A stretch of 64,000 bases of DNA, taken from assembly GCF_026262505.1 (NCBI RefSeq), contig NC_067206.1, forward strand, positions 38,639,660 through 38,703,659. The letters are read 5' to 3'. Shown piece by piece: positions 1 to 64,000 of the stretch. The notes beneath the pieces were generated by a model, which saw only the letters and a list, made by a program, of their open reading frames with translations, was not told the DNA's origin and ran no database searches. Made by a program: the position numbers and the translations under genes. The DNA is from Trichomonas vaginalis G3 (lineage: Eukaryota > Parabasalia > Trichomonadida > Trichomonadidae). Numbering within the stretch: position 1 is the stretch's first letter; each line of letters begins with the position of its first letter.

Positions 1-835
1 TCCCGAAATGCAAGGTTAAGATTTTAGCAGCGACTAACTTTGAGTGTACATATATAATTGTTATACTGAGTACTTTCTATCTGTGTTACTTATTTGAGTC
101 TAAGAGCCATTTGTCAGATTTTCCCGAAATGCAAGGTTAAGATTTTAGCAGCGACTAACTTTGAGTGTACATATATAATTGTTATACTGAGTACTTTCTA
201 TCTGTGTTACTTATTTGAGTCTAAGAGCCATTTGTCAGATTTTCCCGAAATGCAAGGTTAAGATTTTAGCAGCGACTAACTTTGAGTGTACATATATAAT
301 TGTTATACTGAGTACTTTCTATCTGTGTTACTTATTTGAGTCTAAGAGCCATTTGTCAGATTTTCCCGAAATGCAAGGTTAAGATTTTAGCAGCGACTAA
401 CTTTGAGTGTACATATATAATTGTTATACTGAGTACTTTCTATCTGTGTTACTTATTTGAGTCTAAGAGCCATTTGTCAGATTTTCCCGAAATGCAAGGT
501 TAAGATTTTAGCAGCGACTAACTTTGAGTGTACATATATAATTGTTATACTGAGTACTTTCTATCTGTGTTACTTATTTGAGTCTAAGAGCCATTTGTCA
601 GATTTTCCCGAAATGCAAGGTTAAGATTTTAGCAGCGACTAACTTTGAGTGTACATATATAATTGTTATACTGAGTACTTTCTATCTGTGTTACTTATTT
701 GAGTCTAAGAGCCATTTGTCAGATTTTCCCGAAATGCAAGGTTAAGATTTTAGCAGCGACTAACTTTGAGTGTACATATATAATTGTTATACTGAGTACT
801 TTCTATCTGTGTTACTTATTTGAGTCTAAGAGTCA
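1..835. repeat. 121-bp tandem satellite, about 6.9 copies
   Basis: A 121-bp unit starting TCCCGAAATGCAAGG recurs with starts at 1, 122, 243, 364, 485, 606 and 727. By eye the copies are identical until the last one, which changes near its end (gagtctaagagTcatttc) and runs into single-copy sequence. The array continues off the left edge. Near-perfect identity points to recent amplification or homogenisation. No gene reads through it convincingly; the short open frame at its right end is incidental. Confidence 0.97.
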
Positions 836-1468
836 TTTCTACCATAGAACTAGATATTGTCTCTCATTAAATATATATAACTGTAAACTGCTTAATTCAT
901 TTATCTATTTAGATAAAATTATATTTATATAAGATTTCATGTTATTATTTCATCTTTATTATTTTTTTTATTCCTTTGAAAAGTGACACTGGATAGTTTG
1001 TCCCTTTCTCTCCTGTAATACCATTCATATTACAACTGTGTCATTCATTTAGGTCATATCACGCAATTTAACTCTTCAGGTCCAAGTTCCTCCGAGACAA
1101 GGGTATATTAGAGGAACTTGGCTCTGAATTAAAATATTAAGCCTTGGGGTATGGTAAGATTGAAGCTTTGCAAACAATTCCTTATGTTATGATTCTTGAA
1201 ACACCGATTTGGAGAGGAATCTAATCATGAGAGAACGTCTGTACCAAGCTCTAGTTCAGCATAGGCTAATTTCTTCAAATGAAGTTCTTGGAGCCGATAT
1301 TTAACAGATCTATCCTTATAATACAAGAATAAAAAATCTAAAAAAAAAATCATGAAGGAGCAGCGATATTGGCAAAAGCAACTTCTCCCAGCTCCAAAAG
1401 ATATATTTGTATTCAAAAAATAACTATAAAAATAATAGTTTATTCGTAACTTTGCAAAAACAAAATTT
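836..1468. other. intergenic sequence without a recognisable gene
   Basis: AT-rich sequence between the satellite and the broken membrane-protein gene. It contains a GAAAAGTGACA motif near 978-988, the reverse complement of the TGTCACTTTT motif seen before several genes here, and one strong inverted repeat at 1082-1122. I see no credible coding frame. Confidence 0.6.
1082..1122. repeat. 11-bp perfect inverted repeat (hairpin)
   Basis: CCAAGTTCCTC (1082-1092) and GAGGAACTTGG (1112-1122) are exact reverse complements around a 19-nt loop. The stem is GC-richer than its surroundings. No gene is adjacent, so its role (terminator, relic element end, RNA hairpin) is unknown. Confidence 0.75.
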
Positions 1469-2238
1469 TTAGGCGTCTTCTTCGGCATCATCGATAGCAA
1501 TATCATCAACGAGATCTTCGTCGATATTCTGAATAGTTGGCTCTCCATTGTTGCCTCCAAATACTTTATAAGATAATTTTGCGCACCAACCTTTGTAAAC
1601 AGCAAATAAGCATACAGCGCATAATACTATGAGTATTCCTGTAGCGTAGTAGAAGTTATAGTAAGAGTGATCTGGTGATGCAGGCTTAGAACAATCTAAT
1701 TCGTGTCTGAGAGGTTTGAAGAACCTATCTTCCATGCTATTCACGTTAACAATAGGAATTATCTTTCTGTTGCAGATATCTGTAGTTGTATTCTCTGCAA
1801 ATTCGAGTTTATAAATAAATGTTGTATTATCTCCGAAATTTGAGTATTTAATGTAGCCATCGTTATTGCCAACGAACTCGCATTGAGAATAATTGCATAT
1901 TGTTGTAGGAACAACTTTTGAGTTTTCGGCTTTCATATAAACAAGATTTGGATTTCCTTGGTTCTTACGACGCTCCATAAAGGCTTTTACTGTTCCTTCT
2001 CTATCGAAATTCGAGAATACGCATACGTTTTCCTTTAAAAATGTGGATGGAGTGAGTTCATCAACGAGGTATTGCTTTGTTTGATAATAGTTTGCACCAC
2101 CAGCACATTCTGTTGCTGGTAATAGCCATAATTTAAGCGTAACATCAGATGTGAATGTTATTTGAGATTTGGAGATTTCACCAGTAATAGTAACGGCTTG
2201 GAAGTCATCGATTTTATTTATGAAATTGGAATTTGTTA
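1469..2238 (-). pseudogene. C-terminal part of a type I membrane protein, broken upstream
   Basis: The open frame on the minus strand runs upstream of its first ATG (1978) to about 2238, where continuation needs a frame change, so this is a 3' fragment. It encodes an extracellular-like region with several Cys and N-x-T sites. One hydrophobic span follows (about residues 108-130 counted from the ATG at 1978, YYATGILIVLCAVCLFAVY). The short acidic tail ends DDIAIDDAEEDA. Ectodomain, one transmembrane helix and a short acidic tail is common in trichomonad surface families, but I cannot name the family. Confidence 0.6.
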
Positions 2239-2399
2239 AATTCCATTTTCTATTGTTGCTTCAACGAGCTTTTTACTTTTGAAAAAATATGAGCGCTGTT
2301 TTTGCCATTTTTAGTATTGATAATTAACCTCTCTTGAGACTGTAATGAAATGTCGTAAAATCCTGGTTCTGATATTTCTTTTGATGATATGAAATTAAA

Positions 2400-3081
2400 A
2401 AGAAACGAAATCATTTTTGTCACTTTTCGGAGTGATTTTTAAACAAGTTTGAATTTAGATGATTCATTACACAATGAAAGCGATAATAGCTCAACATCAA
2501 GACATCCTATCGATTCCAATGTTATGTTTTTCAAAGTACAGGCAAGGATAATCAAATTACACGTAGTATTAAATAATTCATTTGATATTTTATGTGTTTT
2601 GATTAGTCATTACTTCAATGTATTAAATTTGTTTGGCAGCCTCAAGATAGAATAAGATATGGCTATAACCTAATGAGCAAAGCTAATTCAAAAAAATTAT
2701 ATTTGAACTTTAAATAATGGCATTCAATATATGTGAACGCATTATTTTTAGGATGTTATGGTAAATTTGAGTATATTGAGTAATTTTATTATGTTTGATT
2801 AAATAAGAGTGACAAGATGGCACAATGCTCTCTTGGTGCTCACCATATTTCATATATCTGGCTTTTGTTTGTGTGAAATCCATAGAATTGCATAGTACCG
2901 TATCAAAAATGCCAAATTGTTGGAATTTGAATGAATTGTAGGCCAAAGATGAAGATCATTCACAAATGATGGCCTTGAAGTAAAAGATACTTCTTTGTTT
3001 CGTAAAGAATATGGAGTTCTAACAAAAAAGCTAAGGATCAAGAATCAACAATCCCAACATTGGTTTCTCAGCATCCTACTA

Positions 3082-3084
<3 letters not shown>
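2400..3084. other. left host flank of Maverick copy 1
   Basis: No convincing gene; the short open frames overlap on both strands and resemble nothing known. A TTTGTCACTTTTCGG motif lies near 2417-2431. The last six bases (3079-3084, CTACTA) are the target-site duplication of the adjacent Maverick. Confidence 0.55.
3079..3084. repeat. target-site duplication, left copy (CTACTA)
   Basis: CTACTA directly precedes the A28 run that starts the element. The same six bases directly follow the T28 run at the other end (27809-27814). Six base pairs is the known target-duplication length of Polinton/Maverick elements. Confidence 0.9.
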
Positions 3085-3112
<28 letters not shown>

Positions 3113-3115
<3 letters not shown>

Positions 3116-3159
3116 TAGTGGGGCTTCCAGGCACTTCGTGCCCTCTAGCCCCGAAGATG
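3113..3159. repeat. terminal hairpin of Maverick copy 1
   Basis: Just inside the poly-A tip, GGGGCT (3120-3125) can pair with AGCCCC (3149-3154), enclosing the inner hairpin GGCAC-ttc-GTGCC (3130-3142). The same two-stem layout occurs at the tip of copy 2 (49510-49544) with a different inner stem. This suggests the structure, not only the sequence, is kept. A role in end recognition, replication or packaging is inferred. Confidence 0.75.
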
Positions 3160-3544
3160 TTTAGTATAAATGAAGTCTTGACAAAACATTTACGAAGAAA
3201 TCTCAACAAAGTCTTTACGAAGAAGTCTTGACAAAACATTTACGAAGAAGTCTTGACAAAACATTTACGAAGAAATCTCAACAAAGTCTTTACGAAGAAG
3301 TCTTGACAAAGTCTTTACGAAGAAGTCTTGACAAAGTCTTTACGAAGAAGTCTTGACAAAGTCTTTACGAAGAAGTCTTGACAAAGTCTTTATGAAGAAG
3401 TCTTGACAAAACATTTACGAAGAAATCTTGACAAAGTCTTTATGAAGAAGTCTTGACAAAATATTTACGATGAAATCTCAACAAAGTCTTTACGAAGAAA
3501 TCTTAACAAAACATAGACAAGAAAGTTCATGAGTGTAAATGACC

Positions 3545-3615
3545 CAAAAATATATTTTAGGGTAGAAGGGTATATCTACCCGTTTTCTACCCTCATTTCT
3601 ACCCTCTTGAATTTT
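3545..3615 (+). repeat. hexamer-array module (GGGTAG type), left TIR
   Basis: An AT box (AAAATATATTTTA) is followed by two GGGTA half-sites, the core TATATCTACCC, then further TCTACCC/CTACCC half-sites spaced by T-rich linkers, ending CTTGAATTTTCATGAATTTT. The same layout recurs at about 20 intergenic places in the two Mavericks. It looks like an iterated protein-binding array, an inference from symmetry and repetition. Confidence 0.75.
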
Positions 3616-3810
3616 CATGAATTTTACACCAAAAATATACTACTAGGGTCATTTACGAAGAAATCTCAACAAAGTCTTTACGAAGAAATCTTAACAAAGT
3701 CTTTACGATGAAATCTCAACAAAGTCTTTACGAAGAAGTCTTAACAAAGTCTTTACGAAGAAATCTTGACAAAGTCTTTACGAAGAAGTCTTAACAAAGT
3801 CTTTACGAAG

Positions 3811-3897
3811 AAATTCATGAAAATTCAAGAGGGTAGAAATGAGGGTAGAAAACGGGGTAGATATACCCTTCTACCCTAAAATATATTTTTGGGTCAT
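3811..3897 (-). repeat. hexamer-array module (GGGTAG type), left TIR, inverted
   Basis: Reverse-orientation copy of the module at 3545-3615. It starts with TTCATGAAAATTCAAGAGGG and ends with the AT box. With the first module it forms a large inverted pair about 200 bp apart, inside the 25-bp repeat array. Confidence 0.75.
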
Positions 3898-3991
3898 TTA
3901 CACTCATTTACGAAGAAATCTCAACAAAGTCTTTACGAAGAAGTCACAACAAAACATCTGTCAAAAACCTTAACCGAGTAGTTTTCATGTT

Positions 3992-4016
3992 TGTCACTTT
4001 TCTGTCACTTTTCAGG
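3992..4016 (+). promoter_or_regulatory. double TGTCACTTTT motif before the methylase gene
   Basis: Two direct copies of TGTCACTTTT separated by one base, followed by CAGG, lie about 27 bp before the methylase ATG. The same pair precedes the copy 2 methylase (49562-49586). Single or multiple copies precede host genes in this window (39883, 38890 minus, 47173-47247 minus). It is probably a host-type upstream element borrowed by the transposon. Confidence 0.6.
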
Positions 4017-4042
4017 GAAAAAACATTTTTATTGTATATAAA

Positions 4043-4859
4043 ATGAATTTTACAAAACCACCGTTACCCTTCTTTGGAAATAAGAGTAGATGTAAAGATA
4101 TTCTATTGAGAGAACTTAAGAAACTACCGAATGGTCTAACATTTGTAGACTTGTTCGGTGGAAGTTTCTATATATCTCATTTGTGCCATACAATATTTCC
4201 TGACTCAAAGATTATATGCAATGACTTCGACAACTATATGAACCGTCTCAAACATATACCAGACACAAACAAAATATTGAAAGAGTTAAAAGAAAAGATA
4301 CCTATAGGTAAGATGGAACGTATACCATTAGATAAGAAAATACTGTCAGAGAGGTTTTGAAAAAGGCAGAGTATATTGACTGGGATAGTATATCTGCTAG
4401 ACTATTATATAGTGGTGCTATAAGAGTTCATGACATTGAAACACTTATGTCAAAAGTTTATATCTTAACTATACAAATGTTTTCAAAGAGGACATAGAAA
4501 AATATATTGAGGGTATAGAGTTTGTGAGATGTCATTGGACAGAGTTGTATGAAAAATATAAAGACAAGGAAAATGTTTTCTTTATAGTGGACCCGCCGTT
4601 CTATAACACATGGGATTTTCAATACCAAGTAGACTGGACTTTGAGAGACTCTTTAGAAACTTTAGACGTTTTACATAACCATCCATGCTTTTACTTTACA
4701 TCCGATAAAAGTGGTTTGGAAAGTGTCATGAGATGGTTAGAGGACATACATGACTATGAGTTTAGATACGATAAGATAGAATATGAGAGAGGTCCTATAA
4801 ACTGGAGAAAGTGTCATAACAAAGAAATTTTACTAGTAAGTAAATGTGGTTTGAAATAG
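4043..4859 (+). pseudogene. D12-class DNA adenine methylase, frameshifted
   Basis: Same gene as 49614-50432, with at least two single-base losses (about 4340 and 4455). The N-terminal motifs PFFGNK and FVDLFGGSF (AdoMet-binding motif I) are in the first fragment. The catalytic VDPPFYN motif (DPPY type) is in the last fragment. Sequence is otherwise nearly identical to copy 2, so the breaks are recent. An intact version would methylate N6 of adenine in DNA. The 3' end overlaps the small membrane-protein gene. Confidence 0.88.
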
Positions 4860-4975
4860 GACTTCTTGTTTTAGGTTTTTTCCATTGTGTCATTTACTTA
4901 TTTGACGTGGCAGAAAGATATAGAGAATATGAAGATGAACCAATGCCTGCAAATGTCCAGTATATGTACTCGTAA
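4844..4975 (+). CDS. small single-span membrane protein (43 aa)
   Basis: ATG at 4844 in a different frame inside the end of the methylase gene. The protein starts MWFEIGLLVLGFF and ends NVQYMYS. One hydrophobic helix (about residues 5-24) precedes a charged tail (YREYEDEP). It is intact in both Mavericks, with only conservative differences (YLFDVAERY versus YFFDVAEKY), which argues for a real gene despite its length. It may be a membrane anchor or minor virion protein; no family recognised. Confidence 0.7.
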   Translation: MWFEIGLLVLGFFHCVIYLFDVAERYREYEDEPMPANVQYMYS

Positions 4976-4998
4976 GAGATATTTTTATCTAATATTAA

Positions 4999-5360
4999 AT
5001 GGACGCACAGAACTTAGCGAATGCACAGCAACCTGGACAACCAAACCCAGAGAATATTCCAAATGAAGTTAGAATACAAACTGCAATGGCAACTATGGTC
5101 AAGTGCCAACAGATGTACAAATGCAAACTGCCATGTCAAATGACGCTGCGTTAGGTTTGCCACCATGGTATGCAAATATGAGATGGAAAGAGTTTTATAC
5201 AAACCCTGAAGTGGGATATAAACAACTTTATGCAGATGACGCGAACACAGGAGTTGACCCAGAATATGTTTTCTACCAGAGGAGAAATAGAATGTATGAG
5301 CTCCAGTTAAAGAATGCTATGGAACTCAGAAGGAAACGTAAGAGACTAGGTGGACATTAG
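4999..5360 (+). pseudogene. conserved Maverick protein (120-aa type), one frameshift
   Basis: Counterpart of 50572-50934. It begins MDAQNLANAQQPGQPNPENI and lacks one A near 5091, which splits the frame; the rest (residues about 38-120) stays open. The intact protein has a Gln/Asn/Pro-rich start, a WYANMRWKEFY segment and a basic end (RKRKRLGGH). It follows the membrane-protein gene behind an ATATTAAATG leader. Function unknown; position among structural genes suggests a small virion protein. Confidence 0.75.
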
Positions 5361-5377
5361 ATTTTACATATAGTAAA

Positions 5378-5619
5378 ATGGGTTTCTTTGGAAGAATAGG
5401 AAACTTCTTTCGAAATGTTGGAAGAGGTATATGGAATGGAATAAAATCTGTCGGAAGAGGAATTTGGAACGGAGTCAAAAATATTGGCAAAGAGGTAGGT
5501 CAGTTCGTTGGTATTATACCTAAAGACCTGAACCAGAAGAACAAGCTCCTGTTATACAACAGCCTGAACCTGCACCACAGTCTAGTTGGCAACCAAATCC
5601 AACACCTCAACCGTATTAA
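5378..5619 (+). pseudogene. Gly-rich amphipathic small protein, frameshift near its end
   Basis: Starts MGFFGRIGNFFRNVGRGIWN and has repeated VGRGIWNG(I/V)K units, giving an amphipathic, basic, Gly/Phe/Trp-rich N-terminus. A missing C near 5530 changes the frame of the Pro/Gln-rich tail. The copy 2 version is broken at a different place (just after the ATG). Such peptides resemble membrane-active minor capsid peptides in composition. Gly at position 2 could allow N-myristoylation. Both ideas are inference. Confidence 0.7.
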
Positions 5620-5631
5620 AAAATCATATTT

Positions 5632-6472
5632 TTACCGTTCGATAGTAGTTGTATATGAAACTAAGTTCTAAGTAAAACGCGTGGTATAATGGAATTATTC
5701 TCTTTCTTCCATCTGTAGTAAACCATACTTGAAAGTCTGAAATACTTCCACTCGGTGGTTCATATAGCTTTGTAGGTTTTCGTAAAAGTCATTTGCCAAG
5801 CATAAAAAGAGTTTTGGGCGCCAGAAAATGAAGCATGAACAATAATAGCATCTGAGTCGAAAACATTTTCATATGTTCCATTAGGGTTTTCGACTTCATA
5901 AAAGTTCGGGTGTACTGGATATGCTGCAGGCTGATTTAACATCCTCAAAAATCTATACCATGCCAAGTTGTTATATTTTGTAGAAATATAAACGTCTTCT
6001 CCAAGGTCTTCTATTCTATTGATTTTAACAGTTGCATTTTTCCTGTCATATATAATATCGAGATGGTACTCTCCTTCGTCAATGTTGTACTGTTTTGCAT
6101 ATTCGAGATAGATATCGTTTATTTTTTCTTGAAAAGCTTGAAGAGTTGTTTCTAAGTTTACAAGCAAATTCACTTGTAAAAGTTTTCCCTGTTCAAATTT
6201 CTCATACGTACGTTTTTCTTTGTTATAGTATCGAATTTCAAAAGCGACCGTAAATGGGAAACCATGTATGGCTTCTGAAATGAACTTCATTCTACGAAAG
6301 CCAATAGCTTTTTGTGACGGATGGGTCTCTTAGCCATCTCAAATGGGTAGTCAAAACGATAGCCTTCATGCTTTACGGTCTCTGTCTCAAACTTTTGACC
6401 TACGTTAGTAAAAAGTTCATCTAATGGTTTAGTTGTAGCAACTCTTGAATTTTCTTTTTCTATTGAAAGCAT
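5632..6472 (-). pseudogene. conserved Maverick protein (279-aa type), broken
   Basis: Counterpart of 51206-52045 (minus), with breaks near 5815 and 6315. It is a paralogue of the plus-strand gene at 12117-12977: shared features are K-P-L-D near residue 17, YRFD(Y/F)P, A-I-G-F-R-R and FSDFQVWFTT near the end. It diverges from the fibre gene across a short shared AT-rich promoter (6473-6490). Function unknown; two divergent copies per element suggest two forms of one structural protein. Confidence 0.8.
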
Positions 6473-6490
6473 ATTTTATCTAGAATAAAA

Positions 6491-7770
6491 ATGTCGAAAG
6501 AAACAGCGTCTATGAGAGAAATACAACACAACCGACAACTCATTTTGCAAGTCTAAATAAGAACACAACAAACTTTTCAAACTATTCTAAGATATCTGAG
6601 TCATTGAAAGAAAGGAAACTTAAAACTGACATTAAACCCAATGACAGATGAGTTTCTGTTTCAAGACAGTAAGAACCATACTGTCTGTGTAAATCCAACA
6701 AAAGGAACTTTAAACGAGAAGCCTATAAAAGAACTTCTTTTGAAAGCAGATATTGACAAAAGCTGACAAAGAGTATGTCATTGAAAAAGTTCAAGAAGAA
6801 CATGACAGAGCAGATGCAACATATGCAACAAAAGAGGATGTTGAAAAGAAAGCTGACAAAGAGTATGTTGACGATGTTAGCATATCTGGCTAGTGGGTTA
6901 GTGAAGAAGGCAGATAAGGAATATGTGGATGAAAAAGACAATGAAATTAAAGAAAGGGTTGAATGGTATAATGAACGGACATCGAAGATTTTTAGAAGGT
7001 AAGCCAATACAGGGTGGGTTTCAGGATGTTTAGACCTTAAAGCGGATAAAGAAACTGTAGATATGTTGGCACAAACGGTTTCAAGTCATACCAGAGGTTT
7101 AATGGAAGATGGACAACAGTTGAAAGAGCTTGAGAAAGGTGTTACAGAGTTAAGGAATACAAAAGCAGACTCGACATGGATAAAAGGATATGTAGATGCA
7201 ACAAAAGAACGTATTTTCGCATGGACAGAAGAACATACCCACAAAAATATCATAGACATAGCATCTCTGACGTAAATGAACTTGAAGAAAAGTTATATAA
7301 AAAAGCAGACAAAACAGAGCTTCAAACATTAAAGACAGAAATACTTCAAAACAGTATATCCTATAGGTTCTATTTATACGTCAATGAACTCTACCAGACC
7401 AGAAGTATACTTGGTTTTGGAACTTGACTCAAATAGTCGACAGTTTTTGTATTGTGCAAACTCTTCAAAGGAAACAGGTGGAAGTAAAACGATTTCAGGT
7501 GAAAATTTACCTGCACACAGTCACTACATAGATTTAAGTACATCTCAAGCAGGTTGGCATAAGCATAGATATTGGATTGGTCAGGAATGACAAAAGGTAA
7601 AGGATATGATGTTAAAGACAACGTTAAGTTTGCTATAGATTGTTACTGGAGTAACACTGAGGAGGAGGAAACCATACACATCGCGTTTCAGGGTATACGC
7701 AACAACGGGACAAAGTAAAGACTACATGCCACCTTACATGACAGTTTACGCATGGTATAGAATTGCTTAG
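6491..7770 (+). pseudogene. phage-like fibre protein, multiply frameshifted
   Basis: N-terminal (about 80 residues) and C-terminal (about 140 residues) parts match the intact gene at 52064-53395. The middle is different: it has repeated KADKEYVDE-type heptad segments and no HTHTIANI repeats. Breaks occur throughout (for example about 6550, 6890, 7010, 7275, 7415 and 7590). The C-terminal domain has the phage tail-collar look (GGSKTISGENLPAHSHY, ending MPPYMTVYAWYRIA). Probably a receptor-binding or attachment protein. Confidence 0.85.
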
Positions 7771-8714
7771 TCGTCATTTTCAACTTCTTTAGCATATTCG
7801 TCAGGAGTTGTCTTATATTTGTTAGGAACTGTCTTTGAAAGTATACCACCTTGAACTTTGACAAGTTTGAAACGAGGTCTGACAATAGTAGTTTTATCTT
7901 CTGCTTGCAGTGTGTACATTTTTGCCATGTTTGCCTAAAACTTCATAATATTCTCTTGTATACTTTCTTCTATTTTTACGAACACGAACGTGAGTACCTG
8001 TCGAGTTCCCATTGTTGTCTAGTCAATAGTATTTTCATATGGGTCGCGTTTAGGTATTTCTATTTTTACTTTGTCACCTTTCTTAAGTTTGAAGCCTGGC
8101 ATTCTTTTGTTTGTCTCTTTTGACTAAACTATTAAATATATAGTCTTCTCTAAGTCGGGGTTGTTTTTCATTTCTTCAGGGGAGTGGTTCCAAACCTTTT
8201 TTGTTTACGGCTATTGTAAATATTTAAAACTTGTCTCATCTTTGCCTGGGAGAAGTGTCTATATTTGTCATCATATGACATTTCATTTGCTTCACCACCT
8301 TGTGGTTGGTTTAAGTCTCTTAAGATTTTATACAACTGTCAATGACACCAAGAGCAGAATGGTTTTGGTCGACAATGAAATATTGGTTACATTTTTTTGA
8401 ACGCAGATAGTTTTTAATATCGTCTGATTTGAAAGAACTTCACAGTCAGATGTCAGTTTTGTTGGATGGTATTTGTCAACGAAGATTGTCAAAGCAGTTT
8501 TCACATCTAAATATTTTTGGACTGTAATGGTATGGCTTCACAGTATCTTGTGTTTTGACCGACAAATATTAGCCAGTATGGTGGCCATTCTCTATACCTC
8601 GAATGTTTTCCAAGATATCCATAAACCAAGCATTTGGTGTTGAACTAAAGATTTTACCATGAGTGCTTTCTTTGTTGCTTTAGAAACATACGGGTCCTTG
8701 TTTGGATTCGTCAT
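7767..8714 (-). pseudogene. retroviral-type integrase of Maverick, frameshifted
   Basis: Counterpart of the intact 53392-54351 gene. The catalytic-core stretch around FIVDQNHSALGVID is readable and, as in copy 2, has Asp where integrases have the third catalytic Glu. Several indels across 7770-8700 break the frame. Its stop shares bases with the fibre-gene stop (convergent overlap TTAG). It can no longer make an enzyme from this copy. Confidence 0.88.
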
Positions 8715-8731
8715 TTTTTACCCTATAAGAA

Positions 8732-9125
8732 ATGGTTTATTTGGCGCATTAGCAGGAGTTGCATCCAGATTTTTGCCGCAGTGGGAACAATAGCCAGAGG
8801 TGTATTTGGAGTGAAGGAAGATTTTGAGTACATTAGGTATACTTAAAGAGAAAGCACAACCTATTATACAACTGTACAGAAAGGTTGGGATGTAGCACGA
8901 GATGCAGCAAATCTTATTCCAAATCCTGAAACAAGAGGAAAAGTTCAAGGATGGATGGACAATGTAGAAGACAAGCAGGAAACTACTATAACAAAGCAAA
9001 TGACTACTATAACCAAGCAGGCACTACATGGACCAAGGTGAAAGATTCTTTAACAGAGGATATAACCATGCACAACAATGGGTAAACAACAACAACCTCA
9101 ACCGCCTCAAACTTGGGGAATGTAA
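8732..9125 (+). pseudogene. small glycine/hydrophobic protein (133-aa type), frameshifted
   Basis: Counterpart of 54369-54770. One G is missing right after the ATG (ATGGTTTATTTGG versus ATGGGTTTATTTGG), and more indels follow. The original encodes a hydrophobic N-terminus, a GWDVARDATN helix and a Tyr/Asn/Gln-rich tail (NYYNKANDYYNQAG). Confidence 0.75.
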
Positions 9126-9143
9126 AATTTTTACTGAGATGAA

Positions 9144-9298
9144 ATGAACAATACAGCATTGAGACAAATGGGTTCAAGATGGATTGTCGACTTCCAGCAG
9201 TTCACACCACGTGTTTTGTCAAGTTCTTCCTATACCTCAGGAAGTTTTAGACCGACTTAAAAAACAAACAACAACCAGTTGAAAACAAACCAAACTAA
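9144..9298 (+). pseudogene. 50-aa conserved Maverick protein, frameshifted
   Basis: Counterpart of 54790-54942, behind the same TTTTTACTGAGATGAA leader. Missing or extra bases near 9183, 9200 and 9263 change the frame. The copy 2 product is a small basic protein ending KPQQPVENKPN. Confidence 0.6.
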
Positions 9299-9316
9299 AA
9301 TTTTTACTGAGATGAA

Positions 9317-9895
9317 ATGAACCGAAGAAGTTGAAACGGTAGATTTTGACACCAACAAAAAGTTCAGAACCATTGTCAAAAACTGTCAAAGAACTTACAG
9401 ATGAAGAGAAAAATTCAATAATAGAAAGTGCCAGGTCTGGAAATACAAACCCTAACTATAAAGTCACTTTTCATAGAAATGGAACGGCTAGTATCTCAAA
9501 AAAGAAACAGACCTCACAAATAAAATATTGAAGTCTGAAGGAGCTTTCGAGACAACAGATGGAAAGTTTACTTCACTGACCAACAGTTCATTATAGAACA
9601 TCTCATTGACTTAGAGTCGAAATATTCTAAACTTTACAACAAACACAAAAAGTTGAAAGGAAAACAAAAACAAATGGCATATGATATTTACGAAGATGTT
9701 GACGACACAACCATACTGCAAGTGAGGTAAAGTCAGAGGAACCGAAAAGTGACGAAAAACCGATAGAAGAAGAAAAACCAAAAACTGAAGATAAACCAAA
9801 ACCAAAGGTTAGTTTCAAACTAAACCAAGCCAACCTTCATTAGCTGGTATGGGTTGGCGTCAAGGCTTATGGCAGCGGGAGGTTATGTTAAGTAA
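9317..9895 (+). pseudogene. charged protein (194-aa type), frameshifted
   Basis: Counterpart of 54962-55546. It contains KELTDEEKNSIIESARSGNT, a Lys-rich middle (KKHKKLKGKQKQ) and an acidic Pro/Lys/Glu-rich stretch ending LAGMGW. Indels near 9345, 9513, 9570 and 9810 break it. No known family. Confidence 0.7.
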
Positions 9896-9924
9896 AGAAA
9901 AAAATATTTTTTTATTTTTATAAA

Positions 9925-12059
9925 ATGCCTCCGTATAGAATGGATAGAAAATCTGCTAGAATAAAAGCAGAGTTACAAAGATATGGTTGGAGAGTTTCGA
10001 AGAAGTTTAAATATAGGAAGGGAAGACCCATAAAAGTCTATGACAAACTGGCTGGTCTGACACGAAATGGATTTGGAAACAGCACGTGCAAATTATCCAA
10101 ACAGACTAGAGAGGTTAGAAGAAGAACGTCTTATGGACATTGCCTTCGATGTTAGTGAACCTCAAGTTGAAGGACACGACGGCTTTGCCAGATTCTACTG
10201 GAAACATGACGAACAATTGCATCCTTTTGAGAAGGAAAAAAGGTAGTGCAGAGGATGGTCATGCTCCCATGGAAAGAACAAGAATATGCATATGAAAAGT
10301 ATCGTGAAGTTAGAAGTCAAATTACATCTGGTCGAACCTTTACAGTAAACTTTGACGAAGGAAAGAACAAAGAAGGCTTCATGGGTACTGCTGCCATACA
10401 AGACGGAAATAAGAAAGGATACAATCTCAGACTAACCGTAACAGATTTAGATGGTCATATTTACTATGCACATGGCAATGTCACAACAGCCGCACAACTT
10501 CTTGACGCTTTCAAGACTACAAAGAGAGAACAATGTTTGACTCCGACTCAGACATTTGAATGCAATTGAAGGAATTGTAAGTGTCAATTCGAATGGTACC
10601 AAATAACCCTCAGCAGTCAGACAACATGCTGGATACTTCCGTTCATAAATAAGTCTGACATTGACTTGACAAGGTATGGAATTTACAATTCAATTGAACA
10701 ATTGTCAACGAACCTTGCATTCTTACATGTCTCAGGAACTCTGGTCTTGTTACAGAAGAGAAGATGAAGTATTCTTGAGTCATGTGTGAAACAAGGTACA
10801 TTCTCAGAGGGCAATTGTCAAAAATTGCACCGTTGGCAAATGTCAATATCCGCGTTAACATACCTACAGCTAAAGGTTCTTCACATGACGACTATGTTGT
10901 TGACAAAGACTTACCATGGTTGAAGATTGTAATTGTCCACAACCACTTCATGTTGAACGAAAGTCTTATGTTCGGAAAAGGCAAGTGCAACATTGTCAGA
11001 GCTGTTAACATTCTTTTCGAGAAAGGTTTGTTGGAACCAATTCCAGATGACAAGCTGACAGAAACTTTTGTACCAAAAGACGAAACAAACTTTTCACTGT
11101 TAGCAAGACCAAAAGTTGTTCCAGACAAAGTTATAGCACAAAAGAAGTACACAGTTCCAAAAGGAGTTGGATTGTTCGGATACCAACCTGAACCAGAAGA
11201 ACTTCCAATGAGGTTGCAAGAACTTCAAGATGCTATAAACAAACTTCCATTGAGACATCCAATTGACGTCAAATTGTATTGGAGAGCATCAGAGTTAGGT
11301 CAGAAGGTTTTATATGAAACAGGTTGCTTTGACGATGTTTATGAGATAACAGGCGAGGTTTCTCAGAAGATAAGAGACTCGCTTGAATTTCCAAAAACTG
11401 GTCCGATTGGATGCGATAAGTTCGACTCATACGAAAAAATATACTATGTCGACCTTAACGCTGCGTACATGAGGTTCGTCCAATATATCCCGACTGGAAT
11501 TCCAAACGAAGATGGTGAGTTCCCGGGAAGGAACTATACAGTTGGAAAAGTCATACAACAACTGTATGATATTAGGAAAGCTTCAAATCCCAAACTTGCA
11601 ATGACAATCAAATTGCTTATGAACTCGACATGGGGATATTCTATTAAAAAACCTCAAAAGATGAAGAGTAAACACTATGAGAAGGTCGACAACTTTGTTG
11701 AAAGGTTTTCTCCTTTTGTTTTAAAGTACGAATTTACTCAAGGTCAAGGTGGCTTAGTAACCACAGTAAAACCTATTGTCGAACATTGGTCTTATCCTCA
11801 GTTCGCAAAGGCAGTCCTTGACAACTACAACAAATTTTTCTCAGAGGTTAAATCCAAAGTGAAGGTATACTATGAGAACATTGACGCACTCATGACGAAC
11901 GAGGAAGGCTATAACAAACTCATTGAAATGGGTTTAGTCGGTGAGAAAATGGGCCTTTTTAAGCTAGACAAGGTATTTTCCGAAGTTCATGTAATATCCA
12001 AGCGTAAGTACTGGGGTGTGCTTGAAGACGGCACAGAAATAAAACATTGCATGAAATAA
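9925..12059 (+). pseudogene. family B DNA polymerase of Maverick, disrupted
   Basis: The first part (9925-10569) matches the remnant kept in copy 2 (55577-56294), then continues into polymerase-like sequence. The 3' frame (10782-12059, 425 codons) shows motif A (YYVDLNAAYMRF), motif B (KLLMNSTWGYS), a degenerate motif C (VYYENIDALM) and a KRKYWG thumb-type motif. In motif C the usual first Asp reads Asn. Frame breaks lie near 10060-10140, 10570-10620 and 10765. Total length is below the roughly 1000 residues usual for Polinton PolB, and I see no exonuclease motifs, so an internal deletion is likely. Family B protein-primed replication is known for Polintons. Confidence 0.85.
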
Positions 12060-12116
12060 AACATTGCATACCATTTTAAAACATTTTTTAAAACAGTATA
12101 TTTTTACATATATTAA

Positions 12117-12977
12117 ATGTTTCAGGTTGAAAAACAAAGAACAAAAGTAGCAGATACAAAACCGTTAGACTATATCTTTACAAACGCTGGTAGGACTATA
12201 TCAGATGAAGAAATTTCATCCGGCTCCTACCGCTTTGACTTTCCAATTCGTTGGCTTCAAAGTCCTTCAGATGCAAAGGCAATAGGATTTAGAAGAGTTT
12301 TGTTTTCAAAAAGAACGAACGCATTTATGTTCGCAGTATATTTTCATGGGCAGTATAGAGGTTCTGATGGTCTAATAGACAAATTTGATGAAATGAGAAT
12401 CTTTACAGTTCGTTCAGACGAAAGTCTTGAGAAGACTCTAAATGACTTTCAAACTCAAATAAACAAATACTACTGGGAATTTCAAGAAAAATACGATTCT
12501 TTACTAAATGGAACATACTATCTGAAACTAGAATATGACAAGATGAACTCCACAGTTTCATTTCAAAGGATTGAAAATAACCCTCCAAGAGATACACAGT
12601 TTTTATTTTGGCAAGTAGACAAACGTTCTTGGGCACAATTTCTTCGGTTACTAAACCAGAACGAACCATTACCACCTGACGGTCCGTTCTGGTTTATACG
12701 CCCACCAACAGATTTGACAGTTTATAGAAACGTGTTTGACCCTCAAAATGTCATGTGTCATGCAAGTTTCAGTTCAAGCAACAATAGTTTTCTTTGTATT
12801 GGTAAGGACTTTTATGACTTTGCTTCTAAATTCTACGAACCACCTAGTAACAGTTTCTCTGACTTTCAAGTCTGGTTCACAACAAACGGTGTGCAGCATA
12901 TTGTTCCATTGTACTACGACTTTTATCTCGAATTGTCTTTCATATATAACTACGGAGAAGTGCTGAAAAAGTATTGA
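12117..12977 (+). CDS. conserved Maverick protein (286 aa), plus-strand paralogue
   Basis: Intact, 286 residues, nearly identical to 56351-57208. It is a distant paralogue of the minus-strand gene at 5632-6472. Shared marks are TKPLD near residue 20, YRFDFPIRWL, AIGFRR, NVFD, HASFS, NSFLC and SDFQVWFTTNG. No membrane helix or known enzyme motif. The ATG follows TATTTTTACATATATTAAATG, a late-promoter-like leader also seen before other structural-type genes. A virion component is plausible, but function is unknown. Confidence 0.85.
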   Translation: MFQVEKQRTKVADTKPLDYIFTNAGRTISDEEISSGSYRFDFPIRWLQSPSDAKAIGFRRVLFSKRTNAFMFAVYFHGQYRGSDGLIDKFDEMRIFTVRSDESLEKTLNDFQTQINKYYWEFQEKYDSLLNGTYYLKLEYDKMNSTVSFQRIENNPPRDTQFLFWQVDKRSWAQFLRLLNQNEPLPPDGPFWFIRPPTDLTVYRNVFDPQNVMCHASFSSSNNSFLCIGKDFYDFASKFYEPPSNSFSDFQVWFTTNGVQHIVPLYYDFYLELSFIYNYGEVLKKY

Positions 12978-12979
12978 AA

Positions 12980-13040
12980 AATATATTTTAGGGTAGAAGG
13001 GTATATCTACCCCGTTTTCTACCCTCTTTTCTACCCTCTT
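12980..13040 (+). repeat. hexamer-array module (GGGTAG type)
   Basis: AT box, GGGTAG-aa-GGGTA, core TATCTACCCC, then CTACCC twice with CGTTTT and TCTTTT linkers, ending CTTGAATTTTCATGAATTTC. It lies directly after the 286-aa gene. Copy 2 has a module with a different hexamer at the same place (57212-57252). Confidence 0.8.
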
Positions 13041-13152
13041 GAATTTTCATGAATTTCCTTAAGATAGAAAAAAATATATTTTAGTTTTATTTTTTTTAAG
13101 TTTGGTCATCCTTCACTGTATGACAAATATACTATATTTTACTTAAAAATAT

Positions 13153-13240
13153 GCAAGCGGCTCATAGCTCAGTGGTATGGGCTACCTCGCTACAGACGTC
13201 GAAGACCTCGGTTCAAATCCCGATTCGCGCAGGTTTTTTC
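13153..13240 (+). ncRNA. tRNA-like sequence with RNA polymerase III A and B boxes
   Basis: TAGCTCAGTGG fits the A-box consensus exactly and GGTTCAAATCC contains an exact B-box. Spacing is tRNA-like and a run of six T (a pol III stop) follows at 13233. The D-arm can form (GCTC/GGGC). The acceptor, anticodon and T stems pair poorly in the canonical register, so this is probably a tRNA-derived or mimic transcript or a decayed tRNA. Copy 2 has no counterpart. Confidence 0.45.
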
Positions 13241-13260
13241 CTTTTATGCAGTGAAATTTC

Positions 13261-13390
13261 ATGTACATAGGTTACTTTGGTGTTAGACCCTAGTGAAGAA
13301 AATAGAACGATATAAGTTTACATTTGTAAGGTTACTTTGGTGTTAGACCCTAGTGAAGAAAATAGAACGATAGGAGTTTACATTTGTAAA
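13261..13390. repeat. 60-bp direct repeat, two copies
   Basis: GGTTACTTTGGTGTTAGACC begins a unit of about 60 bp found twice in tandem; the copies differ at a few bases (gatataagttt versus gataggagttt). It lies between the tRNA-like sequence and the 22-bp array. Purpose unknown. Confidence 0.85.
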
Positions 13391-13431
13391 GTTGGACGAT
13401 AAAAATCTCTGCTACTAGCAGTACTGCTACT

Positions 13432-13700
13432 GACAGGAAAAGTTCTTCCATCAGACAGGAAAAGTCCTTCCATCAGACAGGAAAAGTTCTTCCTTCCGAC
13501 AGGAAAAGTTCTTCCTTCCGACAGGAAAAGTTCTTCCAGTTGTCCGTCCGTAAACCATTCAAATTTTCGAAAATTGAGAACTTTTCCTGTCGAACTTCAG
13601 GAAAAGTTCTTCCTTCCGACAGAAAAAGTTCTTCCTTCCGACAGGACACAAACGGATGTCCGACAGGAAAAGTTCTTCCTTCCGACAGGACACAAACGGA
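13432..13700. repeat. 22-bp tandem array (GACAGGAAAAGTTCTTCC type)
   Basis: Units of 22 bp (GACAGGAAAAGTTCTTCC plus TTCC or ATCA) are arranged around a conserved non-repeat core. That core (about 13541-13598) contains the 14-bp palindrome AATTTTCGAAAATT. The array ends in ATGTCCGACGTCCCACCA just before the promoter of the first KilA-N gene. Arrays with the same period and core occur at 16884-17165 and 63176-63505. Confidence 0.88.
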
Positions 13701-13715
13701 TGTCCGACGTCCCAC

Positions 13716-13751
13716 CAAAAAATATTTTTTATTTTTATTGTAAGAACTGAA
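13716..13751 (+). promoter_or_regulatory. conserved KilA-class promoter/leader
   Basis: AAAAAATATTTTTTATTTTT followed by ATTGTAAGAAC precedes this ATG. Near-identical leaders sit before 14737, 58356 and 59499. Related forms with TGTATRTAAGAAACAG precede 15949, 61575 and 62274. Conservation directly upstream of the regulatory-type genes only, and not before structural genes, suggests a gene-class promoter. Confidence 0.65.
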
Positions 13752-14414
13752 ATGACAGTCGAAGCAAAAACGTTCACGAACAAATCTAATGGCGAAACAT
13801 TCACAAAAGGCACTTACAACGGTATTGAAGTCTTACGTAGAGACATGGATGGTTATATTAACGCAACAAATATGTGTCAGCAGTTTAGGAAGGACTTTAG
13901 AAGGTTGTTGGAAAATAAGTCCTGGGAAGAGTATTTTAAGGCATTTTGTGAAGAATATACCAACCCGCGGAAAAAAGCGGGTTGCTTTTTATACAAAATT
14001 CATGCAGGAATTCCTGATGAAATCAAACAGGTTAGAGGAATGTATGTAGACCCAAGACTTGTAAACTATATAGCAATGTGGGCTTCTCCAAAATATTGTA
14101 TAGCAGTTGGAAAAATTATGGACTCCATAGACAAGAAAGTTCATGAGAAGTTAGATGAAGAAGAACTTGAAGATACAGTAGAGAATGCAAAACCTTTGTT
14201 TGAAGAAGAAGTTAGAAAAATGCATGAAAAACAAATAGAACATGAACGTGAGATATGTTCTGGTTATAGAGATTCTCCATACGAACTAGACCAATGGGAA
14301 CAAGAAGATTTAAAGAGAGAATTTAGAGAATATGAACTCGCTAAGATAGCATTAGAAGCTGCAGAAAAGAAGTTAAAAGTTTGGGGTCGTTTTGTACAAA
14401 AATATTGTGAGTAA
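13752..14414 (+). CDS. KilA-N domain protein 1 (220 aa)
   Basis: Start chosen at 13752 (MTVEAKTF) because it follows the conserved leader and matches copy 2. The KilA-N DNA-binding domain covers about residues 20-120: GIEVLRRDMDGYINATNMC, then YVDPRLVNYIAMWASPKY. KilA-N proteins are known DNA-binding regulators of large DNA viruses and phages. The C-terminal half is charged and helical. Residues 71-78 (NPRKKAGC) differ strongly from copy 2 (SNRKNSGGW). In the DNA this spot is an inverted repeat, CAACCCGC (13962-13969) with GCGGGTTG (13978-13985). Confidence 0.93.
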   Translation: MTVEAKTFTNKSNGETFTKGTYNGIEVLRRDMDGYINATNMCQQFRKDFRRLLENKSWEEYFKAFCEEYTNPRKKAGCFLYKIHAGIPDEIKQVRGMYVDPRLVNYIAMWASPKYCIAVGKIMDSIDKKVHEKLDEEELEDTVENAKPLFEEEVRKMHEKQIEHEREICSGYRDSPYELDQWEQEDLKREFREYELAKIALEAAEKKLKVWGRFVQKYCE

Positions 14415-14434
14415 ATGAACCATTTTTTTTCGAC

Positions 14435-14495
14435 AAAAATATATTTTAGGGTAGAAGGGTATATCTACCCCGTTTTCTACCCTCTTTTCTACCCT
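14435..14495 (+). repeat. hexamer-array module (GGGTAG type)
   Basis: Same layout as 12980-13040; lies just after KilA-N gene 1. A second copy follows at 14595-14656, separated by about 100 bp that includes GAGGTCGAGCCACTTTTGGC. Confidence 0.8.
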
Positions 14496-14594
14496 CTTGA
14501 ATTTTCATGAATTTTATACAGAAAATGCTTGTTTTGAGGTCGAGCCACTTTTGGCTCCACCGTATTCTTTCAACCAAAACTCATGAATTCAGCA

Positions 14595-14656
14595 AAAATA
14601 TATTTTAGGGTAGAAGGGTATATCTACCCCGTTTTCTACCCTCTTTTCTACCCTCT
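14595..14656 (+). repeat. hexamer-array module (GGGTAG type)
   Basis: Further identical-type module upstream of the 304-aa gene, followed by CTTAAGATAGAAA and the KilA-class leader. Confidence 0.8.
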
Positions 14657-14736
14657 TGAATTTTCATGAATTTCCTTAAGATAGAAATAAAGTTGGTTTT
14701 TTTAAAAAAATATTTTTTTATTTTTATTGTAAGAAC

Positions 14737-15651
14737 ATGTTAGCAACAACAGCACCAAACTCGTTAGTCATGAACCCAACTTCAATGTTAGTAGAAATGA
14801 AAAGCTTCATTCCTTCTTCATATACTTTTGAGACAGAAATCCAGAAGATAAAGCAAGAACTTTTAACAAGTAATTTAGACTGTAGTGCGAAAGATGAAAC
14901 AAATGAACAGTATCTTTATGAAATGCAGGATATTATTGACCATTTACCCAAATTGCCTGAAATCCAACAACAAAAACTCACTATTCCAGAATTCGATGAA
15001 ATAGAAGTCAAAGCAACTGACTCAGTAGAAATAAAGAAGTTCATACGAAAGGTTAACTATGAGTTTCTTGGATTTCATTGCAACCACAAAGTCATGGACA
15101 AAGATTGCGATATGGTATATAAGAACATCTCTGACATATATAAATCTGGGGAGTTTAAGACCTACGACAACTTTGTTTCGTTAGTTGCAAAATGTGTTTG
15201 GGAAATAAGAGATAAAGATAGAAGAGGTAAGATATGGAATGAACAGATAAAACCCGCAACTTTTGAGTTAAAGAGAGCAATTGACGCCTTAGTCATACTA
15301 GCAGGTAAGGTTTCAGAATATAACGCAAAAATGAACCCACAATGTTCTAAATGTAAAGCAGCAATGAGGAAATATAACTACTCCGTCAAAGAGATAGAAC
15401 GTATGCGAAACGACTATGCTGACTTAAAGAAAGAAGTAGAGAAACCAGCAGAAGATAAAATGGACATGTTAGAATTTCTGAACAAAAACTATCCAACTGC
15501 TGACGATTTCCTTCTATCTGACGTCAAGAAGAAATATAAAGAAACTTTCGGCATTGTGAAAACATTCGATATCCTTCGTGAAGAAATAGAAGCTACAAAA
15601 CTGTTTAGAATTTCACGAATTCACAATGTTTACCATGTAAAACGCTTATAA
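14737..15651 (+). CDS. conserved Maverick protein (304 aa)
   Basis: Intact and about 90% identical by eye to 59499-60413. It contains FHCNHKVMDKDCDMVYKN (about residue 110) and a CSKCKAAMRKYN segment (about residue 205) that could bind metal, followed by a helical region. The leader ATTGTAAGAAC and its place between two KilA-N genes suggest shared regulation with them. I do not recognise a family; a nucleic-acid-related role is only a guess from the Cys/His content and neighbours. Confidence 0.85.
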   Translation: MLATTAPNSLVMNPTSMLVEMKSFIPSSYTFETEIQKIKQELLTSNLDCSAKDETNEQYLYEMQDIIDHLPKLPEIQQQKLTIPEFDEIEVKATDSVEIKKFIRKVNYEFLGFHCNHKVMDKDCDMVYKNISDIYKSGEFKTYDNFVSLVAKCVWEIRDKDRRGKIWNEQIKPATFELKRAIDALVILAGKVSEYNAKMNPQCSKCKAAMRKYNYSVKEIERMRNDYADLKKEVEKPAEDKMDMLEFLNKNYPTADDFLLSDVKKKYKETFGIVKTFDILREEIEATKLFRISRIHNVYHVKRL

Positions 15652-15657
15652 AATAAC

Positions 15658-15718
15658 TGGGGTAGAAAAGAGGGTAGAAAACGGGGTAGATATACCCTTC
15701 TACCCTAAAATATATTTT
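15658..15718 (-). repeat. hexamer-array module (GGGTAG type), inverted
   Basis: Reverse orientation: GGGTAGAAAAGAGGGTAG, then GGGGTAGATATACCC and CTACCCTAAAATATATTTT. The modules upstream of the 304-aa gene point right and those downstream point left, so the gene is bracketed by inverted arrays. Confidence 0.8.
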
Positions 15719-15787
15719 TATTGAATTCTGAGTAAAATTCTGAGTAAAATGACATATGGAACACATACTTTTTCAGTAAGGACATAT

Positions 15788-15847
15788 GGGGTAGAAATGA
15801 GGGTAGAAAACGGGGTAGATATACCCTTCTACCCTAAAATATATTTT
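15788..15847 (-). repeat. hexamer-array module (GGGTAG type), inverted
   Basis: Second inverted copy before KilA-N gene 2, followed by AAATGACCAAATTTCATG, which also flanks modules in copy 2. Confidence 0.8.
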
Positions 15848-15948
15848 TGCTGAAAAATGACCAAATTTCATGAAATTTCCTTAAGATAGAAAAAATAAAG
15901 TTAGTTTTATTTTTATTTATTTTTTTATCCTGTATATAAGAAACAGTA

Positions 15949-16809
15949 ATGTCAACAACAGAGAACACAACAACTGCTATCGTTCATGAAGCTATAAATG
16001 AAGAATACGAGTGGGTTCAGTTTAACAAACAACTCCGTCTCATTCGTTCGGTCAAAGATGACATGTACCAAATGCAAAGTATTTTGACAGCATGTTTTGC
16101 TCCAGATACTAAGCTTCCTAAAGACTGGTTTAGGAACCAAAGCACACAAGAACTTTTGAGCGAAGCACAGCGAGACATACTTTTTTCTGAAAACAGTGAA
16201 GAACAGCGAGTAGGTAAGAAAACCCAGTCGCCTAAAACTCATGAAAATCGTGAAAAATTGCCAAATGGTTTGAGAGGATATTATGTACATAGACTTCTTG
16301 TAAATGCTGTTGCAATGTGGGCTTCGCCTCGTTATTCATGGTATGTTTGTAAACTTCTTGACGAAATTCATAGACAAGAACGTGAAGAGATGGAAAAGAA
16401 ACTTCAAGCAAAAGATGAAGTCATTGAAGCAAAAGACAAAACCATACAGAAAAGAATACCACGTTCGGTACCAAAAGGAAAGGAAAAGAACTATAAGTAT
16501 ATGATTTATACTGAAGAGATGGAAAATGAAGAAGACAGAGATATGGTTATGTTGCATTTAGTCAGAAGAAACAACAAAAGCTTTTACGACCTTGCTAAGA
16601 TTTACAAATCTGACAGAAATTGGTTCTATCGCGAAAACTTACCGATTTCAATGACCCCGAATGAAGATGTGAAACAAATAGTTCAAGATACGTTACCTCA
16701 AACACACTATGATATGAAAGGTTGTACAATACTTACATTCAAAGAAGATTTGCCGCTACTGAAAGAAAAGATAACAGAGTATTTTGACAACTTCAAACAA
16801 GCAGAGTAA
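15949..16809 (+). CDS. KilA-N domain protein 2 (286 aa)
   Basis: Residues 110-130 (GYYVHRLLVNAVAMWASPRYS) are the C-terminal half of a KilA-N domain. A coiled coil follows (about 140-170), then a basic stretch and a C-terminal domain (MVMLHLVRRNNKSFYDLAKI) like the DUF3627-type tails of viral KilA-N/Bro proteins. Residues 130-286 are almost identical to 62274-63101. Residues 49-100 are unrelated to it, so variation is confined to the DNA-facing half. It is preceded by a TGTATATAAGAAACAG leader. Probably a sequence-specific DNA-binding regulator. Confidence 0.88.
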   Translation: MSTTENTTTAIVHEAINEEYEWVQFNKQLRLIRSVKDDMYQMQSILTACFAPDTKLPKDWFRNQSTQELLSEAQRDILFSENSEEQRVGKKTQSPKTHENREKLPNGLRGYYVHRLLVNAVAMWASPRYSWYVCKLLDEIHRQEREEMEKKLQAKDEVIEAKDKTIQKRIPRSVPKGKEKNYKYMIYTEEMENEEDRDMVMLHLVRRNNKSFYDLAKIYKSDRNWFYRENLPISMTPNEDVKQIVQDTLPQTHYDMKGCTILTFKEDLPLLKEKITEYFDNFKQAE

Positions 16810-16883
16810 ATGAACCATTTATTTTTCAAGCTTGACTTCAGATGGCTCAGGTAGCTCTATAAGGTAAATTGTCTTGTCAAATC

Positions 16884-17165
16884 CTTCTGGCATTCCGAGT
16901 CCTTCCATCTGGCATTCCGAGTCCTTCCTTCTGGCATTCCGAGTCCTTCCTTCTGGCATTCCGAGTCCTTCCTTCCAACAGGAAGAGTCCTTCCTTCCAA
17001 CAGGAAAAATTTTTTCTGTTGTCCGTCCGTAAACCATTCAAATTTTCGAAAATTGAGAACTTTTTGGTCGAACTTCAGAAAAAGTTTTTCCTTCCGACAG
17101 AAAAAGTTTTTCCTTCCGACAGAAAAAGTTTTTCCTTCCGACAGGACACAAACGAATGTCCGACG
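16884..17165. repeat. 22-bp tandem array, mixed unit types
   Basis: Begins with 22-bp TCTGGCATTCCGAGTCCTTC units, passes through TTCCAACAGGAAGAGTCC forms, then the conserved core (about 17019-17077, with AATTTTCGAAAATT). It ends with GACAGAAAAAGTTTTTCC units. Period and core match 13432-13700, while the unit sequence changes along the array. It separates KilA-N gene 2 from the convergent ATPase gene. Confidence 0.88.
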
Positions 17166-17251
17166 TACCACCAACCGAGTCCATTCCAAAGCCAGAAGAA
17201 CCGACAGCCCCAGCACCACAGCAGACTTACTAAGACTAAACTCTTTATTTT

Positions 17252-18127
17252 TCAAGCTTGACTTTTTACAATTTGAACTTTGTTCGCGTAGATGTGAATT
17301 CTGAAAGAAGTATGAGGGTCTTGTATGACTTTGTACTTCTCCCATAGTTCATGTCTGTCAAACTTACCTGCCATGGACTCTTTCATAAGTTCCATGAAAT
17401 CGTCTTCGGACAATCCAGGGAAAAGTATGATATCAGTAAGTATTCTTTTAACATCCTTACTTAAACTCTTTGCTGTCTGTACACAAATGACAACTGAGAT
17501 GTTAAAGTGTCTGAGCTTCTTAAGAATTCGACACATATCTTGTTCTCTGTTCTTTAACAAAGGATGAGAGGCGAAATCATCTAAGATAAGAAGACATCTG
17601 TGAGGGTAAGTCTTCCAATCGTAAGATTGCAATTTCTTCGAAATGTATTCTATCTCTTTCTGTTTGTTTCTGAAGTGTTTCTTCTCTAATATTCTCTGCA
17701 TTTCCTCATTTGGGTCTTTAAACTTCGAGTTTATATACTCATTTATAGCATTGTACTTCAAAACTCTTCTTTGGTACTTCTTTATCCAATCTAACAACTC
17801 AGAGTCTTTTATACATACTAACTTAGACTTTTTTATAATATCTTTGAACGAATTGACGGTTTGGTCAAATTGACCAGAAGTACTACAAATGACTACTAAC
17901 TCATAGAATGGGTTCTTCTCATCTAGTTCTTGTTGTTGTGCAGCCATTTTAAGATAAGTGAAAGTCTTACCCGACCCAGGCGGTGCGATTAGACCTGTTA
18001 TACCATTCTGAGCAAATAAGAACTTGTCATGTATGGGTTTTATCTGAGCATTTTCCAACTTCCTCTTGTTCTTGTTTAAAACATTCTCAAATTTCTTGTC
18101 AATGTCAGCAAACTTTTTTTCTAACAT
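17252..18127 (-). CDS. A32-type DNA-packaging ATPase (FtsK/HerA superfamily)
   Basis: The start at 18127 (MLEKKFADI) is the likely one; an upstream in-frame ATG at 18229 would lie inside the divergent gene. P-loop APPGSGKT (about residues 47-54), Walker B CLLILDDF (about 178-185) and the distal motif VVICVQTAKSL are in family order. The 291-residue length is normal for packaging ATPases of Polintons and virophages. It would pump DNA into capsids. Copy 2 has the same gene at the window edge. It diverges from the 151-aa gene across 36 bp. Confidence 0.93.
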   Translation of the reverse strand: MLEKKFADIDKKFENVLNKNKRKLENAQIKPIHDKFLFAQNGITGLIAPPGSGKTFTYLKMAAQQQELDEKNPFYELVVICSTSGQFDQTVNSFKDIIKKSKLVCIKDSELLDWIKKYQRRVLKYNAINEYINSKFKDPNEEMQRILEKKHFRNKQKEIEYISKKLQSYDWKTYPHRCLLILDDFASHPLLKNREQDMCRILKKLRHFNISVVICVQTAKSLSKDVKRILTDIILFPGLSEDDFMELMKESMAGKFDRHELWEKYKVIQDPHTSFRIHIYANKVQIVKSQA

Positions 18128-18163
18128 ATTTTTAGAAAAATTAAAATTTTTATCTTTTTGAAA

Positions 18164-18619
18164 ATGTCTAGCGATTTCGCTATCTATATTCGAGACAAGC
18201 TTTTTGACTCTAAAACTTCTGTCGACCATAAAATCTTACATAGTGTAAACAAGAAAGGTGAATTTGTTCTAAAGTTCTGTTTCTGGGAATATGACAAGAA
18301 CCATAAAACATTAGGCAGAGAAGTCTTTAAGTTTGTCAATGACAGACTTGTTGACAGAGATGACGCCGATTGGAAAGATGAAGTCCAACAAAAGTTCTTA
18401 GAATGCAAAGAAGACACATGCGCTGTTCTTGAAGATGAAATAGGAAACAGAATAGAAGAGCTATTAAAGGACAAAGAACTTTTACAAAAATATGGTTCTG
18501 AGAAGTTTGACATAACTCCACCAGAGAAGAAGAAGAAGAGAGAGAAGAAAGAAAAGAAAGTAGAAGAAGAGAAGAAAGAGCCAGAGCCAGAGCCAGAGAA
18601 AAAGAAATTTGACATGTAA
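18164..18619 (+). CDS. small charged Maverick protein (151 aa)
   Basis: ATG at 18164 (MSSDFAIYIRDKLF). The N-terminal ~100 residues look globular (FVLKFCFWEYDKNHK, VFKFVNDRLVD). The tail from about residue 120 is a Lys/Glu/Pro low-complexity run (EKKKKREKKEKK, EPEPEPEKK) ending KFDM. It converges on the next minus gene with 16 bp between stops. Family not recognised; a DNA- or protein-binding accessory is possible. Confidence 0.75.
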   Translation: MSSDFAIYIRDKLFDSKTSVDHKILHSVNKKGEFVLKFCFWEYDKNHKTLGREVFKFVNDRLVDRDDADWKDEVQQKFLECKEDTCAVLEDEIGNRIEELLKDKELLQKYGSEKFDITPPEKKKKREKKEKKVEEEKKEPEPEPEKKKFDM

Positions 18620-18635
18620 AAATAAAATTTTATTT

Positions 18636-19055
18636 TTAGAACATTTCTGGGTCAATGTCAATGTTCTCTTCCTCTTTAGGAGCAAACACTGGCTTAGACT
18701 CTAAAATCTTTTTACCCAATTTACCTTGAACTTCAACTATCTTAGACTCATAATATTCATAGTCGTCTGCTTTCTTTGGTTCATAAGGTATAACAAGTTT
18801 GTATGCTTTGCCTTCTTTAAGGTTTGAAAACCTTCTGTCAAAATTTTCTTTGACTGCTAACAAACCTTCTATGTCTAAGTCTTCAAATTTCGCACCATTT
18901 TTAGTCACAATAGCAAACTTAACTGGTTCGATGTTCCAAACTTTGCTGAATGAAGACTTTTCAAAATGGTAGAAGTAAACATTCAAATATATGAATGGGT
19001 CTAGTTCTTCTTTAAGTCCTGACATGTACTTGTTGACTGAGATGAATTTCATCAT
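18636..19055 (-). CDS. conserved Maverick protein (139 aa)
   Basis: Intact and probably translated from 19055 (MMKFISVNKYMSG). Alternating hydrophobic/charged strands (VWNIEPVKFAIVTKNG, AYKLVIPYEP, KIVEVQGKLG) suggest a beta-rich, possibly OB-like fold. An acidic tail (EEENIDIDPEMF) resembles those of single-strand DNA-binding proteins. Its position beside the helicase gene fits a replication accessory. This assignment is a hypothesis from composition only. Confidence 0.6.
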   Translation of the reverse strand: MMKFISVNKYMSGLKEELDPFIYLNVYFYHFEKSSFSKVWNIEPVKFAIVTKNGAKFEDLDIEGLLAVKENFDRRFSNLKEGKAYKLVIPYEPKKADDYEYYESKIVEVQGKLGKKILESKPVFAPKEEENIDIDPEMF

Positions 19056-19093
19056 CTTTTCTATCGGATAAAAAAATATTTTTTTTTTAAAAT

Positions 19094-20325
19094 TTACTCA
19101 GAAAAATTTTTCTTTGTATATACGCCGTTCTGAACATCTAAAAGATTTTTGACATTTGCCAAGAATGTACGTTTAGAAGCTGCCATATAACCATACTCTT
19201 GACAATATTGTTTATATGAATCGTACAATGACCTTTCATCTAAACACTCAAAGTCAGTTTCATCTATGAACAGTTCATAAACACTCTTGTTTGCTTCTAA
19301 CAATGTTTGTCTCTCTTCGGTATGTGGAATTTGTCTTGGATTGAACTTTGAAATATCTAATGTCATGAAATATGAGAACAAGTGGTTGTAAAAGTTAGGT
19401 GTCAAAGTTTCTGCTAAGTCGTCAAAATATTCTGTATCTTGCATATGAGCTTCTGACGTTCTGACAACTACATATCTTCTGTCAGAACTTTCTAACTTCA
19501 TCGGAACGGCGTTGTTTGAAACCATGATGAAATTTGCAACATTTTCACAAACTCTTTGGTCTTTATATTTTCTTTCAACAACTCCAACTTTGTCTGTTAT
19601 AAGACTCTTCAAAGCATCTGAGTTTAAAACCTTTGTTGTATCTATACTTTGAAGTTCGTTACATACTATAAGTTTCATATTCTCTATTGAAGAGTTAAAT
19701 TTACCGCAGATGTTTTCTAAGTTTGTCATATTAGGGTTCGAATAGCCCTCTAACAGTTTGCATAAGATATCTGTAAAGAAAGTGTTCTTACCTGTTCCTT
19801 GTTTTCCAATTATAATGAGAGCAGTTTCATTTTTAGCACTTGGATGTTGTAAGATGTTTGCAAACCAACATAAGATATACTCATAGACTCTTTCGTTTCC
19901 ATTGCATATAATTTCTTTGACATGGTCTAACCAAGCTTCTATAACATTTTCTTTCCATTCTACTTGTTCGTATTTATATCCAGTGAAGATAGAAGAAGTT
20001 TGGAGAAGGTGTATAGAACTTTATACCGAACTGAAAAATCTTCTAACTTTGACAATAAGATATCCCAAGCATCTAACATCTTCATTCCAACTTGTACAAC
20101 TTTTATTTTCTTAAGTTTCTGTCTACATTCTTGTTCTGAAACTATTGTTGCTCTTGGTTTGTTAAAGACAACATCCCATTCTTTCATGACATAACATTCT
20201 GGGGCAGAGTCAACATAAATGACTAAACGTTTCAAATTCTCGACTGCTTTGTTATAGTCTCGAAATGGACACATATTTCTGAATGCTTGGAAGTCATAAA
20301 AATCTGAAACATCTATTCTGTACAT
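19094..20325 (-). pseudogene. superfamily 3 helicase / D5-like ATPase, one frameshift
   Basis: The 5' part (20325 to about 19990) and 3' part are in different frames, with a single break near 19985. The 3' part reads past its first Met and holds the P-loop IIIGKQGTGKNTFFTDIL (about 19760-19810) and an SF3 motif C-like stretch ANFIMVSNNAVPM. A helical C-terminal region follows (LYDSYKQYCQEYGY). SF3 helicases unwind DNA at replication forks in viruses and Polinton-like viruses. No archaeo-eukaryotic primase motif was seen. Confidence 0.85.
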
Positions 20326-20354
20326 TTTTATAAAAATAAAAAAAAATATTTTTT

Positions 20355-21043
20355 TTATTCTTGACTTTGTTGTTGCATTTGTTCCATTTGTTGCATTTGT
20401 TGTTCTTGAGCTATTTGTTGTTGAAGTTGTTCTTGTAGTACAATACTTTCACCAGTTGCATCTTCCAATTCGAAACTTTCTGCCGTCATTGACAAATACA
20501 TAGGACATAAAAGTTTACAGGAACAAAGTTTGCGTCAACTAAGGTTAAGTTTATGTTTGCTAAAGTGTTTGAGTTTACTAAAGCTGAAAACTCTGCATTC
20601 GAATGAACAATAGGCAAACCAGCAGAGAAAGTGTTGTTTATACGCATGAGTATCTTTTGGTCATAGTAGTTTCTGTCGACATTCGAATAGCACTTTGAAC
20701 CTAAGTTTGAAACAATATATAAAATAGGTGTACTTAAAGTCAATGGAACAGACAAACCTTGTATGACACCTTTTCCTGTTATAGGAAACTGTTGGTAGTA
20801 AAAACCAGATATAAGTTTTGTATTATAGCTCATATCGTTTATACTAAACTCAGTCGGACATCCAAACATAATGAAACCTGCTCTAGTTGCAGCACATGTT
20901 ACATCCGTCCTTAAAGTATTAAATAAGTCAACAAAACCTGTTGGTGGTATATCTGAGTAAGTATCTTCAAAGAAGTATTTTTTACCATTCACAACAACAA
21001 AGTCTTCTGGTGTCAAAAGAGCAAAACAGGCTTTAGTCGTCAT
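20355..21043 (-). pseudogene. penton-like minor capsid protein candidate, frameshift near 3' end
   Basis: Starts MTTKACFALLTPEDFVVVNG. About 185 residues of strand-rich sequence (GKGVIQGLSVPLTLSTPIL, ANINLTLVDANFVP) have the look and size of a single jelly-roll minor capsid protein. The frame then shifts near 20490 into a Gln-rich tail (QQQIAQEQQMQQM). It lies between helicase and capsid genes, as in Polintons where penton and capsid genes neighbour. The penton assignment is inference from position, size and composition. Confidence 0.6.
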
Positions 21044-21049
21044 CGTGTT

Positions 21050-21744
21050 TAAGGTCAGTTTACAATATCGTCCTTGAGGACTTTGTAAGTTTGTTGTTAT
21101 AGAATTATATGACTCAGGTTTTTAGTCGTAATAGTATAAACCACTATGTCTTCTGCCATTTACTTAGCAACTAAATTTAATGAAATGTTGTGGTCGTCAA
21201 ATATTTTTTGACGTCTGGGAAACTATATTTTAAGTTCAACGTTTCACCTCCTTTCATAACGTATATTTGTCAATGACATTATATGAAACACCACAGCAAC
21301 TAATGTCGGGTTCTATTTCTTTGATGTTTATATCGTCTGCCTCTGTCAAAAGTTTCAATAGTTCTTTCAAAACTTCATGAGGTGCAATGACATATGAGTT
21401 CACTTTTTACAGGGTTGTGTTCGACCAAGTTTAACATTATACTTAAAGCTTGACAAATCTTCTCCTGAGTTTGAAGTTTGTCTTTCAGTTGTTGGTAGTC
21501 GTTTCGAATATCTTGCAAGAGAACTTAAGTCTCTGCTAACTTCCAGGATATGTTGGTTGTTCTTTTACAGGAACAATTGCTTACCATCTTCGTCTTCGGT
21601 ATGGTTTCCCCACTTCAACATCTCTTTCTTTGACATTGACAACAACACTTTGACTGTTTGTTTGAGTTGGTGAATTTAACTTCACATCTGCCATCGCCAT
21701 TAAACCTTTTGAAACACTTACGCTTCTATTTTCGGAAATGACAT
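21050..21744 (-). pseudogene. decayed Maverick gene upstream of the penton-like gene
   Basis: Likely ATG at 21744 (MSFPKIEA), sharing a short divergent promoter with a plus-strand fragment at 21763. Readable pieces include SVVVNVKERDVEVG, a Gln/Leu-rich helix and LLTEADDINIKEIEP, in different frames with at least four breaks. It originally encoded perhaps 200 residues. Function unknown. Confidence 0.55.
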
Positions 21745-21762
21745 TTTACTTAGAATAAAAAG

Positions 21763-22040
21763 ATGGACGTATTTGAGTATCTCTTCGAATTGAAGCAAAA
21801 CAAAGTTTACACACACAACAACAATACAGATGAATAGTTTTTATACAAACAATGGAAAATGTTATAGAATAGCAGTCTTTGCTGAACCAAAATATTTCAT
21901 AAAGCAAAGAAAGTTGGTATAACTGAAATGGTGAAAGTTCTTGAGCAGACAAAAAATATAACAACAAAACTTACAGATATTTCTAAAGGTAAGTTTATAA
22001 TACAATTTTATGTCAAAACTGGCGTACTTGTCAATATTTG
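21763..22040 (+). pseudogene. decayed small Maverick gene (plus strand)
   Basis: ATG at 21763 behind TTAGAATAAAAAG, a leader like that of the fibre gene. Readable pieces are MDVFEYLFELKQNKVYTHNN and MVKVLEQTKNITTKLTDISK, separated by stops and frame changes. It converges on the capsid gene. No family recognised. Confidence 0.5.
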
Positions 22041-22066
22041 ACGAGAGAAGTCAGTTCAAGAACAAC

Positions 22067-23717
22067 TTACTGACCTGCTGCCAAAATCTGCTCGATGGAA
22101 GCTGTCGTTATACCAATCTGAGGAGCCCCAGCAGGTTTCATCGAACGAATCTTCAAAAGAGCATCTTCCGTGAAAAGTGCTATTGGTTTTGTAAACTTCT
22201 TTGCTTTCAATTCATCTGGACCGTCTCTGTCACCAGTATATTGTATTTGAACTGTACCAACAGTTGAAATACCACCACCATAAAGTCTTCTGAGTCAGCA
22301 AATGGAATGCCAAGCAAAAGTTTTGAAACGGTCCTCCATTTGTATATTGAGTTTTTTGACCTCCTGTATGAGTCCATACTTTCACATATGGCAATAATAG
22401 AACTTTGCATTTCAGGGTTAATGGTTGTTGTGAAGTTGTTGTTAAAGTTCATAGCATCTAATGTCAAGTTGTATGACCTCATATCCTCAACTGTAGAATA
22501 TTCTTCTCTTGGATAGTATTGCCATCTATGTTTATATGGTATTTAATACCAGGGTTGTAGAAGCAAGAATAGTCATTTATAGTTCGTCTGAACAGTACAA
22601 ACATAGTATCTGCATGTTTCATTGCAGTTGTTAAAGCAATATCTGTTCTTGCACCTGCGGTCAGCACTTTGGTTTCCAACTTCACCTGCAAAGTCTTTGA
22701 CAGATATTTGGTGTATAGGGAACATAAGTGGAACTGCAATATATTTGGCAGCTAAAGCATTTGAAATATCTGGGTCCAACATATAGACTGCAAGTCTGCT
22801 TTCTATTCTCTTGCATTCAAATTTTTCGCATGTGAACTTAACTGGGTCCCAAGCAGTTCCAGCAGCATTGAAATAATAGTTTACTTCAGTGTTGAGGTTT
22901 CCAAAAGTCTAAGTCAACTTTGTCTTTGCAAAATTCGGCGAATGACGTTTGATTTGCTCCCTTTACGTCTGTAAGAGTGAATGGGTCTTGCGTTGGTGCA
23001 ATGACTAAGTTATTTTTGCTTGGAGTAAGTTCGATAGAAATTTTTTCCTGCCCAGTTTGGCAAGTATCTTAAAAACCTGAAGATGAGGAAAGATGACAAA
23101 GGAACTCTAAGTTTCAGTTTTACTTTGGTTACTGCTGCTGCAGTTTGTCCAGAAAGGTTAACATAAACTCCTGGAACGTTAGGGTCAAGTCTTCTTATTT
23201 TCTCAATAGTTGCATATTGGTCTGTTTGTTCTCTAGCTTGTGGTTGTACTGAGTTTCTCAAAGCGAACCATTCATAGTTTGCCCATGTTACTGTTTGAAC
23301 TAAGTCAGAGTTAGAATATATCTTATATCCCATGAAAACTTCTGGAGCATATTGGTATCCGACATAGAAAATTCCATTGCAACCTTTCTTGTCAGACAAC
23401 TTGGCAGAAGGTTTTATTTCAATGTCTTGTTCCACGTATAAGAATGAGTTGTCAATAGAAATAATATGAAACCTGTCGCAAGCAATATCTACTGTTGTTG
23501 AAGAACCTTCTCCAAACTCACCTACGTTTCCATAAGAAACAGCAGTTGTATATTCGTAAGTTCCAGGAACTATTTCTGACCTTCTAATGGCATTGTCGCA
23601 TTCGTTATACCATTCGGAAACATTTCCATTCATAGCATCCAAAACTGTTGGCGTTATATTCTGAGCGGCGTACATTTCATATGAGTAAAAATATAGAATA
23701 GTTGGATTTATATTCAT
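22067..23717 (-). pseudogene. major capsid protein (double jelly-roll type), frameshifted
   Basis: About 550 codons in total. The first 235 are open (MNINPTILYFYSYEMYAAQN); the rest lies in at least four pieces, with breaks near 23000, 22905, 22785, 22665, 22480 and 22200, and ends IEQILAAGQ. Pieces align in order with the intact 546-residue protein of the small element at 30893-32533. Examples are FECKRIESRLAVYMLDP before a P-F/M-x-I-P-x-Q-I segment, and a later NPGIKYHINIDG. Polinton capsid genes are of this length. The capsid call is inference from length, order and neighbours. Confidence 0.75.
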
Positions 23718-23740
23718 ATATAAACCACGTGGACCAAGCT

Positions 23741-25124
23741 TTACTTTCTTCCTGACTGAGTTTTTAATCTCTCTTTTTCCTTCATTGCCTCTGCTTGAAG
23801 TTGTTGCATCTTTGCATTATGTTCATCTAGTATGTTGCAAATTTCCCATGTCCTTTTTGCCTTTGGCTCTGGTCGCCCATCTCAGGTAACCTATATCCTA
23901 GAAAGAGTTTGTCATAGTCTGTATTTGAGTCTTCGCGTATTGTTTGCATGACTCTTTCCTGAGTTTCTGGTTCAAGCTCTTCAAACAGTGCCTGTCCATA
24001 TGGAATATTGCTCGTTTCCAAATATATGTTTTGTAGCCATTCTGGTTTTCTTTCCATGTTACCAATAATATCTTTTGTGAATGGGAAAGCTTTTACCCAA
24101 TCTTTCAGTCTTGCGTCGTTTATTTCTGTAGTTGGTTTTATTTTGTCAAGAACATGTTTTTCAATACTAACATTTCATTGGTTACTGTCCATTTGAGTTT
24201 TCTTAAATATTCATCCCTTCTCGATTCATCGCCTGCAAAGTAAGTTTTTATGACATTTTGTAAACTTTCGTTTGCAAGGTCATGTACAATAGGTTCTCTT
24301 CCTTCTCCCTCCCTAACTTTCTTTCTAAACTCTTCACCAAATATACCATCTCTATGGTTCTGTGTAGTTCTTTGAGATAAATGTTCTAGAACGTCAGGTG
24401 TTATATTTCCATCAGCCATGTTCATTTCATACTGGTCCAAAATATCTGCATCTTTCATATCTTTCAATGGCATTAAAGCCGCGCTTAAAATACCAGCTAT
24501 ATCTCGTTCACCATTGACTTCCATTGCGTCTACAACTTCTTGGAATTGTGGTTGTAAGTTTATGAACCACCTATCTGGATTAGCTTATGACCCATCTCAT
24601 TGTAGTTCCATCGTCTGCAGAAACAAAAGTAGGTTTGTTTCCATCTTGGTTAGGTTCTGAATGAACTTTAAACAATGTTTCATTTCTATATGTTTTCTTG
24701 AAATTTAACCTTTTATTTTCACCGAGTTCATCCGAAGATTGAACGTTAAATGCTCGTAAGTAAAAAGGGTTGTTTTATTTGTGTACATTTTCTTTCAGTA
24801 CTTCCATTCTATGCTGAATATTTTTCATCTGGTGTTGGAGTCTTTTATGTCGGCAAACATTTTTCGATATTCTTCTACTATGTCAGCCGAATTTTTTTTA
24901 GACTCTTGGAAATATTCCATATTCTCCGCATACTCTTGTTGAGGGTCAAGATTTTTCGGCTGTTCCAAATCTTCATCTAGTTCTGTGAAGTTTAGTTTCC
25001 AAAGGAGTGACTTGTTCGTTCCTTCAGGCTCTTCTAGCTGTTGTTGCTGAACTATTTCTTCCATCTGGTTGTATCTGAACTTCTTCCTGTGGAGTTTCTT
25101 GTACCTCATCTGCTGGCATTTCAT
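23741..25124 (-). pseudogene. conserved Maverick virion-type protein, frameshifted
   Basis: About 460 codons split into pieces at 25124-24825, 24524-24138, 24057-23827 and a tail ending TQSGRK. The pieces are Gln/Glu-rich and helical (PQQEYAENMEYFQESKK; EFRKKVREGEGREP; LEPETQERVMQTI). The start overlaps the upstream 593-codon gene by ATGA, so the pair may have been co-expressed. Unknown family; its position between capsid and tail-end genes suggests a structural role. Confidence 0.65.
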
Positions 25125-26902
25125 ATATTCCGAGACCTTTCAACAATTTCCCTATCTACGTCATCCGCATTCATAAGCTTTTGTTCTTTCGTTCCGTCTC
25201 TATTTTTTACGCGTTTCATGACGAAAGTTGAATTGTCATTTAGCTCTGACATCAAATATCTCGGAGTAAATTCATCCATGTCATTTGGATGATATGCTAT
25301 TAAATCATATCCCTTAGCGAGCTTGTATTTTCCAGGTTTGAGATTATATCCGTTTTGGTGCTGAGCCATAAAGCTAAATAGGTTCGGGTCAGTATTTCCA
25401 TCCTTGAACTTTCTAATAGCTTCTTTATATCTGTCACTAAAGTCAACAGTATCTGGGAAACCACACTCTTCTTTAAGCATTTTTAAGAATTCTTGGTTTC
25501 CTTGTTCTCTACTTCTTTTATGTCCTTGCTCTGTTTGTGGTTGTTGTTGTGCAGGGTTTTGAACTGTTGGTTGCTGTGCTGGTTGTTGTGTTGGTTGTTG
25601 TGCTGGTTGTTGTGTTGGTTGTTGTTGTTGCGTTGGTTTTGGTGCATGCCTGTGTCTGTGTCCATGTGACGATGTAAATGTTTTAGGTAGTCCTGGTGCA
25701 GGTGCTTCTCTTGGAGGGTTTGGTGGTATATAAGTTCCACCAGCTGGCACATATGTTCCATCTGCAGCGTAATGTCCTACCTGACTTTTCGTTTTTAAGA
25801 AAGCATTTACTAGGTCTGTTTTGGTCTGTTGTAACTCTTTTTCTTGACTTTCCACAACAGTTGCTCTAACGGCGTCATAGGCACTTTGAACTGCCTGTCT
25901 CGTTGCTGCATCTGTTATTTTCGTCATATTTTGTGCTACTTCTCTTAACTCTTTGTCGAAACCTTCAGACTTCAGTTTCTTTCCAGATGAGAAGTCGTTC
26001 ACTTGTTTCACCTTACTATGAAGAGCTTCGAAAGCGTTCTTAAAGTCAGCATTTGTTAAAGCTTCATTTGAACTATCTTCATCCGCTTGTATTTTTGTCC
26101 TTATTGACCCTATGAGTTGGGCTGCTTTAGCGTTGGCTTGGGCATCTAACCAGTCATTGTTGGCTTTTATATATTCTGCGCTTTTCATTGCCTTTTGCAT
26201 AGCCGCGTCGTTATTTTTACTTTCTTGTGCTAAGTTTTCATACTGTACGGTTTGGTTTTGCAACTGTAAAAGTTTTTCTGCCTTTACATTTGCTTCAACT
26301 TCTTTTTTATACTCATCGCTATCCATATATGTCTTCAGGGCTTTTTGTTTTATCTCTTCATCTTTCAGTATTTTATATTGAGTAGTATGGTTTTTCAAAT
26401 TTATGACATCTTGTTCCATTTTTGCTACTTCTGCTGCTTTTTCTGACACTTTTTTCGCATATTCCTCTGTACTTAGTTCTTTCAGTTGTTCTTCTTTCTT
26501 CTTTTTCTCTACGTTTAACTCATTGAGTTTCTTTGTGTGTCTGTCATATTCTAGTTTCTTTTCGTTTTCACTTATTTGCTTCTGTATGTCTATGTTTGAC
26601 TTTTTGACATCTGTTATTTGATTTTTGAGTGAACTCAAATTCATTTGACTTTGAGGGTTATAGGCTGTTCCGTCTGCAGCTCCACCATAGCCTGCCATTT
26701 TCGCTAAAAGTGCCGCTCTTAAACCTCCACTCTGTGCACCAAGAACTCGGTTTAAAAGCATAGGATTGCTTGACATTTGTTGCAACATAGTGGGGTCATT
26801 CAGCATTTGTTGTTGCAACTGTTGTTGTGGTGTCAGTTTTACTATTGGATGTTTCAATGCTCTCTTCCTCTTACGTATATTCTTACGTAGCTTACGTGGC
26901 AT
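25121..26902 (-). CDS. large coiled-coil / Pro-Gln-rich Maverick protein (593 aa)
   Basis: Intact in this otherwise decayed element. Order: basic start (PRKLRKNIRKRKRALK), Gln/Met-rich segment, a Gly/Ala stretch (GGLRAALLAKMAGYGGAADG), then a long coiled coil from about residue 95 to 370. Next come a Pro-rich linker, a His-rich spot (SSHGHRHRHAPK), PTQQPAQQ repeats and a globular C-terminal domain (about 475-593). It lies next to the right TIR. A core or tegument-like DNA-binding structural protein is possible from the basic N-terminus; I recognise no family. Confidence 0.8.
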   Translation of the reverse strand: MPRKLRKNIRKRKRALKHPIVKLTPQQQLQQQMLNDPTMLQQMSSNPMLLNRVLGAQSGGLRAALLAKMAGYGGAADGTAYNPQSQMNLSSLKNQITDVKKSNIDIQKQISENEKKLEYDRHTKKLNELNVEKKKKEEQLKELSTEEYAKKVSEKAAEVAKMEQDVINLKNHTTQYKILKDEEIKQKALKTYMDSDEYKKEVEANVKAEKLLQLQNQTVQYENLAQESKNNDAAMQKAMKSAEYIKANNDWLDAQANAKAAQLIGSIRTKIQADEDSSNEALTNADFKNAFEALHSKVKQVNDFSSGKKLKSEGFDKELREVAQNMTKITDAATRQAVQSAYDAVRATVVESQEKELQQTKTDLVNAFLKTKSQVGHYAADGTYVPAGGTYIPPNPPREAPAPGLPKTFTSSHGHRHRHAPKPTQQQQPTQQPAQQPTQQPAQQPTVQNPAQQQPQTEQGHKRSREQGNQEFLKMLKEECGFPDTVDFSDRYKEAIRKFKDGNTDPNLFSFMAQHQNGYNLKPGKYKLAKGYDLIAYHPNDMDEFTPRYLMSELNDNSTFVMKRVKNRDGTKEQKLMNADDVDREIVERSRNI

Positions 26903-26999
26903 TTTAAGTGAAGTTAAAAAGCGGTTTTTGACAGATGTTTTATTGTGACTTCTTCGTAAAGACTTTGTTGAGATTTCTTCGTAAATGAGTGTAAATGAC

Positions 27000-27070
27000 C
27001 CAAAAATATAATTTAGGGTAGAAGGGTATATCTAACCTCTTTTCTAACCTCTTTTCTACCCTCTTGAATT
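27000..27070 (+). repeat. chimeric hexamer-array module in right TIR
   Basis: Begins GGGTAGAAGGGTATATCTA like GGGTAG-type modules, but the next half-sites read CTAACC (twice) before a final CTACCC. The mirrored module in the left TIR (3811-3897) is pure GGGTAG type. So the TIRs, otherwise nearly identical, differ at the hexamer positions themselves. Confidence 0.8.
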
Positions 27071-27284
27071 TTCATGAATTTCTTCGTAAATGTTTTGTCA
27101 AGACTTCTTCGTAAAGACTTTGTTGAGACTTCTTCGTAAAGACTTTGTTGAGACTTCTTCGTAAAGACTTTGTTGAGATTTCATCGTAAAGACTTTGTTA
27201 AGATTTCTTCGTAAAGACTTTGTTGAGATTTCTTCGTAAATGACCCTAGTAGTATATTTTTGGTGTAAAATTCATGAAAATTCA

Positions 27285-27355
27285 AGAGGGTAGAAATGAG
27301 GGTAGAAAACGGGGTAGATATACCCTTCTACCCTAAAATATATTTTTGGGTCATT
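27285..27355 (-). repeat. hexamer-array module (GGGTAG type), right TIR
   Basis: Inverted module (GAGGGTAGAAATGAGGGTAG, core GGGGTAGATATACCC), mirror of 3545-3615. Confidence 0.75.
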
Positions 27356-27777
27356 TACACTCATGAACTTTCTTGTCTATGTTTTGTTAAGATTTCTTCG
27401 TAAAGACTTTGTTGAGATTTCATCGTAAATATTTTGTCAAGACTTCTTCATAAAGACTTTGTCAAGATTTCTTCGTAAATGTTTTGTCAAGACTTCTTCA
27501 TAAAGACTTTGTCAAGACTTCTTCGTAAAGACTTTGTCAAGACTTCTTCGTAAAGACTTTGTCAAGACTTCTTCGTAAAGACTTTGTCAAGACTTCTTCG
27601 TAAAGACTTTGTTGAGATTTCTTCGTAAATGTTTTGTCAAGACTTCTTCGTAAATGTTTTGTCAAGACTTCTTCGTAAAGACTTTGTTGAGATTTCTTCG
27701 TAAATGTTTTGTCAAGACTTCATTTATACTAAACATCTTCGGGGCTAGAGGGCACGAAGTGCCTGGAAGCCCCACTA

Positions 27778-27808
<31 letters not shown>

Positions 27809-27814
27809 CTACTA
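27809..27814. repeat. target-site duplication, right copy (CTACTA)
   Basis: Follows the T28 end directly and matches 3079-3084 exactly, which fixes both element boundaries to the base. Confidence 0.9.
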
Positions 27815-27898
27815 TTATTAAATATATAAAGTAAATTCATTGATATGCTGACTATTACAGATTGATAATGACTGAGGCATAAAAAAGGTGACATAAAC

Positions 27899-28639
27899 AT
27901 GAAAGTTGAAGTGTGTGTCGACAATATTGAATCTGTTAAGATCGCAGAATCTGCTGGTGCGAGCAGAATTGAACTCTGTGGATCATTAGCTTTAGGCGGA
28001 GTTACTCCACCTTATTCATTAATTAAGAAAGCTGTTGAAGTATCAAAAATCCCAATCTATGTTATGATTAGGCCTAGAGCTGGAGATTTCCTGTTCAATG
28101 AAGAAGAAGTAGAGATGATGATTAATGATATTAAAATTTCCAAAGAACTTGGCGCAAAAGGTGTTGTTATTGGTGCATTAACCAAATCTGCAGAACTTGA
28201 CATTGAGACAACTAAGAAATTAGTTGATGCTGCATCTGGAATTGGCGTAACTTTTCACAGAGCTTTTGATTTAGTTAAAAATCCAAAAGAAACACTGAAG
28301 AAACTGATCGAGCTTGGATGCGAAAGAGTATTAACATCTGGCTGTGCACAAACAGCATTCGATGGAAGAGAGATGATTAAAGAACTTGTTGAACTTTCCG
28401 AAGGAAAAATCTCAATAATGGCAGGTGCAGGAGTAAGTGCGAAAAACTGTCAAGAAATTGTCAAATTCACAAATATCTCTGAAATTCATTTGTCTGGAAA
28501 GACAACAAGAGAAAGCATCATGGATTATAGCTGTGTTAAAGCTGTAATGGGACAGAACCCTGCAGATGATGGAAGAATTGGAATGACTAGTTATGAAATT
28601 GTTTATAATGTTTGCTCACTTCTTAATGTAAATAATTAA
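27899..28639 (+). CDS. cutC: CutC family protein (copper homeostasis protein CutC)
   Basis: 246 residues, full length for CutC. The TIM-barrel family signatures are clear: VEVCVDNIESVKIAESAGASRIELC at the start, GGVTPPYSLI, VMIRPRAGDF, GVTFHRAFDL, RVLTSGCAQTAFDG and IMAGAGVSAKN. CutC is a conserved cytosolic protein linked to copper homeostasis, though its biochemical role is debated. It reads as a host gene. The Maverick ends 85 bp upstream of the ATG, so the element has replaced or displaced its promoter region. Confidence 0.95.
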   Translation: MKVEVCVDNIESVKIAESAGASRIELCGSLALGGVTPPYSLIKKAVEVSKIPIYVMIRPRAGDFLFNEEEVEMMINDIKISKELGAKGVVIGALTKSAELDIETTKKLVDAASGIGVTFHRAFDLVKNPKETLKKLIELGCERVLTSGCAQTAFDGREMIKELVELSEGKISIMAGAGVSAKNCQEIVKFTNISEIHLSGKTTRESIMDYSCVKAVMGQNPADDGRIGMTSYEIVYNVCSLLNVNN

Positions 28640-29260
28640 TTTATAATTTTGATTTTAAAGTGAGTTTAAACTGTATTATATAAAGCCAAGTATAAGTTTC
28701 GGCATTGTAAGGATGGCTTATTATATAAAATAAGTCGATAATAATCTCATTTTGTGTTTAGAGAGTTTTTTTAGGAAGATTTTTATGTGAGAATTAGTAT
28801 TTGGAAGCGTTGGTAGACTTGACTGAGAGAATGCCAAAAAGTATGCACTTACTTTCTGTCATTCTCTCAATTTTTTTGACTTCAGAGTTTTTGTCTCAAT
28901 TTTCAAAAAAAATGTCATATCTATATAATGATTTATATGTACTTATAAGTGTTAATATGGTCTGCAATTTGATTATTCAATTGCTCATAAATCATTGTGA
29001 TTTCTTCAGAATCCCAGAGGTCATGAGCCTTTACTATAGACGCAGATATAGGTTCTTCACCCCATTGCTGAGTTTTAAAAAGGAACATCGACGAAATGCT
29101 GGCTTTACGGCAATTAACAGTAAGTTTAAGTACATAGGAATTATTCGAAAGATTCAGCATAGAATAAAAAGTAAATTTCTGTAGAACTTATATGAGATTG
29201 AAAATAGAAATGATGTAATAAAATAATGATAAATATGAAAAGAAAGAGAATAGAATAAAT
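28640..29260. other. intergenic; no convincing gene
   Basis: AT-rich sequence between cutC and the minisatellite. A 75-codon minus-strand frame (28933-29160, with DLWDSEEITMIYEQLNNQIA) might be a gene fragment but has no recognisable family. Confidence 0.45.
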
Positions 29261-29590
29261 CAATGATAAATATGAAACGAAAGAGAATAAGTTTCATATT
29301 AACATCAGAACCATGCTCAGTTAAGAATTTGACGATTTCTATTGAATTCGCTTTGATCGCAATACTAAGAGGGCTTTCATTAATATTGAGAGAATTTCAT
29401 AAAACATTGATAAGTATTCATAGAAAAAGAATTCTATAAAACAATGATAAATATGAAAAGAAAGAAAATTTCATAAAATAATGATTAATATAAAAAGAAA
29501 GAGAACCTCATAAAACAATGATTAATGTAAAAAGAAAGAGAACTTTATAAAACAACAATTGATATGAAAAGAAAGAGATTTGTATACAAT
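29201..29590 (-). pseudogene. ankyrin-gene fragment embedded in minisatellite (left of insertion)
   Basis: On the minus strand 29296-29396 encodes one ankyrin repeat (NESPLSIAIKANSIEIVKFL, then TEHGSDVN), flanked by 37-bp minisatellite units. 29261-29590 is nearly identical to 37608-37937, with one difference noticed. The small virus-like element is inserted immediately after 29590. Confidence 0.75.
29585..29590. repeat. target-site duplication of small element, left (TACAAT)
   Basis: TACAAT before AGTAGTATATG. It matches 35685-35690, and the undisturbed site GTATACAATAATGATAAAT is present at 36571 and 37932. Confidence 0.95.
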
Positions 29591-29749
29591 AGTAGTATAT
29601 GTTGAAGGGTTGTGTGACTTTTTTTGTAAACGTAAGAATTCATACAATATTGAACGATTTTGTATCATTTTTTTTAACATATGAAGTAAAAAATGTATGA
29701 TTCTTACGGTTTTTATTCTTACGTTTTTGAATAAATCAAGATTTAAAAA
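29591..29749. repeat. left TIR of small element (159 bp)
   Basis: Exact reverse complement of 35526-35684 by eye, including both homopolymer runs. No similarity to the Maverick TIRs. Confidence 0.95.
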
Positions 29750-29926
29750 ATTTTCAAAATTGTAAGACATTTACACTCAACCCATACATAATGAAATAAA
29801 AAATGTGACAACATGACATTTTGACAACATCATGGGTTATTCGATAATTAATTATTTTTGAATAACTGAATGGAATCAATGAAGTCATAATCAAAGACCT
29901 CATAAACGAGAAAAAGAAATTAGAAA

Positions 29927-30286
29927 CTAATGATTATTTGAATTTATGAAATCAATTATTTGATTCATTCTTTCTTCAATCTCTTCTATTCTTTTTGTTA
30001 AATCATCAATTTTCATTAATGAGGTGATTCTTGATTGAGGAATAGATTTCAAACTAATCACTCCTTTTATTTTTGAAATTTTGAATCCATCAACTTTAAA
30101 CATTTTATTCAATTTACATGTTGTCAATTCTTCAAATAATTTTTTATTATTAGCATAATAGTCATTAAATTCTTCAACAGATGAAAAAATTTTTGTTTCA
30201 GTAATTGGTTTAACAACGTTTATTTTTTGTTGAACATTTTCACTTTCTTCCTCCTCTGTTTCATTTATTTTTAAAATCGGTTTCAT
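29927..30286 (-). CDS. 119-aa protein of small element
   Basis: Acidic start (NETEEEESENVQ), a middle FSSVEEFNDYYANNKKLFEE, then a basic patch (KLNKMFKVDGFKISKIKG). A C-terminal helix with heptad pattern (IDDLTKRIEEIEERMNQIID) probably forms a coiled coil. It lies next to the left TIR and reads outward. It could be a DNA-binding regulator, but no family is recognised. Confidence 0.75.
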   Translation of the reverse strand: MKPILKINETEEEESENVQQKINVVKPITETKIFSSVEEFNDYYANNKKLFEELTTCKLNKMFKVDGFKISKIKGVISLKSIPQSRITSLMKIDDLTKRIEEIEERMNQIIDFINSNNH

Positions 30287-30352
30287 TTATCATTAAATAA
30301 AAATTAGAATATAAGTGATGAAATATATTTTTTAATTAATATTAAATCAGAA

Positions 30353-30589
30353 ATGGCGGCAGGATTCTTTAAAAAATTATGGGATGGAATTAAGAAAGCT
30401 GCGGGTTGGGTTTATAAAAAGGTTATTAAACCTGTTGCAAACTTTTTGGCACCAGTAGCGAAAACGGCAGGAACTATCATAGGTGGAGTATTAGGTACTA
30501 AAGTAGGTAATCCAGCGATGGGAGCACAAGCAGGTAACGCAATTGGTGGAATAGCTGAAGGAATACTTAATAAAATAGGAGGTAGATAG
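30353..30589 (+). CDS. amphipathic Gly/Ala-rich protein (78 aa)
   Basis: Starts MAAGFFKKLWDGIKKAAGWV: a basic amphipathic helix of the membrane-lytic or minor capsid peptide kind. A Gly/Ala-rich hydrophobic stretch follows (GTIIGGVLGTKVGNPAMGAQ). Its first 11 residues are identical to those of the neighbouring 71-aa protein on the other strand. The Maverick proteins at 5378 and 54369 have a similar composition. A membrane-penetration role is inference. Confidence 0.8.
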   Translation: MAAGFFKKLWDGIKKAAGWVYKKVIKPVANFLAPVAKTAGTIIGGVLGTKVGNPAMGAQAGNAIGGIAEGILNKIGGR

Positions 30590-30607
30590 TGGAAAAATAA
30601 ATTATTT

Positions 30608-30823
30608 TTATCTTAGTATCGGTTGTAGTCTTTGATAAACTTTTTCTCCTTTATTTAATATTTCTCTTATTGGGGCGGCTTTTGGCGTTATTGATTCAGC
30701 AACGTCACTAATTGCTTCTTTATTCTTAAATATCCAATTTGCTCCTTTCTTCATTGTTTCCCAAACTTTATGCGCTCCTCTTTTTACTTTATCCCATAAT
30801 TTCTTAAAGAATCCTGCAGCCAT
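30608..30823 (-). CDS. amphipathic basic protein (71 aa), sister of the 78-aa protein
   Basis: Starts MAAGFFKKLWDKVKRGAHKV. It shares the first 11 residues with the convergent neighbour at 30353-30589, then diverges (WIFKNKEAISDVAESITPK). The stops are 18 bp apart. A duplicated start with different bodies suggests a conserved N-terminal signal such as a membrane- or capsid-binding helix. Confidence 0.78.
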   Translation of the reverse strand: MAAGFFKKLWDKVKRGAHKVWETMKKGANWIFKNKEAISDVAESITPKAAPIREILNKGEKVYQRLQPILR

Positions 30824-30892
30824 AGTTGATTATTTCATTAAAATTAAAAATTCATTTTCATCTTTTAATTTTGATTTTTTATTTATTAATAA

Positions 30893-32533
30893 ATGACGAC
30901 TAACTATTTGGTGCCAAACACTAAACCGATTAATGGAAATGTGTTTCATTCATTTGAAAAGATAAATGAAATATTCGCAAAGAATGACGGTAGAAGATAT
31001 TATAGAGAACTTGAAAGTTCATGCTATGACTCTGATGCTCCATATTTTGATGATAAACAAACTCATTTAAGAATTACAAATCCGGCTCATGATGTGAACC
31101 AATTAGGTGACACATATATTAAACGCAAAGTTAAAGCAACTCTAGTTTCAAATAAAGCTTTCACATGTGATGCCGCTTTTAAATGCATGCGTTTATTCGT
31201 TGGTTACAAATCATCAAATCAAAGCTTTAAACAATTAGAAGTAGAAACTGAAAGAGGCGATGCCGGTTATCTTCAAATGGATTGCGCCCGTGAATCTTTC
31301 GCATTTGCAACATATAAACCAAAATCAGAAAGGAAAGTTAAAAAGTTTGTTCATTCGTTATATAATAATGTTCAAAAATATGATAACTCAGTATGTGGTA
31401 AATATATTGACCCTTCAGAAGTTTTCAAGAACGCAAATGAAGAAGTTGATGTCACTTTTGATATGATTATTCCGGTAAATGATTTGTTAGCATTTCAGGC
31501 GTTCGATGATTATCCTAAATCATTTGGTGAAATCATTCTTAAATATTATGCTTTCAGGGATACTTTAGTATTTTGTCAGGTTGACCCGTTAAGAGTTGCT
31601 GATTTACAAAATTACGTTTATGAAAAGATAACTGATGGAAATTATGAAAAGATTATGAATCATGTTTATAAATATGATCGCAAATTCCAACAAATCGGAC
31701 TTTCTGCCAAATTAATTACAAGCTTAGCCGCTACATCTGCTGACGCAAAAGTTGATAACGTTATTATTTCATGCACAAAGATGGAAGTTTTAGAGGATAA
31801 ATGCATTACACCAGGATACGGTTTAATTGAAGAATCAGTTAAAGCAATACCACGTTTATTCAGTAAGGAAGATCCATTCATGATTCCAGCTCAACATATT
31901 GACGTTCGTTCACTAAATGGAGGTTGCATCACTCCTGAAGGTATCAGTTCAGATTTCTCATACGCTCTTCATAATGTTACAGATGTTGTGTTAGCATTTC
32001 CGAAGAATGCAATGCAAAGAACAGTTTTAGAAAATCCAATGCTTCGAGGTCTTCAGGTCACTATAGATTCCAGAAACTTCCCCGATCAAGCGATGACCAC
32101 AGTGGGTGACATATTCTTTACACGTATGCTTCAAGCTTCTGATTTAGATGGAGTGAATGAATGCACAGAAGAATACGAGGACTCATTAACTAGACCACTG
32201 AATGCAGATGATGGCACGCCATTAGCTAGAACATGGAAAGACCAAACTTCATTCTTATGCACTATTCCAGTTCAACGTGATGGAGCGGGTATATTCTTTG
32301 ATGGATTAGAAACTTTCAACTCACAAGTTACAGTACAAGTGAAAGCTTATCCAATCATTCAGGGTGAAAATGACACTTACTGTTCAAAGGTGACAAATCC
32401 TCCTCAGGTTTGGTTTACTAGGACTACGTATTGGACATGGACACCGGACGAAGGTTTGAAATATCATCCAACAGGTACACCACCACAGTATAGAAGTTCA
32501 TATGATGAAATATTGATGAATAGAAATGTTTAA
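30893..32533 (+). CDS. major capsid protein candidate (546 aa, double jelly-roll type)
   Basis: 546 residues, the usual size of Polinton/PLV capsid proteins, with strand-rich sequence and no membrane helix. Landmarks align in order with the Maverick capsid at 22067-23717: VIISCTKMEVLEDKCITPGYG, then PFMIPAQHIDV, then NPMLRGLQVTIDSRNFPDQ, then VGDIFFTRMLQASD. The packaging ATPase gene follows after 24 bp. Expected to form the icosahedral shell. A structure prediction showing two jelly rolls would settle it. Confidence 0.78.
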   Translation: MTTNYLVPNTKPINGNVFHSFEKINEIFAKNDGRRYYRELESSCYDSDAPYFDDKQTHLRITNPAHDVNQLGDTYIKRKVKATLVSNKAFTCDAAFKCMRLFVGYKSSNQSFKQLEVETERGDAGYLQMDCARESFAFATYKPKSERKVKKFVHSLYNNVQKYDNSVCGKYIDPSEVFKNANEEVDVTFDMIIPVNDLLAFQAFDDYPKSFGEIILKYYAFRDTLVFCQVDPLRVADLQNYVYEKITDGNYEKIMNHVYKYDRKFQQIGLSAKLITSLAATSADAKVDNVIISCTKMEVLEDKCITPGYGLIEESVKAIPRLFSKEDPFMIPAQHIDVRSLNGGCITPEGISSDFSYALHNVTDVVLAFPKNAMQRTVLENPMLRGLQVTIDSRNFPDQAMTTVGDIFFTRMLQASDLDGVNECTEEYEDSLTRPLNADDGTPLARTWKDQTSFLCTIPVQRDGAGIFFDGLETFNSQVTVQVKAYPIIQGENDTYCSKVTNPPQVWFTRTTYWTWTPDEGLKYHPTGTPPQYRSSYDEILMNRNV

Positions 32534-32557
32534 AATTATAAATTTATTTTTGATTAA

Positions 32558-33385
32558 ATGGATTTAAATTCATCCACCCCTTATGAAGAATTAGCGGGAG
32601 TATATAATACATACGTAGATGATATGATTAATGAAGCATTGAGTGATAATAGAAATGCTCTATCTAAGGAAAAATTAATGAAAATTCCATATTCTGAATG
32701 TTACTTAAATTCAATCACTGCAGCAATTGGTAAACAGAATAAAGGTAAAACATTAACGATATTAAAACAAATTATCATTATTGCTAACACTTCCCCCTAT
32801 TCACATGTGTTAATTTATATCAACCGTTCAGGTTCACCTTCAGATGATACATTTGAATCTTTAAAGCATTTAATCAAAATTCCAATTATTTATTTATCAC
32901 AAGAAGAAGCAGAAGATTATTTAAAAAACTTTTTAATGTATAAAGAATTATATAATACAATCAAGAAGCAGGGATTAGAGGATAAAATTATTGATAAACA
33001 AAGGGATGAATTATTTGAAACACTTTCTATTTCAAATTTTGATAGAGAATTTTTGCATTCACTCATTTTTCTAGATGATGCAGTGAAATCAAAACTAATA
33101 ACTAATGAGAAATCATATTTTAATCAATTATTAACTCAATGCCGACACATTCAGTGTTCATTCTTCATGGCTGTTCAATACTTCAAAGCATTAAGCACAA
33201 ACATTAAATCAAATCTATCAACACTTTTCATTTTCAGTGGGTTTAGTCGTCAACAGTTGAACGTTATGCTTTATCAAGTGAATTTACCAATGAGCATTAA
33301 TGAACTTTACACACAATATCAGCAATTAGGTGAACATGGAAAAATAATAGTTGATTTAAATAAAGGAAGTGTTAAATTTGATTAA
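32558..33385 (+). CDS. A32-like packaging ATPase (275 aa)
   Basis: P-loop GKQNKGKT at residues 58-65 (G-x4-GKT) and Walker B LIFLDD at 168-173. The distal segment QCSFFMAVQYFKALSTNIKS then LFIFSGFSRQQLNVML parallels ISVVICVQTAKSLSKDVKR and the ILFPGLSEDDFMEL that follows it in the Maverick ATPase. The length fits the family. It would translocate DNA into the capsid. Capsid and ATPase genes lie side by side, as in many Polinton-like viruses. Confidence 0.88.
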   Translation: MDLNSSTPYEELAGVYNTYVDDMINEALSDNRNALSKEKLMKIPYSECYLNSITAAIGKQNKGKTLTILKQIIIIANTSPYSHVLIYINRSGSPSDDTFESLKHLIKIPIIYLSQEEAEDYLKNFLMYKELYNTIKKQGLEDKIIDKQRDELFETLSISNFDREFLHSLIFLDDAVKSKLITNEKSYFNQLLTQCRHIQCSFFMAVQYFKALSTNIKSNLSTLFIFSGFSRQQLNVMLYQVNLPMSINELYTQYQQLGEHGKIIVDLNKGSVKFD

Positions 33386-33425
33386 CTTTTTATAAATAAT
33401 TTTTATTTTTTATTTATAATTAAAC

Positions 33426-34316
33426 ATGACAGAAATTGCAAATCTTCTACAGGTTCCATTAAAACAAGGGACAAACAAAAAGGGTGCATATAATAGAACA
33501 ATGAAAGTTCCAGACGGAATGAAAGAATTAGTCCACATTGTTGCCGGTCTTCAAAAGGATGTTAAACAAATGAGAAACGTTTTAACATTACCAGAAGCTC
33601 AAGCATATGCCAAACGTCATGGACCAAATTGGGAAGCACACGAAGCAGACATTACAGGTCCAAATGGAAAACCTGATGGAATAAATGAAGTCTTTGTTAC
33701 TGATGGTCAAGGAAATATTAAAGTCATAAATGGTTATAAATTAACTATAACTGATTATCCTAAACGTAAAGCATATAATGAACATTATCCTATGAAATTT
33801 GATGAAAATGGAAAAGCTGTTAAACAATACATTGGAGAAGGTGAAAATGGTCCAATTAATTCATACCGTCATAATCCATATTCTTATTTCAATGACGAAT
33901 TAAATGCTATTGAAGAGGGACCGGATGGATTACCACGATATGTTAATCAGTTTGATGGTCAATATGCAAATATTAGACCTGAAATTCCAGCTAAGAAATT
34001 CTTTAAAGTTGCTTTATTCGATCCAGTGTTCAATGAACAGAAAGAAGCAATGAAAGCAGAATTTAAACCAATTCAAGTGGCAAGAATTTCTTCATCTTCA
34101 CTTTCAGAAGCGTTCAAGGAATTGATAAAGAAACCACTTTATTCTCAGCAAGGTTATAACTTTGATTTAATTAAAGAAAGTGATAGACGTAAATTAGAAA
34201 AATCAGATGGTTTTAAGAATGCATGTAATGAAATGATTAAAGATATTGTAAATGATAAAATAAGACTGGAAGTTTTTGTTCATTTATGTAAGAATAAAAA
34301 ATTAAAAAATAAATAA
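33426..34316 (+). CDS. virion-type protein of small element (296 aa)
   Basis: A central segment (about residues 85-125) reads [17 protein letters not shown], then [17 protein letters not shown]. From memory it resembles a short domain with the pattern DxDGDG...VNGY...SDYPxR in proteins of several Polinton-like and large DNA viruses. The rest is helical and basic. The gene follows the ATPase by 40 bp. It may be a minor capsid or core protein; a penton role cannot be shown from sequence. Confidence 0.68.
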
Positions 34317-34332
34317 AAATAAAGTTTATTTT

Positions 34333-35469
34333 TTAAAGCCCATAAAATGAATTAAGAACACATAAATTTTTATCATCTGCGACGTGACGAATACATTTTA
34401 ATTTACTCAAGAATGCGTACCCGGATACATTAAATCTAATTCCTGTCTTATTTAATTTCACAACTTTGAAAAGGAATGTATGAATAGCTATAAAATGATG
34501 AGATGATGTTTTATGGGTTGCTTCCATTTTTTCTGAAATAAATGAATAAATATAATGCTTATACGTTTTCATATCTTTTATATTCTTAATAACGAATGGT
34601 ATAGCCCTTTCAACTTCGTCTTCCTTCGGTGCTGTTCTTTCATATGAAACATTATTGGTATCTTCAATAATGAAACCACAATCGCATAAAATTTTATATG
34701 TACCAATTGTTTCTTTTGATATTTTATCTAACAAATCAAAAACTTTATCAACACCTGTACATTTATTTAAATAATAATTTGTGTAAATATCATGGTCTTC
34801 TTTCTTAATCGTATTTGTTGCATATGTTACATTTTTCAGTGCTTTTTTGAATTTTTCAGAATCAAGAGGAGGTGAAAGTAATATACATGGATAATCTCCA
34901 TCGTCAATAAACTGAAGCTTATGTTTATGAATAAATTTTGTGCCTTCTTCTGAAAGTGTTTCGTCAATATCACCATCTAATAAATTTTTAGTAGATTCCA
35001 AAAAGTAATTTTTATATCTTTCCTCATGTGATTTTTGAACTTCTGATTCTGAAGCTGGGATATTCATTAAACCCTCTACTTCATTCTCAGCATTTCTCAA
35101 TTCACTAATTCTTTCATCTATTTCATTTCTTAATTGTTCCAATTTCTCAATCTCATCGTTATAATATTCATCTTGTTTAATTTTTTCTTCAAAATATTCA
35201 GGAGGTGTTTCAAGGCTCTCTGAGCCCAGGTCCTCTGGACCATAAAGAGGAATATTCTCCTGTTTTTCAACTTTTTTGGGATATAAATATCTCATTATAG
35301 CCTTTTTAGTAATTGGTCCGTTATATTTAAATTCATTCAACAATCTGGAAAACTCTTTCACATTCTGCATATATGTTGGATAAGAACCGTCTCCAAAATT
35401 TTCTAAAATATTTTCTAATTCTGAATTAGTGAACTTTAAAGATTTCAATGAATTAGTTGTTATACTCAT
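34333..35469 (-). CDS. uncharacterised protein of small element (378 aa)
   Basis: Convergent with the 296-aa gene (16 bp between stops). The N-terminal 75 residues look like a small helical domain. A Glu-rich coiled coil covers about 105-145. The C-terminal half is globular, with HHFIAIHTFLFKVV and, near the end, DDKNLCVLNSF. His and Cys in that order invite a cysteine-protease idea, but the usual adenain/Ulp1 motifs are not evident. It is the only gene large enough to hold a replication or maturation enzyme here. Confidence 0.7.
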   Translation of the reverse strand: MSITTNSLKSLKFTNSELENILENFGDGSYPTYMQNVKEFSRLLNEFKYNGPITKKAIMRYLYPKKVEKQENIPLYGPEDLGSESLETPPEYFEEKIKQDEYYNDEIEKLEQLRNEIDERISELRNAENEVEGLMNIPASESEVQKSHEERYKNYFLESTKNLLDGDIDETLSEEGTKFIHKHKLQFIDDGDYPCILLSPPLDSEKFKKALKNVTYATNTIKKEDHDIYTNYYLNKCTGVDKVFDLLDKISKETIGTYKILCDCGFIIEDTNNVSYERTAPKEDEVERAIPFVIKNIKDMKTYKHYIYSFISEKMEATHKTSSHHFIAIHTFLFKVVKLNKTGIRFNVSGYAFLSKLKCIRHVADDKNLCVLNSFYGL

Positions 35470-35525
35470 TTATCATTAAATAAAAAATAAATTTAACTTA
35501 GTTTTAATTTTACGTAAGAAGTCAA

Positions 35526-35684
35526 TTTTTAAATCTTGATTTATTCAAAAACGTAAGAATAAAAACCGTAAGAATCATACATTTTTTACTTCATATGTTA
35601 AAAAAAATGATACAAAATCGTTCAATATTGTATGAATTCTTACGTTTACAAAAAAAGTCACACAACCCTTCAACATATACTACT
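35526..35684. repeat. right TIR of small element (159 bp)
   Basis: Reverse complement of 29591-29749; ends CCTTCAACATATACTACT directly before the TACAAT duplication. Confidence 0.95.
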
Positions 35685-35690
35685 TACAAT
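35685..35690. repeat. target-site duplication of small element, right (TACAAT)
   Basis: Matches 29585-29590. The sequence after it (AATGATAAATATGAAAAG) continues exactly as in the undisturbed copies at 36577 and 37938. Confidence 0.95.
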
Positions 35691-36279
35691 AATGATAAAT
35701 ATGAAAAGAAAGAGAATGAAATAAAACAATTATAAATATGAAAAGAAATAGAATGCCATAAAACAACGATAAATATGAAAAGGAAGAGAATGCCATAAAA
35801 CAAAGATAAATATGAAAAGAAAGAGAATGATATAAAACAATGATAAATATGAAAAGAAAGAGAATAGAATAAAACAATGGTAAATATGAAAAGAAATAGA
35901 ATGCCATAAAGCAATTATAAATATGAAAAGAAAGAGAACTTCATAAAGCAACGACTAATTAGAAAAGAAATAGAATTTCATAAAATAATGATAAATATGA
36001 AAAGAAAGAGAATAGAATAAAACAACGATTAATATGAAAAAAAAAATAGAATGCCATAAAGCAATTATAAATATGAAAAGAAAGAGAATAGAATAAAACA
36101 ATGATAAATATGAAAAGAAAGAGAATTTCATACAATAATGATAAATATGAAAAGAAAGAGAATTCTATAAAACAATGATAAATCTGAAAAGAGAAAGAAT
36201 TATATAAAACAATGATATATATGTAACAAAAGAGAATTTTATAAAACAATGATATATATGAAAGGAAAGAGAATAAGTT

Positions 36280-36395
36280 TCATATTAACATCAGAACCAT
36301 GTTCAATTAACAATTGGATAATTTCTATTGAATTTGCTTTGATTGCAATACTAAGAGGGCTTTCATTAATATTGAGAGAATTTCATAAAACATTG
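36280..36395 (-). pseudogene. ankyrin-repeat fragment within minisatellite
   Basis: Minus strand reads LSIAIKANSIEI-type ankyrin sequence, with differences from the 29296 and 37637 copies (for example ttgctttgattgc versus tcgctttgatcgc). Identical blocks at 36935-37055 and 37637-37745 show repeated duplication of a once continuous ankyrin gene. Confidence 0.7.
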
Positions 36396-36934
36396 ATAAG
36401 TATTCATAGAAAAAGAATTCTATAAAACAATGATAAATATGAAAAGAAAGAAAATTTCATAAAATAATGATTAATATAAAAAGAAAGAGAACCTCATAAA
36501 ACAATGATTAATGTAAAAAGAAAGAGAACTCTATAAAACAACAATTGATATGAAAAGAAAGAGATTTGTATACAATAATGATAAATATGAAAAGAAAGAG
36601 AATGAAATAAAACAATTATAAATATGAAAAGAAATAGAATGCCATAAAATAATGATAAATATGAAAAGAAATAGAATGCCATAAAACAACGATAAATATG
36701 AAAAAAATTAGAACAATATAAAAGAATTATAAATATGACAAGAAAGAGAATAGTATAAATCAATGATAAATATGAAAAGAAAGAGAATTTCATACAATAA
36801 TGATAAATATGAAAAGAAAGAGAATTCTATAAAACAATGATAAATCTGAAAAGAGAAAGAATTATATAAAACAATGATATATATGTAACAAAAGAGAATT
36901 TTATAAAACAATGATATATATGAAAGGAAAGAGA

Positions 36935-37055
36935 ATAAGTTTCATATTAACATCAGAACCATGTTCAATTAACAATTGGATAATTTCTATTGAATTTGCT
37001 TTGATTGCAATACTAAGAGGGCTTTCATTAATATTGAGAGAATTTCATAAAGCAT
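36935..37055 (-). pseudogene. ankyrin-repeat fragment within minisatellite
   Basis: Second copy of the fragment at 36280-36395, identical over about 100 bp and followed by the same 37-bp units. Confidence 0.7.
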
Positions 37056-37636
37056 TGATAAATTTGAAAAAAAAAGAATTATATACAACAATGATAAATA
37101 TGAAAAGAAAAAGAATTATATAAAGCAAAGATAAATATGAAAATAGGGATAATGTGATAAAACAATGATAAATGTGTTAAGAAATAAAATTTTATTAAAC
37201 AATAATCAACATGAAAGGAAAAAGAATTATATAAAACAATGATTAATATGAAAAGAAAGAGAATTGTATTAAAAATTGTTAAATATGAAAATATAGATAG
37301 TGTAATAAAAAAGTGGTAAATATGAAAAGAAAGAGATTTCTATACAATAATGATAAATATGAAAAGAAAGAGAATTTCATACAATAATGATAAATATGAA
37401 AAGAAAGAGAATTCTATAAAACAATGATAAATCTGAAAAGAAAGAGAATTTCATACAATAATGATAAATATGAAAAGAAAGAGAATAGAATAAAACAACG
37501 ATTAATATGAAAAAAAAATAGAATGCCATAAAGCAATTATAAATATGAAAAGAAAGAGAATAGAATAAAACAATGATAAATACGAAAGGAAATAGAATTC
37601 TAGAAAACAATGATAAATATGAAACGAAAGAGAATA

Positions 37637-37745
37637 AGTTTCATATTAACATCAGAACCATGCTCAGTTAAGAATTTGACGATTTCTATTGAATTCGCTT
37701 TGATCGCAATACTAAGAGGGCTTTCATTAATATTGAGAGAATTTC
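37637..37745 (-). pseudogene. ankyrin-repeat fragment within minisatellite
   Basis: Matches the fragment at 29296-29396 almost exactly. The following sequence to 37937 represents the empty insertion site of the small element. Confidence 0.75.
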
Positions 37746-38067
37746 ATAAAACATTGATAAGTATTCATAGAAAAAGAATTCTATAAAACAATGATAAATA
37801 TGAAAAGAAAGAAAATTTCATAAAATAATGATTAATATAAAAAGAAAGAGAACCTCATAAAACAATGATTAATGTAAAAAGAAAGAGAACTCTATAAAAC
37901 AACAATTGATATGAAAAGAAAGAGATTTGTATACAATAATGATAAATATGAAAAGAAAGAGAATGAAATAAAACAATTATAAATATGAAAAGAAATAGAA
38001 TGCCATAAAACAACGATAAATATGAAAAGGAAGAGAATGCCATAAAACAATGATAATAATGAAAATA

Positions 38068-38855
38068 AAAAGATTATAAAGTTTGTTAATATCTTCTCCA
38101 TTAGTAATTAAATAAGATGCAACATCAAAATTTCCGAAATGCATACATTCGGTTATTGAATTAGGAAATTGTCCTAAATTTGATTTAAGGTACTCAGCAA
38201 TTTCATAGTTTCTATAATCCAATGCTGTATTAATCATGTCACCAAATGATTTACCTTCTTCTATCATTTGCATAAAAATGCTATTATTTCCGCCTTGAAC
38301 AGCATATTTTTCGGAGTTATCTGTGTATTTAGCTCCTAAATTTTTCAAGTAATTGAAACACAATTCTGATCCGTATTTAATTGCGCAGTCAAGTGGTGTG
38401 ATATCTTTAATTCTTTTATTAATATCAAGATTTGGGAATTGAGATTTAAGTTCATCAACTTTATCACATAAAATATAGTATAATGGAGATTCTATTGGAT
38501 ATTCAAATTCGGAGCATTTGCAATATAATAACATTGCTAATTTCTCATTTTCTGGTTTGATGATGCATGAGAATTCGTTTAATATCTTTTGGTAAAGTTC
38601 TGATAATAATTTAATATCTTTAACACGAATTTGTGAAATAACATCAATCAAATAAAGTGACATTTGGATAGATATTTTTTTGTTTGTAATGAATTCTATA
38701 ATTTGCGAAGATACTTGTAAAATATTATTGGAATTGACACTCCAAATCATTTTTGATACTCGATTAGGGTATTCAAATACTTCAGTTGGCTTAATGCTAC
38801 CAAAATCACATCCAATTTCATTTTTAGATTGCTCAGAGTTTAACATGCTTTCCAA
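38068..38855 (-). CDS. ankyrin-type protein, 5' part (DUF3447-like), tail replaced by minisatellite
   Basis: Starts MESMLNSEQSKNEIGCDFGS. About 262 residues match the trichomonad ankyrin family with DUF3447-like repeats (ITPLDCAIKYGSELCFNYLK, NLGAKYTDNSEKYAVQGG, ALDYRNYEIAEYLKSNLG, MHFGNFDVASYLITNGEDIN). The frame then runs into 37-bp repeats and stops at 37977, so the C-terminal ankyrin repeats are lost or scattered. A TGTCACTTTTTT motif lies about 35 bp upstream (38886-38897). Probably a truncated or dead gene of a very large surface/cytoplasmic family. Confidence 0.78.
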
Positions 38856-39590
38856 AAGTTTTGGTTGTGTTTCTTTTTTGTGAAAAAAGTGACAATAATA
38901 TTACATCATTTAAGGTATCACCGCCCTAGTTTACAGAAAAAAAATCCGTTATCTACCCCCTGAGTTTTTAGATTTTGATCAATGTATGTCATAATCGTTA
39001 GCCAAAGAATACAAGTATTTATTCTTAGGTTCCAAAATATTATTTATGATAGCTAATATACATAAATAGATGGATTTTGTATCATTGTTCCAAAGGATTA
39101 AAAAAAATTAAAAATAAGAAAAATTATGGATAATTATAAGTTAAATACAACTAACCTCCTAATGTCTCATGCATTTATATGGGTACCAAAGGTTTTTAGT
39201 TAAAATCGAGAAATGATTTTTGAAAATCTTAGCCTCATCTCCATTTTAATGGGTTGAATTATATTGTTATCAAAACATAAATATGATTGTATAAAAATAT
39301 GCATATGGGTGGGGGACTGGGGAATAAAAAGTGACGCTTGATGATAGAATTTTGATACGGATTTTATTATTGATTAATCTACTCCCATTAATTAAAAACA
39401 AAAATAGTCCATTAAAAAGCATCTATAACAAAAACTTTAGGAAATTTAAATTTTCAATTCGCTGAAAACGCATGAAAACTCAATGAAAGTCAAATAAATA
39501 TATTATAATATTTGAACTTTATTAATCAATTATTATTTTGACGCTTTACAAATATACTCTGACTCCATCAAACAAAGTTCCTCAATTTTT

Positions 39591-39639
39591 GTCCCCCAGC
39601 GTCCCCCAAGTGGGGGACGCAATATTCCCCCTGGGGGAC
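39591..39639. repeat. nested GTCCCCC inverted repeats
   Basis: The inner hairpin has a 10-bp stem GCGTCCCCCA / TGGGGGACGC with an AG loop (39599-39620). An outer pair GTCCCCCAG / CTGGGGGAC lies at 39591-39599 and 39631-39639. Four copies of the GTCCCCC heptamer occur in 49 bp of an otherwise AT-rich region. It may be a structural RNA element, protein target or transposon relic. Confidence 0.8.
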
Positions 39640-39882
39640 AAAACGACATCCTTAAATCATTGTATGCATAAAACCATGGTGTTTCCTACCATTTGGAGAA
39701 AATTACAGATTATCAGATTAGCATGAGTTGAACAAAGTTTGGAGATTTATAGTGTGAAGATAAACATACAATAATTCTTTAGGCGCATATGATATGTAAT
39801 ATTATAATAAAAGCTAATGATTTGAGTGCGTTTCCATTACATTCGATGTGATTTTATTGAAAAATCGTTTTTTCTAGATTAT

Positions 39883-39909
39883 GTCACTTTTTAAGGTGTA
39901 CGTTTATTA
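39883..39909 (+). promoter_or_regulatory. TGTCACTTTTT motif with trichomonad-type initiator
   Basis: ATGTCACTTTTTAAGG lies about 20 bp before the coiled-coil gene start. TCACTT fits the trichomonad initiator pattern TCA-Y-W-W, so transcription could begin inside this motif, giving a leader of about 25 nt. Confidence 0.55.
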
Positions 39910-42669
39910 ATGAGTGACTTGAAGGCAACGCAGGATACATCAACGCATCCCGCAATAATAAGCCTCAAGCAACTGCTTGATCAAGGACAGATCAGCGAAG
40001 ATGTTTATAAAAGATATGTTTTCCTTTTTAATAAGTTAAATTCTGCTTTCGTTCTTTCTTGCAATAATGAACAATCAATATACCGTAAAGCAAGTGAATA
40101 CAACAAACAATTAAAAAATCAAAAGCTAACAATTTCGAGCTCTGCTGAAACGCAGCAAGATAATAGAATTCGAATGGGTGAATTAAGGCAATTAGTAACA
40201 AATATCCAAATAGAATTAGACTCTATTGAACAAAAGACTGTCGAAATTGTAAAGAATACTGATATGAAGAACCATGAAATTGAAAAATTAGAAGCGAAAA
40301 TAGCAAAGCAGAAAGAAGAAACAGAATCTACCATGGATCCACTTTCAAAACAGTTAACACAAGAAATTGATGATCTTCAAAAGTCAATTACTCAACTTAG
40401 ACAAAAAATACAATCATTAGTAAAAGAAAACAAAGATAACACCGAGAGATTTGAAAAAATGAAAGAAAGACTCGATGAAATACATCAAAAGAGAATAGAA
40501 GCGAATGCAAAACTTACAGAAGTTGGAATTTTTCCAACTTGTGTCAAAACGCAATCAAATGGAATTAATCAAGAACATTTAACTTTACTTGCTGAAGAAA
40601 AAACAGCTAACAATGAATACTCTACATTAAATGAAAAGCTTGAGCAAATTAATCAACAAATTGATGCTCAAAATCAAGAAATTGAGAATACCGAGAACAG
40701 TACAGTCAAAGAACATGATGAAGCTGTAGATATTAAGCTCCAAAATGAAGAAATACGATATAAAATGTCAACATTATCAGATAAAAGAAATCAACTCAAA
40801 ATGGAAAGGCTTCACATTGATAAACTCATTCGTGAAGAAACATATGCGCAAGCACAGATCCAACAGCGTGTAGATGGCATCACTAAGAAAATTTTTGCGT
40901 CAGAAAAAAATTGTTTAGCACTTGAAGAATCTATTTCCAAGCTTAACACAGAAATGCAAGCAATGAAGTACTCTCTTAAGAAAATCAATGAAGAGAAAGG
41001 CTATGAATCCGAAAAAGCCGCAAAATTTGAAAATGATTTGAAAGAAGTCAACAAAAGAGTTCAAGAAATGTTGAGATCTCTTATAAAATCAGAGAATATC
41101 TCAAAACAACTCGCTCAAGAAATTGCCCAAGCAATCAGAGATGGAAATACAAATCAATTGAACTTGGAAAGGCTCACAAAAGAACAATATGATCTTAATA
41201 CACAAGAATCTGAAACAGCTTTGATCAAAGATAGAAAAGCTCGTGAATATGCCCAAATGATTCGGAAAATTGCAGAAACTAAGCACAAAGCTCAAGAAAA
41301 ACAACTTGATTTCCTTGATGTATGCAAGAAATCAGAACAACTTGCTATTAGACAACAAGATCTTGCATATTTATACGAAAATGTGAAAGTTGATAGAAAT
41401 AGATTTATTTCTATCATCCAAACTTCATCACAACTCATCACAGAACTTAAAGAAAAGATAAAGATCATTGAAAATGAAGGAACAGTCCTTTCAAATGAAT
41501 ATAACAAAATTGTTATTGATTGTAAGAGGACTAAAGCTGATCTTGCAAATGCTGTTAAGAAACGTGAGCATACAATCGAAGATCTCAATGAAGCAACCAG
41601 GATTTTTAATGAATACGAGCAACAAATTGATTTCCAAGTTGCAGAAACAACAAGAATGGCAAAAATTTTGCAAAGTTTGGAACTTCAAATCATGAATCAA
41701 CAGCAAAGATATGCTCTTAATGCTGATGATTGCATGGATAAGAGAAGATTACTCATTGATAAACAAGATGCATTATGTATTCTTGCAGAACAACTTGCAA
41801 AGAATGAAGAAATTCTTAAAGATGGAGAAAAAATGCTCAAAGAAAAAGATGAAGACATTAAAATGCTTAACTTGCAATTAAATGATTTCGCTAGAAGTGT
41901 TGAACTTGCATACAAGAAAGTTCCACAAATTCGTGAAGCAGATGAAAAAATCAAAGAACTCAAATGGGAGTTAGAAAATACCAAAAAATCCGTTAAAGAA
42001 CTTGCAGTTAAACTTGAGAATCCATCAGAACAAGATAGAAAGAGACAGTATACAGGAACTGATATCTCTCTCAAAGAGCTTAAGAAGAAAATTGCAGCTT
42101 ATGAAGACAGGAATTCAAAGAAAGAACAGCAGCTTTGGGAAGCACAAATTCTTCTCAGAGACATGCAAGACAAGAATCATAAAATGCAAGTGGAACTCAG
42201 AGGAAACGACAAAAACTCTAGAAACACTTACGCAAAGGCAGGAAAAGCGAAAAGCGACATGATGGCTCTCAGAAGAAAGAAGAAGGCAGTTATCAGCGAA
42301 CTTGCAGTTGTTGAAGCACAAAAGATGGAGTTGAATGAAAAGACAAAGAATGTGAAAGAAGAATTAGTTGACAGTGCAAGAAGAGTTAAAGATGGAGAAG
42401 AATTTGATGAATACGCAGGCAAAATGATAAGAATGCATGAAAGAGATGAACAACTTTCTGCAAGAAGAAGAGCAGGAATACGCGATGATGATGACGAAGA
42501 TAATGAATACGATGAAGATGCTCCAAAGGGAAGACAGAAATATGATGCTTATCCAACAGCAGATGGTTTGTCAAGACCTTATGGTGCATTTCCTGTATTT
42601 CAGCCAGAAAAGAAGCAAGGAAACTTGAGATTCTACAAGAGAGAAAAAGAACCTGATATTATTATTTGA
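39910..42669 (+). CDS. long coiled-coil protein, CCDC146-like
   Basis: 919 residues, almost entirely heptad coiled coil (about 50-850) rich in Glu/Lys/Gln/Leu. A short N-terminal region precedes it (SLKQLLDQGQISEDVYKRY), and the acidic C-terminal linker leads to LSRPYGAFPVFQPEKK, then EKEPDIII. The N-terminal L-x-G-x-I-x-x-x-x-Y pattern and the C-terminal RPYGA-PF-P signature recall CCDC146, a conserved centriole/axoneme-associated protein. This fits a flagellated protist. The assignment rests on memory of the family; another flagellar coiled-coil protein is the alternative. Confidence 0.7.
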   Translation: MSDLKATQDTSTHPAIISLKQLLDQGQISEDVYKRYVFLFNKLNSAFVLSCNNEQSIYRKASEYNKQLKNQKLTISSSAETQQDNRIRMGELRQLVTNIQIELDSIEQKTVEIVKNTDMKNHEIEKLEAKIAKQKEETESTMDPLSKQLTQEIDDLQKSITQLRQKIQSLVKENKDNTERFEKMKERLDEIHQKRIEANAKLTEVGIFPTCVKTQSNGINQEHLTLLAEEKTANNEYSTLNEKLEQINQQIDAQNQEIENTENSTVKEHDEAVDIKLQNEEIRYKMSTLSDKRNQLKMERLHIDKLIREETYAQAQIQQRVDGITKKIFASEKNCLALEESISKLNTEMQAMKYSLKKINEEKGYESEKAAKFENDLKEVNKRVQEMLRSLIKSENISKQLAQEIAQAIRDGNTNQLNLERLTKEQYDLNTQESETALIKDRKAREYAQMIRKIAETKHKAQEKQLDFLDVCKKSEQLAIRQQDLAYLYENVKVDRNRFISIIQTSSQLITELKEKIKIIENEGTVLSNEYNKIVIDCKRTKADLANAVKKREHTIEDLNEATRIFNEYEQQIDFQVAETTRMAKILQSLELQIMNQQQRYALNADDCMDKRRLLIDKQDALCILAEQLAKNEEILKDGEKMLKEKDEDIKMLNLQLNDFARSVELAYKKVPQIREADEKIKELKWELENTKKSVKELAVKLENPSEQDRKRQYTGTDISLKELKKKIAAYEDRNSKKEQQLWEAQILLRDMQDKNHKMQVELRGNDKNSRNTYAKAGKAKSDMMALRRKKKAVISELAVVEAQKMELNEKTKNVKEELVDSARRVKDGEEFDEYAGKMIRMHERDEQLSARRRAGIRDDDDEDNEYDEDAPKGRQKYDAYPTADGLSRPYGAFPVFQPEKKQGNLRFYKREKEPDIII

Positions 42670-43358
42670 ATTTTTTGTTTTATTTTGTTTGTTTTTAGTA
42701 AATAGATATGTATATCCCAAAATTCTATGAATATGAACAGTAATGGATCACAATAACATAACCATCGTTCTTAGAATTATCGATTTAAAATTGCTGGGTA
42801 TATTCTACTTTTACTAGTGTTAGTGTTGTATTTAAGCAATTTTATGATGAGAATCCGAAATTGCAGTGTATATCATAAACATGTAAAGTATTCATCATGC
42901 ATCATTTTCATTCGTTACCAGTATATTAACTATTGGAGTTTATTAGCCTTCCTGATTTTAAACTTGAGAGCTCCCGAATAAAATTCATTATAAATGAATA
43001 ACGATTTTTTTTAATCAGGAATTAGAGATCTCATTATTGTGCTGGATATATTCAATCTCAACCCTCTCACCTTCCAAATGTCAGCTATTATGAATAGAAA
43101 TTGTTCTTATGGAAAATAACTTTCATATTCGAGGCAAATCAATAATGGGTAGTACTTTCTGAAAAGCTTAAGAAGAAACTTATCATATCAATAGACACAT
43201 AAATTAGATCATATACTTTAAATGAAAGGAAATTTAACATCCTTTAATAATTTTATTGAAAAAAAAAAGATAATTCAATGTATTAAATGTAATACGCCAA
43301 CATTTAGACTAATATTTTAAACAAGAAATGTTTCAAATGTGAAATAAAAAATTAAAAA
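42670..43358. other. intergenic between convergent host genes
   Basis: AT-rich 3'-flanking sequence of two convergent genes. Only short palindromic stretches and A runs seen; no gene supported. Confidence 0.6.
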
Positions 43359-45038
43359 TTAAATTTTGATTGCAAAATATATTAGCATACGAACAACTAC
43401 AAAGAGAACTATATATCCAGTAATTTTGCCTGCCATTGGAATGTATTTCTTGGTAACTTCCGGTTGAATTTCAGAAGATGCAAAATATTCTTCAAAAGAA
43501 CCTCTTAAATGTGGAGGAAGGTCAGTCTCAACATAGTCTTCCATCTCTTCTTCATCTTTCTTTCTTTGTTTCTCTTCCCTTTCCTTTTGTTCCTTTTTTT
43601 TTTCTTTTTTATCGAAAATGTCCTCAATCAGAAGAATTCCCTTCATCATTGGAGGAGGAACTGGAGTCTTTATAGGATACATGTTCTTCTCAACGTATTT
43701 CTCAAGGAAAGGAAGATTATTTTTAGTTGAATTTCTGATTACAATATCTGTACCTTGGTTATCGAATATAATGCTTTCCTTGTAGATGATTTGTTGTGCT
43801 GCGACATCTTTTTGCCTGTATTGAATGTAATTATTTGTAAATTTGATGTTTCCGCCATAACCATAAAGAACTGAACCAGTATTATCCATGTATGTTGCTC
43901 TGTCGACATCTCCTATGCATGATGATGAACTTATTGAGTAGTTTCCGAAATAATTTCTTTCAAATGTTGTTTGTTTCATTTCAAACTTTCCATTATCAAT
44001 GCATCTGATGATATAATTGGTAGGCTTATTATTTATGAACTTGGAATTCCATATATTCATTGTAGAACTGACACCTGAAACATTAAACACGGAATCTCCA
44101 CTGTTATCAACAAATAATGATTTGTTTACTGATACTTTGCCTTTGGCTATTCGAATCATGCTCATGTCGTATCCGAAATTGTGAATAAAAAGAGATTCTG
44201 AAATTTCTGTTTCAGATAGTTCAACGTTTGAATAAATAATGGCGTCATAGAATTTATTGAATGTACAGTTATCTATAATCGCCTGGGACTTTCCGTTTTC
44301 CAAAGAAATTAAACCATAATGGCGAGATTCATCGTAAGTAGAGTTAAACAGCCTTATTCTGCTGCGATCTTGGGCTGAAATAAATGGAGAGAATTGTGTT
44401 GAGCATCTGAGAAAGTTTGAGTGAAGAATTGAAAATTTGGAATTAATACATAAAATAAATGGCTGATCATGGGTGTGGAATGCAAAGTTCTGTATCATAT
44501 TTGTTTTATTGAAGGCAACAGATGATCTGAAGAACTTAAATAAAGAAGTGTAATTTATCGAAGTTTGCTGAACGTTTAGCTCATTAAAAACTACTGTACT
44601 ATCCTTTACATAAAAGAATGAATCGAATGTTGATGCTTTGCAAGATTGAATCGAAATATTTGAAAATAATATATCTTTTGAATTTTCAATATTAAATATT
44701 GGTATAATAAAATTGGTAAATGTGAACCCATTTAATACAAACCCGTTGGATCTGGATATTGTTATTAATACTTTTACCAGAAGAGCTGTAATTCCGTTGA
44801 TTATTGTGCAGCAACCATATAATTTGGATCCAGTTTTGGATACTTTTTCAACTAGAGCACGAAACTCATCTAATTGTGGTTTACTTGATAATTGTTTGTC
44901 ACGAATAATAATTTCGGAATCCTGATCAAGAAATTTTTCGATCGATTTATAGTTGCATGGATTGTATGGATGGCAAAATCCATTTTTGGCTCCGTGAAAC
45001 TTTACATAGTATTTCACAGAAAGCAGAAAAAGAAACAT
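43359..45038 (-). CDS. beta-helix surface membrane protein (Pmp-like)
   Basis: 559 residues. The N-terminal hydrophobic stretch (MFLFLLSVKYYV) is a likely signal peptide. Residues about 60-430 have many short strands with Asn ladders (NISIQSCKASTFDSFFYVKD, FINNKPTNYIIRC) typical of right-handed parallel beta-helix proteins, with scattered N-x-S/T sites. A Lys/Glu-rich linker and one transmembrane helix near the C-terminus (ITGYIVLFVVVRMLIYFAI) follow. Trichomonads carry a family of chlamydial-Pmp-like surface proteins with this layout. Probably a surface protein; ligand unknown. Confidence 0.72.
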   Translation of the reverse strand: MFLFLLSVKYYVKFHGAKNGFCHPYNPCNYKSIEKFLDQDSEIIIRDKQLSSKPQLDEFRALVEKVSKTGSKLYGCCTIINGITALLVKVLITISRSNGFVLNGFTFTNFIIPIFNIENSKDILFSNISIQSCKASTFDSFFYVKDSTVVFNELNVQQTSINYTSLFKFFRSSVAFNKTNMIQNFAFHTHDQPFILCINSKFSILHSNFLRCSTQFSPFISAQDRSRIRLFNSTYDESRHYGLISLENGKSQAIIDNCTFNKFYDAIIYSNVELSETEISESLFIHNFGYDMSMIRIAKGKVSVNKSLFVDNSGDSVFNVSGVSSTMNIWNSKFINNKPTNYIIRCIDNGKFEMKQTTFERNYFGNYSISSSSCIGDVDRATYMDNTGSVLYGYGGNIKFTNNYIQYRQKDVAAQQIIYKESIIFDNQGTDIVIRNSTKNNLPFLEKYVEKNMYPIKTPVPPPMMKGILLIEDIFDKKEKKKEQKEREEKQRKKDEEEMEDYVETDLPPHLRGSFEEYFASSEIQPEVTKKYIPMAGKITGYIVLFVVVRMLIYFAIKI

Positions 45039-45295
45039 GAAAAAATTTGAAATCTACAAATAAGTAAAATAATATCAAACACAAGCATTATATTAAAATT
45101 CATAAATTTTTGCTCATATAGTTATCATGAAATTTTCAATTTTTAAAAATTTCAAATTTAGAATTTTCCGTTTTTCGTTCCAAAATATAATATTTACAAT
45201 CAACATAAACTCATATATCAATTCTCATTTTCAAATTCTAAAAAAGTACAGGATTGGACGATAATTCTGAAAATTGGTCGCCTCATCTATCACAA
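45039..45295. promoter_or_regulatory. divergent promoter region
   Basis: AT-rich spacer between the beta-helix gene (minus) and the proteasome gene (plus). TCACAAATG at 45290-45298 fits a trichomonad initiator (TCA-C-A-A) overlapping the ATG at 45296, which would give a very short leader and supports that start. Confidence 0.5.
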
Positions 45296-45916
45296 ATGTC
45301 CGACATTTCCACATATAATGGCTCCTGCGTCTTAGCAATGGCTGGAGATCACTGCGTTGCTATTGCATCAGATCGCCGTTTAGGTGTAAATATGTTAACA
45401 GTTTCAAAAGATTTCAAGCGCATTTTTCAAATTAATGATCGCATTTACTTAGGCCTTGCTGGTCTTGCTACAGATGTTTTGACTGTTAGAGAGCAGCTTC
45501 GCTTTGACGTTAACCTTCTCGAACTTCGCGAAGAGAGACCTATTGATCCTAAAAAGTTCATGAATCTCGTCAAATCAACTTTATATGAAAAACGCTTCTC
45601 ACCATTTTTCGTTACTCCTGTTATTGCTGGCCTTCTTCCAGAAACAAATGAACCATATTTAGCTGCTTCTGATTCAATCGGCGCTTTTGCTTTTCCAAAG
45701 GACTTCGCAGTTGCTGGTACTTGCGAGGAATCCCTCTACGGTATCTGTGAAAGTGCTTGGCGTCCAAACATGAACCCAGACGAACTTTTCGAATGTACAG
45801 CTAAATGCCTTATTGCTGCTGTTGAGCGTGACTCCATCTCCGGTTGGGGTGGCATTGTTTATATTATTACACAGGACAAAGTTATCATTAAGGAGATTAA
45901 GACTAGAATGGACTAA
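45296..45916 (+). CDS. PSMB3: 20S proteasome subunit beta type-3
   Basis: Start chosen at 45296 (MSDISTYNGSCVLAMAG) rather than the in-frame ATG at 45254, because beta-3 subunits begin a few residues before YNG and an initiator lies here. 206 residues, normal for the family. Signatures are CVAIASDRRLG, FKRIFQINDRIYLGLAGLATD, RFSPFFVTPVIAGL and DSIGAF, ending GGIVYIITQDKVIIKEIKTRMD. Beta-3 is a non-catalytic subunit of the core particle; the catalytic N-terminal Thr is absent, as expected. Confidence 0.96.
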   Translation: MSDISTYNGSCVLAMAGDHCVAIASDRRLGVNMLTVSKDFKRIFQINDRIYLGLAGLATDVLTVREQLRFDVNLLELREERPIDPKKFMNLVKSTLYEKRFSPFFVTPVIAGLLPETNEPYLAASDSIGAFAFPKDFAVAGTCEESLYGICESAWRPNMNPDELFECTAKCLIAAVERDSISGWGGIVYIITQDKVIIKEIKTRMD

Positions 45917-46466
45917 ATTTTTTTTATCTTTATTACTATACTACCATTTTTATTGACATAGAAATATTTTTTTATTTAATGCTTAATTTTATTTAAGTTT
46001 TTCGGCTAAATTTTCCAATAAATTTAAATTGTTCAGAGAAAATCATTCTGTTGGGAGGAAATTTATACATTCTCTTGAAATTTAGAAATTGTTCCCTTCA
46101 TGCCTCAAATATTATTAAAATTTGTTCAAAAATGAAATTAATTTTCAATAATCCCAAACATTTAAAAAAGTTCGATCGAGGATTTGAGATATAAAGGAGA
46201 CTTAAGAAGATTTCTATATACTTAAATCGAAATTAAAAAAAAAAATCGTATAAAAAAAATAATAACATGTTTTATTCAAATAAAAACTCATTCAAGCAAC
46301 TATAAAAGTAAGTAGGTATTATTACTATGAATTATATAATTTTGGAGTTATATGAAGTTAATTTCTGTAAAACAAATGAAACAATATCTAATATATGGAG
46401 AGTAAGCATTGACAATCTATTAATATAACAAAAAGACAAACAAAATAGTTTTGATAAAAGGAAATT
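45917..46466. other. intergenic, no gene seen
   Basis: AT-rich sequence between convergent genes (proteasome and the 222-aa gene). No repeat or open frame of note. Confidence 0.6.
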
Positions 46467-47135
46467 TCAAACTAAATACTTTTCAATGATCTCTCCGTAA
46501 TTCACTGAGTTGCGAATATCAGTTTGTATCTTTTGTTGAGTTTCTAGAGGAAGACTTTCAAGAATGTCAATTGGAACGTATTTATCAAGGCGTCCCCATG
46601 GAGATTCAGGCTGTCTTGATGCGTATCTGAGTTGTAAGTATGGCAATGATTTCTTGTTTCCATTAATTAAACTAGATTTTGGAAGTTTTTCATCTGGATC
46701 ATTTTTAGCGAATTCTGCTTCATCAAACTCTTGTATAATTGCATCTTGATCGTTTTTCTGGTCTTCTTCTGGAGAAGAATTAGGATCTTTTGAAGGATTC
46801 GAATCTGATGAAAAAATTGGCCCAGAAGAATTTCCACCATGTATTCTATATTTAGATCTTGAATTTGTATTGTAATTTGTATCCATTTCCACAGCTTCTC
46901 GCAACATTGACACCAAAAATCGTTGATCCATCTTATCAACAATACCAGCATGGAAATTACGCTTTTTTAGTTCATCTCTGATATTTTGGATTGGTAAATT
47001 CATTAAATCATTAGCACCTTCAATAATATTTTCAAAAGATTCATCTGGCTGCGGAGGTACTTCTGATGGATTCGTCCTTGTTTTCTTAATTGCAAAATCT
47101 GTGTCTTGAACAGAATTTGTATCAGTATTAGACAT
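46467..47135 (-). CDS. uncharacterised host protein (222 aa)
   Basis: Residues about 40-80 (MNLPIQNIRDELKKRNFHAG, then DQRFLVSMLREAV) look like a SAP-type helical DNA-binding segment. A low-complexity Ser/Asp/Pro region and a C-terminal helical part (VPIDILESLPLETQQKIQTD) follow. It is preceded by four TGTCACTTTTT-type motifs in its own orientation. Function not known. Confidence 0.65.
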   Translation of the reverse strand: MSNTDTNSVQDTDFAIKKTRTNPSEVPPQPDESFENIIEGANDLMNLPIQNIRDELKKRNFHAGIVDKMDQRFLVSMLREAVEMDTNYNTNSRSKYRIHGGNSSGPIFSSDSNPSKDPNSSPEEDQKNDQDAIIQEFDEAEFAKNDPDEKLPKSSLINGNKKSLPYLQLRYASRQPESPWGRLDKYVPIDILESLPLETQQKIQTDIRNSVNYGEIIEKYLV

Positions 47136-47164
47136 GAAAAACTAAAAAAAATTGGGTTTCCTTA

Positions 47165-47255
47165 GTAAAAAAGTGACAATTAATAGATCAAAAAGTGGCA
47201 GTTCTAATATTTCAAAAAGTGACAATTTTAATATATCAAAAAGTGACAATTTTCC
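47165..47255 (-). promoter_or_regulatory. four tandem TGTCACTTTTT motifs
   Basis: On the minus strand the GTCAC/GCCAC cores lie at 47243-47247, 47219-47223, 47195-47199 and 47173-47177, spaced 24, 24 and 22 bp and all pointing toward the 222-aa gene. The array also sits immediately upstream of the plus-strand gene starting at 47257, so it may serve both. It is read as protein (SKSDNF repeats) only if a non-ATG start is assumed. Confidence 0.65.
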
Positions 47256-47256
47256 G

Positions 47257-47994
47257 ATGAATAAATCATTTTCTCAATCCAAATCAGCCAATCAGAAACA
47301 GATAAAGGCATTGATTTCGAAAGTTTCATCAGGCCGGAGTACTGCCATTGATAGAAATTTAGTTGATCAATGCATTAATTACGCAAAAAATCCAAATGAT
47401 ACAGCATGTGTTTTCCAAACAATATTTGCTGAAGTAGATAAAAACGCATCGCATCAATTTGCTATTAATAAGCTTCTTTATATTCTCCAATCAATAGCAA
47501 ACCTGAGAGATCCTCAAATCAACACCTTACTCAGGCAACACCTTGCAGAACTTCATTCAATTACAATGCTATCATTCGAAGACAAAAAAGCAACTCTCAG
47601 GAAAAATATCCATCAAAGTGCACAGAGTTTATTTGATTTCATCGCTAATGATAAGCAATTTAATGATGAAGCATTCAATGTCGCTACACATATGACATTT
47701 GTTAAGCCAATTTCGGAAGAACCAAAACCATCCCAACCTACAAACGATGGCGGACTAATTTGGATGGATAATTCAGATGATGAAGTCCAAAAACCAGAAT
47801 CTCAACCACAATCTCAAGAATCTCCAAAGAATGTTAATGATGAGCATCAGAATGCAGAAGAAGAACCACAATTGGGTCCAGATCCATTTGATGATTTCGT
47901 TGGTTACGATCCGTTTGAAAACTTTGTTGTACCTGAAAATTTTTCAACGAAATTAGAATTAAAGTCAAATCAATCAGTAAGTTTGACATTCTGA
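47257..47994 (+). CDS. clathrin-adaptor-like protein with DPF motifs (245 aa)
   Basis: The first ATG in this frame is 47257 (MNKSFSQSKSANQ); the longer frame has only a TTG at 47152. Residues about 10-140 are helical (VDQCINYAKNPNDTACVFQT; NKLLYILQSIANLRDPQIN) and ENTH/ANTH/VHS-like in feel. An acidic Pro/Gln linker and the tail DPFDDFVGYDPFENFV follow. DPF repeats are established binding motifs for the AP-2 alpha appendage. An endocytic adaptor role is inferred. Confidence 0.6.
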   Translation: MNKSFSQSKSANQKQIKALISKVSSGRSTAIDRNLVDQCINYAKNPNDTACVFQTIFAEVDKNASHQFAINKLLYILQSIANLRDPQINTLLRQHLAELHSITMLSFEDKKATLRKNIHQSAQSLFDFIANDKQFNDEAFNVATHMTFVKPISEEPKPSQPTNDGGLIWMDNSDDEVQKPESQPQSQESPKNVNDEHQNAEEEPQLGPDPFDDFVGYDPFENFVVPENFSTKLELKSNQSVSLTF

Positions 47995-48095
47995 TCTTAA
48001 GTCTATACAATAGTGTTAATGTTTTAATTTAAAAATTGCCTTAATGTTAATAACTAAGTTTTTTCTTTATTTAATAGATAACAAACAAGAAAACA

Positions 48096-48884
48096 TTAAA
48101 ATCTAAGTGGATCTTTTGATCCATTATATGGTAAAAGGCCTAATATGTATGTTATTAAAGTTATATCGATTGATTTTTCGGATCTTAAGCCGTAAATGAA
48201 AATATTAATAGCAGAAAGTAGCAAATTGAATAGTGAAACTATTCCTAAAATAATTTCTGTCGGATAATTAACTAATGAGTAATTTATTTGATAAGCTAAT
48301 AAAATTGCGATGAAAAAGTGCTTAATGAGGGTAATTGATGAGAAATTTCTTGATCTGTGATGTGTCATGATAAAAATTAGTGATTCTGATGAAGAATAAA
48401 TTGTTGAAACAAAAGCTAAACCTGTGATAATCGTATCATATTTTGTTTTACCTATTTTAATCCCTATATAAATATGTGCTATTTGAACTATCGAATAAAC
48501 CAAGTGCATTGTTGAATATACAAAATTATTATTGAGAAATTTATAGGCAATATCATATGGTGATGAGTTAATCATGAACCATATGATAAGGAAGATAGGA
48601 AAATATATTACGTGTTCGATCAATGGAGATGGTAAGAAGCATGCAAATGCAGCTAATTCTCTTCCAGTAAATATCATAAAAAACGAGAACAATAAGGATT
48701 TAAACCATGGCATTCGAGTTGTATGAGTTCTGAAAATAAAGCAAATATAAATTGATTGAATTAAAAAGAAAATTGGTATGTTTTTCTCTTGGAATATGAT
48801 TCTAAGTAATGATGTAAGTGTTACTTCATCTTCTCCCCATGATTTTCCAGCTAAGAAATATAATTTTTCAATAAAAAAGTCCAT
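48096..48884 (-). CDS. multipass membrane protein, TRIC-channel-like candidate
   Basis: 262 residues with about seven hydrophobic spans. The segment LPSPLIEHVIYFPIFLIIWF, then NSSPYDIAYKF, matches by pattern the TRIC (TMEM38) signature: a small residue-P-L-I motif, a helix, then a P-x-D-x-x-Y-K motif. Later helices include HFFIAILLAYQINYSL. TRIC proteins are trimeric cation channels of internal membranes. The match is from memory; another 7-TM family is possible. Confidence 0.5.
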   Translation of the reverse strand: MDFFIEKLYFLAGKSWGEDEVTLTSLLRIIFQEKNIPIFFLIQSIYICFIFRTHTTRMPWFKSLLFSFFMIFTGRELAAFACFLPSPLIEHVIYFPIFLIIWFMINSSPYDIAYKFLNNNFVYSTMHLVYSIVQIAHIYIGIKIGKTKYDTIITGLAFVSTIYSSSESLIFIMTHHRSRNFSSITLIKHFFIAILLAYQINYSLVNYPTEIILGIVSLFNLLLSAINIFIYGLRSEKSIDITLITYILGLLPYNGSKDPLRF

Positions 48885-49495
48885 TACAAAAATAATGAAA
48901 TCATTTTACAAAACAATGTTATTGATTGGAAAGATTAGAAGATCAAATTGTATCATTTAAAGAATGTGCATAAATACACTAATAATAAGTTCAAAATATA
49001 CAGCATTCTAATTATCTTAAATAATGTAATCAGGAATTATGATATCAATAGTAACAATTGAATTCTTATAGATAGAAATCTAAATACCAGCATTAATTGG
49101 CATTGAAATAATCAGGAACATTGAAATTCCTCATTTACTACAAAATAATTTGATGTTTAATGAGTGATTTCCTAATAATGAATATTTAGCATAAATAGTA
49201 AAATAAGAAAGCTGTTTATATAAGTCAATGCCTTTTTGAGCGCCTAATTGAACTCTGCAAGTAGGATACTGGTATTTATCGACATTCCATTCAAAATGGA
49301 ATAATCACATTAAATACTATATAAATAATTGAAATTAATTTAAAATATTCAATATTCATTGTATTGACAATGAAATTGAAATGTAAGAAATCATGAAAAT
49401 CTTAATTTGAGGAAAAATTTTTATCAAAAAAGTTACTTTTTAATTTATGTTTTATTAGAATAGGATTTGTTTAATTTTTTTACTATTTTTAAATT
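48885..49495. other. left host flank of Maverick copy 2
   Basis: AT-rich, no gene supported. The target-site duplication of copy 2 cannot be tested because its right end is outside the window. The six bases before the poly-A run are TAAATT (49490-49495). Confidence 0.6.
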
Positions 49496-49504
49496 AAAAA
49501 AAAA

Positions 49505-49550
49505 GGTAATGGGGCTTCCAGGGGCTGCGCCCCTTCTAGCCCTGAAGATG
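49505..49550. repeat. terminal hairpin of Maverick copy 2
   Basis: GGGGCT (49511-49516) followed by the inner hairpin GGGGC-tgc-GCCCC (49521-49533) and AGCCC (49538-49542). The inner stem differs from copy 1 (GGCAC/GTGCC) at two positions on each arm, with pairing kept. Confidence 0.75.
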
Positions 49551-49561
49551 TTTTCATGTTT

Positions 49562-49586
49562 TGTCACTTTTCTGTCACTTTTCAGG
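49562..49586 (+). promoter_or_regulatory. double TGTCACTTTT motif before methylase gene
   Basis: Identical to 3992-4016 of copy 1; about 28 bp before the ATG. Confidence 0.6.
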
Positions 49587-49613
49587 AAAAAACATTTTTA
49601 TTATTATATATAA

Positions 49614-50432
49614 ATGAATTTTACAAAACCACCGTTACCGTTCTTTGGAAATAAGAGTAAATGTAAAGATATTCTATTGAGAGAACTTAAGAAACTACCG
49701 AATGGTCTAACATTTGTAGATTTGTTCGGTGGAAGTTTCTATATATCCCATTTGTGCCATACAATATTCCCAGACTCAAAGATTATATGCAATGACTTCG
49801 ACAACTATATGGACCGTCTCAAACATATACCAGACACAAACAATATATTGAAAGCGTTAAAAGAAAAGATACCTATAGGTAAGATGGAACGTATACCATT
49901 AGATAAGAAAAATATTGTGAGAGAGGTTTTGAAAAAAGCAGAATATATAGACTGGGATAGTATATCTGCTAGACTATTATATAGTGGTTCTATAAGAGTT
50001 CATGACATTGAAACACTTATGTCAAATGTTTTATATCTTAACTATACAAATGTTTTCAAAGAGGACATAGAAAAATATATTGAGGGTATAGAGTTTGTGA
50101 GATGTCATTGGACAGAGTTGTATGAAAAATATAAAGACAAGGAAAATGTTTTCTTTATAGTGGACCCGCCGTTCTATAACACATGCGATTTTCAATACCA
50201 AGTAGACTGGACTTTGAGAGACTCTTTAGAAACTTTAGACGTTTTACATAACCATCCATGCTTTTACTTTACATCCGATAAAAGTGGTTTGGAAACCGTT
50301 ATGAGATGGTTAGAGGACATACATGACTATGAGTTTAGATATGACAAGATAGAATATGAGAGAGGTCCTATAAACCGGAGAAAGTGTCATAACAAAGAAA
50401 TTTTACTAGTAAGTAAATGTGGTTTGAAATAG
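49614..50432 (+). CDS. DNA adenine-N6 methyltransferase (D12/Dam class)
   Basis: 272 residues, intact. Motif order fits the D12 class: NFTKPPLPFFGNKSKCKDIL at the N-terminus, AdoMet-binding FVDLFGGSF (about residues 34-42), NDFD acidic motif (about 62-65) and catalytic VDPPFYN (about residue 183). No target-recognition specificity can be read. It would methylate adenine in the element's own DNA, perhaps marking or protecting it. Single-copy, first gene of the element, behind host-like TGTCACTTTT motifs. The 3' end overlaps the 43-aa gene. Confidence 0.93.
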   Translation: MNFTKPPLPFFGNKSKCKDILLRELKKLPNGLTFVDLFGGSFYISHLCHTIFPDSKIICNDFDNYMDRLKHIPDTNNILKALKEKIPIGKMERIPLDKKNIVREVLKKAEYIDWDSISARLLYSGSIRVHDIETLMSNVLYLNYTNVFKEDIEKYIEGIEFVRCHWTELYEKYKDKENVFFIVDPPFYNTCDFQYQVDWTLRDSLETLDVLHNHPCFYFTSDKSGLETVMRWLEDIHDYEFRYDKIEYERGPINRRKCHNKEILLVSKCGLK

Positions 50433-50548
50433 GACTACTTGTTTTAGGTTTTTTCCATTGTGTCATTTATTTCTTTGACGTGGCAGAAAAGTACAGAGAA
50501 TATGAAGATGAACCAATGCCTGCAAATGTCCAGTATATGTACTCGTAA
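50417..50548 (+). CDS. small single-span membrane protein (43 aa)
   Basis: Overlaps the methylase 3' end by 16 bp in another frame. MWFEIGLLVLGFF, one membrane helix (about residues 5-24), then DVAEKYREYEDEP. Conserved with copy 1 (4844-4975), which supports it as real. Confidence 0.72.
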   Translation: MWFEIGLLVLGFFHCVIYFFDVAEKYREYEDEPMPANVQYMYS

Positions 50549-50571
50549 GAGATATTTTTATCTAATATTAA

Positions 50572-50934
50572 ATGGACGCACAGAACTTAGCAAATGCACA
50601 GCAACCTGGACAACCAAACCCAGAGAATATTCCAAATGAAGTTAGAATACAAACTGCAATGGCAAACTATGGTCAAGTGCCAACAGATGTACAAATGCAA
50701 ACTGCCATGTCAAATGACGCTGCGTTAGGTTTGCCACCATGGTATGCAAATATGAGATGGAAAGAGTTTTATACAAACCCTGAAGTGGGATATAAACAAC
50801 TTTATGCAGATGACGCGAACACAGGAGTTGACCCAGAATATGTTTTCTACCAGAGGAGAAACAGAATGTATGAGCTCCAGTTAAAGAATGCTATGGAACT
50901 CAACAGGAAACGTAAGAGACTAGGCGGACATTAG
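50572..50934 (+). CDS. conserved Maverick protein (120 aa)
   Basis: Intact version of the broken 4999-5360 gene. It contains two near repeats (NEVRIQTAMANYGQ and TDVQMQTAMSNDAA), then LGLPPWYANMRWKEFYTNPE and a basic C-terminus (NRKRKRLGGH). Leader TATCTAATATTAAATG. Probably a small virion protein judged by its neighbours; no family recognised. Confidence 0.82.
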   Translation: MDAQNLANAQQPGQPNPENIPNEVRIQTAMANYGQVPTDVQMQTAMSNDAALGLPPWYANMRWKEFYTNPEVGYKQLYADDANTGVDPEYVFYQRRNRMYELQLKNAMELNRKRKRLGGH

Positions 50935-50952
50935 ATTTTTACATATAGTAAA

Positions 50953-51194
50953 ATGGTTTCTTTGGAAGAATAGGAAACTTCTTTCGAAATGTTGGAAGAG
51001 GTATATGGAATGGAATAAAAACCGTAGGAAGAGGAATTTGGAACGGAGTCAAAAATATTGGTAAAAGAGTAGGTCAGTTTGTTGGTATTATACCTAAAGA
51101 CCCTGAACCAGAAGAACAAGCTCCTGTTATACAACAGCCTGAACCTGCACCACAGTCAAGTTGGCAACCAAATCCAACACCTCAACCGTATTAA
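50953..51194 (+). pseudogene. Gly-rich amphipathic small protein, frameshift right after ATG
   Basis: One G of the second codon is missing (ATGGTTTCTTTGG versus ATGGGTTTCTTTGG in copy 1). The rest of the frame, including the Pro/Gln-rich tail that is broken in copy 1, is open to the stop at 51194. Each Maverick is thus disabled at a different place. Family features as for 5378-5619. Confidence 0.75.
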
Positions 51195-51205
51195 AAAATT
51201 ATATT

Positions 51206-52045
51206 TTACCGTTCGATAGTAGTTGTATATGAAACTAATTCTAAGTAAAACGCATGGTATAATGGAATTATTCTCTTTCTTCCATCTGTTGTAAACCATA
51301 CTTGAAAGTCTGAAATACTTCCACTCGGTGGTTCATATAACTTTGTAGGTTTTTCGTAAAAGTCATTTGCCAAGCATAAAAAAGAGTTTTGCGCACCAGA
51401 AAATGAAGCATGAACGATAATAGCATCTGAGTCGAAAACATTTTCATATGTTCCATTAGGGTTTTCGACTTCATAAAAGTCCGGGTGTACTGGATATTCT
51501 GCAGGCTGATTTAACATCCTCAGAAATCTATACCATGCCAAGTTGTTATATTTTGTAGAAATATAAACGTTTTCTCCAAGGTCTTCTATTCTATTGATTT
51601 TAACAGTTGCATTTTTCCTGTCATATATAATATCGAGATGGTACTCTCCTTCGTCAATGTTATACTGCTTTGCATATTCGATATAGATATCGTTTATTTT
51701 TTCTTGAAAAGCTTGAAGAGTTGTTTCTAAGTTTACAAGCAAACTAACTTGTAAAAGTTTTCCCTGTTCAAATTTCTCATACATACGTTTTTCTTTGTTA
51801 TAGTATCGAACTTCAAAACCGACTGTAAATGGGAAACCATGTATGGCTTCTGAAATGAACTTCATTCTACGAAAGCCAATAGCTTTTGTGACGGATGGGT
51901 CTCTTAACCATCTTAACGGGTAGTCAAAACGATAGCCTTCATGCTTTACGGTCTCTGTCTCAAACTTTTGACCGACATTGGTAAAAAGTTCATCTAATGG
52001 TTTAGTTGTAGCAACTCTAGAATTTTCTTTTTCTATTGAAAGCAT
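51206..52045 (-). CDS. conserved Maverick protein (279 aa), minus-strand paralogue
   Basis: Intact, 279 residues. It starts MLSIEKENSRVATTKPLDEL and contains YRFDYPLRWL, AIGFRR, NVFDSDAIIVHASFSGAQNS and SDFQVWFTTDG. The same landmarks in the same order occur in the 285-aa plus-strand gene (56351), so the element carries two diverged paralogues on opposite strands. It shares an 18-bp divergent promoter (TATTTTATCTAGAATAAA) with the fibre gene, suggesting joint expression with it. Function unknown, perhaps a fibre base or spike component. Confidence 0.85.
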   Translation of the reverse strand: MLSIEKENSRVATTKPLDELFTNVGQKFETETVKHEGYRFDYPLRWLRDPSVTKAIGFRRMKFISEAIHGFPFTVGFEVRYYNKEKRMYEKFEQGKLLQVSLLVNLETTLQAFQEKINDIYIEYAKQYNIDEGEYHLDIIYDRKNATVKINRIEDLGENVYISTKYNNLAWYRFLRMLNQPAEYPVHPDFYEVENPNGTYENVFDSDAIIVHASFSGAQNSFLCLANDFYEKPTKLYEPPSGSISDFQVWFTTDGRKRIIPLYHAFYLELVSYTTTIER

Positions 52046-52063
52046 ATTTTATCTAGAATAAAA

Positions 52064-53395
52064 ATGTCAAATGAAACAGCGTCTATGAGAGAAATACAAC
52101 ACAACCAACAACTCATTATACAAGCTCTAAATAAGAACACAACAAACTTTTCAAACTATTCTAAGATATCTGAGTCATTGAAAGAAGGAAACTTAAAACT
52201 GACATTAAACCCAATGACAGATGAGTTTCTGTTTCAAGACAAGAAGAACCATACTGTTTGTATAAATCCAACAAAAGGAACTTTAAACGAGAAACCTATA
52301 AATGAACTTCTTTTGAAAGCAGATGTTGACAACAAAGCTGACAAAACATATGTAGACGATGCAATAGCAAAAGAAGAAGAAAGAGCTGACAAAGCTTATG
52401 CAACAAAAGAACATACTCATCCTGAACTAGCAGACAAAACATATGTTGACAATAAAATGTCAAGTGAAGTGACAAGAGCTGAAAACGAATATTCTAAAAA
52501 GACTCATACACATACCATTGCAAATATTACAAACTTACAAGAAACCTTAAACAGTAAAAGTGACGTTGGACATACACATACCATTGCAAATATTACAAAC
52601 TTACAAGAAACCTTAAACAGTAAAAGTGACGTTGGACATACACATACCATTGCAAATATTACAAACTTACAAGAAACCTTAAACAGTAAAAGTGACGTTG
52701 GACATACACACGATTTCTTCGCAACTGTTGGTATAGAAAATATTGCAGGAACGGTTGAAGAACCTGATGGGGATGTATTATATTTTAAACCTCCTAACTT
52801 TCCACAAGGTTTAACATCGGATGACGACATAACGACGATGAAATACATTAGATGTAGAAATGTTTATGTCATGGAGGATGAAAATAAAGTTAAATTCACT
52901 GCTCAAGATTTATATGATAAGAAAGCAGACAAAACAGAGCTTCAAACATTAAAGACAGAAATACTTCAAACATTATATCCTATAGGCTCTATTTATACGT
53001 CAATGAACTCAACAAATCCCGCAACAGTTCTGGGTTTTGGAACTTGGACTCAAATAGTCGACAGGTTTTTGTATTGTGCAAACTCTTCAAAGGAAACAGG
53101 TGGAAGTAAAACGATTTCAGGTGAAAATTTACCTGCGCACAGTCACTACATAGATTTAAGTACATCTCAAGCAGGTTGGCATAAGCATAGATATTGGGAT
53201 TGGTCAGCAATGACAAAAGGTAAAGGATATGATGTTAAAGACAACGTTAAGTTTGCTATAAATTGTTACTGGAGTAACACTGAGGGAGGAGGAAACCATA
53301 CACATCGCGTTTCAGGATATACGCAAACAACCGGACAAAGTAAAGACTACATGCCACCTTACATGACAGTTTACGCATGGTATAGAATTGCTTAG
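52064..53395 (+). CDS. phage-type tail-fibre-like protein (443 aa)
   Basis: Residues 1-145 form an N-terminal domain and KADKTYVDD-type segments. Three identical 22-residue repeats of HTHTIANITNLQETL type follow (about 148-213). The C-terminal domain from about 304 reads LYPIGSIYTSMNSTNPATVL, then DRFLYCAN, GGSKTISGENLPAHSHY, GGGNHTHR and MPPYMTVYAWYRIA. This is the layout of phage collar/short-tail-fibre domains, whose H-x-H motifs bind iron in known trimers. It is likely an attachment fibre of the predicted virion and of phage origin; the origin is inference. Confidence 0.88.
   Translation: MSNETASMREIQHNQQLIIQALNKNTTNFSNYSKISESLKEGNLKLTLNPMTDEFLFQDKKNHTVCINPTKGTLNEKPINELLLKADVDNKADKTYVDDAIAKEEERADKAYATKEHTHPELADKTYVDNKMSSEVTRAENEYSKKTHTHTIANITNLQETLNSKSDVGHTHTIANITNLQETLNSKSDVGHTHTIANITNLQETLNSKSDVGHTHDFFATVGIENIAGTVEEPDGDVLYFKPPNFPQGLTSDDDITTMKYIRCRNVYVMEDENKVKFTAQDLYDKKADKTELQTLKTEILQTLYPIGSIYTSMNSTNPATVLGFGTWTQIVDRFLYCANSSKETGGSKTISGENLPAHSHYIDLSTSQAGWHKHRYWDWSAMTKGKGYDVKDNVKFAINCYWSNTEGGGNHTHRVSGYTQTTGQSKDYMPPYMTVYAWYRIA
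52507..52706 (+). repeat. 66-bp in-frame tandem repeat in fibre gene, three copies
   Basis: Three identical 66-bp units encode HTHTIANITNLQETLNSKSD plus VG. Perfect identity at the DNA level means recent expansion, which would lengthen the fibre shaft by 22 residues per unit. The copy 1 gene has an unrelated shaft. Confidence 0.95.
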
Positions 53396-54351
53396 TCGTC
53401 ATTTTCAACTTCTTTAGCATATTCGTCAGGAGTTGTCTTATATTTGTTAGGAACTGTCTTTGAAAGTATACCACCTTGAACTTTGACAAGTTTGAAACGA
53501 GGTCTGACAATAGTAGTTTTATCTTCTGCTTGCAGTGTGTACATTTTGCCATGTTTGCCTAAAACTTCATAATATTCTCTTGTATACTTTCTTCTATTTT
53601 TACGAACACGAATGTGAGTACCTGTCGGGTTCCCATTGTTGTCATAGTCAATAGTATTTTCATATGGGTCACGTTTAGGTATTTCTATTTTTACTCTGTC
53701 ACCTTTCTGAAGTTTGAAGCCCGGCATTCTTTCTTGTTTGTCTCTTTTGACTAAATTATTAAATATATAGTCTTTCTCTAAGTCAGGGTTGTTTTTCATT
53801 TCTTCGGGGGAGTGGTTTCCCAAACCTTTTTGTTTACGGTTATTGTAAATATTTAAAACTTGTCTCATCTTTGCCATGGAGAAGTGTCTATACTTGTCGT
53901 CATATGACATTTCATTTGCTTCACCACCTTGTGGTTGGTTTAAGTCTCTTAACATTTTTATACAACCGTCAATGACACCAAGAGCAGAATGGTTTTGGTC
54001 GACAATGAAATATTGGTTTACATTTTTTGAACGCAGATAGTTTTTAATATCGTCTGATTTGAAAGAACTTTCACAGTCAGATGTCAGTTTTGTTGGATGG
54101 TATTTGTCAACGAATATTGTCAAAGCAGTTTTCACATCTAAAATATTTTTGGACCATAATGGTATGGCTTCACAGTATCTTGTGTTTTGACCGACAAATA
54201 TTAGCCAGTATGGTGGTCCATCTGTTCTAACTCTCGGAATGTTTTCCAAGATATCCATAAACCAAGCATTTGGTGTTGAACTAAAGATTTTTATCATGAG
54301 TGCTTTCTTTGTTGCCTTAGAAACATAGGGGTCCTTGTTTGGATTCGTCAT
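53392..54351 (-). CDS. retroviral-type (c-)integrase of Maverick, DD35D
   Basis: 319 residues, intact. Core-domain landmarks: WFMDIL (D33), LTSDCESSF (D92) and HSALGVIDGC, where D128 stands in the place of the catalytic Glu with exactly 35 residues between. A C-terminal SH3-like part (QKGDRVKIEIPKRDPYEN; YYEVLGKHGKMYTLQ) follows. No N-terminal HHCC zinc domain or C-terminal chromodomain seen. Integrases insert the element and produce 6-bp duplications. The stop overlaps the convergent fibre stop (TTAG). The promoter is shared with the 133-aa gene. Confidence 0.93.
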   Translation of the reverse strand: MTNPNKDPYVSKATKKALMIKIFSSTPNAWFMDILENIPRVRTDGPPYWLIFVGQNTRYCEAIPLWSKNILDVKTALTIFVDKYHPTKLTSDCESSFKSDDIKNYLRSKNVNQYFIVDQNHSALGVIDGCIKMLRDLNQPQGGEANEMSYDDKYRHFSMAKMRQVLNIYNNRKQKGLGNHSPEEMKNNPDLEKDYIFNNLVKRDKQERMPGFKLQKGDRVKIEIPKRDPYENTIDYDNNGNPTGTHIRVRKNRRKYTREYYEVLGKHGKMYTLQAEDKTTIVRPRFKLVKVQGGILSKTVPNKYKTTPDEYAKEVENDD

Positions 54352-54368
54352 TTTTTAACCCATAAGAA

Positions 54369-54770
54369 ATGGGTTTATTTGGCGCGTTAGCAGGAGTTGC
54401 ATCCAGATTTTTGCCCGCAGTGGGAACAATAGCCAGAGGTGTATTTGGAGTTGGAAGGAAGATTTTGAGTACATTAGGTATACTTAAAGAGAAAGCACAA
54501 CCTATTATACAAACTGTACAGAAAGGTTGGGATGTAGCACGAGATGCAACAAATCTTATTCCAAATCCTGAAACAAGAGGAAAAGTTCAAGGATGGATGG
54601 ACAATGTAGGAAGACAAGCAGGAAACTATTATAACAAAGCAAATGACTACTATAACCAAGCAGGACACTATATGGACCAAGGTGAAAGATTCTTTAACAG
54701 AGGATATAACCATGCACAACAGTGGGTAAACAATAACCAACCGCAACCACCTCAAACTTGGGGAATGTAA
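54369..54770 (+). CDS. glycine/hydrophobic N-terminus protein (133 aa)
   Basis: Starts MGLFGALAGVASRFLPAVGT: Gly/Phe/Leu-rich, resembling in composition viral membrane-fusion or membrane-lytic peptides. Gly2 is a possible myristoylation site. A helix with VQKGWDVARDATNLIPNPET and a Tyr/Asn/Gln-rich tail follow (NYYNKANDYYNQAGHYMDQG). Diverges from the integrase across 17 bp. A membrane-penetration protein is a reasonable hypothesis; no family recognised. Confidence 0.8.
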   Translation: MGLFGALAGVASRFLPAVGTIARGVFGVGRKILSTLGILKEKAQPIIQTVQKGWDVARDATNLIPNPETRGKVQGWMDNVGRQAGNYYNKANDYYNQAGHYMDQGERFFNRGYNHAQQWVNNNQPQPPQTWGM

Positions 54771-54789
54771 AATTTTTTACTGAGATGAA
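54768..54789 (+). promoter_or_regulatory. repeated leader TTTTTTACTGAGATGAA, first copy
   Basis: TAAAATTTTTTACTGAGATG followed by AA-ATG includes the stop of the preceding gene. The same string precedes the next gene at 54940-54961. Two adjacent short genes thus carry duplicated start-proximal elements. Confidence 0.65.
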
Positions 54790-54942
54790 ATGAACAATAC
54801 AGCATTGAGACAAATGGGTTCAAGATGGATTTGTCGGCTTCCAGCAGTTACACAACGTGTTTGTCAAGTTCTTCCTATACCTCAGGAAGTTTTAGACCGA
54901 CTTAAAAAACCTCAACAACCAGTTGAAAACAAACCAAACTAA
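54790..54942 (+). CDS. small conserved Maverick protein (50 aa)
   Basis: MNNTALRQMGSRWICRLPAV, then PIPQEVLDRLKKPQQP and end. Basic N-terminal half, Pro-rich end, no membrane helix. Starts behind the repeated leader. Its counterpart in copy 1 (9144-9298) is frameshifted, so evidence for function is limited to the intact frame and the leader. Confidence 0.62.
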   Translation: MNNTALRQMGSRWICRLPAVTQRVCQVLPIPQEVLDRLKKPQQPVENKPN

Positions 54943-54961
54943 AATTTTTTACTGAGATGAA

Positions 54962-55546
54962 ATGACCGAAGAAGTTGAAACGGTAGATTTGACACCACAA
55001 ACAAAAAGTTCAGAACCATTGTCAAAACCTGTCAAAGAACTTACAGATGAAGAGAAAAATTCAATAATAGAAAGTGCCAGGTCTGGAAATACAAACTCTA
55101 ACTACAAAGTCACTTTTCATAAAAATGGAACGGCAAGTATCTCAAAAAAGAAACAGACTCTCACAAATAAAATATTGAAGTCTGAAGGAGCTTTCGAGAC
55201 AACAGATGGAAAAGTTTACTTCACTGACCAACAGTTCATTATAGAACATCTCATTGACTTAGAGTCGAAATATTCTAAACTTTACAACAAACACAAAAAG
55301 TTGAAAGGAAAACAAAAACAAATGGCATATGATATTTATGAAGATGTTGACGACACAACTGTTCCTGCAAGTGAAGTAAAGTCAGAGGAACCGAAAAGTG
55401 ACGAAAAACCGATAGAAGAAGAAAAACCAAAAACTGAAGATAAACCAAAACCAAAGTTTAGTTTCCAAACTAAACCAAGTCAACCTTCATTAGCTGGTAT
55501 GGGTTGGCGTCAAAGACTTATGGCAGCAGGCGGTTATGTAAAGTAA
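54962..55546 (+). CDS. charged conserved Maverick protein (194 aa)
   Basis: Intact form of 9317-9895. It begins MTEEVETVDLTPQTKSSEPL, then KVTFHKNGTASISKKKQ, a helical Lys-rich stretch (YSKLYNKHKKLKGKQKQ) and an acidic Glu/Pro/Lys region. It ends SLAGMGWRQRLMAAGGYVK. The last ~20 residues look like a conserved C-terminal tag. Located directly before PolB; unknown function. Confidence 0.8.
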   Translation: MTEEVETVDLTPQTKSSEPLSKPVKELTDEEKNSIIESARSGNTNSNYKVTFHKNGTASISKKKQTLTNKILKSEGAFETTDGKVYFTDQQFIIEHLIDLESKYSKLYNKHKKLKGKQKQMAYDIYEDVDDTTVPASEVKSEEPKSDEKPIEEEKPKTEDKPKPKFSFQTKPSQPSLAGMGWRQRLMAAGGYVK

Positions 55547-55576
55547 AGAAAAAAATATTTTTTTATTTTTATAAAA

Positions 55577-56294
55577 ATGCCCCCATATAGAATGGATAGA
55601 AAGTCTGCTAGAATAAAAGCAGAGTTACAAAGATATGGTTGGAGAGTTTCGAAGAATTTTAAATATAGGAAGGGAAGACCCATAAAAGTCTATGACAAAT
55701 TGTCTGGTCTTCGCTACGAAATGGATTTGGAAACAGCACGTGCCAATTATCCAAACAGACTAGAGAGGTTAGAAGAAGAACGTCTTATGGACATGCCTTT
55801 CGATGTTAGTGAACCTCAAGTTGAAGGACACGACGGCTTTGCCAGATTCTACTGGAAACATGACGAACAATTGCATCCTTTGAGAAGGAAAAAAGGTAGT
55901 GCAAGGATGGTCATGCTCCCATGGAAAGAACAAGATATGCATATGAGAAGTACCGTGAAGTTAGAAGTCAAATTACTCTGGTCGAACCTTTACAGTAAAC
56001 TTTGACGAAGGAAAGAACAAAGAAGGCTTCATGGGTGTACTTGCTGCCATACAAGACGGAAATAAGAAAGGACACAATCTCAGATTGACCATAACAGATT
56101 TGGATGGTCACATTTACTATGCATATGGCAATGTCACAACAGCTGCAATGCTTCTTGACGCTTTCAAGACTACAAAGAGAGAACAAATGGTTGACTCCGA
56201 CTCAGACATTTTGAATGCAATTGAAGGAATTGCAAGTGTCAAGTTCGAATGGTACCAACCTAACCCTCAAGCAGTCAGACAACATGTTTGTTAG
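55577..56294 (+). pseudogene. PolB N-terminal remnant (catalytic part deleted)
   Basis: Matches the first ~240 codons of the copy 1 PolB gene (MPPYRMDRKSARIKAELQRY), with one frameshift near 55975. It ends in VRQHVC and a stop where copy 1 continues into the polymerase. The following bases resume at the copy 1 sequence after PolB (GCATACCATTTTTAAA), so a deletion between AACAT-like short homologies is likely. The element thus cannot encode its own polymerase. Confidence 0.82.
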
Positions 56295-56350
56295 ATGAGA
56301 AATATGAAATGGCATACCATTTTTAAACCATATATTTTTACATATATTAA

Positions 56351-57208
56351 ATGCTTCAGGTTGAAAAACAAAGAACAAAAGTAGCAGATACAAAACCGTT
56401 AGACTATATCTTTACAAATGCTGGTAGGACTATTTCAGATGAAGAAATTTCATCCCGAGCATACAGGTTTGACTATCCAGTTCGTTGGCTTCAAAGTCCT
56501 TCAGATGCAAAGGCAATAGGATTTAGAAGAGTTTTGTTTTCAAATAGAACTAACGCGTTTATGTTCGCAGTATATTTTCATGGGCAGTATAAAGGTTCTG
56601 ATGGTCTTATAGACAAATTTGATGAAATGAGAATCTTTACAGTTCGTTCAGACGAAAGTCTTGAGAAAACTCTAAATGACTTTCAAACTCAAATGAACAA
56701 ATATTATTGGGAATTTCAAGAAAAATACGACTCTTTACTAAATGGAACATACTATCTGAAACTAGAATATGACAAGATGAACTCCACCGTTTCATTTCAA
56801 AAGATTGAAATTAACCCTCCAAGAGATACAGAGTTTTTATTTTGGAAAGTAGACAAACGTTCTTGGGCACAATTTCTTCGGTTACTAAACCAGAACGAAC
56901 CATTACCACCAGATGGTCCATTTAAATTTATACTTCCACCAGCAGATTTGACAGTTTATAGAAACGTGTTTGACCCTCAAAATGTTATGTGCCATGCAAG
57001 TTTCAGTTCAAGCAACAATAGTTTTCTATGTATCGGTAAGGACTTTTATGACTTTGCTTCTAAATTCTACGAACCACCTAGTAACAGTTTCTCTGACTTT
57101 CAAGTTTGGTTCACAACAAATGGTGTGCAACATATAATACCATTGTACTATGACTTTTATCTCGAATTGTCTTTCATATACAACTACGGAAAAGTGCTGA
57201 AAAAGTGA
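56351..57208 (+). CDS. conserved Maverick protein (285 aa), plus-strand paralogue
   Basis: Intact homologue of 12117-12977, differing at few residues. Landmarks include VEKQRTKVADTKPLDYIFTN, AIGFRRVLF, NVFDPQNVMCHASFSSSNNS and SDFQVWFTTNG. Leader TATATTTTTACATATATTAA-ATG. Paralogous to the minus-strand 279-aa protein of the same element. Confidence 0.86.
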   Translation: MLQVEKQRTKVADTKPLDYIFTNAGRTISDEEISSRAYRFDYPVRWLQSPSDAKAIGFRRVLFSNRTNAFMFAVYFHGQYKGSDGLIDKFDEMRIFTVRSDESLEKTLNDFQTQMNKYYWEFQEKYDSLLNGTYYLKLEYDKMNSTVSFQKIEINPPRDTEFLFWKVDKRSWAQFLRLLNQNEPLPPDGPFKFILPPADLTVYRNVFDPQNVMCHASFSSSNNSFLCIGKDFYDFASKFYEPPSNSFSDFQVWFTTNGVQHIIPLYYDFYLELSFIYNYGKVLKK

Positions 57209-57211
57209 GTT

Positions 57212-57252
57212 TATGTTAGCATGTTAGATCTAACCTCTTTTTTTCACCCTCT
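57212..57252 (+). repeat. hexamer-array module, chimeric TGTTAG/CACCC
   Basis: ATGTTAGCATGTTAGATCTA is followed by ACC and T-rich CACCC. Left half TGTTAG type, right half switched to other hexamers. It corresponds in position to 12980-13040 of copy 1. Confidence 0.7.
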
Positions 57253-57316
57253 TGAATTTTCATGAAATTCCTTAAGATAGAAAAAAAGTGAGTTAAAATG
57301 AGATGTTTACTGAAGG

Positions 57317-57357
57317 GGTCACCATGTCACCGGGTAACCATGTGTCACCAGGTAAAC
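57317..57357 (+). repeat. GTCACC/GGTAAC module
   Basis: GGGGTCACCATGTCACCGGG, then TAACCATGTGTCACCAGGTAAAC: four to five alternating half-sites. Similar modules are at 57696-57747 and 58058-58103, and in reverse (GTGACC) at 60805-60836 and 60983-61014. Absent from copy 1. Confidence 0.75.
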
Positions 57358-57449
57358 TAACTTCTTTTAAAAAATGAGACAACATGACATTTTGACAACA
57401 GTCGGGAAAATGTCAAGACTTCTTCATCGTAACGAGTGTAAATGAACCA

Positions 57450-57512
57450 AAAATATATTTTATGTTAGCATGTTAGATCTAACCTCATTTCTAACATTTT
57501 TTCTAACATCGT
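57450..57512 (+). repeat. hexamer-array module (TGTTAG type)
   Basis: AT box, TGTTAGCATGTTAGATCTAA, then CTAACA twice. Same layout as GGGTAG modules, with the hexamer changed in nearly every position. Confidence 0.8.
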
Positions 57513-57574
57513 AGAAAACTCATGAAAACAATTTATTTTTGACCTAAAGACGCAAAGCGGTGGGACATAGCCCA

Positions 57575-57640
57575 AAAAATATATTTTAGGGTAGCATGTT
57601 AGATCTAACACGTTTTCTAACATTTTTTCTAACATCGTAG
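57575..57640 (+). repeat. hexamer-array module, chimeric GGGTAG/TGTTAG
   Basis: First half-site GGGTAG, all others TGTTAG/CTAACA. An intermediate between the two types. Confidence 0.8.
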
Positions 57641-57840
57641 AAAACTCATGAGTTTTATACAGAATTCGGCAAAAATATATTTTTGAAGAACTGTAGGTGC
57701 TACCATGTCACCATGTTACCGGGTAACCATGTGTCACCAGGTAAACCAACTTCTTTTAAAAAATGAGACAACATGACATTTTGACAACAGTCGGGAAAAT
57801 GTCAAGACTTCTTCATCGTAACGAGTGTAAATGAACCAAA

Positions 57841-57900
57841 AATATATTTTATGTTAGCATGTTAGATCTAACACGTTTTCTAACATTTTTTCTAACATCG
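57841..57900 (+). repeat. hexamer-array module (TGTTAG type)
   Basis: Pure TGTTAG type, with the perfect core palindrome TGTTAGATCTAACA. Confidence 0.8.
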
Positions 57901-57934
57901 TAGAAAACTCATGAATTTTATACAGAATTCGGCA

Positions 57935-57997
57935 AAAATATATTTTAGGTGAAGAGGTTAGATCTCACCTCTTTTCTCACCTCTTTTTTCACCCTCT
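57935..57997 (+). repeat. hexamer-array module (GGTGAG/CTCACC type)
   Basis: AGGTGAAGAGGTTAGATCTC, then ACC and CTCACC repeats. Third hexamer family, with one residual GGTTAG half-site. Confidence 0.8.
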
Positions 57998-58194
57998 TGA
58001 ATTTTCATGAAATTCCTTAAGATAGAAAAAAAGTGAGTTAAAATGAGATGTTTACTGAAGGGGTCACCATGTTACCGGGTAACCATGTGTCACCAGGTAA
58101 ACTAACTTCTTTTAAAAAATGAGACAACATGACATTTTGACAACAGTCGGGAAAATGTCAAGACTTCTTCATCGTAACGAGTGTAAATGAACCA

Positions 58195-58267
58195 AAAATA
58201 TATTTTAGGTGAAGTGGTGAGATCTCACCTGTTTTTTCACCTGTTTTTTCACCTGTTTTTTCACCCT
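58195..58267 (+). repeat. hexamer-array module (GGTGAG/TCACCT type)
   Basis: AGGTGAAGTGGTGAGATCTC, then ACCT and three TTCACC repeats. The core GGTGAGATCTCACC is a perfect palindrome. Confidence 0.8.
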
Positions 58268-58322
58268 CTTGAATTTTCATGAATTTCCTTAAGATAGAAA
58301 AAATAAAGTTAGTTTTTTTAAA

Positions 58323-58355
58323 AAAATATTTTTTATTTTTATTGTAAGAACAGTA
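58323..58355 (+). promoter_or_regulatory. conserved KilA-class promoter/leader
   Basis: AAATATTTTTTATTTTTATT plus GTAAGAACAGTA before the ATG; same as 13716-13751. Confidence 0.65.
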
Positions 58356-59021
58356 ATGTCAGTCGAAGCAAAAACGTTCACGAACAAATCTAATGGCGAA
58401 ACATTCACAAAAGGCACTTACAACGGTATTGAAGTCTTACGTAGAGACAAGGATGGTTATATAAATGTAACAAATATGTGTCAGCAGTTTAGGAAAGACT
58501 TTAGAAAGTTGTTGGAAAATAAGTCCTGGGAAGAGTATTATAAGGCATTTTGTGAAGAATATAGCAACCGGAAGAATTCTGGCGGTTGGTTTTTATACAA
58601 AATTCATGCAGGAATTTCTGATGAAATCAAACAGGTTAGAGGAACGTATGTAGACCCAAGACTTATAAACTATATAGCAACGTGGGCTTCTCCAAAATAT
58701 TGCATAGCAGTTGGAAAAATTATGGACTCCATAGACAAGAAAGTTCATGAGAAATTAGATGAAGAAGAACTTGAAGATACAGTAGAGAATGCTAAACCAT
58801 TGTTCGAACAAGAAGTTAGAAAAATGTGCGAAAAACAATTTGAACATGAACGTGAGTTATGTTATGGTTATAGAGATTCTCCATACGAACTAGACCAATG
58901 GGAACAAGAAGATTTAAAGAGAGAATTTAGAGAATATGAACTCGCTAAGATAGCATTAGAAGCTGCAGAAAAGAAGTTAAAAGTTTGGGGTCGTTTTGTA
59001 CCAAAATATTGTGGTAAATGA
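58356..59021 (+). CDS. KilA-N domain protein 1 (221 aa)
   Basis: Intact homologue of 13752-14414. The KilA-N domain covers about 20-120 (RRDKDGYINVTNMC; YVDPRLINYIATWASPKY). Residues 70-79 (YSNRKNSGGW) are the main difference from copy 1. In the DNA this segment is an inverted repeat, CAACCG (58565-58570) with CGGTTG (58583-58588). Outside it the two proteins are about 95% identical by eye. A DNA-binding regulator by family. Confidence 0.92.
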   Translation: MSVEAKTFTNKSNGETFTKGTYNGIEVLRRDKDGYINVTNMCQQFRKDFRKLLENKSWEEYYKAFCEEYSNRKNSGGWFLYKIHAGISDEIKQVRGTYVDPRLINYIATWASPKYCIAVGKIMDSIDKKVHEKLDEEELEDTVENAKPLFEQEVRKMCEKQFEHERELCYGYRDSPYELDQWEQEDLKREFREYELAKIALEAAEKKLKVWGRFVPKYCGK

Positions 59022-59462
59022 ACCATTTATTTTTATTGAATTCGGCAAAAATATATTTTAGGTGAAGAGGTTAGATCTAACACGTTTTCTAACATTTTTT
59101 CTAACATCGTAGAAAACACACAAAACTCATCTAATGGCTCGATGTTGTCCATTGTTCTGTTTCAGAACTAGTCTTGTACTGTTTCAGAACAATACTTGTA
59201 CTGTTTCAGAACAATACTTGTACTGTTTCAGAACAATACTTGTACTGTTTCAGAACTAGTCTTGTACTTTTTCAGAACAAGACTTGTACTTTTTCAAGAC
59301 AATATTTGTACTGTTTCAAGACAATGTCCGACGTACCACCAAAAAATATATTTTATGTTAGCATGTTAGATCTAACACGTTTTCTAACATTTTTTCTAAC
59401 ATCGTAGAAAACTCTTGAATTTTCATGAATTTCCTTAAGATAGAAAAAAAGTGAGTTAGTAT
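59022..59462. other. intergenic: hexamer modules and a 22-bp array
   Basis: Holds a chimeric module (59047-59110, GGTGAAG/GGTTAG then CTAACA), the 22-bp array 59160-59328 and a TGTTAG module (59343-59403), then the KilA-class leader of the 304-aa gene. No gene. Confidence 0.8.
59160..59328. repeat. 22-bp tandem array (CTGTTTCAGAACAATACTTG type)
   Basis: Nearly eight units of 22 bp (CTGTTTCAGAACAATACTTG plus TA), some with ACTAGTC or AAGAC variants. It ends in TGTCCGACGTACCACCA like the other arrays. The unit sequence is unrelated to the GACAGGAAAAG arrays but the period is the same. Confidence 0.9.
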
Positions 59463-59498
59463 TTTTAAAAAAATATTTTTTATTTTTATTGTAAGAAC

Positions 59499-60413
59499 AT
59501 GTTAGCAACAACTTTACCAAACTCTTTAGTTATGAACCCAACTTCAATGTTAGTAGAGATGAAAAGCTTCATTCCTTCTTCATATACTTTCGAAACAGAA
59601 ATCCAGAAGATAAAGCAAGAACTTCTCCAAGGAGATTTAGACTGTAGTGCGAAAGATGAAACAAATGAACAATATCTTTATGAAATGCAGGATATTATTG
59701 ACCATCTACCTAAACTTCCTGAAATACAACAACAAAAGCTCACTATTCCAGAATTTGAAGAAATAGAAGTCAAAGCAACTGACTCGGTAGAAATAAAGAA
59801 GTTCATACGTAAGGTTAACTATGAGTTTCTTGGATTTCATTGCAACCACAAAGTCATGGACAAAGACTGCGACATGGTATATAAGAACATCTCTGACATA
59901 TATAAATCTGAAGAATTTAAGACCTACGACAACTTTGTTTCGTTAGTTGCAAAATGTGTATGGCAGATAAGAGATAAAGATAGAAGAGGTAAAGTATGGA
60001 ACGAACAGATAAAACCAGCAACTTTTGAGTTAAAGAAAACCATTGACGCCTTGGTTGTTCTAGCTGGTTTTATTTCAATGTACAATGCTAAAATGAACCC
60101 ACAATGTTCTAAATGTAAAGCAGCAATGAGGAAATATAACTACTCCGTCAAAGAGATAGAACGTATGCGAAACGACTATGCAGACTTAAAGAAAGAAGCA
60201 GAGAAACCAGCAGAAAACAAAATGGACATGTTAGCATTTCTAAACAAAAACTATCCAACAGCTGACGATTTCCTTCTATCTGATGTCAAGAAGAAATATA
60301 AAGAAACATTCGACATTGTGAAAACATTCGATATCCTTCGTGAAGAAATAGAAGCCACAAAATTGTTTAAAGTCATGAACCATCGCAACATATACCATGT
60401 AAAACGCTTGTAA
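59499..60413 (+). CDS. conserved Maverick protein (304 aa)
   Basis: Intact homologue of 14737-15651, same length. FHCNHKVMDKDCDMVYKN and CSKCKAAMRKYN are unchanged. Differences cluster near residue 47 (LQGDLDC versus TSNLDC), near 190 (AGFISMYN versus AGKVSEYN) and near the C-terminus (VMNHRNIYH versus ISRIHNVYH). Function unknown, with possible metal-binding Cys/His. Confidence 0.85.
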   Translation: MLATTLPNSLVMNPTSMLVEMKSFIPSSYTFETEIQKIKQELLQGDLDCSAKDETNEQYLYEMQDIIDHLPKLPEIQQQKLTIPEFEEIEVKATDSVEIKKFIRKVNYEFLGFHCNHKVMDKDCDMVYKNISDIYKSEEFKTYDNFVSLVAKCVWQIRDKDRRGKVWNEQIKPATFELKKTIDALVVLAGFISMYNAKMNPQCSKCKAAMRKYNYSVKEIERMRNDYADLKKEAEKPAENKMDMLAFLNKNYPTADDFLLSDVKKKYKETFDIVKTFDILREEIEATKLFKVMNHRNIYHVKRL

Positions 60414-60418
60414 ATAGT

Positions 60419-60478
60419 TATGTTAGAAAAGAGGTTAGAAAACGTGTTAGATCTAACATGCTAACATAAAATATATTT
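60419..60478 (-). repeat. hexamer-array module (TGTTAG type), inverted
   Basis: ATGTTAGAAAAGAGGTTAG, then GTGTTAGATCTAACATGC and TAACATAAAATATATTTTT. Repeated nearly unchanged at 60526-60585 and 60632-60692. Confidence 0.8.
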
Positions 60479-60525
60479 TTATTGAATTCCGTATGAAATT
60501 TCATGAGTTTTGTGTGTTTTAGACC

Positions 60526-60692
60526 ATGTTAGAAAAGAGGTTAGAAAACGTGTTAGATCTAACATGCTAACATAAAATATATTTTTATTGAATTCCGTAT
60601 GAAATTTCATGAGTTTTGTGTGTTTTAGACCATGTTAGAAAAGAGGTTAGAAAACGTGTTAGATCTAACATGCTAACATAAAATATATTTTT
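60526..60692 (-). repeat. two further inverted TGTTAG modules in tandem
   Basis: Modules at 60526-60585 and 60632-60692, separated by TATTGAATTCCGTATGAAAT and related sequence. Tandem duplication of a module plus spacer. Confidence 0.8.
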
Positions 60693-61076
60693 GTCTGATT
60701 TACGCTCATTACGATGAAATCATGACAAAACATATACGATGAAGTTCATTTCCTGTGTTGTTGTCAAAATGTCATGTTGTCACCATTTTCAAAAAGATGT
60801 TAGTTGACCGAGTGACCGAGTGACCTGGTGACCCTCATGAAAAAAAGAGGTGAGAAAACATATACGATGAAGAAGTCTTGACAAAACATATACGATGAAA
60901 TCATGACAAAACATATACGATGAAGTTTATTTCCTGTGTTGTTGTCAAAATGTCATGTTGTCACCATTTTCAAAAAGATGTTAGTTGACCGAGTGACCGA
61001 GTGACCTGGTGACACCTAAAAACCATCTACCCTAAAATATATTTTTGCTGAAAAAAATGACCAAATTTCATGAATT

Positions 61077-61140
61077 TCCTCATATGTTTGCTACCCGAGG
61101 AAAACCGAGGGTAGAGATTCCGTACGAAAATCGTAAAAAA
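61077..61140 (+). repeat. non-coding copy of the KilA-N gene 2 variable segment (copy 2 type)
   Basis: CATATGTTTGC, then an inverted repeat CTACCCGAGG-aaa-ACCGAGGGTAG, then GATTCCGTACGAAAATCGTA. The coding gene at 62490-62548 has CATATGTTTGC, CCCTCG-aaaaa-CCGAGG and the same GATTCCGTACGAAAATCGTA. So the segment exists both inside and outside the gene. Confidence 0.8.
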
Positions 61141-61330
61141 TGACCAAATTTCATTATATAACTGTTATTTTTTACGAAGAGAACTTTGACACTTCGTCAA
61201 AAAAATCCCTGAAATCGTAAAAAAATGACCAAATTTCATTATATAACTGTTATATTTTTACGAAGAGAACTTTGACACTTCGTCAAAAAAATCCCTGAAA
61301 TCATATCTTTTATACAAGATAGAAAATCTT

Positions 61331-61413
61331 ACTCGCCTAAAACTCATGAAAATCGTGAAAAATTGCGAGTAGTAAAAAAAACCCAGTCGCCTAAAACTCA
61401 TGAAAATCGTAAA
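61331..61413 (+). repeat. non-coding copies of the KilA-N gene 2 variable segment (copy 1 type)
   Basis: Two copies of CGCCTAAAACTCATGAAAAT followed by CGT (61334 and 61387). The first extends to GAAAAATTGC, identical to coding sequence of copy 1 at 16229-16260. It is flanked by TACTCGC and GCGAGTA, an inverted pair. Confidence 0.8.
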
Positions 61414-61547
61414 AAAATGACCAAATTTCATTATATAACTGTTATATTTTTACGAAGAGAACTTTGACACTTCGTCAAAAAAATCCCTGAAATCATATCT
61501 TTTATACAAGATAAAAAAAATAAAGTTAGTTTTTTTAAAAAAATATT

Positions 61548-61574
61548 TTTTATCTTGTATGTAAGAAACAGAAA
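61548..61574 (+). promoter_or_regulatory. KilA-class leader (TGTATGTAAGAAACAG form)
   Basis: TTTTTTATCTTGTATGTAAG then AAACAGAAA-ATG; same form as before 15949 and 62274. Confidence 0.6.
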
Positions 61575-62186
61575 ATGACAAACACTGAGTTTGAAACAGT
61601 TAGAAAGATAGACAATGACACCAAAATGGTTAGAATAGGTGATTTAAACGTAAGATACTCAAAGAAATACAACAAATATTCTTTGTCAGACATTTTATCT
61701 CCATCTGGAAAGAAAGCAAAGGACTGGGTTAGAATTGCTTCTACTCAGAAAATTTTGACAAGAAATCCTGAGCTTATGATATCGGTAAGATTCTATGGAA
61801 CTGCAGCATATCTTATAGACAAACGTCTTATACCAATAGTTTTGTTATGGTTAGACCCAGTTGTTGGATATAACTTCATAACATATGGTTCATTCGATAC
61901 GGAACGTTGCAGTGAAGGCTTACTTTACATCGTTCAGAAACCGAAGGACTTCAACACAAAGAGATATAAGATAGGAAGAACATATAATATAACTCAAAGA
62001 TATGACAGTATAGTCAATAGAGTCAAGGTTGTGTTCGTTAACGATATGAGAGCTGCTGAAACAGAACTGCTTGAAGTTTTTGAGAAAATGTATGGTGCTC
62101 CCACGAAAGGTAAAGAAACGTTTGAAGTAGATGAGATAGGTAAAGCTATAAAATTATTTGACGAAGTTGCTGAAAAATACATGTAA
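61575..62186 (+). CDS. KilA-N-like / GIY-YIG (T5orf172-type) protein (203 aa)
   Basis: Residues 1-105 resemble a divergent KilA-N-type DNA-binding domain (GDLNVRYSKKYNKYSLSDIL; DKRLIPIVLLWLDPVVGYNF). Residues about 114-185 carry GIY-YIG nuclease landmarks of the T5orf172/MUG113 type: GLLYIVQ, RYKIGRTYNI, DMRAAETELLEVF and a late KGKETFEV. A DNA-binding plus nuclease pairing is known in large DNA virus proteins. Absent from copy 1. It might cut DNA at element-specific sites, which is inference. Confidence 0.8.
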   Translation: MTNTEFETVRKIDNDTKMVRIGDLNVRYSKKYNKYSLSDILSPSGKKAKDWVRIASTQKILTRNPELMISVRFYGTAAYLIDKRLIPIVLLWLDPVVGYNFITYGSFDTERCSEGLLYIVQKPKDFNTKRYKIGRTYNITQRYDSIVNRVKVVFVNDMRAAETELLEVFEKMYGAPTKGKETFEVDEIGKAIKLFDEVAEKYM

Positions 62187-62273
62187 AGCGTTTATTTTTG
62201 GTCTTTTGTGAAAGTCAGGAAATAACGCTAGTTTTTTATAAAATATTTTTTTATTTTGTATGTAAAGACAGAT

Positions 62274-63101
62274 ATGTCAACAACCGAGAACACAACAACT
62301 ACTATCGTCCATGAAGACATAAATGAAGAATATGAGTACATACAATATAACAAACAGTTACGTCTCATTCGTTCGGTCAAAGACGATATGTACCAAGTGC
62401 AAAGTATTTTGAATGCTCTTCGTTCTACAAAGCAAGCATATCATTGGTTTGAAAACCAACAGACAAAAGAACTTTTAGAAGAATTTCCTCATATGTTTGC
62501 GACCCTCGAAAAACCGAGGAACGAGATTCCGTACGAAAATCGTAAAAATTTGCCAAATAGTTTGAGAGGCTGGTATGTACATAGACTTCTTGTAAATGCT
62601 GTTGCAATGTGGGCTTCACCTCGTTACGCTTGGTATATTTACAGACTTCTTGACGAAATTCATAGACAAGAACGTGAAGAGATGGAAAAGAAACTTCATG
62701 CAAAAGATGAAGTCATTGAAGCAAAAGACAAAAGCCTTCAGAAAAGAATACCACGTTCGGTACCAAAAGGAAAGGAAAAGAACTATAAGTATATGATTTA
62801 TACTGAAGAGATGGAAAATGAAGAAGACAGAGATATGGTTATGTTGCATTTAGTCAGAAGAAACAACAAAAGCTTTTACGACCTTGCTAAGATTTACAAA
62901 TCTGACAGAAATTGGTTCTATCGCGAAAACTTACCGATTTCAATGACCCCAAATGAAGATGTGAAACAAATAGTTCAAGATACTTTACCTCAAACACACT
63001 ATGATATTAAAGGTTGTACAATACTTACCTTCAAAGAAGATTTGCCATTGTTAAAGGAAAAAATAACAGAGTATTTTGACAACTTCAAACAAGTAGAGTA
63101 G
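62274..63101 (+). CDS. KilA-N domain protein 2 (275 aa)
   Basis: Start at 62274 (MSTTENTTTT), matching copy 1; the longer in-frame start at 62256 is less likely because it lies in the leader. Residues 1-48 and 100-275 are nearly identical to 15949-16809, while 49-95 are different (LRSTKQAYHWFENQQTKELL and EKPRNEIPYENR). KilA-N core GWYVHRLLVNAVAMWASPRY. Coiled coil and DUF3627-like C-terminal region as in copy 1. Probably a DNA-binding regulator with altered specificity. Confidence 0.88.
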   Translation: MSTTENTTTTIVHEDINEEYEYIQYNKQLRLIRSVKDDMYQVQSILNALRSTKQAYHWFENQQTKELLEEFPHMFATLEKPRNEIPYENRKNLPNSLRGWYVHRLLVNAVAMWASPRYAWYIYRLLDEIHRQEREEMEKKLHAKDEVIEAKDKSLQKRIPRSVPKGKEKNYKYMIYTEEMENEEDRDMVMLHLVRRNNKSFYDLAKIYKSDRNWFYRENLPISMTPNEDVKQIVQDTLPQTHYDIKGCTILTFKEDLPLLKEKITEYFDNFKQVE

Positions 63102-63175
63102 ATGAACCATTTATTTTTCAAGCTTGACTTCAGATGGCTCAGGTAGCTCTATAAGGTAAATTGTCTTGTCAAATC

Positions 63176-63505
63176 CTTCTGGCATTCCGAGTCCTTCCTT
63201 CCGACAGGAAAAAATTTTCCTTCCGACAGGAAGAACTCTTCCTTCCAACAGGAAAAAATTTTCCTTCCAACAGGAAAAAATTTTCCTTCCAACAGGAAAA
63301 ATTTTTCCAGTTGTCCGTCCGTAAACCATTCAAATTTTCGAAAATTGAGAACTTTTTGGTCGAACTTCAGAAAAAGTTTTTCCTTCCGACAGGAAAAAAT
63401 TTTCCTTCCGACAGGAAAAAATTTTCCTTCCAACAGGAAAAAATTTTCCTTCCGACAGGAAGAACTCTCCTTCCAACAGGAAAATATTTTCCTTCCGACA
63501 GACAC
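63176..63505. repeat. 22-bp tandem array (GACAGGAAAAAATTTTCC type)
   Basis: 22-bp units with the palindrome GGAAAAAATTTTCC lie on both sides of the conserved core (about 63305-63365, with AATTTTCGAAAATT). It occupies the same place as 16884-17165 in copy 1 but most units differ. Each unit is itself self-complementary, so the array could form many small hairpins. Confidence 0.9.
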
Positions 63506-63604
63506 AAACGGATGACTGACGTTCCACCAACCGAGTCCATTCCAAAGCCAGAAGAACCGAAAGCTGCAGAACCACAACAGACTAAGACTAAACACTTACA
63601 TTTT

Positions 63605-64000
63605 TTACGCTTGACTTTTTACAATTTGAACTTTGTTTGCGTAGATATGAATTCTGAAAGAAGTATGAGGGTCTTGTATGACTTTGTACTTCTCCCATAG
63701 TTCATGTCTGTCAAACTTACCTGCCATGGACTCTTTCATAAGTTCCATGAAATCGTCTTCGGACAATCCGGGGAAAAGTACAATGTCAGTAAGTATTCTC
63801 TTTACATCCTTACTTAAACTCTTTGCTGTCTGTACACAAATGACAACAGAGATGTTAAAGTGTCTGAGCTTCTTAAGAATTCGACACATGTCTTGTTCTC
63901 TATTCTTTAACAAAGGATGAGAAGCAAAGTCATCTAAAATAAGAAGACATCTATGAGGGTATGTCTTCCAATCGTAAGATTGCAATTTCTTCGAAATGTA
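63605..64000 (-). CDS. packaging ATPase, C-terminal part (gene continues past window)
   Basis: Nearly identical to the 3' part of 17252-18127: RCLLILDDFASHPLLKNREQ (Walker B), ISVVICVQTAKSLSKDVK and the same end VQIVKSQA. The N-terminal part with the P-loop is outside the window. Open to the window edge without breaks. Confidence 0.92.
   Translation of the reverse strand, partial: YISKKLQSYDWKTYPHRCLLILDDFASHPLLKNREQDMCRILKKLRHFNISVVICVQTAKSLSKDVKRILTDIVLFPGLSEDDFMELMKESMAGKFDRHELWEKYKVIQDPHTSFRIHIYANKVQIVKSQA

Follow-up and report, generated by a model that had tools for sequence, protein, structure and literature searches.

A 6.1-kb element with a predicted capsid gene in Trichomonas vaginalis is very probably an internally deleted Maverick/Polinton copy

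Introduction

The Mavericks (Polintons) of Trichomonas vaginalis are large elements, for which passages of PMC4021607 give an average size of 15-20 kb; in vertebrates, as stated in sections of PMC8097293, Maverick sizes vary by about 10% around 17 kb, which is read there as constraint. According to excerpts of PMC10120064, T. vaginalis Mavericks had until then lacked a recognised capsid gene; the DUF4106 family, with 2,224 copies in one assembly and 4,841 in another, is identified there as that gene and considered the double-jelly-roll capsid of Maverick-Polintons. Polinton capsids are also described in PMC4028283, where the portions of the main text covered here do not mention Trichomonas. 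Maverick blocks may be canonical, fused, nested or fragmentary, as portions of PMC7845603 describe, and truncated Maverick copies as such are already known from the same source.

Here, we address an element of 6.1 kb from the T. vaginalis genome, situated in a stretch of 64,000 nucleotides (the window) on contig C4 of the host assembly that was searched (180.85 Mb, 86 contigs). A preliminary description made from the letters alone interpreted it as a satellite or virophage-like virus borrowing enzymes from Mavericks or another helper. Deleted Maverick copies may already be described by Kapitonov and Jurka in 2006 and by Pritham in 2007. No description of the 6.1-kb element itself was found in the parts of the literature searched, those of PMC10120064, PMC6431247, PMC4021607, PMC7845603, PMC8097293 and PMC4028283 included. 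We argue that, with high probability, it is a non-autonomous member, shortened by an internal deletion, of a multicopy T. vaginalis Maverick/Polinton family of 16-22 kb.

Results

Both terminal inverted repeats (TIRs) of the element are 100% complementary, far above chance expectation, and its termini are AGTAGTAT (Table 1). Excision of the element together with one copy of the target duplication (TSD) restores the 37-bp spacing of the array in which it resides, while with both copies kept the spacing becomes 43. Since the flanks return to the array phase with one TSD copy, the 6.1-kb element is a real insertion, and the perfect 159-bp repeats, the ends and the 6-bp duplication reported previously are confirmed, with the phase of the array in agreement.

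Table 1. Features of the 6.1-kb element and its insertion site (positions of the window)
Feature	Position	Strand	Remarks
37-bp tandem array left of insertion	29389..29578	.	resumes on the right side from 35691
Left TSD copy, 6 bp, TACAAT	29585..29590	.	
Left terminal inverted repeat, 159 nt	29591..29749	+	self-comparison and genome search with TIR query
119-aa ORF	29927..30286	-	other family copies have it too
78-aa ORF	30353..30589	+	weak glycine-zipper match, E 0.079
71-aa ORF	30608..30823	-	N terminus common to 78-aa ORF (inverted pair)
Major capsid protein, predicted double jelly roll, 546 aa	30893..32533	+	predicted model and fold matches
A32-like packaging ATPase, 275 aa	32558..33385	+	Pox_A32 just under cut-off
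296-aa frame, 3'-truncated copy of conserved ~301-aa gene	33426..34316	+	novel tail past residue ~283
Deletion junction	34271..34272	.	~12.9 kb of parent gone (reference 5108-18017)
378-aa protein adjoining right TIR	34333..35469	-	
Right terminal inverted repeat, 159 nt	35526..35684	-	
Right TSD copy, 6 bp, TACAAT	35685..35690	.	

The designation of the 546-aa product as capsid-like is borne out by its predicted model and by structural fold matches, both pointing to the double jelly roll of a capsid protein, and a confident predicted capsid model now exists for one T. vaginalis Maverick lineage. In 0 of 22 members of this capsid family was a Pfam match obtained at E ≤ 0.01, PF13388 (DUF4106) included; the capsid profile gave 0 matches among PDB sequences, and a scan of viral_contigs with the capsid alignment returned 26 pattern matches, 0 of them confirmed. 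A flanking Maverick within the window encodes a DUF4106 protein (25124-26902, E 3e-217), itself with 0 matches among PDB sequences, and BLASTP between the two proteins gave nothing significant (best E 0.12). The 275-aa product, proposed earlier as a P-loop packaging ATPase, indeed appears A32-like: its Pfam match to Pox_A32 (E 9.9e-5) scores 22.4 bits where the cut-off is 22.8, it carries the motifs GKQNKGKT and LIFLDD, Walker A- and B-like as judged by eye, and it weakly matches terminases in PHROG (E 0.0015 and 0.0039). We counted it as the A32/FtsK-type packaging ATPase typical for Mavericks/Polintons; its search against PDB sequences yielded two matches, neither significant (best E 0.31), and at least 140 copies of the gene are present in the assembly (best 140 of 4,424 candidates). 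The 378-aa gene occurs in at least 109 copies (best 109 of 1,761 candidates). Its product has no Pfam match above cut-off, its AF2 model (pLDDT 65.9) has no PDB match at E ≤ 0.001, and the family profile against PDB sequences gave three matches only at E 0.22-0.34. Pfam recognised no polymerase or integrase among the seven ORFs, and so neither the protein-primed PolB nor the retroviral-type integrase of an autonomous Maverick, in line with the reported lack of visible replication and integration genes, and no cysteine protease or penton protein in the ORFs of the element or of the long copies scanned, where divergent forms may escape Pfam.

The TIR proved to be shared with a large family. With a 160-nt TIR query, the best 40 of 1,146 candidates were all 100% identical, 37 of them (the element's own repeat included) over 160 nt and three over 159 nt. 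The 40-nt end pattern, with up to three mismatches, is found at 355 sites of the assembly; in a sample of 190 of these, neighbouring plus and minus sites less than 60 kb apart were joined, giving 71 pairs. Within this sample 43 of the 71 pairs are 16.0-22.0 kb long and two measure 15.0 and 15.2 kb; 15 exceed 23 kb, being, as we guess, nested or composite elements, and 11 are shorter than 14 kb (3003, 4392, 6094 (window), 6212, 6278, 6644, 9177, 10120, 11658, 13215 and 13896 bp). All 22 pairs checked have a perfect 6-bp repeat as TSD, among them each of the seven pairs below 10 kb, the window's included.

Long copies, examined in pieces (L001-L003, L004-L006 and L011-L012), contain numerous broken frames. 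The interval that they possess and the window's element does not encodes a primase-helicase (DUF5906, E 2.4e-20; VapE-like, 1.1e-9), a KilA-N protein (4.6e-23), a Gp10_C-type protein (8.2e-28) and candidates for PolB and integrase. DNA_pol_B_2 is matched at E 6.4e-6 in L012 (25.7 bits, cut-off 25.8) and at 0.0019 in L001; the integrase-like protein, with no Pfam match of its own, is related by BLASTP (E 1e-6, 114 columns) to a window protein at 53395-54351, which in turn matches rve at 1.4e-7 (32.1 bits, cut-off 32.6). Similarity of this kind supports both identities, weakly by profile. In so far as borrowing from Mavericks was proposed, the TIR is identical to that of longer elements carrying such polymerase- and integrase-type genes; the separate small satellite or virophage-like virus supposed to do the borrowing is unsupported.

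Alignment to a 19,469-bp copy (C3:12156436-12175904, L004-L006), taken as reference, places element positions 1-213 on reference 1-213, 352-4682 on 802-5107 and 4683-6094 on 18018-19469, with 97.1-99.1% identity in the aligned blocks, and a second long copy on contig C1 aligns to the element over the same two blocks. The arrangement is that of an internal deletion: both ends are collinear with a longer member, the interior is gone and the join truncates a parental gene. A DUF4108 gene (E 3.7e-69) occupies reference 214-801 and is absent from the element as well as from the short copies L007, L008, L013 and L014, all resuming at 802. On one side of the join stands the ~301-aa gene; on the other, the sequence resumes ~10 bp past the beginning of a reverse-strand frame (reference 16124-18028). 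This frame, upstream of the PolB domain, matches only zinc-ribbon and HNH domains, both weakly. Missing is the stretch from inside the 3' part of the ~301-aa gene to the start of that frame; both TIRs, the capsid, the ATPase and the 378-aa gene were spared. Relative to the reference, the breakpoint shows no microhomology, not even one shared base. A 201-bp query across the join matched in full at the window only, the other 39 of the best 40 of 1,214 candidates starting at query base 93, i.e., at 34272, and no second locus with this junction appeared among them in the one assembly.

All seven frames described before as intact (119, 78, 71, 546, 275, 296 and 378 aa) are open, but the integrity of one is illusory. 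Among the 133 matches listed for the 296-aa frame, only the window's own extends beyond residue 285, and the majority fall in frames of ~301 aa. Since the relatives' matches stop by 285 and their frames reach ~301 aa, the last ~13 residues are a product of the deletion join, and judging by this comparison the frame is a truncated ~301-aa protein cut at ~283. No parent copy emerged among the copies compared, of which the nearest capsid gene differs at 13 of 1641 sites. Substitutions private to the window copy number five in the capsid (three synonymous; against 15 copies), three in the ATPase (three synonymous; 13 copies), four in the 301-aa core (two synonymous; six copies) and two in the 378-aa gene (one synonymous; 19 copies), which is too few for dating or a selection test.

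Other short copies have their own structure. Besides the TIRs, L007 (6278 bp) keeps reference 802-4935 and 18003-19277, L008 (9177 bp) 802-6117 and 16147-19313, L013 (6644 bp) 802-2038 and 14446-18977, and L014 (4392 bp) 802-3601 and 18280 to the end; L015 is a rearranged copy. The gene content of L007 is nearly equal to that of the window's element, with breakpoints 172 and 15 bp apart; its join contains ~70 bp of filler, partly matching the ~301-aa gene by eye, and that of L014 ~10 bp. The junctions of L007 (one among the best 40 of 1,225 candidates) and L014 (one among the best 40 of 1,665) are single as well. Maverick deletion derivatives thus recur, with different joins, and the three that were tested show no spread, each junction being single. 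L009 is a 3.0-kb fold-back with a TIR of 370 nt, in which left-end DNA forms a perfect inverted repeat of 771 nt around an 81-nt spacer; 651 bp of it match neither the compared loci nor the window over 60 nt or more. Copy-back replication and fold-back repair could each account for the structure of L009.

Four of the 71 pairs measure 6.1-6.6 kb (6094, 6212, 6278 and 6644 bp). Together with the gene content of the L007 type this cluster could hint at a preferred form, a hint weakened by the filler and own joins of L007 and by L013 and L015, which retain genes other than the window's set.

The supposition that short copies preserve the capsid frame better than long ones was rejected. Among the first 10 TIR-paired elements whose capsid region is untruncated, the frame is open throughout in 3/3 under 7 kb versus 0/7 longer ones, but of eight more pairs, 20.6-22.0 kb long and drawn from 38 pairs of 17-22 kb, five have it open, bringing the longer copies to 5/15. 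This count leaves aside L013 and L020 (capsid cut by deletion), L009 and L015 (no capsid gene) and L024-L029, chosen by capsid score.

Discussion

The tempting reading of a minimal capsid-bearing virus is hereby corrected to that of a deletion product, and we file the element as a deletion derivative rather than an autonomous Maverick. The preliminary description read the parts well but had no view of the 16-22-kb relatives explaining them. The deletion would have been made by end joining, and entry into the chromosome would be due to the family's own integrase, acting in cis if the deletion postdates insertion, or provided in trans by a full-length sister should the deletion have occurred in the course of replication. 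The 6.1-kb copy is expected to have lost the ability to replicate and insert on its own, though its TIRs could still serve full-length relatives as substrates. Clean TSDs would arise whether the deletion preceded or followed insertion, and both routes could have produced L009.

Of the two timings, a chromosomal deletion by ordinary end joining after insertion of a full-length Maverick seems the probable one, if far from assured: joins devoid of microhomology (window) or containing filler (L007, L014) resemble end joining, the breakpoints are scattered, and nothing direct speaks against it, intact TSDs and TIRs being expected under both timings. The other timing likens the element to a defective-interfering genome: the deletion would have occurred while the viral DNA was being replicated, full-length Mavericks would have copied and packaged the shortened genome, and a 6-kb molecule would then have integrated, with the potential to move again. 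We regard this as possible and rather doubtful; the clean TSDs of all seven pairs under 10 kb, the several distinct short forms, the inverted repeat of L009, such as copy-back replication would yield, and the intact capsid, ATPase and TIRs are consistent with it, but none of the short forms tested is amplified (3/3 junctions single), the retained gene sets vary and hence define no common packaged core, and L009 could also stem from a post-insertion break repaired by fold-back. Still more speculative, and in our estimate improbable, is the generalisation that short TIR-bounded forms repeatedly arise during Maverick viral replication, are packaged by full-length relatives via shared TIRs and integrate as defective-interfering-like genomes, L009 being a copy-back product; if true, a virus-style replication of Mavericks would be visible in the chromosome.

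A distinct small satellite or virophage-like lineage with Mavericks as helper, as initially proposed, is very unlikely. Virion genes unaccompanied by recognised replication genes and a TIR common to Mavericks would suit it, but the junction was seen once (best 40 of 1,214 candidates, one assembly), the join truncates the conserved ~301-aa gene, and identity to both ends of the 19.5-kb full-length element is 97-99%. The preliminary description itself held that an element existing only once would not be such a lineage, and in the one assembly searched a single occurrence of the 6.1-kb form came to light; within that scope the reading fails on this ground, too. That the assembly collapsed a full-length repeat to give a 6.1-kb chimera, conceivable in so highly repetitive a family, is hardly credible given flanks in phase, matching TSDs and the existence of several different short structures.

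The genome is seen to hold TIR-bounded Maverick deletions in a graded series, their target duplications intact, which is usable for asking whether deletions form before or after insertion.

As to known systems, the element differs from the Mavirus and Sputnik virophages in being a Maverick deletion product and not a virophage genome. The capsid of this Maverick lineage gave no match (0 of 22 members) to DUF4106, which the available portions of PMC10120064 name as the major capsid protein of Mavericks from the same host. With the T. vaginalis Maverick/Polinton, as characterized in passages of PMC4021607, PMC7845603 and PMC10120064, the element shares TIRs, a 6-bp TSD, a capsid and a packaging ATPase, and it is short of ~12.9 kb with the PolB, integrase-like and primase-helicase genes; PolB and an integrase-like gene are present in long relatives. 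Non-autonomous copies of transposons, such as those of Tvmar1 in the same host, as outlined in parts of PMC4021607, similarly have their ends kept and the enzyme gene disabled or lost, being mobilisable in principle by autonomous relatives; unlike them, the Maverick short form shows no amplification and still has its virion genes.

Possible sequence exchange between subfamilies and structure of short copies

When the portion of the ~301-aa gene (a conserved family gene, 3′-truncated in the 6.1-kb element) lying at 33426-34271 of the window was taken as reference and compared with 13 loci of the same assembly, two DNA types were distinguished by identity to the window copy, eight loci falling at 95.5-98.0% and the five others (L024, L025, L026, L028, and L029) at 88.6-89.9%. 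Since in these same five loci the divergent gene adjoins a capsid gene 98.8-99.2% identical to that of the window, exchange between subfamilies is suggested.

The second short copy (L007) nearly equals the window element in content and differs from it in breakpoints, the right ones being 15 bp apart, and carries about 70 bp of filler. In the fold-back element (L009), left-end DNA forms a perfect inverted repeat of 771 nt around an 81-nt spacer; its TIR reaches 370 nt, and 651 bp match neither the fetched loci nor the window over at least 60 nt. Two small oppositely oriented ORFs of the window element, each found too in several further family copies, share the start MAAGFFKKLWD, underlain by a 59-nt inverted repeat (78%). 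The insertion target of this element is represented by 37-bp tandem arrays (29217-38073), scored also with a 111-bp period from 36375 onward.

Features of the window and of related loci
Feature	Location	Strand	Remarks
DUF4106 protein, flanking Maverick	window 25124-26902	-	DUF4106 match, E 3e-217
ORF neighbouring DUF4106 protein	window 20489-21043	-	flanking Maverick
ORF neighbouring DUF4106 protein	window 23013-23717	-	flanking Maverick
Small ORF	window 30353-30589	+	paired, common start
Small ORF	window 30608-30823	-	paired, common start
Maverick protein	window 52064-53392	+	phage-type Gp10_C domain
Maverick protein	L002 (piece of long Maverick copy):4821-6125	-	phage-type Gp10_C domain
L007	contig C6:4852132-4858409		second 6.3-kb copy
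L009	contig C1:13355320-13358322		3.0-kb fold-back; TIR of window-element family; 6-bp TSD

Proteins of other Mavericks

Of the two Gp10_C proteins, that of the window has in addition two segments with matches to PTR, a phage-tail-repeat family. The DUF4106 protein of the flanking Maverick appears by eye Q-rich and coiled-coil-like rather than beta-rich, an aspect contrasting with the assignment of DUF4106 as the double-jelly-roll capsid reported in PMC10120064; as judged by eye, the two neighbouring ORFs might represent capsid pieces instead.
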